Positions 1-64,000 of a stretch of 64,000 nucleotides of DNA are shown one piece after another. Position 1 is the stretch's first letter. Every line of letters begins with the position of its first letter. A model generated the notes under the pieces. That model was not told the origin of the DNA. It did no database searches and saw nothing but the letters and a program-made list of their open reading frames with translations. The stretch lies in assembly GCA_027422505.1 (NCBI GenBank), contig JAPQWV010000001.1, positions 6,510,001 through 6,574,000 on the forward strand, written 5' to 3'. The position numbers were made by a program, and so were the translations under genes. Source of the DNA: Craterostigma plantagineum (taxonomy: Eukaryota; Streptophyta; Magnoliopsida; Lamiales; Linderniaceae).

Positions 1-1
1 G

Positions 2-157
2 GGCGAGTCGTTGGATGGCGGTGGTGATTTTGAGGATGGGAACGGGGAAGAATCTTCGGGCAGCGGGCGGGAAGGTCGGGCATCGTCGAGGAGTCGTCGT
101 AATGTGAGGAGGCGTTTGAACGATAGGGTGGATGAAGATGAGGATGATGAGGAGTAG
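2..157 (+). CDS. C-terminal end of an unknown gene (acidic tail), truncated by window edge
   Basis: An open frame enters from the left edge and ends with TAG at 155-157, giving about 51 residues. The peptide is rich in Gly, Ser and Arg (a GREGRASSRSRR run) and ends in an acidic stretch, VDEDEDDEE. Such charged, low-complexity tails occur in nuclear or RNA-associated proteins, but nothing here allows a family call. The high GC and codon-like composition stop at the TAG, and AT-rich 3' flank follows, which supports a genuine gene end. Strand and frame are moderately supported; function is unknown. Confidence 0.45.
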   Translation, partial: GESLDGGGDFEDGNGEESSGSGREGRASSRSRRNVRRRLNDRVDEDEDDEE

Positions 158-651
158 AAGGTATGATTTTGATTGATTTCTATTTTCTTCTATTTTATAT
201 ACTGTGTTTGTTGTTGGGATGGGCTTATTGTGTTGTACAAATGAAAATCGTTGGTTGTGTGTCTTTGTTTTTATTTTTCTGTTATTTGGATTAATATAGA
301 CTGCAATATTCTGTCTCAAATGCAACGAAATGTCCTATCGTTAAGTTAATGAAGCGGGTCTATGCAATAAGATGATATATTTAGGGATCTTATTACATGG
401 TTGCAACTAAATGCAAATGGTTAACCTGTTCTTGAAATGTAGGGAACTCATTTTTTGCTCTTTATCAGTTTCTTGCATGCTTTGCTTTATGCTCTTTGGA
501 AAGAAACCTAATTTGTTCTTCACATGAACGAGCAAATCAGTTGGCTTCGCAGTCTTGTCTTCCAAGTACATAGTGTTGAGTGGGTAATACTTTGCGATAG
601 AAAAATATGCAAAAAGATACGTTGTACATTTGTTAGTAATATATATACATA
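158..651. other. AT-rich 3' flank and intergenic DNA
   Basis: No open frame with recognisable protein similarity is seen. The first ~150 bp are T-rich and probably hold the 3' UTR of the gene ending at 157. Confidence 0.4.
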
Positions 652-878
652 TACTCCCTCCGTCCCAAACCATGTTATACATTTTACTAAATCGGGCGTT
701 CCACATCTTTTGGACATTTCCTTATTTAGCAAAAAACTATCACAAACAATCAATATAATAATATTAAATATTCTTAAAAAATGTGTCAAAAGATATACTT
801 TTTTACATTTTAATTGTATTCAGTTTCTTAATTTTCGTGTCAACTCTCAAATGTTCAAAACGGTTTGGGACAGGAGTA
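652..878. mobile_element. Stowaway-type MITE
   Basis: The left end reads TACTCCCTCCGTCCCAAACC. The right end read in reverse is TACTCCTGTCCCAAACCG, so the terminal inverted repeat is ~18 bp with one or two mismatches. CTCCCTCCGTCCC termini with TA target sites are the hallmark of Stowaway (Tc1/mariner) MITEs in plants. The ~227-bp AT-rich interior has no coding potential. TA flanks both ends. Confidence 0.85.
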
Positions 879-1091
879 TAACTTATATTAAGAAAATAAG
901 AACAAAAGCGAAAGGATAGGTTTAGAAACTTTAAAACCTAATGTTTCTGTTCCATGACTTCATTTTCGGGCCCTACATTAATATTTCTTTTATAAGACAT
1001 GAACCAAATCGGGGCTGAACAGAATTTCAAACGATTTGAGGTTTATCCGGTCTTCTGCCTTAGATGTGGATGTACTTTTCCTCACGAAGAA

Positions 1092-2016
1092 TGAAGTGGT
1101 CCCGGTACGATATGGATGTAAAACACTAAGTATAGACTAGATGTTGGGTAGGATGTCGGGGTAACACTCAACCTAACATTCAGGTGCACAGCGGAATATT
1201 CTAACTACTTAGTGACGAAACTGAAATAGCTCGGGATGTAAATCTGTGCAGCAAGTTATAAAAACTTGCTGCGTGCCTCAAGGCAAAATTCCACTACAGC
1301 AATGGATGCAAAACAACTATCCGAAGATAGTAAAAACAAGCCTAGAAAAAGAATCGACACGATCCTGAAAACCTACGAAGAACTAAGACTTCAGAAGGCT
1401 CAATACTAGGCTAAAAGACGACTCTCGACATCTATAAAATCGCTCAAACACAATGTGTGCTTCGCTCATATTTTACGCTCAATATATCGCTCAAAGTGGC
1501 TCCATGAAAGTTCTCTCGAAAGTCGTAAGTTGCAGCTCGAAAATAACTCTTATTTATAGACCTTTGCTCCCTCTTGAATTGGTAAAAAGATCCCTTGAAT
1601 ATCTCTTCAAATATCTCTTCGAAGATCTCTCTAAATATAGTATATATATTTAGTTCGAATCTTCTCATCTCATTGGCCGATTCCTTATCTCCTATTTATG
1701 GCAGCTTGTTGAATGATTCTCTTTGATATTCAGATCTTCTAATCTTGGTCGTTGCTTGACTTGATCTCTTTTGATCTTCAAATCTTCTATTTATGGTAAT
1801 TGCACTTCCTAAATTCGTTCAAGCAGCTCCACACGCTTTCCACACGGTTTGGACACGTTTCAGCACTTTACCACGTCCTGCATATCAGTAAATAAAGCTA
1901 CAATAAAAGGTTAAACGGTTTTGGGCATGAAAGATAAAATCGAATGTTGACAGACACCAATGTTGGCTGAAATGTTAGCCCAACATTTGTCAAAGCTGAG
2001 CTCGTCAACATTAACA
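1092..2016 (-). repeat. 3' LTR of the copia element
   Basis: 925 bp, starting TGAAGTGG and ending TTAACA on the plus strand. It matches 7040-7965 with about eight differences. It contains clusters of the ATGTTG/CAACAT motif that also recur through the element interior. Confidence 0.95.
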
Positions 2017-2033
2017 ATCTCCCCCTTTTTATC
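2017..2033 (-). other. Polypurine tract of the copia element
   Basis: On the minus strand AAAAAGGGGGAGAT lies directly upstream of the 3' LTR start (TGTTAATG), as expected for the plus-strand primer. Five similar tracts follow at about 2072, 2131, 2161, 2181 and 2213. Confidence 0.8.
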
Positions 2034-3266
2034 TTTCTTCCCAAAACCCGTGCAGATTTAAAAGTTCCAAAACTCCCCCTGAAGGCAAAATTCTCAATGG
2101 AGTGGTGTTTCCTTCTGATGCTTTCTCGAGCTCCCCCTGTTTGTTCGGCTCCTTATTCTGCTCCCCCTGAATGTCCTTATCTCCCCCTTTTTATCTGCAC
2201 AACCTTCTCCCCCTTTTTGGGAAGAAAGAAAAGACACAGAGAACTTCTCTGTTAGCCAACTTGCAGATGTTGAGGTAACATCTGGCCGAACATTCTGAGA
2301 CTCAGAAACAAGTTAGTTTGCCATAAAGAAATCAAAGATAAATCCAAAAAAATGATATGAGCACAGAATGTATAACCCGTGAATTATATCAGAAATGTAG
2401 GGGCAGAGAGTAATGTCAGCGAGCCACTCAAATATAATTTAGACAGTTTAGAGGATAAGGTTGAATCAGGTCACAACTGTCTAACTAAACAAGGAGCTAA
2501 TATGGTATATGGAAGAATCGGTCATAAAAAATATAGGAGCAAATCAGATCATGATTCAACCAAAAATACCAAGTCAAAGGTCATAATAGAATCGAGCGAG
2601 ACTAACCGTTTGAGCGACAATGAGGATCACTTGAGCCAAGTGTAACACGCTGTTCTTCGAGAGTTCTAATGCAATTCTGAGAGATATCTAAACTAGACAC
2701 ATGAAACCAACAAATACTGACCTAAAACCTAATGCACATAAACGAAAGCACAAAAATATAGCATGATCAAACTGACAGTCACATATGTTGCCCCAACATA
2801 AGACTCAACATTCTACTCTGAAATTCGAGACTTTCTGTTCAACACCCTAAACTCAATTCCCTTTCATTTTCTGCCCTACTTACCTCATTATAAACTAGTA
2901 ATATTATGCACAGCCCTTATAAGATCCTTATCATCAAGGTTAGGATTTTTGTCGCAAAGAGTGCATCGTCACCGCGAATGCCGTGCACCTAGGGAACTTA
3001 TTACCTGAACCTATATCTTGAAAAAGAATCAGAGCAATATATATATATATATATATATTTTTCGTATTTTTTTTTTACGTATTTTTTTTTTTTTGGGAAG
3101 AGGGTCATTTCAGGGAACGGTTTAGATGAGTCAAATCATTTCACAGAATAACAGAGAGAACATTAAATCAAACATCAAAGCAGTGACAATCAAGTTCGAC
3201 ATATGCTATGTTGATCCAAATGTTGGACCAACATTCAGACAGACTGATGCAAACCTATGGATTTTT
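2034..3266 (-). other. Long 3' non-coding region of the copia element
   Basis: About 1.2 kb lies between the RNase H stop and the 3' LTR. It holds repeated polypurine-like tracts (2070-2225), ATGTTG-motif clusters (about 2268, 2785 and 3207), an (AT)n run and T-rich tracts. No convincing envelope-like ORF is seen on either strand. Confidence 0.6.
3037..3058. repeat. (AT)n microsatellite
   Basis: Eleven AT dinucleotides, followed by T-rich runs to 3094, in the 3' non-coding part of the copia element. Confidence 0.9.
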
Positions 3267-4183
3267 TCAGGTCCGAAAACCTTTCAAGTCCAATGCTTTC
3301 GTGAAAATGTCAGCTAACTGATGTTTCGTGTCTACATGCTCAATGCGCACTAATTCTTTCTCTACCATATCTCTCAGAAAATGATGTCTTATATCTATAT
3401 GCTTCGTGCGTGAATGCTGGATAGGGTTCTTAGATATGTTGATGGCACTAAGGTTATCACAATACATGAGGACTGACTCGCACTCTAAACCATAGTCACA
3501 CAACATGCTGTTCAACCATATTAATTGCGTACAGCAACTACCCGCAGCAACACACTCAGCAGTAGATAAAGACACATAATTCTGTTTCTTACTGTACCGT
3601 GCAACTAAATTGTTACCTAAGAAGAAACAGCCGCCACTTGTGCTCTTGCGATCATCCTCGTCACCTTCCCAATCAGCATCACTGTAGCCTACAAGACTCA
3701 TATTAGTATCTTTAGAGAACCACAATCTTAGGTTACACGATCCACTCACTTGACGAAAAATACTCTTAACAACATTAAGATGGGAAACTTTAGGCTCAGA
3801 CTGATATCTAGCACATGCGCATACGCTATACATAATGTCAGGTCTAGTAGCGGAAAGATATAATAGACTGCCTATCATGGAACTATACGATGTGGGGTCA
3901 ACATTCTGTCCAACATTACCTTTACTTACCTTCTGAGTTGAACCCATCGGTGTTTTCATTACCTTGGCAGTATCTTTTCCAAATTTCTTTACTCTATTAT
4001 TCGCATACTTCTCCTGAGACATAAAATATCGTCGTTGCTTTGCTTAATCTGCAGGCCTAAGAAAAAAGTTAGTTCACCAATTATACTCATTTTGAAAGTA
4101 GAATTCATAGCATGTAGGAATTGGTCTATCATAGACTGAGATCTACAGCCAAAAACAGTATCTTCAACATAAATCTGGGCTAT
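3267..4183 (-). pseudogene. copia RT C-terminus and RNase H remnant
   Basis: The 3267-4022 frame encodes a Ty1/copia RNase H. It shows the linker motif RPDIMYSV, the core YSDADWEGDEDDRKSTSGG, LSTAECVAA with the second acidic residue, CDN, and the C-terminal HIDIRHHF and LADIFTKAL motifs. Upstream, 4023-4183 in a shifted frame carries the RT C-terminal region. Its catalytic box reads IYVEDTVFG where family members have YVDD, so one catalytic aspartate is changed to glutamate. A frameshift at about 4180 separates it from the preceding frame. The RNase H part is nearly full length; the RT part cannot be functional. Confidence 0.85.
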
Positions 4184-5658
4184 TAAAATATCAGAACCAA
4201 CTCTTTTACAAAGAGTGTTCGATCGGCTTCACCTTGCACGAACCCAAATTCAAGTAGGAACATAGTCAACCTACCATACCAAGCTCGAGGAGCCTGCCTT
4301 AGACCATAAAGCACTTTCTGCAACTTAAAAATATAATTAGAAAAATGTGGATCTTCAAATCCTTTCGACTGCTCAACATAAATATCTTTATCAATATAGC
4401 CATTCAAGAACGCACCATTTTCATCACAGAAATCATAGAATAACTGAGTCTCAAACTCTCTATCATGATCAGTCCTAATATGAAAAATGTGACCACGAAA
4501 ATCATTCTTGACCATATCACAAAAGTTTTTGAAAAAATCGAACAATTCTGATTTTTCCCTAAAAAATATCCATGCAAATCTAAACAAGTCATCAACCAGC
4601 ACATAAGCATATTTTCGACCACCAATACTACTTGCTGCTATCGTGCCCATCAAATCCATGTGTATTAACTGAAAACAGTTATCAGTTTTAAAATGTTGAG
4701 TAACATGTTGATCAACATTATGGCTAGCATGCACTTTCTTACCCTTTAAACATGACTCACATACAACCTTACCAAACTCCTTAAGCTTCGGAACGCCTCT
4801 GATCGCCTCATGCTTGATAAGCTGCTCCAATGTTTGGTAGTTAACGTGGCCCAGTTTGTAATGCCCAAGTATAACACCGTCTTCGTCTTTCGATAGTTGG
4901 CACACGTCCTCGAGGTCATCTCGACTGAGAATTCGTCCTTTAGCACCTCCTCCAAACGTCACAGATCCACTCCGTAAAGGCATGTAATTACTTATATACT
5001 GTTTGGTATGTCGGAAACACCCGCTATCGAAGTACCAAAAACCTGTCACGTTAGCTCGCAAGGAGGTATATACTACATGGCATTTATGAACAGATTTCTC
5101 TACCCAAACTTTCTTAGTTGGTAAAACAGCATTTGGACCACCAGAATTTGAAGGCGAGCCAGATGAACTTTCTCCAGACACACCTTTCAACACTGATTTC
5201 TCAATGTTGAGCGGGATGTTGGATGACATTTCAGCCGACATCGATTTCTTTGCAGAAATCTCCCCCTTCAATTTCCAGCAGTATGGTCTAATATGACTAG
5301 GCTGCATACGATAATGACACTTAAACGATCTATCCTTAGACTTACAAGTAGCATGCTTCATTCTTTTCTTAATAGTCACAGTCTCACATCGATCGTTAGC
5401 CACATGGGAATTTTCAAAAACAAACTTTGATCGATCGTAAGTGGCAAAATCTAAAGCATGCTGTGAATTGTAACCTAAGCCATGAGTATCAGATATACCT
5501 ATCGGAAATACCTCATCAAGAGTCGATTTACCCTTGTTCAATTTTGAGAACGTCTCGTCAGCCTTATCGACTTGCTTCTGAAGTTTATCGATCTCCTTGT
5601 CTTTTCTCGTTAACACGACTTCCACCTTGTTCATCCCTTCTAGCAGGCTTTTGATCAT
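4183..5658 (-). pseudogene. copia protease / GAG-pre-integrase / integrase core fused to RT by deletion
   Basis: A 491-residue frame. The N-terminal ~60 residues are a Lys/Glu/Asp-rich, probably coiled-coil gag segment. A protease-like WYFDSGCFRHTKQ (DSG) lies near residue 210, then a GAG-pre-integrase HHCC-type region (LGHVN ... CESCLKGK), then an integrase core with HMDL and RTDHDREFE aspartates. At about 4413 the integrase core is joined in frame to the middle of RT (NGYIDKDIYVEQ, LYGLRQAPRAWYGRL). The rest of integrase, with its catalytic Glu, and the RT N-terminus are therefore missing. The ATG overlaps the stop of the upstream frame by 2 bp, consistent with a single-base frameshift in a once continuous polyprotein. 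Confidence 0.85.
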
Positions 5659-6987
5659 CTTTTATATTTCCCGGTCAGCGTTTTCACGATTACTTCCAGT
5701 TCCGAGTTTTTTGCCTTTTCCTTCGCATACTCCGTGGACAGTAGTTTGAAGGCTTCGTTCGCTTCTTTGCAACAATCTGTTTCTGCATCATCATAACTCA
5801 AATACCCATCAAAACAGTTTGAGTCATCATAATCAAAAATAATTTGTTTCTCAGATGTTGAGTCAAATGTTGGCTCAACATCAGTTACCGCCGTAAATCC
5901 TAGATGATCTTCGTCGTCTGAGAATGACTGTATGGTTACTGATGACTGCTTGGACTCCTTGACATGGTTCTTCATCTTCATCGTCTGAGAGATCGATCCA
6001 CATAGCTTTTCCGTGCTTGCGGAGGGTATTTGCACATTCGTTGGCGTAATGACCCCAGCCCGAGCACGCATGGCATCTCACTGTCTCCCAGTCGATGTTC
6101 TTCGTCTTTCCATCAGAATTGTGTTTAAAAAAGGGAGGCGCCGATGAAGGTTCTGTTTTGGCATTCTGGCCCTTCCTGAATGTTGGGCCAACATTCTGCT
6201 CGACATTCTTCTTCTGAAGGAACTTTGTGAATTTCTTCACGAACATAGCCATATCCTCATCATTGTCAGGGTCAACTTCAGTTTGCACCTTGGATGACTG
6301 ACTGACTAGAGCAATGCTTTTGCCACATGAAGCTCTCTTTTGGACTTCGAGGTTGGTCTCATAGTTCTTCATGATGTTCATCAACGTGTTGAATTCCATC
6401 GTGGACAGGTTATGTGCTTCCTCAACGGCCGCTACCTTCACATTAAACTTTTCGGTTAGCGTACGTAAAGCTTTAGAAACCATTACCTTATTTGCAATCG
6501 GATCTCCGAGGCTAGCAGACTCGCTAGAAATCGTCAAAATCTTTCCAAAGTATGTTGTGATGTCCTCGTCTTCCTTCATTCTAAGGTTTTCAAACTGATT
6601 GAGGAGATAGCGCGGTTTGGTTTCCCTCACGCTCGCATCGCCTTCGCAATACCTCTGAAGTAGATCCCAAGCGTTCTTTGCCGTCAAACAATTCTGAATG
6701 ATTTTGAACATGAAGATGTCCACCGAGGAGAAGATGGCATTAAGAGCTTTGTCGTTATACTCGGCCGCATTCTTTTCAGCAATAGTCCACTGTTCAATAG
6801 GCTTGTCGACTACTTCGCCATCAGCATCTGGAGGAGATCGAGGTGGAGTGTATCCGTTGAGAATAGCTTCCCACGCTCGCACATCTATGGACTTGATGCA
6901 TTGTCGCACGCGAACCTTCAAATATGCATAATTGGAACCGTCTAAGACAGAGACTTTGGCGAGATGGTTTGAGCTTGTAACATCCAT
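5655..6987 (-). pseudogene. copia gag (DUF4219/UBN2-type capsid and CCHC zinc knuckle), frameshifted
   Basis: It starts at ATG 6985-6987, only 52 bp inside the 5' LTR. The first frame (5881-6987, 368 aa) has the typical plant copia Gag N-terminus (LDGSNYAYLKVRVRQCI), a UBN2-like central region, and a zinc knuckle CHACSGWGHYANEC (CX2CX4HX4C) near residue 305. Just after an acidic SDDEDEE stretch the frame shifts. The continuation lies in 5655-6071, ending in a coiled-coil-like Lys/Glu stretch. In its intact form this would be the capsid protein that assembles virus-like particles. Confidence 0.85.
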
Positions 6988-7024
6988 TATAAAGGATCAA
7001 AACGCTTAGTCACGTCAAGCGGAG

Positions 7025-7036
7025 GCTCTGATACCA
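7025..7036 (-). other. Primer-binding site (initiator tRNA-Met type)
   Basis: The minus strand reads TGGTATCAGAGC three bases inside the 5' LTR, the standard plant copia PBS complementary to the 3' end of initiator tRNA-Met. Confidence 0.95.
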
Positions 7037-7039
7037 CTT

Positions 7040-7965
7040 TGAAGTGGTCCCGGTACGATATGGATGTAAAACACTAAGTATAGACTAGATGTTGGGTAGG
7101 ATGTCGGGGTAACACTCAACCTAACATTCAGGTGCACAGCGGAATATTCTAACTACTTAGTGACGAAACTGAAATAACACGGGATGTAAATCTGTGCAGC
7201 AAGTTATAAAAACTTGCTGCGTGCCTCAAGGCAAAATTCCACTACAGCAATGGATGCAAAACAACTATCCGAAGATAGTAAAAACAAGCCTAGAAAAAGA
7301 ATCGACACGATCCTGAAAACCTACGAAGAACTAAGACTTCAGAAGGCTCAATACTAGGCTAAAAGACGACTCTCGACATCTATAAAAATCGCTCAAACAC
7401 AATGTGTGCTTCGCTCATATTTTACGCTCAATATATCGCTCAAAGTGGCTCCATGAAAGTTCTCTCGAAAGTCGTAAGTTGCAGCTCGAAAATAACTCTT
7501 ATTTATAGACCTTGGCTCCCTCTTGAATTGGTAAAAAGATCCCTTGAATATCTCTTCAAATATCTCTTCGAAGATCTCCCTAAATATAGTATATATATTT
7601 AGTTCGAATCTTCTCATCTCATTGGCCGATTCCTTATCTCCTATTTATGGCAGCTGGTTGAATGATTCTCTTTGATACTCAGATCTTCTAATCTTGGTCG
7701 TTGCTTGACTTGATCTCTTTTGATCTTCAAATCTTCTATTTATGGTAATTGCACTTCCTAAATTCGTTCAAGCAGCTCCACACGCTTTCCACACGGTTTG
7801 GACACGTTTCAGCACTTTACCACGTCCTGCATATCAGTAAATAAAGCTACAATAAAAGGTTAAACGGTTTTGGGCATGAAAGATAAAATCGAATGTTGAC
7901 AGACACCAATGTTGGCTGAAATGTTGGCCCAACATTTGTCAAAGCTGAGCTCGTCAACATTAACA
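7040..7965 (-). repeat. 5' LTR of the copia element
   Basis: 926 bp, nearly identical to 1092-2016. The PBS sits beside its inner edge, which fixes it as the 5' LTR and the element as minus-strand. Confidence 0.95.
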
Positions 7966-8382
7966 GAGAAGATTCGTCTTCATCCTCTCAACGTTTGAGC
8001 TCTAATATCATGTTAAAATTAAAATTAGCACATTTTTTAATTCGACTATGCACATTCGAGATTACATGGCTCAGTTAATCTGAAGTCAAATTTCAACTCA
8101 TGGCTATATGTATACTATGCAGAAATTTTGTATATATGACACGTGGGACAATATGTGGGTGCATACTTCCAATATTATATTATATACAATTATAAATTAT
8201 AATCGTTACATCACCACATCACAGAGTCCACTTGGCATAGAAAAACACGTTCACATCTCAATCAGATAAAAAAAAGTGTAAACTAATGATCAAAACCACT
8301 TTCGCATGGTAGGAGCTGAGCTATCTCTCATTGTCATGTATCAAGAAATTCTAGAATAGAAAACTTATGCATACTATTTTAT
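7966..8382. other. Flank of the copia element, possibly an older LTR relic
   Basis: AT-rich non-coding. At about 7997-8015 a degenerate PBS-like GAGCTCTAATATCATG abuts a TGTTAAAATT that could be an LTR edge. The sequence runs to about 8222 (ending CATCACA), so an older LTR relic is possible but not proven. Confidence 0.25.
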
Positions 8383-8627
8383 TACTCCCTCCCTCCTAGC
8401 AACTTTAACACATAAGTTGCTGGACAGGCAAATTAAGGTGGTATTATTATAATAATAGAGTACAATGAAAATGTAAAAAAAGTGTATATTTTGACACGAC
8501 TTTAAAAATATTTAATATAATTATATTGATTGCTTGTGATATTTTTTGCTAAATAAGGAAAGATGATAAAATTATTAGGAGCCCCAAAATGGAAAAGTGT
8601 GATAAAATTAGCGAGACGAAGGGAGTA
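8383..8627. mobile_element. Stowaway-like MITE
   Basis: Termini are TACTCCCTCCCTCC on the left and, in reverse, TACTCCCTTCGTCTCG on the right; TA target site, ~245 bp, AT-rich, non-coding. It sits ~240 bp upstream of the UGT-A start codon. Confidence 0.75.
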
Positions 8628-8784
8628 TTACACGAACAAGTGTTCAAAGCAAAACTAAAACTTTCAACCTCGGAAAACATGTAGGAACCAAAATGAAAAC
8701 AGAAAACATACAGGAAAAAGCCACGTAGAAAGTCCAGGGAATGCTTGGCTCCTTTTAGACTACTTTCAATCATCAACTCAATAC

Positions 8785-8790
8785 TATAAA
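8785..8790 (+). promoter_or_regulatory. Possible TATA box of UGT-A
   Basis: TATAAA in the context ACTATAAAAC, 79 bp upstream of the ATG at 8869. Position and sequence fit a plant core promoter, but the region is AT-rich and chance matches are common. Confidence 0.35.
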
Positions 8791-9713
8791 ACGAAGATAT
8801 GCAATACGCCTTATCATAATAAAAAACCTCCATCAAAACTCAATAAACAAGAAAATAAATTCAAAATCATGTGCTCAGAAGTCAGAGAATTCACCGTAGT
8901 AATGCTCCCATGGCCAGCCCACGGCCACATAACACCTTTCCTCGAGCTAGCCAAGAAACTCTCACACAAAAACTTCCACTGCTACATATGCTCGACGAAG
9001 GTAAACCTCCCATCGATCGAAAAAAGAATCCAAGGCAACAACGTTAAAACCATCGAACTTCAAGTCCCAACTACGCACGAACTTCCCGACCCTCGACTCC
9101 ACACCACAAACGGGCTGCCACGTCACCTACACAAGCCTCTCATTAAGGCCCTCAAACTTTCCGAGCCCGAATTTTCAAACCTTCTGAAAACCCTAAATCC
9201 CGACCTTCTCATACACGACGTCCGTAACCTCGGTCAATTTCGACACTTCAAACGCTACCATGCTGTCCTACTTCTTTCACTTGACGCGCTTTCCAGGGAA
9301 AGAGTACCCTTTTCCCGCCATGAAGCTCACCGAGTTTCAGCTGTCGACTTTGTTCGCCCAGATGAGAGAACTCGAAGGCGAAGAGGAGGCTGAGGAGAAG
9401 GAGAAAGAGAGAGATTCGCACGACGATTTTAAGGCCATTTGGGAGAGCGATCGAATCTTGCTTACGAACAGCACGAAAGCAGTCGAGGGGAAGTACATGG
9501 ACTACTTATCGCAGCTCATCGAATGCAAGATAATGCCCGTCGGCGCAATGATTAGGGACCCAACTGCTGAGTTGGACGACGGCGACTGTAATAGCGATGA
9601 GCTCATGGATTGGCTCGGGAAAAAAGGCGAAGGGTCAACGGTCTTAGTTTCGTTTGGGAGCGAATACTTCTTGAAGAAGGAAGAGATGCTGGAAATAGCT
9701 TACGGGCTGGAGA

Positions 9714-10704
9714 CAATGTTGCAAAACTCGCTAGGCGCTAGTCGGGCGCCCGGTAGGGGCCTAGCGCCTAGGCGGTTTAGGCGGGGAGTAGGCGGTTTCT
9801 AGGCGGAAATTAGGCGGATACCTATTTTCCATTTATTTTTTATTATGTATATCATTTATACAAATATTATATGATGCATCCAAATTTATAAAAAAATCTA
9901 GGCAAAGTATATTAATAAAACTCACTTGAGGTTGTCATCCTAGGCGGAAATTAAACGGTATATACATTTTTTATTATTTTTTCTATATATTGAATATGCT
10001 AATTCTATTAAAATAAATGTATTATCCAAACATTTCTAAATAAATAATTTCATCCCAATAATACAACAACAATAACATTTATTATCATATTTTTTATTTC
10101 ATTTTATATATGTTTTTATATTTTGATTAAATATTTTAGCCAAACGCAACAAACTCTCTTAGTTTAATAAAAAAGATATATATTTATATGTTTTAATATT
10201 ATGGTAAATTAACTAATTTAGTTGAAGTTTGAAAGATAATATTTGTATCATATAAATTATATGTAATAAAGACACTTTGTTAATTAAATATATAATAACT
10301 GGAATTCGACCAAAAAGCACCGCAGAGTTCAAGGATTTGATAACTTATTTTGTCCCACACCGATCAGTAGCGAATGAAAAGTGGGAACCTTTGCTCTATA
10401 TAAAGGGCATACTACCCTCCCCACTAGAGCTTAAAACGTGAATGAAACGTTTAAAGTCCCTATTACTTTTATGGGATTTTTAATAGTAGAAATTTTTATT
10501 ATATTATTTAATTTAAAAATTAAGTGGCCACTTTTTTATTAGTCCGGCCGATTTTAGCGATTAGTCGTCCGATTAAGCGGATTAATCGGCCGAGTAGTCG
10601 CTTTGCCGAGTAAGTAGGCGATTAGCCTGTTTTCGCCTCGGTGGCTTCCGTGTAGCGCCTAGGCGGCGCCTAATCGGCCGCCTAGGCCGAGTTTTACAAC
10701 ACTG
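9714..10704. mobile_element. Non-autonomous hAT-type DNA transposon inside UGT-A
   Basis: Perfect 8-bp target duplication GCTGGAGA at 9706-9713 and 10705-10712. Terminal inverted repeats CAATGTTGCAAAACTCG and CAGTGTTGTAAAACTCG differ at two positions. Subterminal regions at both ends are dense in CTAGGCG/CGCCTAG motifs (9735-9830 and 10560-10690), as in hAT elements where transposase binds such repeats. The middle is very AT-rich and encodes no transposase, so it depends on a source elsewhere. Confidence 0.92.
10352..10404 (+). promoter_or_regulatory. snRNA-promoter-like USE and TATA pair inside the hAT element
   Basis: GTCCCACACCG (10352-10362) matches 10 of 11 bases of the plant upstream sequence element RTCCCACATCG. 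TATATAAA follows 34 bp later (10397-10404), the spacing known for plant Pol II snRNA promoters. The sequence after it does not resemble U1, U2, U4, U5 or U6, so a transcript is unproven. Confidence 0.3.
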
Positions 10705-11209
10705 GCTGGAGATGAGCGAAGCCAACTTCGTATGGATCGTAAGGTTTCCCAAAGGAGACGAGAGTAAGCCCATCGACGTGTTGCCGAAAGGGTTTTTCGA
10801 GAGGGTCGGGGAAAGGGGTCGGGTCGTGGAGAAGTGGGCCCCACAGGCTAGGATCCTGAGCCATTCGAGCGTGGGCGGGTTTGTGAGCCACTGTGGTTGG
10901 AATTCTTTGATGGAGGGCTTGGAGTTTATGGTTCCTATCATAGCCATGCCCATGCATGTGGACCAGCCCCTGAATGCCAAGCTTGTGGTTGAGCTCGGCT
11001 ATGGGGTCGAGGTTCAGAGAGATGGTAAGGAAAGGCTTCAGAGGGAGGAGATTGCTAAGGTGATTAAAGAAGTGCTTTTCGGAGAAAAGGGTCGGGATTT
11101 GAGGGGGCGGGCGAAGAATTTGAGGGAGGAGGTGAGAGTGAAGAGTAGAGAAGAGTTTGAAGGAGTTGTGGATACTCTGGAACTACTTTGCCGTAAGAAG
11201 AGCTGTTAA

Positions 11210-12005
11210 GGGATATGATCACCAGGTGAAACTAGGGAAGATAAGGACAGATCTGCTGCTACACAGTATATACTTAAGCATAAGTGTTGCAGATAGTACG
11301 TAGATTATTTTTTTACAGCATTGCAGTTTTGTTTCGATATTGTGCGTATTTATGTGTTTATTGTGTGTTCATTGTAGTAAAGGTCGAATAAAAACAAATG
11401 TATTTGTTGCGAATCTTCGATTTGAGAGATGTGTTTGATCATTTTTCTTCGATCATTGAAAGCTAAAAGTTTTTTTTTTTTCATGGACAGGCATGATTCT
11501 TCAGCATATTTTAACATCCATCTAACACTCCCCAAAGATAGGACGGTTTTAATTCGAACTATTATTTCTCGTACTCAATGATATTTTTCTCTTGAATAAT
11601 GGAAGTAAAACACGTGGCTCAGCTCATGTCCCAACGGTTATTGGAGTTTTGCTGAACAATGCTGAACGCAGTCTCAATCAAATAATGTCGTTTTTCAATC
11701 TGATTAATTTTGTCTGTGTACCTTGAATTCTAGAAAAAGATATCACATCCATGACTTAATCTCACATGAATCACGTGGCCAAATCACATTCTTCATTTTT
11801 ACTGTCGAATGTATCCCATCAAATTATATCCTAATCCCCAAACTCCGGTAAGTTCAATTAGTAATGCTGAAACTCACTATCTACAAACTGAGAAAATCCC
11901 AAATTCCAGCGACACTAATCCTCCTAGTATGTGTTATTCATCTAAGGCCACCATCTAAAATCAGTGAGTCTAAGTAGAATAAAATAACTACTACAATTTC
12001 ATGAT
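11210..12005. other. UGT-A 3' flank and spacer
   Basis: AATAAA occurs at 11387-11392. No other supported feature; AT-rich with no convincing ORF. Confidence 0.4.
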
Positions 12006-12353
12006 CGGGCAATTAAGTTTCAGGCCCCAACATAAGTTTCATTTAGTTCTCAAGTCCCTGTTAGAAAATTTTTAGTTTTAAGGACCCAATACACTCAAGT
12101 GTTTTTCAGTACCACTTCATGGACCTGTAGTACCACTTCATGGACCAGCAGTACCACGTCATGGTTTCCAGTACAAATTCATCGTTCTGCAGTAACACAA
12201 AACGATAGTCCGATACCAGTTCATATTATAACACTTGCGTAGGTCCTTATCTATAAATTTTATAAAAATCGGATCCTTAACCCTAAAAATTTTCTGACAG
12301 GGGCCTGAATCCAAACTTAAAACATCATTTGGGGCCTAAAACTTAATTATACC
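12006..12353. mobile_element. MULE-type MITE with long inverted repeats
   Basis: A 348-bp element flanked by the 9-bp direct repeat TTTCATGAT (11997-12005 and 12354-12362), the Mutator-type duplication length. The arms match in inverted orientation over ~85 bp with gaps (AATTAAGTTTCAGGCCCCA against AATTAAGTTTTAGGCCCCA, then GAAAATTTTTAG). The centre holds an imperfect minisatellite of AGTACCACTTCATGGACC units (about 12108-12200). Non-coding. Confidence 0.8.
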
Positions 12354-13130
12354 TTTCATGATACTTTTTAGGTAGATGAGGATCAAAATGGGAGGGATAG
12401 AACCTACTATACTAACTACTAACTAAGACAACCAATGATCCTTTCTTACTCGAATCTTATCAACATAAGACCACACAAGTCCCATCCTCGAGAAACAAAT
12501 CCAACACTCAATGATCAAATCACACACAAAAACGGACGATAAAACCAAAACCTCCCACAGCTCATAATAACAGATGCAACACACAATAAGTCACAGTTAT
12601 GGATTCAGAAATAAGAGGACTTACCGTTGTGATGTTCCCATGGCTGGCGCACGGCCACCTCATTCCCTTTCTCGAGCTCGCCGAGAGACTCTCAGAAAGA
12701 AACTTCAGCTGCTACATATGCTCGACGAAGGCAATCCTCGACTCCATCATCCACGAAAGAATCGCGGGAAATATCAAAACCGTCGAACTTCGCCTGCCGA
12801 CTTGTCGAAAACTTCCCGACCCTCAGCACCACACGGCAAAGGAACTGTCATTCCACCTCCACAAGGCGCTCGGAAAGGCCCTAGAAACGTCCAAGGAAGA
12901 ATTTTCGGGAATTTTAAAGAATCTCAAGCCCGACCTACTAATCCACGACGTTGTGGTACCGTGGGCTGGATCGGTGGCTAAGAGGTCGAACGTAGCCACG
13001 GTTCGCTTCAACACCTCTGGCGCAGCAATGCTGTCTTACTTCGTCCACTTGGGGCGTTACCCAGGGGAAGAATACCCTTTTCCTGCAATAAAACTGACCG
13101 AGTTTCAGTTGTCTGTGTTCTTATCTAATA

Positions 13131-13335
13131 TGTTAGGAAATGGACGCCTCTCGAACGAGGATTCAATGTATTTTCTGTATATGCTAGAATTAGGAATCGA
13201 ATTGAGCTATTTGGAGCTCAATCGAACCAATTAAAGCACCCAACACACACACTCTAACAAACAGATTTACGTGGTTCGGCCTCGTCTTTAGGCCTACTCC
13301 ACGGATCAACCGAGCCTCCTTGCTTATTGACCACA
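13131..13335 (-). repeat. LTR 1 (truncated)
   Basis: Starts TGTTAGGAAATGG at the UGT-B junction and follows the LTR for ~205 bp. Around CACAACAC (13331-13340) it jumps into gag sequence, so the rest of the LTR and most of the first internal region are deleted. Confidence 0.85.
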
Positions 13336-13834
13336 ACACAAAAGCAACAAGGCTTGATCCTCGTCCTTGATCTCTTCTCAACGTTTTGCAAATCCAACAC
13401 CAACTTTTGGAATGTGTTAATCTGCTCTTCAATGGCAGATTCTTCCACCATTTGGAACATCTAAAGAGCTTGCTTGAGGTAGAGCCTCCGTGCCAACGAT
13501 TTGGTCATGTATAGTGCTTCCAACTTCTTCCATAGCTCCTCCGCCGAGGTCCGAAGCCACCTTACGAAGCACACTATCCGAGAGGCAGAGGATGATGGCC
13601 AAGAACGCCTTCTCCTCGATCTTCTTCTTTTGAGCCGCGGTTAAGGTCGATGGCTCCATTTCGGCATCCGGTTTCAAGGCTTCCTCCAAACCTTTCTCCA
13701 CGAGCACGGCCTTCATTTTGAGCTTCCACAGCCCAAAATCGTTAGCCCCATTGAACACCTCCATTTCAAGCTTGGTCATTGTGGCCATTTCTCCTGGGAA
13801 TCGAGCTCCTTCGATCCACGCACACCGCACCACT
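13336..13834 (-). pseudogene. Internal region 1 (truncated): gag 5' fragment and PBS-like site
   Basis: Holds only the gag N-terminal frame (MATMTK start at 13788, running to 13429) and the PBS-like stretch next to LTR 2. The gag 3' part, protease and downstream segment are gone. Confidence 0.8.
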
Positions 13835-14621
13835 TGTTCGGAAATAGACGCCTCTCGAACGAGGATTCAACGTACTTTCAGTATATGCTAGAGTTAGGAA
13901 TTGAATTGAGCTATTTGGAGCTCAATCGAACCAATTAAAGCACCAAACACAAACACTCTAACAAACAGATTTACGTGGTTCGGCCTCGTCTTTAGGCCTA
14001 CTCCACGGATCAACTGAGCCTCCTTTCTTATTGATCAATCACAACACGAAAGTTATAGTATGCCGTGCCCTCTACACTTTTCGAGTTTACACCTCACCGT
14101 GATTCTCACTCTATAAGAAACTATGGACTAGCAAATATGCTAGCTCGAAATAGGCTTTCTGATATTTAAAGAGCTGAAACATGAACTGCACATGTCGCGC
14201 GTTTAATCTTCACCGTCTATCTGATCTGATCCAACGTCCCATGGAATGCCACGTCGCACTATGCTTTCTCGCATGTTCAAGCAGAAATCGCGTGACGCCT
14301 CTATTAGTGAACTGGTGCGTTTACTATCATCCGTTGGATCTTCATCTAACGGTCTAAACTCGTCATCTGCGCGATCTATCTCCATTCCATCTGCACCGTC
14401 GATCCTTTTCCCGCGCCATCCTACGAAACGCATTCAATCTCCAGTCTTCAAATCCTGGCCCTCAGATCTGGCGCGTAACGATCGGACGGTGGCTGTAAGT
14501 CGCGACCTCAGCACCTCAGCTCTTTATCATTCCAGCTTCAGCTCTACCCAGTTTCGACCGGCCATGTTCAGCGGCTATTTCCGGCGACCTACGGCGAGTT
14601 TTCGACTCGCCATTCTCGACA
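13835..14621 (-). repeat. LTR 2
   Basis: 787 bp, TGTTCGG...CTCGACA on the plus strand. Diagnostic variants are TCTATCTGATCTG and GGTGCGTTTAC, unlike the later LTRs. Confidence 0.92.
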
Positions 14622-16599
14622 AACTCCACCTCGAGACGGCAAACTCGCGAACCCAACTCCCGGAATCTTCATCTCAGCCCAACTGTGCCCCGAAAGCCGC
14701 CCCAAACTTCACCAAAAAACCAGCCCCGACTCTGTTTCAGTTTCGAGAATCACACTTGCCGAGCTTCGAAACCCCCTCAAAGCTCCACCTCGATCAATAC
14801 GCTCTTGCTCGGTTGATCAACCAGCTCCCCTAGGAGCTGCGAGCCTCAAGAGTGAACTTGCCGACCCCAAGTAGGATTGAAATTTCCCACTTGGAATCGA
14901 CTCGATACTTTGAGCTCATTTCTTCCGTTCGGCTTGAAGAATCCTCCACCCTAGCCTCTTGAGCTACCTCATGAACTCTTCCCCAGCTAGGAATCACCTT
15001 CTTCTTGCCCGTTCTCGCAGCCGAGACCTCAGCTGCTCGAAAATCTGCAAAACAGACATCATCAGTTTTCTCAGAAACTTTGGTTTTCTCCGAAGTTTGC
15101 TCCGAGTTTTCTCCGTCTTCCTCCCCGTTTCCTGAGCTGTTCGCCACCTCAAGATCTTCCTTGCCATGTGGTCTTGAGGTTCCTTCATCCCGTGGCACGA
15201 ACAACTCCATCTCGGGCTCGGAAATCGCGTCGGAAAACCCTGTCTCGAACTGCCTCAGCTTCAGTAGCAGTTTTCAAAATTCCAGCCGCGAGCTTCACTT
15301 TTGGGCCGACTGTTCTACCTCTTCCCGAGCTTTCTGGGGCACCTCTCCCACACCATTAGGACCACCATACTCCCTAGTTTGCTGTTGTGCCTTTGCCTCC
15401 ACAGAGCATCCCTCGAGCACGTAGATACAGCGTCATCTTCGGCCTGACAGAATCAGCCTACCTTGCCTTTTGACTAGAATCTTCCCGGCTGCGATTTGCG
15501 TGTTGAATCCTCTCCTATCCAAAGCTCCGATGGATATAAGGTTCCTCCTCAACTCAGTGACATACCTAACATCTTTGAGGACACTCAACACCCTATTAGC
15601 AAGCCTCATTCTAATCGAACCATAACCATAAATTTCGAAACTTTTACCATCACCTACCTTAACCGTTTTACCTCTTAGCTCCTTGAAGTCATGCAACCAC
15701 TCTCTCTTGCATGTTATATGGAAGCTAGAGCCTGAGTCTAGGATCCATTCTTCCCTCCTCTCCACCTCGGAAATGGCTAACACCTCGGCATACTCAAAGC
15801 CATCATCGACATGGCTAGTTTGGTTGGAACTTCCCCGAATCTGCAAGTCTTGAAATGACCCACCTCATTGCAATTGAAGCACCTCTTAGGCTCAGCAACC
15901 TCCTTCCCCTTGCTCTTCTTCCACCTTGGATTGGATTTATGTTGCACATTCAACATTTCGGCCGAGTTCAGTTCAAGTTTTGGCACCAACCTTGTATTGA
16001 GCTGCTTTGTGCTTAGGGCTGCCATCACATCTTCCATGCTAAGCTTCTCCCTTCCGTATAGAAGTGCCTCCTTGAAGTAGTCATGGCTTTTGGGCAGAGA
16101 ACACAAAAGCAACAAGGCTTGATCCTCGTCCTTGATCTCTTCTCAACGTTTTGCAAATCCAACACCAACTTTTGGAATGTGTTAATCTGCTCTTCAATGG
16201 CAGATTCTTCCACCATTTGGAACCTCTAAAGAGCTTGCTTGAGGTAGAGCCTCCGTGCCAACGATTTGGTCATGTATAGTGCTTCCAACTTCTTCCATAG
16301 CTCCTCCGCCGAGGTCTGAAGCCACCTTACGAAGCACACTATCCGAGAGGCAGAGGATGATGGCCAAGAACGCCTTCTCCTTGATCTTCTTCTTTTGAGC
16401 CGCGGTTAAGGTCGATGGCTCCATTTCGGCATCCGGTTTCAAGGCTTCCTCCAAGCCTTTCTCCACGAGCACAGCCTTCATTTTGAGCTTCCACAGCTCA
16501 AAATCGTTAGCCCCATTGAACAGCTCCATTTCGAACTTGGTCATCGTGGCCATTTCTCCTGGGAATCGAGCTCCTTCGATCCACGCTCACCGCACCACT
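14622..16599 (-). pseudogene. Internal region 2: gag, zinc knuckle, protease; all frames broken
   Basis: Read on the minus strand. Gag starts with MATMTKFEMELFNGANDF at 16553 and closes at 16194 after a frameshift. A second gag segment (VMAALSTKQLNT) and the knuckle start CFNCNEVGHFK lie in 15777-16115. The protease frame, 15433-15846, contains EEWILDSGSSFHIT (catalytic DSG) and ends shortly after a GAG-pre-integrase-like stretch. A 13-bp deletion at about 15852 removes the last knuckle Cys. A Glu/Ser-rich 126-aa frame of unknown role (14830-15210) fills the end near LTR 2. The same plan applies to all later units. Confidence 0.88.
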
Positions 16600-17387
16600 T
16601 GTTCGGAAATGGACGCCTCTCAAACGAGGATTCAATGTATTTTCAGTATATGCTAGAGTTAGGAATTGAATTGAGCTATTTGGAGCTCAATCGAACCAAT
16701 TAAAGCACCAAACACACACACTCTAACAAACAGATTTACGTGGTTCGGCCTCGTCTTTAGGCCTACTCCACGGATCAACCGAGCCTCCTTTCTTATTGAT
16801 CAATCACAACACGAAAGTTATAGTATGCCGTGCCCTCTACACTTTTCGTGTTTACACCTCACTGTGATTCTCACTCTATAAGAAACTATGGACTCGCAAA
16901 GATGAAAGCTCGAAATAGGCATTCTGATATTTAAAGAGCTGAAACATGAACTGCACATGTCGCGCGTTTAATTTTCACCGTCCATCAGATTTGATCCAAC
17001 GTCCCATGGAATGCCACGTCGCACTATGCTTTCTCGCATGTTCAAGCAGAAATCGCGTGACGCCTCTATTAGTGAACTGGCGCGTTTACTATCATCCGTT
17101 GGATCTTCATCTAACGGTCTAAACTCGTCATCTGCGCGATCTATCTCCATTCCATCTGCACCGTCGATCCTTTTCCCGCACCATCCTACGAACCGCATTC
17201 AATCTCCAGTCTTCAAATCCTGGCCCTCAGATCTGGCGCGCAACGATCGGACGGTGGCTGTAAGTCGCGACCTCAGCACCTCAGCTCTTTTATCATTCCA
17301 GCTTCAGCTCAACCCAGTTTCGACCGGCCATGTTCAGCGGCTATTTCCGGCGACCTACGGCGAGTTTTCGACTCGCCATTCTCGACA
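16600..17387 (-). repeat. LTR 3
   Basis: 788 bp. It shares CAAACGAGG and TCCATCAGATTTG with LTR 4, pairing these two. Confidence 0.92.
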
Positions 17388-19359
17388 AACTCCACCTCGA
17401 GACGGCAAACTCGCGAACCCAACTCCCGGAATCTTCATCTCAGCCCCACTGCGCCCCGAAAACCGCACCAAACTTCACCAAAAAACCAGCCCCGACTCTG
17501 TTTCAGTTTCAAGAATCACACTTGCCGAGCTTCGAAACCCCCTCAAAGCTCCACCTCGATCAATACGCTCTTGCTCGGTTGATCAACCAGCTCCCCTAGG
17601 AGCTGCGAGCCTCAAGAGTGAACTTGCCGACCCCAAGTAGGATTGAAATTTCCCACTTGGAATCGACTCGATACTTTGAGCTCATTTCTTCCGTTCGGCT
17701 TGAAGAACCCTCCACCCTAGCCTCTTGAGCTACCTCATGAACTCTTCCCCAGCTAGGAATCACCTTCTCTTGCCCTTTCTCACAGCCGAGACCTCAGCTG
17801 CTCGAAAATCTGCAAAACAGACATCATCAGTTTTCTCAGAAACTTTGGTTTTCTCCGAAGTTTGCTCCGAGTTTTCTCCGTCTTCCTCCCCGTTTCCGGT
17901 GCTGTTCTCCACCTCAAGATCTTCCTTGCCATGTGGTCTTGAGGTTCCTTCATCCCGTGGCACGAACAACTCCATCTCGGGCTCGGAAATTGCGTCGCAA
18001 AACCCTGTCTCGAACTGCCTCAGCTTCAGTAGCAGTTTTCAAAATTCCAGCCGCGAGCTTCACTTTTGGGCCGACTGTTCTACCTCTTCCCGAGCTTTCT
18101 GGGGCACCTCTCCCACACCATTAGGACCACCATACTCCCTAGTTTGATGTTGTGCCTTTGCCTCCACAGAGCATCCCTCGAGCACGTAGATACAGCGTCA
18201 TCTTCGGCCTGACAGAATCAGCCTACCTTGCCTTTTGACTAGAATCTTCCCGGCTGCGATTTGCGTGTTGAATCCTCTCCTATCCAAAGCTCCGATGGAT
18301 ATAAGGTTCCTCCTCAACTCAGTGACATACCTAACATCTTTGAGGACACTCAACACCCCATTAGCAAGCCTCATTCTAATCGAACCATAGCCATATATTT
18401 CGAAACTTTTACCATCACCTACCTTAACCGTTTTACCTCTTAGCTCCTTGAAGTCATGCAACCACTCTCTCTTGCATGTTATATGGAAGCTAGAGCCTGA
18501 GTCTAGGATCCATTCTTCCCTCCTCTCCTCCTCGGAAATGGCTAACACCTCGGCATACTCAAAGCCATCATCGACATGGCTAGTTTGGTTGGAACTTCCC
18601 CGAATCTGCAACTCTTGAAATGACCCACCTCATTGCAATTGAAGCACCTCTTAGGCTCAGCAACCTCCTTCCCCTTGCTCTTCTTCCACCTTGGATTGGA
18701 TTTATGTTGCACATTCAACGGCAGAGTTCAGTTCAAGTTTTGGCACCAACCTTGTATTGAGCTGCTTTGTGCTTAGGGCTGCCATCACATCTTCCATGCT
18801 AAGCTTCTCCCTTCCGTATAGAAGTGCCTCCTTGAAGTAGTCATGGCTTTTGGGCAGAGAACACAAAAGTAACAAGGCTTGATCCTCGTCCTTGATCTCT
18901 TCTCAACGTTTTGCTAATCCAACACCAACTTTTGGAATGTGTTAATCTGCTCTTCAATGGCAGATTCTTCCACCATTTGGAACCTCTAAAGAGCTTGCTT
19001 GAGGTAGAGCCTCCGTGCCAACGATTTGGTCATGTATAGTGCTTCCAACTTCTTCCATAGCTCCTCCGCCGAGGTCCGAAGCCACCTTACGAAGCACACT
19101 ATCCGAGAGGCAGAGGATGATGGCCAAGAACGCCTTCTCCTTGATCTTCTTCTTTTGAGCCGCGGTTAAGGTCGATGGCTCCATTTCGGCATCCGGTTTC
19201 AAGGCTTCCTCGAAGCCTTTCTCCACGAGCACAGCCTTCATTTTGAGCTTCCACAGCCCAAAATCGTTAGCCCCATTGAACACCTCCATTTCGAGCTTGG
19301 TCATCGTGGCCATTTCTCCTGGGAATCGAGCTCCTTCGATCCACGCTCACCGCACCACT
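17388..19359 (-). pseudogene. Internal region 3: gag-protease remnant
   Basis: Gag start at 19313 and protease frame 18198-18611. Like region 2 it has the 13-bp zinc-knuckle deletion (about 18611). A small extra deletion/rearrangement at about 18719 removes part of the conserved AACATTTCGGCC segment. The Glu/Ser-rich frame is shortened (17760-17975). Confidence 0.88.
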
Positions 19360-20147
19360 TGTTCGGAAATGGACGTCTCTCAAACGAGGATTCAATGTAT
19401 TTTCAGTATATGCTAGAGTTAGGAATTGAATTGAGCTATTTGGAGCTCAATCGAACCAATTAAAGCACCAAACACACACACTCTAACAAACAGATTTACG
19501 TGGTTCGGCCTCGCCTTTAGGCCTACTCCACGGATCAACCGAGCCTCCTTTCTTATTGATCAATCACAACACGAAAGTTATAGTATGCCGTGCCCTCTAC
19601 ACTTTTCGTGTTTACACCTCACTGTGATTCTCACTCTATAAGAAACTATGGACTCGCAAAGATGAAAGCTCGAAATAGGCATTCTGATATTTAAAGAGCT
19701 GAAACATGAACTGCACATGTCGCGCGTTTAATTTTCACCGTCCATCAGATTTGATCCAACGTCCCATGGAATGCCACGTCGCACTATGCTTTCTCGCATG
19801 TTCAAGCAGAAATCGCGTGACGCCTCTATTAGTGAACTGGCGCGTTTACTATCATCCGTTGGATCTTCATCTAACGGTCTAAACTCGTCATCTGCGCGAT
19901 CTATCTCCATTCCATCTGCACCGTCGATCCTTTTCCCGCACCATCCTACGAACCGCATTCAATCTCCAGTCTTCAAATCCTGGCCCTCAGATCTGGCGCG
20001 CAACGATCGGACGGTGGCTGTAAGTCGCGACCTCAGCACCTCAGCTCTTTTATCATTCCAGCTTCAGCTCAACCCAGTTTCGACCGGCCATGTTCAGCGG
20101 CTATTTCCGGCGACCTACGGCGAGTTTTCGACTCGCCATTCTCGACA
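19360..20147 (-). repeat. LTR 4
   Basis: 788 bp, closest to LTR 3 by shared variants. Confidence 0.92.
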
Positions 20148-22135
20148 AACTCCACCTCGAGACGGCAACTCGCGAACCCAACTCCCGGAATCTTCATCTC
20201 AGCCCCACTGCGCCCCGAAAACCGCACCAAACTTCACCAAAAAACCAGCCCCGACTCTGTTTCAGTTTCGAGAATCACACTTGCCGAGCTTCGAAACCCC
20301 CTCAAAGCTCCACGTCGATCAATACGCTCTTGCTCGGTTGATCAACCAGCTCCCCTAGGAGCTGCGAGCCTCAAGAGTGAACTTGCTGACCCCAAGTAGG
20401 ATTGAAATTTCCCACTTGGAATCGACTCGATACTTTGAGCTCATTTCTTCCGTTCGGCTTGAAGAACCCTCCACCCTAGCCTCTTGAGCTACCTCATGAA
20501 CTCTTCCCCAGCTAGGAATCACCTTCTTCTTGCCCTTTCTCACAGCCGAGACCTCAGCTGCTCGAAAATCTGCAAAACAGACATCATCAGTTTTCTCAGA
20601 AACTTTGGTTTTCTCCGAAGTTTGCTCCGAGTTTTCTCCGTCTTCCTCCCCGTTTCCGGTGCTGTTCTCCACCTCAAGATCTTCCTTGCCATGTGGTCTT
20701 GAGGTTCCTTCATCCCGTGGCACGAACAACTCCATCTCGGGCTCGGAAATCGCATCGCAAAACCCTGTCTCGAACTGCCTCAGCTTCAGTAGCAGTTTTC
20801 AAATTCCAGCCGCGAGCTTCACTTTTGGGCCGACTGTTCTACCTCTTCCCAAGCTTTCTGGGGCACCTCTCCCACACCATTAGGACCACCATACTCCCTT
20901 GTTTGCTGTTGTGCCTTTGCCTCCACAGAGCATCCCTCGAGCACGTAGATACAGCGTCATCTTCGGCCTGACAGAATCAGCCTACCTTGCCTTTTGACTA
21001 GAATCTTCCCGGCTGCGATTTGCGTGTTGAATCCTCTCCTATCCAAAGCTCCGATGGATATAAGGTTCCTCCTCAACTCAGGGACATACCTAACATCTTT
21101 GAGGACACTCAACACCCCATTAGCAAGCCTCATTCTAATCGAACCATAGCCATATATTTCGAAACTTTTACCATCACCTACCTTAACCGTTTTACCTCTT
21201 AGCTCCTTGAAGTCATGCAACCACTCTCTCTTGCATGTTATATGGAAGCTAGAGCCTGAGTCTAGGATCCATTCTTCCCTCCTCTCCTCCTCGGAAATGG
21301 CTAACACCTCGGCATACTCAAAGCCATCATCGACATGGCTAGTTTGGTTGGAACTTCCCCGAATCTGCAACTTTGGGCAATTCCTCTTGAAATGACCCAC
21401 CTCATTGCAATTGAAGCACCTCTTAGGCTCAGCAACCTCCTTCCCCTTGCTCTTCTTCCACCTTGGATTGGATTATGTTGCACATTCAACATTTCGGCCG
21501 AGTTCAGTTCAAGTTTTGGCACCAACCTTGTATTGAGCTGCTTTGTGCTTAGGGCTGCCATCACATCTTCCATGCTAAGCTTCTCCCTTCCGTATAGAAG
21601 TGCCTCCTTGAAGTAGTCATGGCTTTTGGGCAGAGAACACAAAAGCAACAAGGCTTGATCCTCGTCCTTGATCTCTTCTCAACGTTTTGCAAATCCAACA
21701 CCAACTTTTGGAATGTGTTAATCTGCTCTTCAATGGCAGATTCTTCCACCATTTGGAACCTCTAAAGAGCTTGCTTGAGGTAGAGCCTCCGTGCCAACGA
21801 TTTGGTCATGTATAGTGCTTCCAACTTCTTCCATAGCTCCTCCGCCGAGGTCCGAAGCCACCTTACGAAGCACACTATCCGAGAGGCAGAGGATGATGGC
21901 CAAGAACGCCTTCTCCTTGATCTTCTTCTTTTGAGCCGCGGTTAAGGTCGATGGCTCCATTTCGGCATCCGGTTTCAAGGCTTCCTCCACACCTTTCTCC
22001 ACGAGCACGGCCTTCATTTTGAGCTTCCACAGCCCAAAATCGTTAGCCCCATTGAACACCTCCATTTCAAGCTTGGTCATCGTGGCCATTTCTCCTGGGA
22101 ATCGAGCTCCTTCGATCCACGCTCACCGCACCACT
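20148..22135 (-). pseudogene. Internal region 4: gag-protease remnant
   Basis: Gag start at 22089, second gag frame 21301-21651, protease frame 20957-21400 with an intact knuckle end (GHFKRNC). It carries the 1-bp deletion at about 21473 (GGATTATG instead of GGATTTATG) that marks regions 4 to 9. Confidence 0.88.
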
Positions 22136-22924
22136 TGTTCGGAAATGGACGCCTCTCGAACGAGGATTTAACGTATTTTCAGTATATGCTAGAGTTAGGA
22201 AACGAATTGAGCTATTTGGAGCTCAATCGAACCAATTAAAGCACCAAACACACACACTCTAACAAACAGATTTACGTGGTTCGGCCTCATCTTTAGGCCT
22301 ACTCCACGGATCAACCGAGCCTCCTTTCTTATTGATCAATCACAAACACGAAAGTTATAGTATGCCGTGCCCTCTACACTTTTCGTGTTTACACCTCACT
22401 GTGATTCTCACTCTATAAGAAACTATGGACTCGCAAAGATGAAAGCTCGAAATAGGCATTCTGATATTTAAAGAGCTGAAACATGAACTACACATGTCGC
22501 GCGTTTAATTTTCACCGTCCATCAGATCTGATCCAACGTCCCATGGAATGCCACGTCGCACTATGCTTTCTCGCATGTTCAAGCAGAAATCGCGTGACGC
22601 CTCTATTAGTGAACTGGCGCGTTTACTATCATCCGTTGGATCTTCATCTAACGGTCTAAACTCGTCATCTGCGCAATCTATCTCCATTCCATCTGCACCG
22701 TCGATCCTTTTCCCGCACCATCCTACGAACCGCATTCAATCTCCAGTCTTCAAATCCTGGCCCTCAGATCTGGCGCGCAACGATCGGACGGTGGCTGTAA
22801 GTCGCGACCTCAGCACCTCAGCTCTTTTATCATTCCAGCTTCAGCTCAACCCAGTTTCGACCGGCCATGTTCAGCGGCTATTTCCGGCGACCTACGGCGA
22901 GTTTTCGACTCGCCATTCTCGACA
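22136..22924 (-). repeat. LTR 5
   Basis: 789 bp. GAGGATTTAACG, CCTCATCTTT and GAACTACACATG are shared with LTR 8. Confidence 0.92.
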
Positions 22925-24913
22925 AACTCCACCTCGAGACGGCAAACTCGCGAACCCAACTCCCGGAATCTTCATCTCAGCCCCACTGCGCCCCGAAAAC
23001 CGCACCAAACTTCACCAAAAAACCAGCCCCGACTCTGTTTCAGTTTCGAGAATCACACTTGCCGAGCTTCGAAACCCCCTCAAAGCTCCACCTCGATCAA
23101 TACGCTCTTGCTCGGTTGATCAACCAGCTCCCCTAGGAGCTGCGAGCCTCAAGAGTGAACTTGCCGACCCCAAGTAGGATTGAAATTTCCCACTTGGAAT
23201 CGACTCGATACTTTGAGCTCATTTCTTCCGTTCGGCTTGAAGAACCCTCCACCCTAGCCTCTTGAGCTACCTCATGAACTCTTCCCCAGCTAGGAATCAC
23301 CTTCTTCTTGCCCTTTCTCACAGCCGAGACCTCAGCTGCTCGAAAATCTGCAAAACAGACATCATCAGTTTTCTCAGAAACTTTGGTTTTCTCCGAAGTT
23401 TGCTCCGAGTTTTCTCCGTCTTCCTCCCCGTTTCCGGTGCTGTTCTCCACCTCAAGATCTTCCTTGCCATGTGGTCTTGAGGTTCCTTCATCCCGTGGCA
23501 CGAACAACTCCATCTCGGGCTCGGAAATCGCGTCGCAAAACCCTGTCTCGAACTGCCTCAGCTTCAGTAGCAGTTTTCAAAATTCTAGCCGCGAGCTTCA
23601 CTTTTGGGCCGACTGTTCTACCTCTTCCCGAGCTTTCTGGGGCACCTCTCCCACACCATTAGGACCACCATACTCCCTAGTTTGCTGTTGTGCCTTTGCC
23701 TCCACAGAGCATCCCTCGAGCACGTAGATACAGCGTCATCTTCGGCCTGACAGAATCAGCCTACCTTGCCTTTTGACTAGAATCTTCCCGGCTGCGATTT
23801 GCGTGTTGAATCCTCTCCTATCCAAAGCTCCGATGGATATAAGGTTCCTCCTCAACTCAGGGACATACCTAACATCTTTGAGGACACTCAACACCCCATT
23901 AGCAAGCCTCATTCTAATCGAACCATAGCCATATATTTCGAAACTTTTACCATCACCTACCTTAACCGTTTTACCTCTTAGCTCCTTGAAGTCATGCAAC
24001 CACTCTCTCTTGCATGTTATATGGAAGCTAGAGCCTGAGTCTAGGATCCATTCTTCCCTCCTCTCCTCCTCGGAAATGGCTAACACCTCGGCATACTCAA
24101 AGCCATCATCGACATGGCTAGTTTGGTTGGAACTTCCCCGAATCTGCAACTTTGGGCAATTCCTCTTGAAATGACCCACCTCATTGCAATTGAAGCACCT
24201 CTTAGGCTCAGCAACCTCCTTCCCCTTGCTCTTCTTCCACCTTGGATTGGATTATGTTGCACATTCAACATTTCGGCCGAGTTCAGTTCAAGTTTTGGCA
24301 CCAACCTTGTATTGAGCTGCTTTGTGCTTAGGGCTGCCATCACATCTTCCATGCTAAGCTTCTCCCTTCCGTATAGAAGTGCCTCCTTGAAGTAGTCATG
24401 GCTTTTGGGCAGAGAACACAAAAGCAACAAGGCTTGATCCTCGTCCTTGATCTCTTCTCAACGTTTTGCAAATCCAACACCAACTTTTGGAATGTGTTAA
24501 TCTGCTCTTCAATGGCAGATTCTTCCACCATTTGGAACCTCTAAAGAGCTTGCTTGAGGTAGAGCCTCCGTGCCAACGATTTGGTCATGTATAGTGCTTC
24601 CAACTTCTTCCATAGCTCCTCCGCCGAGGTCCGAAGCCACCTTACGAAGCACACTATCCGAGAGGCAGAGGATGATGGCCAAGAACGCCTTCTCCTTGAT
24701 CTTCTTCTTTTGAGCCGCGGTTAAGGTCGATGGCTCCATTTCGGCATCCGGTTTCAAGGCTTCCTCCAACCTTTCTCCACGAGCACGGCCTTCATTTTGA
24801 GCTTCCACAGCCCAAAATCGTTAGCCCCATTGAACACCTCCATTTCAAGCTTGGTCATCGTGGCCATTTCTCCTGGGAATCGAGCTCCTTCGATCCACGC
24901 TCACCGCACCACT
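22925..24913 (-). pseudogene. Internal region 5: gag-protease remnant
   Basis: A private 2-bp deletion at about 24770 disrupts the gag N-terminus (open frame 24509-24808 lacks the usual MATMTK start). Protease frame 23736-24179. Confidence 0.88.
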
Positions 24914-25699
24914 TGTTCGGAAATGGACGCCTCTCGAAAGGATTCAACGTATTTTCAGTATATGCTAGAGTTAGGAAACGAATTGAGCTATTTGGAGCTC
25001 AATCGAACCAATTAAAGCACCAAACACACACACTCTAACAAACAGATTTACGTGGTTCGGCCTCGTCTTTAGGCCTACTCCACGGATCAACCGAGCCTCC
25101 TTTCTTATTGATCAATCACAACACGAAAGTTATAGTATGCCGTGCCCTCTACACTTTTCGTGTTTACACCTCACTGTGATTCTCACTCTATAAGAAACTA
25201 TGGACTCGCAAAGATGAAAGCTCGAAATAGGCATTATGATATTTAAAGAGCTGAAACATGAACTGCACATGTCGCGCGTTTAATTTTCACCGTCCATCAG
25301 ATCTGATCCAACGTCCCATGGAATGCCACGTCGCACTATGCTTTCTCGCATGTTCAAGCAGAAATCGCGTGACGCCTCTATTAGTGAACTGGCGCGTTTA
25401 CTATCATCCGTTGGATCTTCATCTAACGGTCTAAACTCGTCATCTGCGCAATCTATCTCCATTCCATCTGCACCGTCGATCCTTTTCCCGCACCATCCTA
25501 CGAACCGCATTCAATCTCCAGTCTTCAAATCCTGGCCCTCAGATCTGGCGCGCAACGATCGGACGGTGGCTGTAAGTCGCGACCTCAGCACCTCAGCTCT
25601 TTTATCATTCCAGCTTCAGCTCAACCCAGTTTCGACCGGCCATGTTCAGCGGCTATTTCCGGCGACCTACGGCGAGTTTTCGACTCGCCATTCTCGACA
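24914..25699 (-). repeat. LTR 6
   Basis: 786 bp. A private 3-bp deletion gives CTCTCGAAAGGATTC near its left edge. Confidence 0.92.
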
Positions 25700-27686
25700 A
25701 ACTCCACCTCGAGACGGCAAACTCGCGAACCCAACTCCCGGAATCTTCATCTCAGCCCCACTGCGCCCCAAAAACCGCACCAAACTTCACCAAAAAACCA
25801 GCCCCGACTCTGTTTCAGTTTCGAGAATCACACTTGCCGAGCTTCGAAACCCCCTCAAAGCTCCACCTCGATCAATACGCTCTTGCTCGGTTGATCAACC
25901 AGCTCCCCTAGGAGCTGCGAGCCTCAAGAGTGAACTTGCCGACCCCAAGTAGGATTGAAATTTCCCACTTGGACGACTCGATACTTTGAGCTCATTTCTT
26001 CCGTTCGGCTTGAAGAACCCTCCACCCTAGCCTCTTGAGCTACCTCATGAACTCTTCCCCAGCTAGGAATCACCTTCTTCTTGCCCTTTCTCGCAGCCGA
26101 GACCTCAGCTGCTCGAAAATCTGCAAAACAGACATCATCAGTTTTCTCAGAAACTTTGGTTTTCTCCGAAGTTTGCTCCGAGTTTTCTCCGTCTTCCTCC
26201 CCGTTTCCTGAGCTGTTCTCCACCTCAAGATCTTCCTTGCCATGTGGTCTTGAGGTTCCTTCATCCCGTGGCACGAACAACTCCATCTCGGGCTCGGAAA
26301 TCGCGTCGCAAAACCCTGTCTCGAACTGCCTCAGCTTCAGTAGCAGTTTTCAAATTCTAGCCGCGAGCTTCACTTTTGGGCCGACTGTTCTACCTCTTCC
26401 CGAGCTTTCTGGGGCACCTCTCCCACACCATTAGGACCACCATACTCCCTAGTTTGCTGTTGTGCCTTTGCCTCCACAGAGCATCCCTCGAGCACGTAGA
26501 TACAGCGTCATCTTCGGCCTGACAGAATCAGCCTACCTTGCCTTTTGACTAGAATCTTCCCGGCTGCGATTTGCGTGTTGAATCCTCTCCTATCCAAAGC
26601 TCCGATGGATATAAGGTTCCTCCTCAACTCAGGGACATACCTAACATCTTTGAGGACACTCAACACCCCATTAGCAAGCCTCATTCTAATCGAACCATAG
26701 CCATATATTTCGAAACTTTTACCATCACCTACCTTAACCGTTTTACCTCTTAGCTCCTTGAAGTCATGCAACCACTCTCTCTTGCATGTTATATGGAAGC
26801 TAGAGCCTGAGTCTAGGATCCATTCTTCCCTCCTCTCCTCCTCGGAAATGGCTAACACCTCGGCATACTCAAAGCCATCATCGACATGGCTAGTTTGGTT
26901 GGAACTTCCCCGAATCTGCAACTTTGGGCAATTCCTCTTGAAATGACCCACCTCATTGCAATTGAAGCACCTCTTAGGCTCAGCAACCTCCTTCCCCTTG
27001 CTCTTCTTCCACCTTGGATTGGATTATGTTGCACATTCAACATTTCGGCCGAGTTCAGTTCAAGTTTTGGCACCAACCTTGTATTGAGCTGCTTTGTGCT
27101 TAGGGCTGCCATCACATCTTCCATGCTAAGCTTCTCCCTTCCGTATAGAAGTGCCTCCTTGAAGTAGTCATGGCTTTTGGGCAGAGAACACAAAAGCAAC
27201 AAGGCTTGATCCTCGTCCTTGATCTCTTCTCAACGTTTTGCAAATCCAACACCAACTTTTGGAATGTGTTAATCTGCTCTTCAATGGCAGATTCTTCCAC
27301 CATTTGGAACCTCTAAAGAGCTTGCTTGAGGTAGAGCCTCCGTGCCAACGATTTGGTCATGTATAGTGCTTCCAACTTCTTCCATAGCTCCTCCGCCGAG
27401 GTCCGAAGCCACCTTACGAAGCACACTATCCGAGAGGCAGAGGATGATGGCCAAGAACGCCTTCTCCTTGATCTTCTTCTTTTGAGCCGCGGTTAAGGTC
27501 GATGGCTCCATTTCGGCATCCGGTTTCAAGGCTTCCTCCACACCTTTCTCCACGAGCACGGCCTTCATTTTGAGCTTCCACAGCCCAAAATCGTTAGCCC
27601 CATTGAACACCTCCATTTCAAGCTTGGTCATCGTGGCCATTTCTCCTGGGAATCGAGCTCCTTCGATCCACGCTCACCGCACCACT
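25700..27686 (-). pseudogene. Internal region 6: gag-protease remnant
   Basis: Gag start at 27640, protease frame 26508-26951. It has the short form CACTTGGACGACTCG (about 25967) shared with regions 7 and 8. Confidence 0.88.
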
Positions 27687-28474
27687 TGTTCGGAAATGGA
27701 CGCCTCTCGAATGAGGATTCAACGTATTTTCAGTATATGCTAGAGTTAGGAAACGAATTGAGCTATTTGGAGCTCAATCGAACCAATTAAAGCACCAAAC
27801 ACACGCACTCTAACAAACAGATTTACGTGGTTCGGCCTCGTCTTTAGGCCTACTCCACGGATCAACCGAGCCTCCTTTCTTATTGATCAATCACAACACG
27901 AAAGTTATAGTATGACGTGCCCTCTACACTTTTCGTGTTTACACCTCACTGTGATTCTCACTCTATAAGAAACTATGGACTCGCAAAGATGAAAGCTCGA
28001 AATAGGCTTTATGATATTTAAAGAGCTGAAACATGAACTGCACATGTCGCGCGTTTAATCTTCACCGTCTATCAGATCTGATCCAACGTCCCATGGAATG
28101 CCACGTCGCACTATGCTTTCTCGCATGTTCAAGCAGAAATCGCGTGACGCCTCTATTAGTGAACTGGCGCATTTACTATCATCCGTTGGATCTTCATCTA
28201 ACGGTCTAAACTCGTCATCTGCGCAATCTATCTCCATTCCATCTGCACCGTCGATCCTTTTCCCGCACCATCCTACGAACCGCATTCAATCTCCAGTCTT
28301 CAAATCCTGGCCCTCAGATCTGGCGCGCAACGATCGGACGGTGGCTGTAAGTCGCGACCTCAGCACCTCAGCTCTTTTATCATTCCAGCTTCAGCTCAAC
28401 CCAGTTTCGACCGGCCATGTTCAGCGGCTATTTCCGGCGACCTACGGCGAGTTTTCGACTCGCCATTCTCGACA
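27687..28474 (-). repeat. LTR 7
   Basis: 788 bp. GAATGAGGATTC, CACACGCACTC, TATGACGTGCC and GGCGCATTTAC are shared with LTRs 9 and 10. Confidence 0.92.
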
Positions 28475-30462
28475 AACTCCACCTCGAGACGGCAAACTCG
28501 CGAACCCAACTCCAGGAATCTTCATCTCAGCCCCACTGCGCCCCAAAAACCGCACCAAACTTCACCAAAAAACCAGCCCCGACTCTGTTTCAGTTTCGAG
28601 AATCACACTTGCCGAGCTTCGAAACCCCCTCAAAGCTCCACCTCGATCAATACGCTCTTGCTCGGTTGATCAACCAGCTCCCCTAGGAGCTGCGAGCCTC
28701 AAGAGTGAACTTGCCGACCCCAAGTAGGATTGAAATTTCCCACTTGGACGACTCGATACTTTGAGCTCATTTCTTCCGTTCGGCTTGAAGAACCCTCCAC
28801 CCTAGCCTCTTGAGCTACCTCATGAACTCTTCCCCAGCTAGGAATCACCTTCTTCTTGCCCTTTCTCGCAGCCGAGACCTCAGCTGCTCGAAAATCTGCA
28901 AAACAGACATCATCAGTTTTCTCAGAAACTTTGGTTTTCTCCGAAGTTTGCTCCGAGTTTTCTCCGTCTTCCTCCCCGTTTCCTGAGCTGTTCTCCACCT
29001 CAAGATCTTCCTTGCCATGTGGTCTTGAGGTTCCTTCATCCCGTGGCACGAACAACTCCATCTCGGGCTCGGAAATCGCGTCGCAAAACCCTGTCTCGAA
29101 CTGCCTCAGCTTCAGTAGCAGTTTTCAAAATTCTAGCCGCGAGCTTCACTTTTGGGCCGACTGTTCTACCTCTTCCCGAGCTTTCTGGGGCACCTCTCCC
29201 ACACCATTAGGACCACCATACTCCCTAGTTTGCTGTTGTGCCTTTGCCTCCACAGAGCATCCCTCGAGCACGTAGATACAGCGTCATCTTCGGCCTGACA
29301 GAATCAGCCTACCTTGCCTTTTGACTAGAATATTCCCGGCTGCGATTTGCGTGTTGAATCCTCTCCTATCCAAAGCTCCGATGGATATAAGGTTCCTCCT
29401 CAACTCAGGGACATACCTAACATCTTTGGGGACACTCAACACCCCATTAGCAAGCCTCATTCTAATCGAACCATAGCCATATATTTCGAAACTTTTACCA
29501 TCACCTACCTTAACCGTTTTACCTCTTAGCTCCTTGAAGTCATGCAACCACTCTCTCTTGCATGTTATATGGAAGCTAGAGCCTGAGTCTAGGATCCATT
29601 CTTCCCTCCTCTCCTCCTCGGAAATGGCTAACACCTCGGCATACTCAAAGCCATCATCGACATGGCTAGTTTGGTTGGAACTTCCCCGAATCTGCAACTT
29701 TGGGCAATTCCTCTTGAAATGACCCACCTCATTGCAATTGAAGCACCTCTTAGGCTCAGCAACCTCCTTCCCCTTGCTCTTCTTCCACCTTGGATTGGAT
29801 TATGTTGCACATTCAACATTTCGGCCGAGTTCAGTTCAAGTTTTGGCACCAACCTTGTATTGAGCTGCTTTGTGCTTAGGGCTGCCATCACATCTTCCAT
29901 GCTAAGCTTCTCCCTTCCGTATAGAAGTGCCTCCTTGAAGTAGTCATGGCTTTTGGGCAGAGAACACAAAAGCAACAAGGCTTGATCCTCGTCCTTGATC
30001 TCTTCTCAACGTTTTGCAAATCCAACACCAACTTTTGGAATGTGTTAATCTGCTCTTCAATGGCAGATTCTTCCACCATTTGGAACCTCTAAAGAGCTTG
30101 CTTGAGGTAGAGCCTCCGTGCCAACGATTTGGTCATGTATAGTGCTTCCAACTTCTTCCATAGCTCCTCCGCCGAGGTCCGAAGCCACCTTACGAAGCAC
30201 ACTATCCGAGAGGCAGAGGATGATGGCCAAGAACGCCTTCTCCTTGATCTTCTTCTTTTGAGCCGCGGTTAAGGTCGATGGCTCCATTTCGGCATCCGGT
30301 TTCAAGGCTTCCTCCACACCTTTCTCCACGAGCACGGCCTTCATTTTGAGCTTCCACAGCCCAAAATCGTTAGCCCCATTGAACACCTCCATTTCAAGCT
30401 TGGTCATCGTGGCCATTTCTCCTGGGAATCGAGCTCCTTCGATCCACGCTCACCGCACCACT
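28475..30462 (-). pseudogene. Internal region 7: gag-protease remnant
   Basis: Gag start at 30416, protease frame 29284-29727. Short form at about 28742 as in regions 6 and 8. Confidence 0.88.
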
Positions 30463-31250
30463 TGTTCGGAAATGGACGCCTCTCGAACGAGGATTTAACG
30501 TATTTTCAGTATATGCTAGAGTTAGGAAACGAATTGAGCTATTTGGAGTTCAATCGAACCAATTAAAGCACCAAACACACACACTCTAACAAACAGATTT
30601 ACGTGGTTCGGCCTCATCTTTAGGCCTACTCCACGGATCAACCGAGCCTCCTTTCTTATTGATCAATCACAACACGAAAGTTATAGTATGCCGTGCCCTC
30701 TACACTTTTCGTGTTTACACCTCACTGTGATTCTCACTCTATAAGAAACTATGGACTCGCAAAGATGAAAGCTCGAAATAGGCATTCTGATATTTAAAGA
30801 GCTGAAACATGAACTACACATGTCGCGCGTTTAATTTTCACCGTCCATCAGATCTGATCCAACGTCCCATGGAATGCCACGTCGCACTATACTTTCTCGC
30901 ATGTTCAAGCAGAAATCGCGTGACGCCTCTATTAGTGAACTGGCGCGTTTACTATCATCCGTTGGATCTTCATCTAACGGTCTAAACTCGTCATCTGCGC
31001 AATCTATCTCCATTCCATCTGCACCGTCGATCCTTTTCCCGCACCATCCTACGAACCGCATTCAATCTCCAGTCTTCAAATCCTGGCCCTCAGATCTGGC
31101 GCGCAACGATCGGACGGTGGCTGTAAGTCGCGACCTCAGCACCTCAGCTCTTTTATCATTCCAGCTTCAGCTCAACCCAGTTTCGACCGGCCATGTTCAG
31201 CGGCTATTTCCGGCGACCTACGGCGAGTTTTCGACTCGCCATTCTCGACA
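30463..31250 (-). repeat. LTR 8
   Basis: 788 bp. Shares the LTR 5 variants; private changes CTATACTTTCTC and TTGGAGTTCAAT. Confidence 0.92.
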
Positions 31251-33238
31251 AACTCCACCTCGAGACGGCAAACTCGCGAACCCAACTCCCGGAATCTTCA
31301 TCTCAACCCCACTGCGCCCCGAAAACCGCACCAAACTTCACCAAAAAACCAGCCCCGACTCTGTTTCAGTTTCGAGAATCACACTTGCCGAGCTTCGAAA
31401 CCCCCTCAAAGCTCCACCTCGATCAATACGCTCTTGCTCGGTTGATCAACCAGCTCCCCTAGGAGCTGCGAGCCTCAAGAGTGAACTTGCCGACCCCAAG
31501 TAGGATTGAAATTTCCCACTTGGACGACTCGATACTTTGAGCTCATTTCTTCCGTTCGGCTTGAAGAACCCTCCACCCTAGCCTCTTGAGCTACCTCATG
31601 AACTCTTCCCCAGCTAGGAATCACCTTCTTCTTGCCCTTTCTCGCAGCCGAGACCTCAGCTGCTCGAAAATCTGCAAAACAGACATCATCAGTTTTCTCA
31701 GAAACTTTGGTTTTCTCCGAAGTTCGCTCCGAGTTTTCTCCGTCTTCCTCCCCGTTTCCTGAGCTGTTCTCCACCTCAAGATCTTCCTTGCCATGTGGTC
31801 TTGAGGTTCCTTCATCCCATGGCACGAACAACTCCATCTCGGGCTCGGAAATCGCGTCGCAAAACCCTGTCTCGAACTGCCTCAGCTTCAGTAGCAGTTT
31901 TCAAAATTCTAGCCGCGAGCTTCACTTTTGGGCCGACTGTTCTACCTCTTCCCGAGCTTTCTGGGGCACCTCTCCCACACCATTAGGACCACCATACTCT
32001 CTAGTTTGCTGTTGTGCCTTTGCCTCCACAGAGCATCCCTCGAGCACGTAGATACAGCGTCATCTTCGGCCTGACAGAATCAGCCTACCTTGCCTTTTGA
32101 CTAGAATCTTCCCGGCTGCGATTTGCGTGTTGAATCCTCTCCTATCCAAAGCTCCGATGGATATAAGGTTCCTCCTCAACTCAGGGACATACCTAACATC
32201 TTTGAGGACACTCAACACCCCATTAGCAAGCCTCATTCTAATCGAACCATAGCCATATATTTCGAAACTTTTACCATCACCTACCTTAACCGTTTTACCT
32301 CTTAGCTCCTTGAAGTCATGCAACCACTCTCTCTTGCATGTTATATGGAAGCTAGAGCCTGAGTCTAGGATCCATTCTTCCCTCCTCTCCTCCTCGGAAA
32401 TGGCTAACACCTCGGCATACTCAAAGCCATCATCGACATGGCTAGTTTGGTTGGAACTTCCCCGAATCTGCAACTTTGGGCAATTCCTCTTGAAATGACC
32501 CACCTCATTGCAATTGAAGCACCTCTTAGGCTCAGCAACCTCCTTCCCCTTGCTCTTCTTCCACCTTGGATTGGATTATGTTGCACATTCAACATTTCGG
32601 CCGAGTTCAGTTCAAGTTTTGGCACCAACCTTGTATTGAGCTGCTTTGTGCTTAGGGCTGCCATCACATCTTCCATGCTAAGCTTCTCCCTTCCGTATAG
32701 AAGTGCCTCCTTGAAGTAGTCATGGCTTTTGGGCAGAGAACACAAAAGCAACAAGGCTTGATCCTCGTCCTTGATCTCTTCTCAACGTTTTGCAAATCCA
32801 ACACCAACTTTTGGAATGTGTTAATCTGCTCTTCAATGGCAGATTCTTCCACCATTTGGAACCTCTAAAGAGCTTGCTTGAGGTAGAGCCTCCGTGCCAA
32901 CGATTTGGTCATGTATAGTGCTTCCAACTTCTTCCATAGCTCCTCCGCCGAGGTCCGAAGCCACCTTACGAAGCACACTATCCGAGAGGCAGAGGATGAT
33001 GGCCAAGAACGCCTTCTCCTTGATCTTCTTCTTTTGAGCCGCGGTTAAGGTCGATGGCTCCATTTCGGCATCCGGTTTCAAGGCTTCCTCCACACCTTTC
33101 TCCACGAGCACGGCCTTCATTTTGAGCTTCCACAGCCCAAAATCGTTAGCCCCATTGAACACCTCCATTTCAAGCTTGGTCATCGTGGCCATTTCTCCTG
33201 GGAATCGAGCTCCTTCGATCCACGCTCACCGCACCACT
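31251..33238 (-). pseudogene. Internal region 8: gag-protease remnant
   Basis: Gag start at 33192, protease frame 32060-32503, Glu/Ser-rich frame 31475-31837. Confidence 0.88.
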
Positions 33239-34026
33239 TGTTCGGAAATGGACGCCTCTCGAATGAGGATTCAACGTATTTTCAGTATATGCTAGAGTTA
33301 GGAAACGAATTGAGCTATTTGGAGCTCAATCGAACCAATTAAAGCACCAAACACACGCACTCTAACAAACAGATTTACGTGGTTCGGCCTAGTCTTTAGG
33401 CCTACTCCACGGATCAACCGAGCCTCCTTTCTTATTGATCAATCACAACACGAAAGTTATAGTATGACGTGCCCTCTACACTTTTCGTGTTTACACCTCA
33501 CTGTGATTCTCACTCTATAAGAAACTATGGACTCGCAAAGATGAAAGCTCGAAATAGGCTTTATGATATTTAAAGAGCTGAAACATGAACTGCACATGTC
33601 GCGCGTTTAATCTTCACCGTCTATCAGATCTGATCCAACGTCCCATGGAATGCCACGTCGCACTATGCTTTCTCGCATGTTCAAGCAGAAATCGCGTGAC
33701 GCCTCTATTAGTGAACTGGCGCATTTACTATCATCCGTTGGATCTTCATCTAACGGTCTAAACTCGTCATCTGCGCAATCTATCTCCATTCCATCTGCAC
33801 CGTCGATCCTTTTCCCGCACCATCCTACGAACCGCATTCAATCTCCAGTCTTCAAATCCTGGCCCTCAGATCTGGCGCGCAACGATCGGACGGTGGCTGT
33901 AAGTCGCGACCTCAGCACCTCAGCTCTTTTATCATTCCAGCTTCAGCTCAACCCAGTTTCGACCGGCCATGTTCAGCGGCTATTTCCGGCGACCTACGGC
34001 GAGTTTTCGACTCGCCATTCTCGACA
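33239..34026 (-). repeat. LTR 9
   Basis: 788 bp, with LTR 7/10-type variants. Confidence 0.92.
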
Positions 34027-36012
34027 AACTCCACCTCGAGACGGCAAACTCGCGAACCCAACTCCAGGAATCTTCATCTCAGCCCCACTGCGCCCCAAAA
34101 ACCGCACCAAACTTCACCAAAAAACCAGCCCCGACTCTGTTTCAGTTTCGAGAATCACACTTGCCGAGCTTCGAAACCCCCTCAAAGCTCCACCTCGATC
34201 AATACGCTCTTGCTCGGTTGATCAACCAGCTCCCCTAGGAGCTGCGAGCCTCAAGAGTGAACTTGCCGACCCCAAGTAGGATTGAAATTTCCCACTATCG
34301 ACTCGATACTTTGAGCTCATTTCTTCCGTTCGGCTTGAAGAACCCTCCACCCTAGCCTCTTGAGCTACCTCATGAACTCTTCCCCAGCTAGGAATCACCT
34401 TCTTCTTGCCCTTTCTCGCAGCCGAGACCTCAGCTGCTCGAAAATCTGCAAAACAGACATCATCAGTTTTCTCAGAAACTTTGGTTTTCTCCGAAGTTTG
34501 CTCCGAGTTTTCTCCGTCTTCCTCCCCGTTTTCTGAGCTGTTCTCCACCTCAAGATCTTCCTTGCCATGTGGTCTTGAGGTTCCTTCATCCCGTGGCACG
34601 AACAACTCCATCTCGGGCTCGGAAATCGCGTCGCAAAACCCTGTCTCGAACTGCCTCAGCTTCAGTAGCAGTTTTCAAAATTCTAGCCGCGAGCTTCACT
34701 TTTGGGCCGACTGTTCTACCTCTTCCCGAGCTTTCTGGGGCACCTCTCCCACACCATTAGGACCACCATACTTCCTAGTTTGATGTTGTGCCTTTGCCTC
34801 CACAGAGCATCCCTCGAGCACGTAGATACAGCGTCATCTTCGGCCTGACAGAATCAGCCTACCTTGCCTTTTGACTAGAATTTTCCCGGCTGCGATTTGC
34901 GTGTTGAATCCTCTCCTATCCAAAGCTCCGATGGATATAAGGTTCCTCCTCAACTCAGGGACATACCTAACATCTTTGAGTACACTCAACACCCCATTAG
35001 CAAGCCTCATTCTAATCGAACCATAGCCATATATTTCGAAACTTTTACCATCACCTACCTTAACCGTTTTACCTCTTAGCTCCTTGAAGTCATGCAACCA
35101 CTCGCTCTTGCATGTTATATGGAAGCTAGAGCCTGAGTCTAGGATCCATTCTTCCCTCCTCTCCTCCTCGGAAATGGCTAACACCTCGGCATACTCAAAG
35201 CCATCATCGACATGGCTAGTTTGGTTGGAACTTCCCCGAATCTGCAACTTTGGGCAATTCCTCTTGAAATGACCCACCTCATTGCAATTGAAGCACCTCT
35301 TAGGCTCAGCAATCTCCTTCCCCTTGCTCTTCTTCCACCTTGGATTGGATTATGTTGCACATTCAACATTTCGGCCGAGTTCAGTTCAAGTTTTGGCACC
35401 AACCTTGTATTGAGCTGCTTTGTGCTTAGGGCTGCCATCACATCTTCCATGCTAAGCTTCTCCCTTCCGTATAGAAGTGCCTCCTTGAAGTAGTCATGGC
35501 TTTTGGGCAGAGAACACAAAAGCAACAAGGCTTGATCCTCGTCCTTGATCTCTTCTCAACGTTTTGCAAATCCAACACCAACTTTTGGAATGTGTTAATC
35601 TGCTCTTCAATGGCAGATTCTTCCACCATTTGGAACCTCTAAAGAGCTTGCTTGAGGTAGAGCCTCCGTGCCAACGATTTGGTCATGTATAGTGCTTCCA
35701 ACTTCTTCCATAGCTCCTCCGCCGAGGTCCGAAGCCACCTTACGAAGCACACTATCCGAGAGGCAGAGGATGATGGCCAAGAACGCCTTCTCTTTGATCT
35801 TCTTCTTTTGAGCCGCGGTTAAGGTCGATGGCTCCATTTCGGCATCCGGTTTCAAGGCTTCCTCCACACCTTTCTCCACGAGCACGGCCTTCATTTTGAG
35901 CTTCCACAGCCCAAAATCGTTAGCCCCATTGAACACCTCCATTTCAAGCTTGGTCATCGTGGCCATTTCTCCTGGGAATCGAGCTCCTTCGATCCACGCT
36001 CACCGCACCACT
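34027..36012 (-). pseudogene. Internal region 9: gag-protease remnant
   Basis: Gag start at 35966, protease frame 34834-35277 (CKSEWLHD variant). A private form CCCACTATCGACTCG occurs at about 34291. Confidence 0.88.
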
Positions 36013-36799
36013 TGTTCGGAAATGGACGCCTCTCGAATGAGGATTCAACATATTTTCAGTATATGCTAGAGTTAGGAAACGAATTGAGCTATTTGGAGCT
36101 CAATCGAACCAATTAAAGCACCAAACACACGCACTCTAACAAACAGATTTACGTGGTTCGGCCTCATCTTTAGGCCTACTCCACGGATCAACCGAGCCTC
36201 CTTTCTTATTGATCAATCACAACACGAAAGCTATAGTATGACGTGCCCTCTACACTTTTCGTGTTTACACCTCACTGTGATTCTCACTCTATAAGAAACT
36301 ATGGACTCGCAAAGATGAAAGCTCGAAATAGGCTTTATGATATTTAAAGAGCTGAAACATGAACTGCACATGTCGCGCGTTTAATCTTCACCGTCTATCA
36401 GATCTGATCCAACGTCCCATGGAATGCCACGTCGCACTATGCTTTCTCGCATGTTCAAGCAGAAATCGCGTGACGCCTCTATTAGTGAACTGGCGCATTT
36501 ACTATCATCCGTTGGATCTTCATCTAACGGTCTAAACTCGTCATCTGCGCAATCTATCTCCATTCCATCTGCACCGTCGATCCTTTTCCCGCACCATCCT
36601 ACGAACCGCATTCAATCTCCAGTCTTCAAATCCTGGCCCTCAGATCTGGCGCGCAACGATCGGACGGTGGCTGTAAGTCGCGACCTCAGCACCTCTGCTC
36701 TTTATCATTCCAGCTTCAGCTCAACCCAGTTTTGACCGGCCATGTTCAGCGGCTATTTCCGGCGACCTACGGCGAATTTCCGGCTCGCCATTCTCGACA
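36013..36799 (-). repeat. LTR 10 (outer 5' LTR)
   Basis: 787 bp, ending CTCGACA. It is directly followed by the second target copy TAATC and UGT-B coding sequence. Its variants match LTRs 7 and 9. Confidence 0.92.
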
Positions 36800-37624
36800 T
36801 AATCTTAAGGAAATATGCGGCGAAGAGAATGAGGATCCCGAGGATGATATTCAGGCCGACTGGAAAAACGACGGGATCTTACTGATGAACAGCACGAGCG
36901 CTATGGATGGAAAGTACATGGACTACGCATCTCAGCTGCTCAAAGGAAAGATAGTGCCGACAGGAGCGATGGTTCGGGACAGAAAGAGCGAATCAGAAGA
37001 AGGTCTCGATCGTCATGGAAGCGAGCTCATGGGTTGGCTTGGAAGCAAAGATGAACTGTCGACCGTTTTGGTATCCTTTGGGACTAACTGCTTCTTGAAC
37101 AGGGAAGAGATTCAAGAAATAGCTATGGGTTGGAGCAGAGCAAGGTCAACTTCGTATGGATCGTACGGTTTCCTAAAGAAGATGGGACGAAAGCCCACGA
37201 CGTATTACCAGAAGGGTTTTTCGAGAGGGTCGGTGACAAGGGTCGGGTCGTGGAAAAGTGGGGCCCGCAGGCTAGGATTCTGAGCCATTCGAGCGTTGGG
37301 GGGTTTGTGAGCCACTGCGGTTGGAATTCGTTGGAGGGATTGGAGTTTATGGTCCCAATCATAGGCGTGCCCATGCACTTGGACCAGCCGATGAACGCCA
37401 AGGTTGTGGCAGAGCTCGGGTACGGAGTTGAGGTTCAGAGAGATGGTGAAGGAAGGCTTCAGAGGGAAGAGATCGCCGAAGCGATCAGAGACGTGGTTCT
37501 CGGCAAGAAGGGGCGGGATTTGAGGAATCGAGCTGCAGAATTGAGGGAGGAGGTGAGAATGATGAGTGGAGAAGAGTTCCAAGGAGTTGTGGAGGCGTTA
37601 GAAGGACTCTGTGTTGTGAAATAG

Positions 37625-38502
37625 AGTCTAGCTAGCTACTAAGAAGGCAGTGGTAGTAGTAGACTAGTAGTCATATATATATGCATGATGAATCAAGAGA
37701 AAGAGCAACATCATCATCCTCTGTGTTGTATCCATCTAAGATTGCACTTTCCATATATTATAAATAAAAAAGAGCTTTCTTTAGCTCACGTTGTATCATA
37801 TACCACGACGTAGTTTTTGAAATCGATGTCAATCTTCGCATTCCAACCTCACCTCCTTCGATGAAAGAAGGTGAATAGCGGTGCTAATAGCATCAGCAGG
37901 CAGTAATAGAACAGCATCGAATCAGAATCTACGAAGACGGTACCTTAGATAAAGGCGAATGATTGAGGAGCCCAACGGATTGCTACGCCTCACGAGATGA
38001 CACACTTAAATCAGAAAAAAAAAATCGAGAAAATACAGAACATATCAGCTTACCTCCAGCTTTGAGCTGATGACTTGAACTTGAACACAGTCGACGAACG
38101 TGATGATGCATCGATCTGATCGCGTTTCTTCATCCATGATTGAAGTTATCCGAGCTGAACAATTTCCTGCGACGACGAAGGTGCAACACACCACACCAAC
38201 CAATGAGGGGAAATTGAAACAGTTGTATTGTAGTACTAGTTTACTAGTTCACGGGTTGGGCCGGTTCAACCCATTTATTCCATTTTACATTTTGTTTTCT
38301 ATTTCTGAAAAAACAATTAATCCATTTAAAAGAAATTGATCCCACCAATATCAAGATTTATTAGATTTTCGACGAGTCATCAAATAATTTAAAATTTTCG
38401 ACGACGAGTCGAAAATCCAACCGCGCGGATTTGTTTTTTTGGCAAATGGGTAAGGAGGAATAAATAGACCCAATTTCAAGAAGATTTTAGACAAAAAAAA
38501 AA
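37625..38502. other. UGT-B 3' flank
   Basis: Contains AATAAA near 37763. On the minus strand a short ATG frame at about 38141-38056 (MDEETRSDRCII...) ends at a GTAAGC donor-like site, but the next segment closes quickly, so no gene is called. Confidence 0.3.
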
Positions 38503-38771
38503 TACTTCATCCGTCCTACTTATTTCTTCTCATCTTTCTATTTCGGGCGCCCACATAATTCTTCTCATTTCTACTTTTGGTAAAACATTATTCCAATAAT
38601 TAAACTAATTACACCATTTATGTTTAAAAAAGGCTTCTTAATTTGCGTGCCCACTAATTAATTTTCTCTCTCCATTCCTTAAAAGTGTACTATAATGTTA
38701 AAAAATGTGGTTTCTTAATCTACGTGCCCACTAATTTTTGGGAAGTCTTAAGTGGGACAGAGATAATAGTA
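38503..38771. mobile_element. Stowaway-like MITE (degenerate)
   Basis: Left end TACTTCATCCGTCCTACTT and, in reverse, right end TACTATTATCTCTGTCCCACTT resemble the CTCCCTCCGTCC family, with TA at both ends. Internal inverted copies of a TGCCCACTAATT-type motif. Non-coding, ~269 bp. Confidence 0.6.
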
Positions 38772-41037
38772 TTTATCCCAATTCTTGGTATGTGACAGAT
38801 CGAAAGCTAATCAACGTTAGTACTTTTCTGCACACTCTATGACTCTATTTAATATAAAATATAAATGTGTTATATTTAATTTGTAAGCTTTAGTAGATGA
38901 AATATAATTTTTTAAATATATAAAAGGGAAAATATGTAGGGGTATAGGTACAGTAATTGAAAATGGAGGAATTAAATATGATAATTATATAATTAATGAA
39001 ATTATAAATGGTTGGGTTTAGGGTTTTTATAGTCACCCTTCACCTTATATAATAAAATAGATACTCGTAAAATTTGTATTTTCATATTATTATGTTTACG
39101 TTAACTTTAAAATTTTCAAACTTTCAGCTCCCAGCTCGCGAGCCACCTTGGAGGAGTCACTATTTATAATGAAATCGAACTTAGAGAAAAAAATTATATT
39201 TCGATTTTTTTTTCTGTCCAGCTATATTTCGATTTGATCTTGGAAAATAAGCTGAGTTCGACTTGTTTAAGCTTCTCTCCATTTACTCACAATTAGGTTA
39301 TTATTAATAACTCAGACCATATAGAATTACTGAGGGAAACATCATAGCTAGCCTTCAATTATTGCACTTGATTCGAGGAAATTATGGGTTTGCTTACCTT
39401 TACCTATAATAACGCCAATTTTGTAAAATCAAATCATTTTTTTTTTACCTACAGTTAGTTCTAAAAAGCTATATGGGAAAGGGAAATCCACCGTGACAAA
39501 GTATTTAAGAAAAATCATTCAGTAAAACCCAATATCCGGGTCAAACAATTCACAATTATGTCAGAGAGAGACTTTCCTTAGAATGATTTTAACTCGTAAG
39601 AAAAACGTATGGTTAAAATGATATAAAATTAACAATGATGTTGTGTTGTGTCACAAGTCTCAGCTTTTCTCTCTTCAACACATGCATACATAACATTTGC
39701 ACACATTATGCTAACATTGAGATTTTACGCAATTTATATAATACCAAATTTAAAGTTGGATATAACGAATAGCATTCCAACAAAAATTAAAATTGGGTAT
39801 ATACTTGTTTAAGTTAGTAAATAGCTGCAACGGAAAATGTTGACCGGTATCCTATGTTCTCTTGAGGTTGTGAGAATAGACAGTTCACGTGGAAAGATTC
39901 ATTTTTTATGCATTTGGTAACAGAAGACCAACCCCACGTTGATAATTAATACTATGATAAAACATTTATCCTATTATATATCTTTGCAATTGGTTACTGA
40001 GATTTGGTGGTTGAGGGCAAGCGCATCCTATGCTTCCCTCTCTATCGCTCTTACATATATATCTATGTATATATCATAGTGACGTTAATGATTCGTGACA
40101 GTAAGTTGATTATTACATGAAATTATTAATTTCTTCATGTGTAACAGCAGAGATAAAAAAATAATGATAAACATGCTCCCTCAATTTGTGCGGAAAGAGT
40201 AATCATTGGACATGAATGATCATATTTCGAGAAAAATGTAACACTCGAAAGTATATTCTCATGGGATAGTTTCATTTGTTCCTTTTAATTCCCTTGGAAT
40301 TCATTTTGGAAATTATAATACAGACTATTATCACTACAAATATAATTTTTAAATAATTAGCTTGGTAACTAAAATAAGCTAAAACTTGGGGGAAAAATAG
40401 AATTGAAGCATTGACATTATATCGAGCTGGTGTGACATTTATTGGTGGGTGCCCGTTTCATTTTCCACACATACTTATTATTTACTAATAAAACTTTTAC
40501 TACCTTTTTACCTGTCTGTAATGTATTGCAATGTAACGTAACTTCTAAACTTGCAGTTGCTGTGGTGGCAAAAAAAATACCAAAAGGCAAAAAGTGAATT
40601 ATATTTATATATATACATACAACCTCAAATTCAGCAACACCAATTATGACTTGGCATGCACGTTATTCTCATATTGTTGGCTATTTTGTTTATTTATAAA
40701 ATATCTATTTAATATATATTGATTTAATAAAGCATGGCTCTCAAATTCAGTTTGTACTACACATTCTAAAGCAAAGAGAATAAATCGAAATAAATGTTGA
40801 TGGAAGTTAGGATATTTTGTTAATTGCCATCTTCAGTAGTTATGTCTTGTCAAAATGCCAATAAAGCCTAATAAAAGCATCCATAAACAACGAAAATTAT
40901 GGCTAAGGATTAATGGCATTTTACTTCTAGTTATATATAGTAATACTACAAAAAATCATTAGTTAACAATAAACATCACAATTTGTTAATGACTATTTGT
41001 TACTGAAATCAAAATCATTTCCTTCTTATCTATACTA
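38772..41037. other. AT-rich intergenic region
   Basis: About 2.3 kb of AT-rich DNA without a recognisable gene, RNA or element end. Open frames are short and lack codon bias. Confidence 0.4.
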
Positions 41038-41324
41038 TCTATACTATATTATATAAAGGGTGTGAGATGGCTATAAACTGCCACATTAGGTCTCATATTT
41101 ATTTGTAATTTAGCCCCCTCTATTTTTTATTTAATTACTTTAATAAAGTTCATTTACTTTTATATTATTTATTTTTTATAATTACACCCCCTAAATATTA
41201 TTTTCTTTTATAGAGTTATAAATTATATTTCATCAATTCGACAACAAATAATAAATCTAAATATTAAGAGCAACATAATATTTAAAACGTATGCACACGC
41301 ATAGGGTGTGCGGAAAATTACTAG
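41038..41324 (+). mobile_element. Short non-autonomous Helitron
   Basis: Begins TCTATACTATATTATA after an A. Ends with hairpin GCACACGCATAGGGTGTGC, then CTAG and a following T. The 5' TC, 3' hairpin plus CTRR, and A/T insertion site are Helitron hallmarks. 287 bp, non-coding. Confidence 0.8.
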
Positions 41325-41994
41325 TTTAGGGTAATGTGGCCGGGCGGTTGACCTATCAATTGAGAACTAATATTGACTAATTTTAAAAACACAATTTCTT
41401 ATTTTATCTTTTCATCAATTATTGCCACTGATGATGATGCTTATATGCCACCAATTGTCCTATTTAATGAATACGAATGTCAATTGGTCATCATTTATTA
41501 TTGATTCAGAAGAAAAAAAAAAGCATTAACTAGCTAAAGATGTAATTACAAATACTAAAACAAAAAAAAATTAAAAAAAGAAAACTCTAAAATGTCAATA
41601 AAAGCAAGAAATTAAGATAATTCTCCCAACACTAACCGATGGTCCGAGCAAGCCAATAAAAGCATCATAAAAAGTCCAAATCATAGAAATACAATATCAT
41701 GGTATACTAAATGCTCCCCAAAGCATCCAAAGCTAAAAAGAACCAAAATTTCTACAAAGACCCCCTCAAACAAATCCCATGTGACGAATAATAAATCAAT
41801 TTATTACCAAAATATAAAAGCCAAAGATTTTCTGAATTCAAGAATGACCTTAAAAAGAAAGCTGTAGAGATCAGTTTCATGACATAGACATGTTAGAAAA
41901 GTTCGTTCACTTGTTGTAGGAATAAAGAAAAGACAATTAACCAACAACCTTTTACCATCTCCACTCAATCACATATCGATTACCTTCCATTGCA

Positions 41995-41997
<3 letters not shown>
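41325..41997. other. Upstream region of the SMR gene
   Basis: AT-rich, no ORF. It presumably contains the SMR promoter; no TATA box stands out. Confidence 0.3.

Positions 41998-42040
<43 letters not shown>
41998..42040 (+). repeat. (CT)n microsatellite in the SMR leader
   Basis: About 21 CT units ending 97 bp upstream of the SMR ATG. Pyrimidine-rich tracts in this position are common in plant core promoters and 5' leaders. Confidence 0.9.
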
Positions 42041-42043
<3 letters not shown>

Positions 42044-42137
42044 TATAATATCAACACAAGCAAATCGCTCATTTTATCTTCTTCATATCAATCTTGCAAG
42101 AGAGAAAATAGAGAAGAAAACCCTAATAATTACCAAT

Positions 42138-42452
42138 ATGTCTGCAGATTTAGAGCTAAGGGCACTTCCATTGATCACCAAGAAACCTTCATCCTTAAAC
42201 ATAGCAGAAGAAAACGAAGAAGATAATTCGTGTGTAACGCCAAAGTCCAGGAAACATATGATTCCAACGCCACTGATTTGCCCACAAGCTCCAAAGAAGC
42301 CAAAGAGTCAAGCAATTAGATCGTGTAAGAGAAAGCTTTCGTTCTTCGACGTCGTGGAGAGAGAAGAAGTCGAATCTTTCTTTAGGGTTATTGAGGAGAG
42401 CCTTCTTTCAAACAACAATGGCGGCGCTTGTAAGAGAAGGTGTCTGATGTAA
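42138..42452 (+). CDS. SMR: SIAMESE-RELATED (SMR) cyclin-dependent kinase inhibitor
   Basis: A single-exon 104-residue protein. SMR proteins bind CDK-cyclin complexes in the nucleus, block mitotic entry, and promote endoreduplication or cell-cycle exit. The family signature is at residues 32-54: CVTPKSRKH, then IPTPLICPQAPKKPK, the conserved TP...IP...CP.APKK motif with a CDK-type Thr-Pro. A KRKLSFFDVV segment (64-73) follows, then the C-terminal EVESFF motif (77-82), also typical. Length fits the family (about 80-130 aa). The ATG at 42138 is the first in frame after the CT-rich leader. A longer overlapping frame from 41990 is only a translation of the CT repeat. Which SMR paralogue it is cannot be told from here. 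Confidence 0.88.
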   Translation: MSADLELRALPLITKKPSSLNIAEENEEDNSCVTPKSRKHMIPTPLICPQAPKKPKSQAIRSCKRKLSFFDVVEREEVESFFRVIEESLLSNNNGGACKRRCLM

Positions 42453-42497
42453 AGACAGATCGAGGATAGAAGCTCCCATCAAGCTTTTGTTTATTCA

Positions 42498-42521
42498 TCT
42501 CTCTCTCTCTCTCTCTCTCTC
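42498..42521 (+). repeat. (CT)n microsatellite in the SMR 3' flank
   Basis: Twelve CT units about 45 bp after the SMR stop codon. Confidence 0.85.
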
Positions 42522-43342
42522 AATATATATGTATAAGTCTTTGATATCTGTGAATGATGATATGGTTTTGCTGGCCTGATTGAGAAAGAGTTATAGCAGG
42601 CGTGGCTTAGCTATATGGTCGATTATATGCATATAGGGTATAGTTCTTACACGTGAAATGAAATCTTTTTGTTGGCTTTTCTTCGTAGTTCTTGGTGTTA
42701 AGGCTCAAAGAATCCCCCTTTTCTTTTCTGATAATATTCGTTACGGGCAAGAATTCAGATGTGAATTACACACACACACCTCGTCGATCATGTGAAAAAC
42801 AAGTAAAAAATATGAATATCATATCAATAGTAAGTTTGGCCATAAATTATTGGCCAATGCTCATGATTATTAAGACATCAAAGCTAATTGAATAATCACA
42901 GGGTATAACTATATATATATGTACCTTGAAGCACGTCACTATTACTTGGTCGGCATACTATTACGGTACCCTCGGTTTTACCTGGTAATGATAGTTCAAT
43001 GATAACATCAAGAAAACATAAGAAATTATCTAATTTCTTGAGGTGCATGCTTTGGATACTCCATCTATTTTGATTTTGTTGTTTTTTGGTGGGTTGGATT
43101 AGATGGTCGTGGAAGACAATGTGGAATTATTCGAAGCTTTGATGGGATCGTCAATAATCATATTTTATAAATTATTTTATATATTTAGTTGATAACCATG
43201 TAATATACAATAGAATTAGTTGTTGATATGGTTGATCTGCACATTAGCATTACCTTTGACATTACTTTGAGTGACTGACACGGCTTTGGGATCCGTAAAC
43301 ATGACGCTGACACTTAATTTCTTGATCATATTACATCATACA

Positions 43343-43345
<3 letters not shown>

Positions 43346-43399
<54 letters not shown>
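43346..43399. repeat. (GA)n microsatellite
   Basis: About 27 uninterrupted GA units; likely length-polymorphic. Confidence 0.95.
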
Positions 43400-43401
<2 letters not shown>

Positions 43402-44088
43402 AAAGAAAATTATAATTCTTAAATCATAAGCTTGGGGATTTACAAGAAAAATTAAAGAAAACGTAGTTTGATTTGAAAGTTGTAAATATATTTATATACT
43501 TTAACATCAAGCTTAGTTTGCAAAAAGAAAAAAAAAAAAGAAACTAAATCATTTGGCATATGGATATCACGAGGATTAAGAAACGCTGCATCGACGACGC
43601 CTAAACTGTTTAAGTTGACAATCATATTAAAAATATACAACAAAACCTTCAAAATTATTACAAACCAACTTCGATTCGATGTCCAAAGCATTACAGCATC
43701 AGCAAAAGGATATATGACAAAGCTAAATCAGCTTCAGCTTCGACATCGAATAAGAACTTGAAAAGCTTCTTCATAAAAAAAAAAAAAAATCGTTTTCAGA
43801 ACAATATCCAAAACAGAAATCCCCAGCTCCACAGTTATTTCAGTTCATCAATGTATCACCTCTATTCTTTAACAGCGGACAACTCTTCCCAACCACATTT
43901 TCATTCCAAAGAATGATCTCAAACATTACCAGACATTAAACGTTCAACTCATTTGTCCTCCTCGCTCTCTTAACTCGAGGCTACAAGCAAAACTTCTTCG
44001 ATCAAACGGCTAAAAGTTCTCCTTGAGTTTATGGTGCAGCTGAGCCAAGCCCGAGCCAAAACGGTCATAATACTTTAGGCATCAGATC

Positions 44089-45750
44089 TCAACTAGCTAA
44101 CTCAAGAAAACTACAGCCTGGGATCTTTCGAACGCCCCTCTCACGCATTTGCTCCCTCAAACGATACACATTCGCCCACCTATTAGCCTCGGCATATATG
44201 TTAGACAATAGCACGTAATTACCACCACTCAATGGCTCGATCTTAAAGAGCCTACGAGCCACTTCCTCCCCTAATTCTAGCTCACAGTGAAGCCTACAGG
44301 CGCCCAACAGCGCACCCCAAGCACCACCATGGAACTCCTCGGGCATGGACCTGATAAGCTCGTAGGCAGCTTTGACCCTCCCCGCCTTGCCAAGAAGGTT
44401 GATCATACAAGCGTAGTGATCTTGAGATGGGCTGATTTTATATTTATTGATCATTAGGTCGAAATATAGGCATCCATCGTCGACGAGGCCAGCTTGGAAG
44501 CATGCGTTTAAGACTACCGTGAATGCCACTTTGTCGGGCCTTATGCCTTCTTCTATCATTTTGTCGAACAGTTGGACGGCTTTGTCACCTTGTCCATGGA
44601 TGCACAAGCCTTGCATCATTGAGCAGTAAGAGATCATGTCCCTTTGAGGCATTTTGTCGAACAGGTAGCTTGCTCGCTCCATGTTGCCGCACTTTGCGTT
44701 CATGTCTATAAGGGCAGCAGCGACGTGAGCCCTTTTCAGGTTGAAGGGTTCGTTGGAAGACTCGATCCATTTGGCTAGCTCGAACGAGCCCAGCTGGGAA
44801 CAAGCTGACATCAAGCTCACAATAATGAATTCATCGGGCTTGAAGCCCGTTTCACACATTTCGCTGAAAGATTGAAGGGCCTCGCCGGGCTTGCCATTCT
44901 GTACATAGCCTGAGATTAGAGCTGACCAGGCGAAGAGGTCTTTGTTTGGGAGTTCGTCGAACAGCGTCCTCGCAGCTTCCATGTCGCCAGCCTTGGCATA
45001 CCCATCGATCAAGGTGGTGTAGGAGACTTCGCTCCTGTTTGGCATTTCATCGAACAAATTTCTGGCGCCTTTCAGATCGCCGTGCTTAACCAACCCTCTG
45101 ATCATGGCGTTCCATGTCCCCTCAGTCCTCTTTGGCATTTTATCGAACATCAATTCCCCAGCTTCGAAATTTCCACAACTCAGGTACGCCACCATCATGG
45201 CCGTCCAAGTGACTTCATTCCTAACAGGCATTCCATCGAACACCTTACCCGCGCATGAAACCTCCCCGCACTTGCCGTAAAAATCAACCAAGCTCGAACC
45301 CACGAACACATCGCCGTCAATCCCACACTTCAAGATCAGCCCATGAGCAATCCGCCCTCGCTTCAAATCAACCGAGCTGCAACAAACCTTAATCAGCGAA
45401 GTGAACGTGTACGCGTCCGGCCTCAGATTACTCACTCCTCTCATTCTGTTAAAGAGCACGAAGCAATCGCTCAAACAACAGCCGTCGCAATGGGCTTTGA
45501 TCGCGACATTCCAGAGATAAATGTTGGGATTCACAACTCTTTCGAACACGCTCCTCGGGTATGCTAGATCGTTGGGCTTCAACGCTGCGCTCATGGAAAT
45601 GAATTGCGTGGTTATGAAATGGTCCTGTTCATAGCCTCTGCGTATAATCTGTGCGTGGACTTGGTTGGCATTGAAGATCGTCTTGCAAGCTCTTAAGAAC
45701 GGCAATATAGCTATGGATGATGACTGCCCCAAGACTGAGGTGAAGAGCAT
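44089..45750 (-). CDS. PLS-class, E-type pentatricopeptide repeat protein
   Basis: A 553-residue intronless protein from ATG 45748-45750. PPR proteins are organellar RNA-binding proteins; E-type members usually act as C-to-U editing site-recognition factors. The N-terminus is Ser-rich and hydrophobic, compatible with a mitochondrial or plastid targeting peptide, followed by ACKTIFNANQVHAQII. Repeats run from about residue 60 to 470 (GKCGEVSCAGKVFDGMPVR, VTWTAMMVAY, GTWNAMIRGL, VSYTTLIDGYAKAGDMEAA and more). The E-domain region follows (WGALLGACRLH, YVLLSNIYAEANRW, then RKIPGCS at the end). No DYW deaminase domain is present. The layout resembles the Arabidopsis At5g37570 group, from memory only. 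An in-frame non-ATG extension reaches 45810 and is not used here. A MULE begins 69 bp upstream of the ATG. Confidence 0.9.
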   Translation of the reverse strand: MLFTSVLGQSSSIAILPFLRACKTIFNANQVHAQIIRRGYEQDHFITTQFISMSAALKPNDLAYPRSVFERVVNPNIYLWNVAIKAHCDGCCLSDCFVLFNRMRGVSNLRPDAYTFTSLIKVCCSSVDLKRGRIAHGLILKCGIDGDVFVGSSLVDFYGKCGEVSCAGKVFDGMPVRNEVTWTAMMVAYLSCGNFEAGELMFDKMPKRTEGTWNAMIRGLVKHGDLKGARNLFDEMPNRSEVSYTTLIDGYAKAGDMEAARTLFDELPNKDLFAWSALISGYVQNGKPGEALQSFSEMCETGFKPDEFIIVSLMSACSQLGSFELAKWIESSNEPFNLKRAHVAAALIDMNAKCGNMERASYLFDKMPQRDMISYCSMMQGLCIHGQGDKAVQLFDKMIEEGIRPDKVAFTVVLNACFQAGLVDDGCLYFDLMINKYKISPSQDHYACMINLLGKAGRVKAAYELIRSMPEEFHGGAWGALLGACRLHCELELGEEVARRLFKIEPLSGGNYVLLSNIYAEANRWANVYRLREQMRERGVRKIPGCSFLELAS

Positions 45751-46439
45751 CGGAGAGGATGCGCTCTTGCATTTTTCATAGAAAAACCCCTCTTTTCCTT
45801 TTTTCCCCAAATAAAATAGGGTATTTTAGCTAAATGGCATTTGAATAAGTTTTTTCAAAATGACCTCGTTGACTGTAAGTTTTTGGTCAAATGACCTCCA
45901 TACAATCATTTATGGCCTCAACAACAATCGATTCGAGAAACAAAATTCAGAAAAGCTTCCGATTTGCTGAAGTCGAGTGGTTCAACCAGGAAATTTGTCA
46001 CATTGTTCTCGAAAGTAAGTCATTTTTTCTTGGTTTTCGTCTGTCAACTATAATTTGAGTGGGTTTGCTATTTGTTGAGTTAATTTAAACGAAGTCATCG
46101 CCGTCTTAATGAATTTTATAATCAAATTCCGGTTAGTTTTGGGTTCTTTGCCTTACTTTCACTGAGAACCAGAGTGTTGGGTTCTCTTTCGCGGGTTTTA
46201 AGAGTAGAGAGACCTTTTTCACCGTCTGATATGAAGCGGTAAACCAAAATCGTAGTGATATCTTGTGGTACGGATACAATATCGTCTTCTTCAATACGGG
46301 TTCTCAGTTTTATAACCAATACCCAGCTATGAAATGATTCCTGAGTACCCCTCATATATCTGAGAATCTATAGATTCTCAGCTATGAAATGATTCCGAGT
46401 ACCAGTTATATATCTAAGAACCTCTAGGTTCTAAGCTGT

Positions 46440-46620
46440 ATAATTTCTAGGGTTTTGTGGTTTAATGTATTTTTGGTTTCCTGGGTTTTTAGGGTTTTGA
46501 GGTTTTTGTGTAATTTACGTTTGTAATGTTCTAGGATTTTTTATATAGGATTTTGTGGTTTTTTTGGTTTTTAATTTATAGGGTTTTAGGGTTTGCACGG
46601 TTTCTAGGGTTTGGGTATTT
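46440..46620. repeat. Telomere-like (TTTAGGG-related) degenerate tract
   Basis: Multiple TAGGGTTT, GGGTTTTAGGG and GGTTTTGAGG variants. It may be an interstitial telomere-like motif or a G/T-rich intron or promoter within the MULE. Confidence 0.6.
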
Positions 46621-46631
46621 AGGAATTTTAT

Positions 46632-46949
46632 ATGATTGTCTTTTCACATAATTTTCAGGTGATCTCCATGACATTAACAAACATTGTGTTTCAATTTGGT
46701 GGGCAATTGACCATCAGCGATGATAATACTTCCAAATGGTGTCCCGCGCCGGATTGTCGATGGCAAAACATCCGAGTGGATGAGGATACGTGCGGACTGG
46801 AACTAGTGAAAAGTCAAATACTAGAAGTGTTGTCTTCTAGAGACGTTAATACGAAAGTAAATTTAACCTACATGCCGGATGTCATGTACCCATTTCCACG
46901 GCCTATTTATATCGAAAACGATTTTGGGTTACATTCATATCATATCTGA
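46632..46949 (+). pseudogene. MuDR-type transposase N-terminal fragment
   Basis: A 105-residue frame from ATG 46632. LTNIVFQFGGQL, a Trp/Cys-rich middle and LTYMPDVMYPFPRPIYIEND resemble the PB1-like N-terminal domain of plant MuDR transposases (a beta-strand start, then a Y.P......P..I.ND motif). The zinc-finger and DDE domains that should follow are absent. It is probably the remaining first exon of a once autonomous MULE. Assignment is by motif resemblance only. Confidence 0.45.
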
Positions 46950-46971
46950 TAGAGAAAGCATTAGTCCTGAC

Positions 46972-48025
46972 AGTTATTATTGGGTACTCAGAAAAAGAAA
47001 AGGTTCTCAGCTTTGAAATTTTGTTGTGAGAACCTATGCAACCTGTGAGGACCCTTTCAGTCAAACGAACTTTGACTATGATTTTGAACCCCGAAACACT
47101 TTAATTGAAGGAACCGCTCGTCATGAATAATATTCCACCACTAATGATAAGTCAATTGTGTCGTTAATAAAAAAACGAGGAACATCGATAATTATACGAA
47201 AGTTGTAGAACATTATTCAAACAATCATACCTCATTATCACCCAACACAACGTGCTAACTCAAATTTTAAATAAGCTGAGGTTTCCCCAATATATATTAT
47301 CTCCCCAATGCAAACTACTAAACCACCAACTATTGAAGACAAAACCGTCTTTAGACACGCCAAATTGTAAGAAAATCAAACGTGATTTGCCTAGGGTCCT
47401 CAGGTAATCAACAGGGTCCTTAGTATTTGTTTCATATCAGAGAACCCGAAAAGACTCCGAGTACCCGCCAGGGACCTTTAACTCACTCGTGAATGATTCC
47501 TGACAGTGATATGACATGTCTGACTGTTTTTGACAGCGTTAGTTCTGACATCTTTAAAATATATATGATAAAGGGTTATTATTTGGTACTCAGGAAAATA
47601 AAAGATACTCAGCTTTGAAATTATGTTGTGAGAACCTGTGCAACCTGTGAGGACCCTTTCAGTCAAACGAACTTTGACTACGATTTGCCTTGGGTCCTCA
47701 GGTAATCAACAGGGTCCTTTGTATTTGTTTCTTATTAGAGAACCCGTAAAGAATCTGAGTACCCGCCGAATAGGTAACCCACTCATGAGTGATTACTGAC
47801 AGTGACAGTGACAGTGACACCGATAGTTATGACATGTCTGATTGTTCCGAAAGTGACCTTTAACTCAATCGTGAATGATTGTGTAATAATTATATCTTTA
47901 AAATATAGGTTACTCTAACAGAGTTATTATTGGGTACTCACGTAAAGAATGGGTACTCAGAGATGAATCATTTTGTGAGAACCCGTATAGCGTCTGAGGA
48001 CCCGTACGTAGTCAAACGATTAAAT
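46972..48025 (+). repeat. Three dispersed ~110-bp direct repeats in the MULE
   Basis: Copies at about 46972-47085, 47574-47684 and 47921-48025. Each begins TTATTATTGGGTACTCA or a close variant and continues through GAGAACC, GAGGACCC and AGTCAAACGA. The first two are ~90% identical; the third is more diverged. Confidence 0.8.
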
Positions 48026-48537
48026 TTCACATGTCGTTAGAATTGGCAATTAGAATCGTTCAACCAAAAACATAAGCTAAGACAAATAGTCAAACAGTCA
48101 TGCTATACAACCACCTAATCATCTAGCAAGCACAGAACCATACCATTGCCGACGAAATATGAACATGTCAAAATTTTTCTAAAAGTTGCAATATCTTCAG
48201 GAGCAATATTGAATAAGTTGTCGCCGGTGAATATCAGTGCTAATGCAGCCCGTAGCATGTATATCCACACTCACCTCTGCATGTCATCAATTAGATCTTA
48301 ATAGTCTCAAACCGAAGCAAGATCCCAGGTATGCATTCGTACGCTAGAATCTGACCAAGATTAGCAATGCTATTCTTTAGGGTTTGTTGAAAATTTACAT
48401 GATACTAGCTAGGGTTTGCTGAAATTAATTCCATGTAACCTGAAGCGGATGTACGAATCCGCTCAAGCAGGAACTAGAGTAGTCGCTGCCATAAGAAATG
48501 TGTGAACCCATCACATCGCGAGGGTAGGTTCTCAAAC

Positions 48538-48719
48538 GATTGGGTTCTCAGATCTTACACGGGCCCTCAGACATGGATTCAAATCGGAGAACCAGTCTAA
48601 TGTCTGAGAACCTTTTCTCAGATAGGTTCAGACCACGAACGGGTTCTCAGAACTTGCACGGGTCCTCAGATATGGACTCAAATCAGAGAACCAGTCTAAC
48701 ATATGAGAACCCTTTCTCT
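48538..48719 (+). repeat. Two tandem ~83-bp repeats with ~99-bp period in the MULE
   Basis: 48538-48620 and 48637-48719. Both run GGGTTCTCAG...CACGGG.CCTCAGA.ATGGA...GAGAACCAGTCTAA...GAGAACC.TTTCTC. Confidence 0.8.
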
Positions 48720-49325
48720 TCTAATCGAACGAATTCTGAAAATCCTCTTTTCACGATTTAAACTCAGACAACCCAAAAACCATCAAACACCCACGAAATC
48801 AACAACCATGGTCGGCTGTGTGAACCTGTTCCGCTGTGTGAGTACCCACGAAATCAACACTCGTCAAACACCCAAATAACAGAGAAAACTACTCGGCCAT
48901 GTGTCGAAACAACTGAAGATGTAAAACAATTTACAGTTTCAAACGCCATTGCGTGAGTTTTGCTGTAATGCTGAAAACCTTCACAAGATTCTCACGATCT
49001 CGTTGTTTTCTTTTTTGGAAGACTCGATGTGTTCTTCTTTTTTTCGATGGGTCTCACGCGTCTGTTTGGGTTCCTTTTTAGTTTTTTTCTTTTTTTTCGT
49101 TTTTAACTGTTCGTATCCTTTAATTGTATTTAATGCGCACAACTACCCTTTAAGTAGGCCTTAGTTAGTAAGGGTATAATTGTATATTCAAAAAATGGAG
49201 GTCATTCACCTAAAATGAATTTGAGACGAGGTCATATAGCAAAAATACCCAATAAAATAGATTAATAAAAAAAGAATAACTAATTGATCCAAACAATATT
49301 TAATTTCAATGTTATATATTATCGT

Positions 49326-49832
49326 TCTAATTTTATTAAGGGAGATAGCCTTATATTAACTGTTCTCAAATTGTTGGGTATCAACCATCAAAATTACTAT
49401 TCTACCATTAAATTAAATTTATCCCAAGATATCCCCTAATATCATTTTGTATACTTTAAAAAATAACATAAAATTAAACTTTATATTATAATTTACCTAT
49501 TAAAATTAACTTATTACTAGTACTATTTGCACATGTAATAATATATATAGAAGAATATGTGTTATAATATTAAAACTAAAATTAGTTTTAAATTTAATGT
49601 GTATTAAAAATATACTTTTTTATTATTATACTAATAATAGATAGTGGGTGATTATACTAATAATAAATAGTGGGTGGTTATTAACTTAAGTGTTTTTCAA
49701 TAATTATTAATTGACAAAAATTATGATTGGCTAATTGATACACTAAATCATGACAGTTCTTAAAAGGCCCTGACAATTAATTAAGTTACTATTATAAATT
49801 TAGCCACACGTCGAGTGTGCGAACAATACTAG
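49326..49832 (+). mobile_element. Non-autonomous Helitron
   Basis: 5' end TCTAATTTTATTAAGGGAG. 3' hairpin CACACGTCGAGTGTG, then CTAG at 49829-49832. 507 bp, AT-rich, non-coding. The flanking bases are not the ideal A and T, so exact ends are slightly uncertain. Confidence 0.7.
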
Positions 49833-49836
49833 CCTA

Positions 49837-51420
49837 TCTATTTTATGGAGAGCGTCACATAGTAACTGCCATTTGGCATGTCAATTTCATGTTAACTACC
49901 ATTTTGCCATTAAAAAACACAATTAAAAATTATTTTTATTAATTTAAACATTATTATATTAAACATGACACCACAAAATCATTTTAATTATAATTTGTCA
50001 TTAAAATACTAAAATATTGAAATTAAACTTTAATCCTATATTCAAAGATTTATTTTATGTATTTAGATAGTAGCACATGCAATTGTTTTCAATCAATAAC
50101 TTTACATTCCACAAGATTAAGATAACATGCTAAGTAGCCAACATAGTCCCTCTGGTATCAAGTCCAGTAGGGAACAAACACCCCATATAAGGATAAGGAC
50201 ACTCGCAAAAAGTTTCTGATCCAGAATAAGTTTGGACCAAAACCATTCTCTTAAGACAAACAACCAAAAGAACCACCAAAAGATAAGAATCTAAAGACTG
50301 GACTATGCTAAACATAACAAATTCTACAAACTCATATTAAAACTCCACGACCATGGCTAGTAATCCCCATCTGCGGTAATGACAATGTTCTTCAGACTTC
50401 TATCTTTAAATTCTAGATCTCTGGCATGAAACACCCTACAACGTGGACGGAACACCCTACAATGAGGGACAAATACCTCCCAAAAGGAGACGACAAACTC
50501 CACAGTGGGAGACAAGGTCAACTTGAGATCAACCCGCGCACCAGATTTTTAGCTTGACAATTCGGCGTCGGCCATGGTGGCACAACGACGGTGGCAACAG
50601 ACAGCTGCGGTGAAGAACGACGAAAGAGGTGGTGGTGTCGAACTACGAAAGAGAAGCATCTGCAAAGAAATAAAAAATCAACTTCAATATCTAAAATATC
50701 AAAAAATAAACAAAAACAAAATGGAACGGGAGCTCCCCGTTCCCTGTGAGGACGGGGGGCAGGACGACGGCCGACGAGCGGGTGAGGTGGATTTGGGGTA
50801 GGGGTGAAAACGAGTCGAGCCGAGCACTAACTTGAGTGTGCTTGAGTTTGACTTGATAACTAACGAGCCGAGCTTGGTCAACTCGAACTCGAGTCGACCT
50901 TTGATCAAGCTGAGCTGCTCACGAGCTGCTCGCGAGCTGTGAATGAACACATCGTCTACATGTCCTATATATCTTTGAGTTTTTGACATTTTCGTAACAA
51001 TTTTAATACTTGACTTGATGTTCGGTCATTCTTAATGCAATTTCTAATAAACAATTTATTCAGTTTAGATCAAATAATTTATTTGATAATGTTGGAAATC
51101 AAAGTCAATAATTTTTCTAATTATTTATGCCTTACGAGATATATCATACACATTAATATGTAATTTAATCGAGCTTCGAGCCGAGTCGAGCCGAACATTC
51201 CCTAGCTTGAGTTTGACTTGATTATTAACGAATCGACTCAAGCTCGAGTCGAGCTTTGACCGAGCAGCTTGCGAGCAGCTCACGAGCGGCTCCGTTCGTT
51301 TTCACTCCTAATTTGGGATATTTGGGTTTGGGGATGGCTGCTAGGTTTTTCTCTGTCTCTTTGTTTGTATTCACAAACTTGGATATAGTAGCACATGCAT
51401 TGAATGTGCTAAATCACTAG
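49837..51420 (+). mobile_element. Non-autonomous Helitron with foreign DNA inside
   Basis: 5' TCTATTTTATGGAGAGC after an A. 3' hairpin AGCACATGCATTGAATGTGCT, then CTAG and a T. 1584 bp. The interior (about 50350-50790) is higher in GC, with Arg-rich short frames on both strands; it may be captured host sequence, but no protein family is recognisable. A 512-bp hAT-type MITE is nested in it. Confidence 0.8.
50799..51310. mobile_element. hAT-type MITE nested in the Helitron
   Basis: Target repeats ATTTGGGG (50791-50798) and ATTTGGGA (51311-51318), 7 of 8 matching. Terminal inverted repeats TAGGGGTGAAAACGA and TAGGAGTGAAAACGA. Long, GAGTCGAGCC-rich imperfect inverted repeats lie inside both ends around an AT-rich centre. 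Non-coding. Confidence 0.85.
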
Positions 51421-51430
51421 TATACATCTT

Positions 51431-51678
51431 TCTATTTTATTACGGGAGAGACCCACATAGTAACCATTTCAAAGTTAATTGGTGTGTCAATTTTTATATT
51501 AAAAAGTAATTAAAAATAAATATAATATTACATGATTTAAGCCTTAGCCTCATAAAATTGTCCATTTCTATATTTAGTAAATTGTTTACTTTAATAAATA
51601 TTAAATTATTATGATAAAACCACGGACTATCAATTAATTTTTAACTTATGCACACATGTAAAGTGTGCTTAATACTAG
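51431..51678 (+). mobile_element. Short non-autonomous Helitron
   Basis: 5' TCTATTTTATTACGGGAG, 3' hairpin GCACACATGTAAAGTGTGC, then CTAG followed by T. 248 bp; its 5' end resembles the Helitron at 49837. Confidence 0.75.
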
Positions 51679-52389
51679 TATTATATTAAGGGTGAGGGTG
51701 GCTATAAACTGTCACTGTGGTCTGTTAATATATGGGGAATCGACACATAAATAACTATCACTATAAAAGAAAGCCACTTTGCTACCTCGTCAGAATTTTT
51801 TTATCTAGGTATCCATTTGAAACTATGTTTAATATAGGTACCAATTTGACTATTATACCCATGTCACTATTATTAATTACAATTTTACCTAGCTTTTAAC
51901 TTAAGTTATATAAAGAAAAGAAATATTGAACCAAAGACACCGAATGATCATCTCTCCAGCCTAATCTGCACTGATCTTTCTTGCAACCGATCATGATATC
52001 TCCCTACCCAAATAGAACAATCTTGTGAAGGTATTTTGCCTCTACGACCGATTCTCGACATCTCTTGCATGTGACATAAGTTTGGTATCATTTTATTTTG
52101 AGTCGTGTTTTTCAGCTATATCTAAATTCGGATAAATTAGTGTTGTGATTAGGATTCGATTATTTGATTGATTATGGGCTTTTTATTTTGGTTATCAATT
52201 TGAGATTTCTATGTAAAAAACGTGGTTTTATGAGTTTTTGGTGTTTGAAATTTGGTCCTCGATTTTGCTTTGATTAGGGTTGTTTTCGCTTGAACATAGA
52301 TTGATATCGATATGCTTTAGTGTTGTTGTCCTAAGGATTTGATTATGGGCCATAAACTATGGTTATACATTTTGGTACGATATATGCTT
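51679..52389. other. Partial Helitron 5' end and unassigned AT-rich DNA
   Basis: 51682-51715 (TATATTAAGGGTGAGGGTGG, then CTATAAACTGTCAC) closely matches the 5' end of the Helitron at 41038, but no matching 3' end is found nearby. The rest is unassigned. Confidence 0.4.
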
Positions 52390-53069
52390 GATAGTTAATC
52401 ATACATATGTTGTGGATTCAGCCTACTGTTGGACACATGGTCGATTCTGGCCAAGTGTGGTTGTATGGAATAGATGTAACCTGCCAAAACACAAATTTTA
52501 CTCTGGTTGGTTATGCATCAGCGCGTCCACACCTTTGATCGATTGAAAATGTGGGGAATTGAAACCAATGCTTCTGAATGTCTACTATGTGGTGTTCACG
52601 AGGAAACTATTGGACACTTGTTTGTGAAGTGTGCTTATACGGTTTCTCTATTAAACACCGTGCTCCAGTGGCTGCGCGTTGAGGTCCGCTTGCATGATGA
52701 TTTCTGTAGATGGCAAAACTGGTTGGTGAAATTGCAATAAAGAAGGGGAGGAAAACAAGCTTCTCATAGCTTGTATAGCGCCTGTCATTTATCAAGTGGA
52801 TGGAGAGGAATTTAAGGCATCATGGGAAGCAAGGTTCAGATGTAGAGCATGGAGCAAAACTAATTCAGACATTACTGAAGAACCTATTACAGTAGTGTGG
52901 TAAGCAATCTGTTAGAATAGTTTCTGAGATAATTTGATACTTACACAGGTACAAACAGACCACTATGCTACATCAAGTGTTTTTTTATTAGTTAGTGGAC
53001 ATACGATGTATGAAAGTGTGTAAGAACTGTTCAGGTGGGAATGAAATTCTTTCTTTCTAAAAAAAAAAC
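52390..53069 (+). pseudogene. LINE (L1-type) 3' end with zf-RVT domain and poly(A)
   Basis: A frame from about 52480 to 52740 encodes a reverse-transcriptase zinc-binding domain (zf-RVT): PAKTQILLWL, RVHTFDRLKMWGI, then CLLCG..EET.GHLFVKC, the CX2C...HX4C pattern. Downstream, in shifted frames, are the Trp-Arg-Asn motifs usual at plant LINE ORF2 ends. The segment closes with an A-run at about 53060-53068. The RT and endonuclease domains are absent, so this is a 5'-truncated, frameshifted copy, as is usual for LINEs. Confidence 0.7.
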
Positions 53070-53949
53070 CAAAATCATACATATGCTTTTACAACGGTAC
53101 TCCTTGTTTTATTAGTTTGGTACTCCTTATTTCAGTAGTTTGGTATTTCATGTTTGACACGTATGGTAGTGTATGTTAATAATGTTAGGATTTTACGGAT
53201 TATGCAGTAATAGAATCAAACACAAGTTCAACTCAATGTCATATTTTTTTATTTCGATAAAAAATGGCCAATATGAAGAATATGGTGACTAGTGAGAGCA
53301 ACGTGAAGCTATATGAAAGTAGAGATGATGAAGATTCAGCACAGGAGGGTTGTGATGAGGTTGTTGCTAAGGCAATGAGAGTCATGTAGTTGTAAGACAT
53401 GAGACTTTACATGTATTTTGTGGGAGACGAGGAGTAGGAAATTGCAACATTTTAAGTGATTTTATATGTTGGATGTTAGTTATTTGTTTAAAGACTTTTT
53501 TGTTGGATGTTGTGTAAGAAATAGCTTGTAATTTTTTCTGTGATGTTCGTGAAAGGTTTAGATTTGATCAGATAGGTACGACATAATACTGTCATTATGT
53601 ACCATGACAATGTAAAACAAGGTACACGACGGAGCACAATATGGAGGGTGTGGATTGCGGCGTACATCCTGCAATGATAAATATATCATCACACCTACAA
53701 CTCATGGGAGGTATCTTGACGATGTTGAAGTCGAAGTATATCGTGGCTCCATGACTGCCACAATACTTAGAGATCCTCGTAGTTGTATGCTCCACTTATT
53801 TGATGATATTATCTGTGTTTATAAAATTTTGGACTGAGGTTGAAGTTCTACGAACCTGTTCCGAGACATTTTTTATGTTTCTGAGATTGAGGTTCTGCTG
53901 TGACTTGTGTTTATGCTCCAAGATTTTTATAGTACCTGAAAAAACGCTT
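53070..53949. other. Unassigned intergenic DNA
   Basis: No recognisable protein or element termini. Scattered TGGTACTCC and GTAGTACC motifs foreshadow the following tandem repeat. Confidence 0.35.
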
Positions 53950-55375
53950 GTAGTACCAATATACAGATGTTTGTAGTCCAATATATAGATGTTCGTAGTA
54001 CCATAACATATGCTAGCGTAGTACCATGCGTAGGTTACTTGTAGTGTCTTTTTCATACCACGTTTTTAATTATTGAAAACACGTATATTATTGTGCAAAT
54101 AAGGCATGCGAACTTCCAAAATACGGCACATAATAAAAATTAAACACACAGTAACGTAAAACATAAACACTAACTTCCAATTGATCAAAATCTTGATTAT
54201 GTAGTAAGATGTTCTTACTAGTATCATATTAAGTAGAAAGAAAGTTGGTGTTTCAATGTAATAATAATAATTCTAAATATTAACCCATCAATATTGATAC
54301 CAAATAAGCAATATAGTACATATAACTATGGTATCATAGTCACAGACCAAAAATAATTCGAACGGCGTCGAAAAACTCCTACCTAATTTGTAGTACCAAT
54401 ATACAGATGTTTGTAGTATCAATGTGTAGATGTTCGCAGTACCATAACATATGCTATTGTAGTACCATACGTTGGTTACTTGTAGTATCTATTTCGTACC
54501 ACGTTTTTAATTATCGAAAACACGTATATTATTGTGCAAATAAGGCATGATAACTTCCAAAAGATGGTACATAATGAAATTAAACACACGGTAACGTAAA
54601 CATAAACAGTAACTTTCAATTGATAAAAAATATTGACTGTGTAGTAAGTGTTCTTCCTAGTATCATATTAAGTAGAAGAAAGTTGGTGTTTCAATGCAAT
54701 AATCATAATTCTAAATATTAATCCATCAATATTGATACCAAATGATCAATATAGTACCTATAACTATGGTAACATAGTCACTGACAAAAAAAAAATTCGA
54801 ACGGCATCGAAAAACTCTTACCCTAATTTGTAGTACCAATATACAGATGTTTGTAGTACCAATATATAGATGTTCGTGTACTATAGCATATGCTAGTGTA
54901 GTATCATGCGTAGGTTACTTGTAGTGTCTTTTCGTACCACGTTTTTAATTATCAAAAACACGTATATTATTGTGCAAATAAGGCATAAGAACTTCCAAAA
55001 TACGGTACATAATAAAAATTAAACACACGGTGACGTAAAACAGAAACACTAACTTCCAATTGATCAAAAATCTTGACTATGTAGTAAGATGTTCTTACTA
55101 GTATCATATGAAGTAGAATGAAAGTTGGTGTTTCAATGTAATAAATCATAATTCTTAATATTAACCCATCAATATTGATACCAGATGATCAATATAGTCC
55201 TATAATTATTGTAATATACTCACCGACCAAAAATAATTCGAACGGCGTCGAAAAACTCTTACCCTAATTTGCAGTACCAATATACAAATGTTGGTACTAC
55301 CAATATATAGATGTTCGTACTACCATACATATGTCAGTGTAGTACCATACGTAGGTTACTTGTAGTACCAAACTT
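53950..55375. repeat. ~440-bp tandem repeat, 3.2 copies
   Basis: Units start at 53950, 54390, 54830 and 55271 with GTAGTACCAATATACA or a close variant (the last begins GCAGTACC). Each contains the block ACGTATATTATTGTGCAAAT and ends AACGGC.TCGAAAAACTC. Periods are 440, 440 and 441 bp; the last unit is partial. AT-rich and non-coding. Confidence 0.9.
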
Positions 55376-56022
55376 GTGACAAAAGTCGTACTCTATAATC
55401 CATGATTAAGGTATCTTATTACTATGTCACACTGCCACCCGTAAGTAGTTTGTAGTATCGAAATCTAACATTCTCCAATATTCTCTGACATACATGTTAA
55501 ACATATTTTTCATCATCTAGTTTGTGAAAAATTCTATGACATGATGGATTCTATTTTTTTTTTCAATTTTTAAGGCTATTATTTAGGGTACCTTTTTATA
55601 TATTTCTAGTATCATTTTAATGTTGATGCAGTACTCAACGTACCGGTACTATGTTAATGTGATTGTAGTATCTATTGTAGATATGTTGTTCCACAATTTA
55701 ATGATCTGTCACAAGTGCATCAAATAATGGGATCGTACAACAATCGGCTCGAGTTTAGGATTATAACAATCAAATATAATCAGCAACCTACCTCAATCAG
55801 CACTTAATCATGCTCGTTACTTTCATAACCCCTATAATTACATCCTTAATTTCTGATCGTGTCTTCATCTTCAGTTGCTAATCTTCATGGACATCGAATA
55901 TTTTTCCTGGTACGCTAACCTAGCTAAAAAGGTTACTATGATAGCCTCTTATAAGGTATTATATTAAAACAATAAGTACTATAACATCACGTCCGATGGT
56001 ACCTAATGAAATTATAACAGGC
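55376..56022. other. Unassigned intergenic DNA
   Basis: AT-rich, no supported gene. Confidence 0.35.
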
Positions 56023-56745
56023 ACTATGATAGGGGTGACCTTCGGTTCAGCATTCCCCCTAATCTGACTACCTGAAGACAGTGACTTTTAGGACATATGG
56101 CCAGGTGGGTAGGATATATGGGGACCTGTGACCTCGTACGGAAAAAGTAGGATGGGCTCTGACAGCAAAATAGTTTGAGCGGGAAATCTCGTGTAAAGCC
56201 GACCAAAGGACACGTGGAGTGTTGTGAGTGGTCGACATTGTGAACAGAGATGAGGCGCGCCAGTCTGACAATAGTACACTTCGCAGGTGCTGCCCCTCCT
56301 AGGTTGTACCGGACGTCGCTATCAAGTGGTCCCAGAGAAGTGCCAGCTAGGAAAACAAAGAGAAAATGGGTATATGGGAACAGACCAAGACGAGATTCAA
56401 GGCAGACTAAACACAACATACAAAACACTTAGAAAATATCCTGTATTCATCTTCTTCACTCTAGTTTTCGCCATTAACGCACTGTAACGAGCGAGGTGAG
56501 CTTGAGTGTGTATTTCCCGACTGTGAGTATTTCCCGACTGTGACTAGTGGATACTGTTTCCGGCGGCCTGTGGACGTAGGACACCTGTCCGAACAACGTA
56601 AAATCTGTGTCTCCTTCATCTTCTTTCTTTCTCAACACTAAAATACGTATTCTAAAACTCATCAAGAACACAAGGCCCAGTCCGTTTCGCCTGTCACCAT
56701 TTTCTCGGACTAAATATTATTGATCGGGGTCAAACCCGCATCACA
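56023..56745 (+). repeat. Solo-LTR-like copy of a gypsy LTR, head-to-head with the next LTR
   Basis: It matches 56756-57430 in inverted orientation: ATGATAGGGGTGACC...CAGCATTCC at the left, and ...GATCGGGGTCAAACCCGCATCACA at the right. Divergence is visible throughout, including a small internal duplication (TATTTCCCGACTGTGA). No internal region is attached on either side, so it is probably a solo LTR; no clear target duplication was found. Confidence 0.7.
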
Positions 56746-56755
56746 CTACATAACA

Positions 56756-57430
56756 TGTGATGCGGGTATGACCCCGATCAACAAGATTTAGGTTCGGGAA
56801 AGATGATTGACGAGTGAAACGGGCTAGGTCTAACGTTTTTGCGTGTGTTAGGATATGCGTTTCAGTGTTAGAAAAGGAAAAGAACACGATAGACATCGAT
56901 TTTACGTGGTTCGGACAGATGTCCTACGTCCACGGGCCGCCAGGAACAGTTTCCACTATTCACGGTTGAGAAATACACCCTCAGACTCACGTCACTCGTT
57001 ACAGTGCATCTATGGTGTAAAACGAATGAAGAAGACGATTACAGAGGAAAATATCTAAGTGTTTTAGAGTATTGTATTGAGTCCCTCCAGCATTTGCCTT
57101 CTCTCTTTCCCATATATCCGTTCTGTTCCCCTATTGCCAGCTGGACGTCCTTTTGGGGACCACTCGTCGCAGGTGTACTGTTGTCAGACTGGCACGCCCC
57201 CTTCCTGGTTTCCCTGTCAGCCAATCGTCGTCTTCCACGTGTCCCCTGGTCGGCTACACCTTATATTTCCTGCTCAAACTCTTTCACTGGACGCGCCATT
57301 CGTACTTTTTCCGTACAAGGCCTCTGGTCCCCAGATACCCCTCTTACCTGGTCCGTTACCGAGAACAGTACCACTTGTCAGATATCCGAGTTAGGAGGAA
57401 TGCTGATCCGATAGTTACCCCTATCATCCA
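56756..57430 (-). repeat. 3' LTR of the Tat element
   Basis: 675 bp, TGTGATGCGGG...ATCATCCA on the plus strand (minus sense TGGATGATAGG...CATCACA). It contains TTTACGTGGTTCGG...CTACGTCCACGG at 56901-56935. Confidence 0.75.
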
Positions 57431-57444
57431 GTCCCCTACTCTGA
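57431..57444 (-). other. Probable polypurine tract of the Tat element
   Basis: The minus strand reads CAGAGTAGGGGAC directly before the LTR start TGGATGATAGG; purine-rich and in the correct place. Confidence 0.5.
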
Positions 57445-57896
57445 GTTGTAATGCGCTAAGCATTGCAGCTCGGAGTATTACTAAGAGTGCATTCCTCCTT
57501 TACTATGCCTTCAGACCTTCCCAGTTGGCCTGCGCTACCTTTAATTGGATGGGACAGCTCGCCCACCTTTTTCAGAGAGTTAACGTATCCCTGAAGGGAC
57601 ACGTGTCCCCAAAATCGTCTTCTCTCTCTTACTTACTCATTTTGAAATTTTCGAGGCCTTTACTTATCATTTTCCCCCCTTTTCTCCAAAGAAAACTCTT
57701 CGATACTTAGCGATTTTTTCCCTTCTTCATCCTTAGGGTTCTCTTCGACATTTTCGCCCAAAATCAATCAGTGCTCAAGATCATCCCTCCTTGCATCGCT
57801 TCATCAGGTAATTCCTCCATACCTCTCTTCCTTTCTTGTACACTTGTCGATTTTTATCTTAGTCCCTTTCCCATTTCGTATTTGCGGGGTGAAGTC

Positions 57897-60117
57897 ATGT
57901 CGGGCAGCATTCCTGAAGACACGTGGCCGCCGTCACCAGGCCTTTCAGCTTCTTCCGTTGCGCTGGGCGGCGCGGCTTTGGAAGGACCTCGACAGGGAGT
58001 TTCGTCGCAGGGTGCGACGTCCTCCAAATCACTCGCGACTCCTTCTGAGCCCCCTGCCGGTACATCTTCCGGTGCGCCGCCACCGCCACAGGTGGCTCCC
58101 GGTTCGTCCCCTGCTCATCGAACGCGTTCTCAGGGGACCGCTGTCTCTGATCGTGGGGTAGACGATTGGAAGGTGTTCGGTCAGTCACGGTCTTCTTTTC
58201 GTAGGATAGAAAAAATAGCCCTCGAAGGTTTTCATTCTAGTAGCTTCTGTGTGTCGCTCCCCAATCCTAGTCAGCGTGCTAATTTTCCCCCTTCGCCAGC
58301 CCTTGCCTTTTGGGAAAATCAGATAAAGGCTCGTTTGCGTTTTCCCATTCATCCTTTCTTAGCCTCCATATCTACTGCCTATCGAGTGCCTTTAAACCAG
58401 TTCAGTCCATCCTCCATTCGCCAGTTAATAGCTTTCTACGTTCTAGTCACAGCTGCAGGTGGAAAGCCCTCTGCCAACCTTGTCCTTTCTCAGTTCCAAC
58501 TGAAGCCTACTTTCCCTTTCTTTTACTTAAGTGCGAATCCGCGCGACTCTATCCATTTCTTCGATAAGAGCTCGCATGGTATAGATAAGGAATGGCACCC
58601 CTTCTATTTCTTCATGGCACCAACTGAGGGCGAGTGGGACTTTCCCCATCGCAATTGGGTTAGCAGGTTGCCCCAACGACTTGCGGGCATCGAACCTTAG
58701 TGTTCTGAGCAAAATGGAGCTGCTATCGCCGTCCTTAATGCCTTGGCCCTGGAGAAAAAATTTAACATGGTCGAGATAGTAACCTACCCAGGATTGCTTC
58801 ATCACTTTGGCCTTTCTCCTCACCCTGTCACCTTCGACCCTAAGGGTAAGCAGGTTTCCCCCTGCTACCTAATTTCTTTTTTACCTTGCATTTCTGACTT
58901 TCGGTATTTTGGCAGATATGTCGTTTTCCTGGAAGGATGCTTTCAAGACTTTGTCCGTTAAGTCTGAGGATTCCTCCATTCCTGTTGAGGTCCAGGCCTC
59001 CAAGAGCCAGCTCTCCGGACCTGTCGACCCAGAGCCCCATGGAAATCCCCTGTTAGGTTTTCGCCTCCTCCTCCAGACTCCCCTGGAGGAATTGAGATAG
59101 ATCCGGACGTGATGATATTGGATCCTGAGGAGAACGTAGCTGAGAAGACTACCTCCCCTGCTACATCCCTGCCAGCTAAGAAGAAGAAGAAAATGAAGAG
59201 CCTCACAGCGAAGGGCAAGAGGCCACGCTTAGAAACAGCATCTTCTCAACCTGATCCCCTGGAGTTCACTCCCTTCGCTTACACAGGGAGTGAATGGAGT
59301 GTCGATCGTCGTGCTGACGGGAGAACGGTGTTAGAGTTGCCCAATAATCATGACTTGGTTGAGCTGGATGAGAGGGTGGAGTTCCTTCGTGCCCTCGTGC
59401 CACCTGAGCAGCAGCGGATGGTCCATGGCAAGGCTGAGTCTCAGGTTGTTGAGCTCGCTTCCTATCACTGGGCCCAGGTGACCTCTGTCTCTGACTTCAT
59501 TTTTATTTGTGGCATATATCCGTTTATTGACTCGCATATGATTGTGCCAGCTGTCATTCATGCTGCCTCGCCTCCTTCTGGCAACTTCCGAACGAGGCTT
59601 GGGGCCTCGTGGTTCTGCGCCTATTGACGGCTACGTGTTCGAGACCCTGAAAAAACGAAACTTAGAGATCGAACAGCTGAAAAAAGAACTTGAGAAGGAA
59701 AGGAGTGAAAGGGAGGTCCTTGTCAAGGACTTAGTCTCGCAGGAGATGCGTCAGTTGGAGGAAAAGAACGCAGCTGCTCTAGCTGCTAAGGAAGCTAAGC
59801 TGGTGGAGGAGCAGCAGGCCCTGATCAAGCGCAAGGCTGGGGATCTGCTTGCAGAAAAAGAGAAGGCTCTCAAGGCTACTCTGGAGCAAGCCTTCACTAG
59901 TGAAGCTGAGAAAAAAGGTGCTGCTGGAAGACTGGAGGGGGTCCAGCTCTGTCAGAAGTATTTCCTGGCTACCCCCTTTGGTCAGGAATTCATGACTCTT
60001 CCTTTTGTTGGACTATTGCTGTTGTTGTTTTCCTTTTGGACCTTGTGCGTTGTTTTCCTTGGAACTTTTGCATGTTGTCTCGTTGTTGGACTAGTAGTAA
60101 CTCTATTAGTTTTATGA
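57897..60117 (+). pseudogene. Antisense extra ORF of the Tat element (putative gypsy-type transposon domain plus coiled coil)
   Basis: It runs opposite to pol, between pol and the 3' LTR. Exon 1 starts at ATG 57897 (MSGSIPEDTWPPSP), has a Pro/Ser-rich linker, then a domain resembling PF04195 (FPIHPFLASISTAYRVPLNQ, SSIRQLIAFYVL, HGIDKEWHPFYFFMA). A TAG at 58698-58700 interrupts it. The frame then continues to a GT donor at 58846, and an AG acceptor at 58915 restores the phase, a 70-bp intron. A frameshift follows near 59060, then a Lys-rich NLS-like KKKKKMK segment, probably a second intron at about 59475-59560, and a long coiled coil (EIEQLKKELEKERSERE...). Such antisense ORFs are described in Tat elements; their role is unknown. 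This copy is broken. Confidence 0.65.
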
Positions 60118-60486
60118 CATGCTTTCCTCCACCTCGCTAATCCCTGGGCTCGCGCCACCATCACCACTCTCCACTCCCCCTACTTCGAATTGTGCTGATG
60201 CCAAGCAGCATTTTCGAAGTATACGAGGGGTGTACCTCCAAACCTACCGACAACGACCATTCCTACCTCGTACCTTTTGCGGACCTGAGTTAGGTCCTCC
60301 CCATAAATAGTACTATCCCGGGCATTCATCTGCGGAAAGCATTCACCTCCCGAAGCTTCACGCGTAAGCTAAGTCCGGTATCCTTTCCCTTGCTGGGCTC
60401 GCGAGGTGGTTATCTCATTCGGGGTTTGCATCCAAGCCTAGTAGCCTTCTACCCTTCCTGAGATGATTTGGCATTTGGATGTGTTT
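60118..60486. other. Unassigned part of the Tat 3' region
   Basis: No domain or repeat recognised between the antisense ORF and the tandem repeat. Confidence 0.35.
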
Positions 60487-61148
60487 TTTGTCCTCGGGTG
60501 CCAATAGGTATCCTGGTTCATAGTAGTCCGAATCCTGGACTTTGTTTTTTCAGCACGCCAACAGGTGTCCTAGTCCGGAGTAATCCGAAACCTGGGCGGC
60601 TTTGTTGCGAGAGGTGCCAGCAGGTGTCCTAGTCCGGAGTAATCCGAAACCTGGGCATTTTTTATTCAGCACGCCAGCAGGTGTCCTAGTCCGGAGTAAT
60701 CCGAAACCTGAGCGGCTCTTTCGCGATAGGTGCCAACAGGTGTCCTAGTCCGGAGTAATCCGAAACCTGGGCATTTTTTATTCAGCACGCCAGCAGGTGT
60801 CCTAGTCCGGAGTAATCCGAAACCTGGGCGGCTCTTTCGCGATAGGTGCCAACAGGTGTCCTAGTCCGGAGTAATCCGAAACCTGGGCATTTTTTATTCA
60901 GCACGCCAGCAGGTGTCTTAGTCCGGAGTAATCCGAAACCTGGGCGGCTCTTTCGCGAGGGGCGCCAACAGGTGTCCTAGTCCGGAGTAATCCGAAACCT
61001 GGGCATTTTTTTATTCAGCACGCCAGCAGGTGTCCTAGTCCGGAGTAATCCGAAACCTGGGCGGCTCTTTTGCGAGGGGTGCCAACAGGTGTCCTAGTTC
61101 GGAGTAATCCGAAACCTGGGCATTTTTTTATTCAGCACGCCAGCAGGT
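60487..61148. repeat. 58-bp tandem repeat with 117-bp dimer structure in the Tat element
   Basis: About 11 monomers, each containing GTCCTAGTCCGGAGTAATCC then GAAACCTG; the first is degenerate and the last is cut off by an insertion. Two monomer types alternate: one with GGGCATTTTTTATTCAGCACG, the other with GGGCGGCTCTTTCGCGA. The true repeat is therefore a ~117-bp dimer. Confidence 0.92.
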
Positions 61149-61304
61149 AGGGTGATGAGTAGCTTTAGTTAATACCTTAATAGGGGTATTAAGGAGGTAT
61201 TAACTAAATCCACCTTTAAATAAACCCTCCTACCAAACACTACTTCACTAAATCCTAACCCCTCTAATCCTCCCTAATACCCCCAACCAAACACACTCTA
61301 AGCA
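61149..61304. mobile_element. Small unclassified insertion at the repeat/pol boundary
   Basis: It starts GGGTGATGAGTAGC inside a repeat monomer and ends CCAACCAAACACACTCTAA, where pol coding begins. It contains a near-perfect palindrome CCTTAATAGGGGTATTAAGG. The AACCAAACACACTC end is like many plant MITEs, but matching terminal repeats and a target duplication are not clear. It replaces the normal end of pol. Confidence 0.45.
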
Positions 61305-64000
61305 TAGTACTTCATCCTTTAGCTCATAAGCACCTCCTCCCAAAACACGGGCCACCTTGTAGGGACCTTCCCATGTCGAGTCTATTTTTCGCAATGGTTT
61401 CAGCACGTCGGCTCTCCTTAAGACCAGGTCCCCCACCTGGAATTGCCTGGGCTTTATCTTACGGTCATAGGCCGCCTTCACTCGACTTTTGTACCTTTCC
61501 ATTCTAATCAAGGCCATTTCCCTTACTTCCCCTATCATGTCCAGATCCTCCCTTCTGAGCTGCGCGTTCTGCTCCTCCTCATAGTGGATGACCCTATGTG
61601 TTTCCATTCCTACTTCGGCAGGTATTAGTGCTGCAGACCCGTAGACTAGTTGGAAAGGTGTTTCTTCCGTGGCCTCTCGAGGAGTGATGCGATATGCCCA
61701 CAGCACAGGATCCAGTGATTCCAACCATCTACCTCCTTCCTGTTCCAACCTCGCCTTTAGTCCCCGTAGGATGGTGCGGTTGGTAACCTCCACCTGGCCG
61801 TTGGCCTGGGGATGCCCTACAGAGACGAATTCTGTTGTATCTTCATACCTTCACAAAATTCACGAACCCTGGCTCCACAGAATTGTGTGCCATTGTCTGA
61901 GACCAAGATCCGGGGAGCTCCGAACCTGCAACAAATGTGGTGCCACAAAAAATCTATCACGTTAGTCTCGTCAATTTTTGACACCACTTTGACCTCCACC
62001 CATTTGCTGAAATAGTCGACTGCTACGATGATGAATTTCTTCTGAGCTTTGGCTAAGGGCATAGGTCCGACTATGTCTATCCCCCATTTATCAAACGGGC
62101 AAGGGGAATGCATGACTCTCAGCTTTTCTGCAGGTACATGAATCTTAGGACCATGTTTTTGGCAGCTCTCGCATCGCTTGACCAGTTCCTTAGCGTCCCT
62201 TAGCAGTGTTGGCCAAAAGTATCCTGCTCGCACTACCCTCCGCGCTACAGCTTTATACCCAGCATGATCTCCAGCACACCCCTCGTGGATTTCCTCTAAC
62301 ACCAATTTCCCCTCTTTTTTAGACAAACAACGAGCGTAGGGATGGACAAAAGCTCTTTTGTATAGCTGATCACCGATGATACAGAACTTCTGTCGGACTT
62401 TCCTCGCGTCCTTGTGCTCCGAATTGCGCAAGACCTCCAATATAGGAGCTCTCCAATCTTCTTCCTCTTCTATGCATCCTCCCTGCTCCTTTGGATCCTT
62501 CTTGCTGGTCGTCAGCATCGTAACCTTCCTGGTACCTTCCGGAACCGCCGCACTGGCCAGCTTAGCCAGAGAATCCGCCCGACTATTTTCCTCTCGTGGG
62601 ATTTGCTTTATTTCGAAGCTGTCGAAGGCTGTTTTCAACTTTTCCACCTGTTCAGCGTATTTCACCATCTTCTCGTTCTTAGCCTCATAATTCCCCTGAA
62701 CCTGCTGAGCTACCAGCTGTGAATCTGAATGTATGACTACCCCCATAGCTCCTAAGCTACCGAGGATTTCCATTGCCTTCACCAGAGCCTCGTATTCAGC
62801 CTCATTATTGGACGCCGGAAAATCGAAGGTTATAGCGAACTGCAGTTCGTCCCCCTCTGGCGTGACAACTAGAACACCGGCTCCGACTCCAGTTGACGTC
62901 GAGGAACCGTCGACGTAAGCCTTCCAGATTGGCGTCATCTCACCCCGGGTGGATTCCAACAGAAAATCTGACAGGGCTTGTCCCTTAACAGCAGGTCGCC
63001 TTTCGAACTCCACGTCATACTCGCCCAACTCTACTGCCCACTTGACCATCCTTCCAGAGAGATCTAGCCTGCTCAATGTCTGCTTCAAGGGCCAGTTAGT
63101 GCGTACCCGTACTTTGTGGGACAAGAAGTAGGGGCGTAACCTCCGGACCGACATCATCACCGCGAGGGCTGCCTTCTCAATCTCGGAGTACCTGCCCTCG
63201 GCTCCATGCATCGTCTTACTCACGAAGTACACCGGTTTTTGGGCATCGCCTTCCTCCTTCAGGAGGACTGAACTAACGGCATACTCCCCTATAGAAAAGT
63301 ACAAGATTAGTTCGTCGCTAGGTAATGGCTTGGTTAGTAATGGCATGTTATGTAAATAATTTCTTAGCCCTTCGAATGCCGTTTGGCATTCGCTCGTCCA
63401 CTCGAACCGGCACCCTTTTCGGAGTATCTTGAAGAAGGGTAGGCTCTTATCGGCGGATTTGGCAATAAATTTGCTCAAGGCCGCTAATCTGCCTGTTAGG
63501 CGCTGGACTTCCTTAACGTTTCGGGGCGGTTGCATCTCCAAGATTGCTTTCATCTTGTTAGGGTTTACCTCGATCCCCCTCTTCGTCACCATGTAGCCCA
63601 AGAACTTGCCCGACTGCACCCCAAATGTGCACTTCTCAGGATTCAATTTCATTCCACTCCTCCGGACAGTTTGGAAAGCTTCCTCCAAGTCGGAGACGTG
63701 GTCCTTGGTCCATGTTGACTTGACTAGCATGTCATCGACATATACCTCCATATTGCGCCCCAGCTGATTCTTGAAGACAGTGTCGACCATCCTCTGATAG
63801 GTAGCTCCCGCGTTCTTGAGTCCGAAGGGCATCCGGACATAACCATATGTGCCGCCTGTCGTGACGAAGCAGACCTTATCCACGTCGTCCGGGTTGAGTT
63901 TGATCTGGTGGTATCCCTGATAGGCATCCATCATACTCAGCATCTCACAGCCAGATGTGGAATCAACTAACTGATCTATCCTGGGCAGTGGGTAATGGTC
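61305..64000 (-). pseudogene. Tat-lineage gypsy pol: RT, RNase H, second RNase H, integrase; frameshifted
   Basis: The open frame enters from the right edge (PLPRIDQLVDST) and runs to 61817. RT motifs: MDAYQGYHQI, MPFGLKNAGATYQRMVD and an intact catalytic YVDDMLVKS. The gypsy RNase H follows (ILYFSIGEYAVSSVLL, YSEIEKAALAVM), then an archaeal-type second RNase H (AYVDGSSTSTGVGAGVL, SNNEAEYEAL, HSDSQLVAQQ, NSRADSLAKLA). Integrase has its HHCC finger (HEGCAGDHAG...CESCQKHG) and core (WGIDIVGP, VSDNGTQF). A single-base frameshift at about 61810 separates the last integrase part (61305-61793; AYRITPREATEETPFQLVYG and GPYKVARVLGGGAYELKDE). The C-terminus is cut by the insertion at 61149-61304. Confidence 0.9.

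Follow-up and report, generated by a model that had tools for sequence, protein, structure and literature searches.

A long tandem array of a coding-dead Copia-like LTR element at a single site in a glycosyltransferase reading frame

The window, the whole 64-kb stretch of DNA that we analysed, contains two adjoining glycosyltransferase genes, UGT-A and UGT-B, and UGT-B is interrupted by a minus-strand array (13131-36799) built from a single coding-dead element of Copia-like type. The UGT, PPR, and retroelement genes suggest that the host is a flowering plant. The array consists of ten LTRs and nine internal regions (INT), with LTRs shared by neighbouring units. The features are given below; LTR and internal edges were placed by end motifs unless another basis is named.

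12599-13130, plus strand: 5' part of the interrupted UGT-B frame (open reading frame 12599-13234; aligns with UGT-A)
13126-13130, no strand: left target duplication TAATA, read from the sequence at the left edge
13131-13339, minus strand: LTR0, truncated remnant of about 210 bp (match of 13131-13344 to the other LTRs; junction ambiguous by a few bases)
13340-13834, minus strand: INT0, internal remnant (gag start) fused to LTR0 at AACAC (match from 13335 on)
13835-14621, minus strand: LTR1
14622-16599, minus strand: INT1, 1978 bp, with the highest count of private substitutions (end motifs and variant count)
16600-17387, minus strand: LTR2
17388-19359, minus strand: INT2, 1972 bp
19360-20147, minus strand: LTR3
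20148-22135, minus strand: INT3, 1988 bp
20960-21472, minus strand: open stretch in INT3 with a zinc knuckle (zf-CCHC, 30.0 bits, cut-off 20.8) and Pol_BBD (97.1 bits, cut-off 27)
21304-21678, minus strand: open stretch in INT3 matching gag profile positions 118-161, in a frame different from that of the gag start (PF14223, 23.0 bits, cut-off 27)
21733-22122, minus strand: open stretch in INT3 matching gag profile positions 1-57 (PF14223, 19.2 bits, cut-off 27)
22136-22924, minus strand: LTR4
22925-24913, minus strand: INT4, 1989 bp
24914-25699, minus strand: LTR5
25700-27686, minus strand: INT5, 1987 bp
27687-28474, minus strand: LTR6
28475-30462, minus strand: INT6, 1988 bp
30463-31250, minus strand: LTR7, closest to LTR4 rather than to the adjoining LTRs (end motifs and comparison)
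31251-33238, minus strand: INT7, 1988 bp
33239-34026, minus strand: LTR8, one difference from LTR6
34027-36012, minus strand: INT8, 1986 bp
36013-36799, minus strand: LTR9, outer right LTR
36800-36804, no strand: right target duplication TAATC, read from the sequence at the right edge
36800-37624, plus strand: 3' part of UGT-B, with a separate frameshift (UDPGT PF00201, 6e-14 for 37130-37621)

The end-motif search gave the left edges of all ten LTRs (the first coordinate of each LTR line above), which were separated by 704, 2765, 2760, 2776, 2778, 2773, 2776, 2776, and 2774 bp, and located nine right edges, from 14621 through 36799. Nine LTRs (786-789 bp) and eight internals (1972-1989 bp) were complete, the latter agreeing with the estimate of about eight full units made in an earlier sequence-only reading. 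That reading had described ten LTRs alternating with nine internals at a near-constant period of 2760-2778 bp; the alternation and the sharing of LTRs were borne out by the edges, but the first LTR and first internal are only remnants, and the period holds for eight of the nine intervals, the first being 704 bp. These 704 bp consist of about 210 bp of LTR joined to about 495 bp of internal at AACAC, which is present at the junction in both parent stretches, and from this junction and the lengths left it follows that one LTR and one internal have mostly been lost. When the array was compared with itself at an offset of one unit, a dot-plot type of check suggested with the earlier reading, the match was 98.9% over 20.7 kb. 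Chance as the source of this self-match is out of the question.

For coding content, 20 of the 24 open stretches of at least 60 aa in unit 3 were scanned against Pfam; the other four straddle unit edges. Tandem LTR retrotransposons are recognised by alternation of LTRs and internals with an LTR at both ends and by recognisable protein domains; the array has the alternation and the terminal LTRs, the first of them a remnant, and its Pol_BBD and zf-CCHC domains scored above their cut-offs. The Copia-type gag profile PF14223 was matched in two collinear pieces that lie in different frames, each below the cut-off. No integrase, reverse transcriptase, or RNase H was detected at E 0.01 in the 20 stretches scanned. 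In Copia-type elements integrase lies ahead of reverse transcriptase, and the lack of both fits an internal deletion; we therefore call the element Copia-like or Copia-derived rather than intact Copia. A stop between two gag blocks was common to all nine internals; further on, all eight internals that reach that far have a change of frame between a later pair of blocks. From the split profile match and what is known of Copia gag, we take the blocks to be parts of one gag. Because these lesions are common to the units, the unit that was copied was already coding-dead, and proteins of other elements could still have mobilised it. The element appears to be non-autonomous and Copia-like, with 787-bp LTRs and an internal of about 1.99 kb. 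A primer-site candidate, TGGT, lies two bases past the LTR end, and a purine-rich stretch lies ahead of the other LTR. The usual primer site is that for Met-tRNA, with which the TGGT candidate agrees in its first bases only; no tRNA gene was found. A protein search with a 147-aa ORF gave one match among 107 candidates, a 144-aa protein with 38% identity over 78%, from a 1573-base ENA contig.

Both outer ends of the array are exact LTR termini. Tandem LTR retrotransposons are also recognised by one target duplication of about 5 nt that encloses the whole structure. The single duplication reported to bound the array is present at these termini in imperfect form: its two putative copies, TAATA and TAATC, are alike at only four of five bases, and two random 5-mers would agree at four or more places with a chance of 1.6% at equal base frequencies. 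When the flanks were joined with either copy of the duplication, the UGT frame passed the site without a stop and aligned with the adjoining UGT-A. The LTR termini at the outer ends together with the rejoining UGT frame are stronger evidence for the edges than is the imperfect duplication. The claim that UGT-B joins exactly across the array is thus correct at the site itself and does not extend to the whole gene, as a second frame change lies about 320 bp past the array, seen in two ORFs (36732-37283 and 37130-37624), in the translation, and in a tblastx comparison with UGT-A; UGT-B would thus have a disrupted frame with the array taken out. UGT-A, too, is disrupted, by one insert and one frame change near its middle, and, judged from their frames alone, both genes look dead. 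The 5' part of UGT-B matched the GT28 N-terminal domain only weakly, at 14.6 bits where the cut-off is 26.2. These edges also bear on whether the array arose from more than one insertion of the same family, independent or nested, an origin for which we found no support and which we regard as extremely improbable. The LTRs are shared and the internals run straight into them, with a spacing that leaves no room for host sequence or extra target duplications; the units have gag lesions in common; and recombination between two neighbouring insertions would delete host sequence, whereas the UGT frame rejoins.

The element comparison was made among the units within the array. Private substitutions were defined as those present in one unit only, in gap-free two-state columns, with the truncated unit 0 left out. 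There were 39 in internals 1-8 (17, 6, 5, 0, 0, 1, 4, and 6 in order) and 28 in LTRs 1-9 (16, 0, 2, 0, 0, 0, 2, 1, and 7), and a further 11 columns in internals and 16 in LTRs had a variant with at least two units on both sides. In internals and LTRs alike, private changes were concentrated in the edge units. Equal private counts were rejected for internals (p 2.5e-7) and LTRs (p 1.3e-12), and also with unit 1 omitted (p 0.027 and 3.8e-4, with small expected counts); these tests assume independent changes and are weakened by shared ancestry between units. The rejections speak against a star-like origin without naming the process. Mean divergence between internals rose from 0.57% for neighbours to 1.67% for internals seven units apart, and the correlation with distance was matched by 6 of all 40,320 unit orders and, without unit 1, by 6 of 5,040. 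For LTRs 1-9 the corresponding figure was 12 of 20,000 random orders, and for LTRs 2-8 the signal was weaker (646 of 20,000). Shared variants in the internals were contiguous above expectation (49 of 20,000 permutations); those in the LTRs were not significantly so (1725 of 20,000). The LTR-only signals for distance and contiguity are weaker because LTR7 is out of place: of 788 sites, only 2 separate it from LTR4, against 13 and 14 for the adjoining LTRs. An LTR7 of the LTR4 type and an LTR8 of the LTR6 type would be explained by an exchange with an offset greater than one unit. Among units 1-8, a 13-bp deletion was present in units 1 and 2 alone, a 2-bp deletion was common to units 5-7, and at the position of the latter unit 8 lacked 4 bp instead. 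Over the first 205 alignment columns the number of differences between LTR0 and each of LTRs 1-9 was 8-12 (12 of 201 for LTR9); over the same columns LTR6-LTR8 and LTR4-LTR7 each differed at 1 of 205, and LTR1-LTR9 at 10 places.

The same variants help to judge whether the copy number is wrong, an assembler having joined or expanded a shorter array. The number of units given here is that of the assembled sequence, and tandem arrays are hard to assemble, although the result described is mostly too few copies (PMC7215508). Every full unit is, however, distinguishable from the others; no exact match within the array is longer than 1390 bp, which falls short of one unit, so there is no loop of identical copies and long reads could separate the units; and the internal variants are ordered along the array. 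We therefore consider a wrong copy number very unlikely. The distinct units argue for a true array without proving the number.

We propose, as the probable history, a single insertion followed in place by repeated unequal exchange or conversion. One non-autonomous Copia-like element would have inserted once into the UGT-B coding region. Its two LTRs, lying on sister chromatids or on chromatids of homologues, would then have undergone unequal exchange, giving a tandem of two units with one LTR in common. More such exchanges, in register with the unit and perhaps accompanied by conversion, could have brought the array to at least nine internals, and repeated exchange would keep the centre alike while the edges drift. 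At least one exchange would have been offset by more than one unit (LTR7/LTR4 and LTR8/LTR6), and a later deletion between short shared bases would have taken away the greater part of the leftmost LTR and internal. The sequence itself shows the anatomy, the one bounded site, the gradient, the excess of private changes at the edges, and the lesions in common, whereas the exchanges, the order in which they happened, and when the deletion took place are inferred; note that conversion within an array built otherwise would leave much the same marks.

The sequence-only reading had offered two origins, one insertion with local amplification or integration of a concatemer. Amplification is the better supported, by the private changes at the edges, the distance gradient, and the indels shared by neighbours. 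A concatemer could have been supplied by a rolling-circle product of a one-LTR circle, by read-through RNA, or by template switching, and have been integrated in one step, its centre being made alike by later conversion or exchange. For Cassandra, transcripts spanning two to five units have been reported (PMC7215508), tandem integration is left open by the authors of PMC11899658, and the single target duplication fits such an integration equally well. On the other hand, a concatemer without homogenisation predicts that private counts are similar from unit to unit and that the units show no order by position; both predictions were rejected, so that the one-step form of this option does not fit; a concatemer with homogenisation would require the same exchange process and one extra step. 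For these reasons we regard concatemer integration as unlikely, and prefer a single insertion with exchange in place.

The substitution rate for rice is 1.3e-8 per site per year, and an alternative rate is 7e-9. LTR0 and LTR9 differed at 13 of 215 positions, junction included, which corresponds to about 2.4 million years at the first rate and 4.5 million years at the second; the closest LTR pairs gave about 0.05-0.06 and 0.09-0.11 million years, respectively. Only the contrast between these ages is reliable, not the dates, as the short LTR0 covers only that end of the LTR in which variation is greater.

The array is an unusually long and informative tandem LTR element of an already published kind. 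Tandem LTR elements with shared LTRs are described as common in plants, including rice, Arabidopsis, almond, and cotton (Morales-Diaz et al. 2025, PMC11899658). One rice genome yielded 74 candidates, of which 66 were clearly LTR elements and 28 had a clear tandem structure, and a pangenome yielded 266; perfect 5-nt duplications were found in 10 of the 28 clear cases, and such tandems in kangaroo centromeres are cited in the same paper (PMC11899658). Like the array, those tandems have alternating shared LTRs and are ascribed to one insertion, and they have a 5-nt duplication at the ends, of which the array shows an imperfect form; the two loci detailed there have two internals each and Gypsy elements make up 82% of the 28 clear rice cases, whereas the array has eight full internals, is Copia-like, and carries a readable gradient. 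Exchange between LTRs is one of two proposals published for the origin of such tandems, the other being tandem integration (PMC11899658). Eight individually marked units at one site hold more history than two-unit cases, and on this question, left open in that paper, the array favours exchange after insertion.

Arrays of the same architecture are known for TRIM and Cassandra elements (PMC4717578, PMC7215508). TRIM arrays were reported in 35 of 43 genomes, and the expectation that tandem LTR elements usually have two or three units agrees with maize, where 63 of 93 consist of three LTRs and two internals (PMC4717578); it does not cover Cassandra arrays, for which up to 13 LTRs and 12 internals, about 6 kb, were reported by PCR with inverted primers, some arrays having truncated end units (PMC7215508). 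These elements are small and non-coding, whereas the unit here is 2.77 kb with remnants of gag, zinc knuckle, and Pol_BBD, and the window gave no Rfam match to a Cassandra-like 5S-rRNA sequence at the gathering score. TR-GAG elements (PMC8704663) resemble the present one in having LTRs and gag, with the other enzymes absent. They are described with a single GAG ORF, whereas gag here is broken by a stop and a frame change, with a split profile match, and a Pol_BBD stretch is kept; identity with TR-GAG was therefore rejected. A literature search in which subscription journals were thinly covered found no tandem array, built of an LTR element that carries gag, to equal this one in its number of whole units.

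Satellites derived from transposons have been reviewed (PMC12628747), and plant circles have been described (PMC10255303) in terms that are not decisive here. The description of the array as a satellite in formation holds as an analogy only, the array being one locus with eight full units, whereas satellites form long, many-copy arrays that usually occupy several places. That it is an early satellite still growing, a dead element outside the retrotransposition cycle that spreads by crossing-over alone and still varies in copy number between individuals, we consider possible though doubtful. The array would, in addition, represent one way in which a retroelement can give rise to a satellite-like repeat within a gene. 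The maize repeats CRM1TR and CRM4TR (PMC3648361) are likewise locally homogenised tandem repeats from an LTR element, and their growth was proposed to occur by conversion between LTRs. They differ from the array, which repeats the whole element at one site in a gene, in being built from Gypsy elements of which only part of the LTR and UTR is used; for CRM1TR, two pericentromeric loci contain 44 arrays.

UGT-A (8869-11209), the glycosyltransferase gene neighbouring UGT-B, was broken, as read from the sequence, by an insert of 991 bp at 9714-10704, which had near-matching inverted ends (CAATGTTG.../...CAACACTG). On both sides of the insert stood the 8-bp sequence GCTGGAGA, duplicated perfectly (9706-9713 and 10705-10712). 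The insert resembles a non-autonomous element of the hAT type. ORF analysis and tblastx revealed a second lesion of UGT-A, a frame change at approximately 9220-9260, upstream of the insert, where the ORFs at 8869-9393 and 9260-9802 overlapped in different frames.

To the left of UGT-A lay a Copia-type element at 1092-7965; its repeats, 1092-2016 and 7040-7965, were 99.1% identical by self-comparison. Between them were a gag ORF of 368 aa (PF14223, 1.8e-19) and further minus-strand ORFs.

Within the array of Copia-like units that interrupts UGT-B, one spot of the internal region carried two distinct deletions, of 2 bp in units 5-7 and of 4 bp in unit 8:

about 25970, 28745, 31521 and 34297, deletion spot of the array internal region

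Elsewhere in the window, an unbroken minus-strand ORF at 44089-45810 encoded a 573-aa PPR protein carrying an E motif. Two tandem repeats occurred outside the array, one at 53948-55366 (3.2 copies of a 441-bp unit, itself containing 22-23-bp repeats) and the other at 60497-61148 (5.6 copies of a 116-bp unit, alternatively read as units of about 59 bp). The latter adjoined a minus-strand pol ORF at 61817-63943, in which the domain order was reverse transcriptase, RNase H, integrase.
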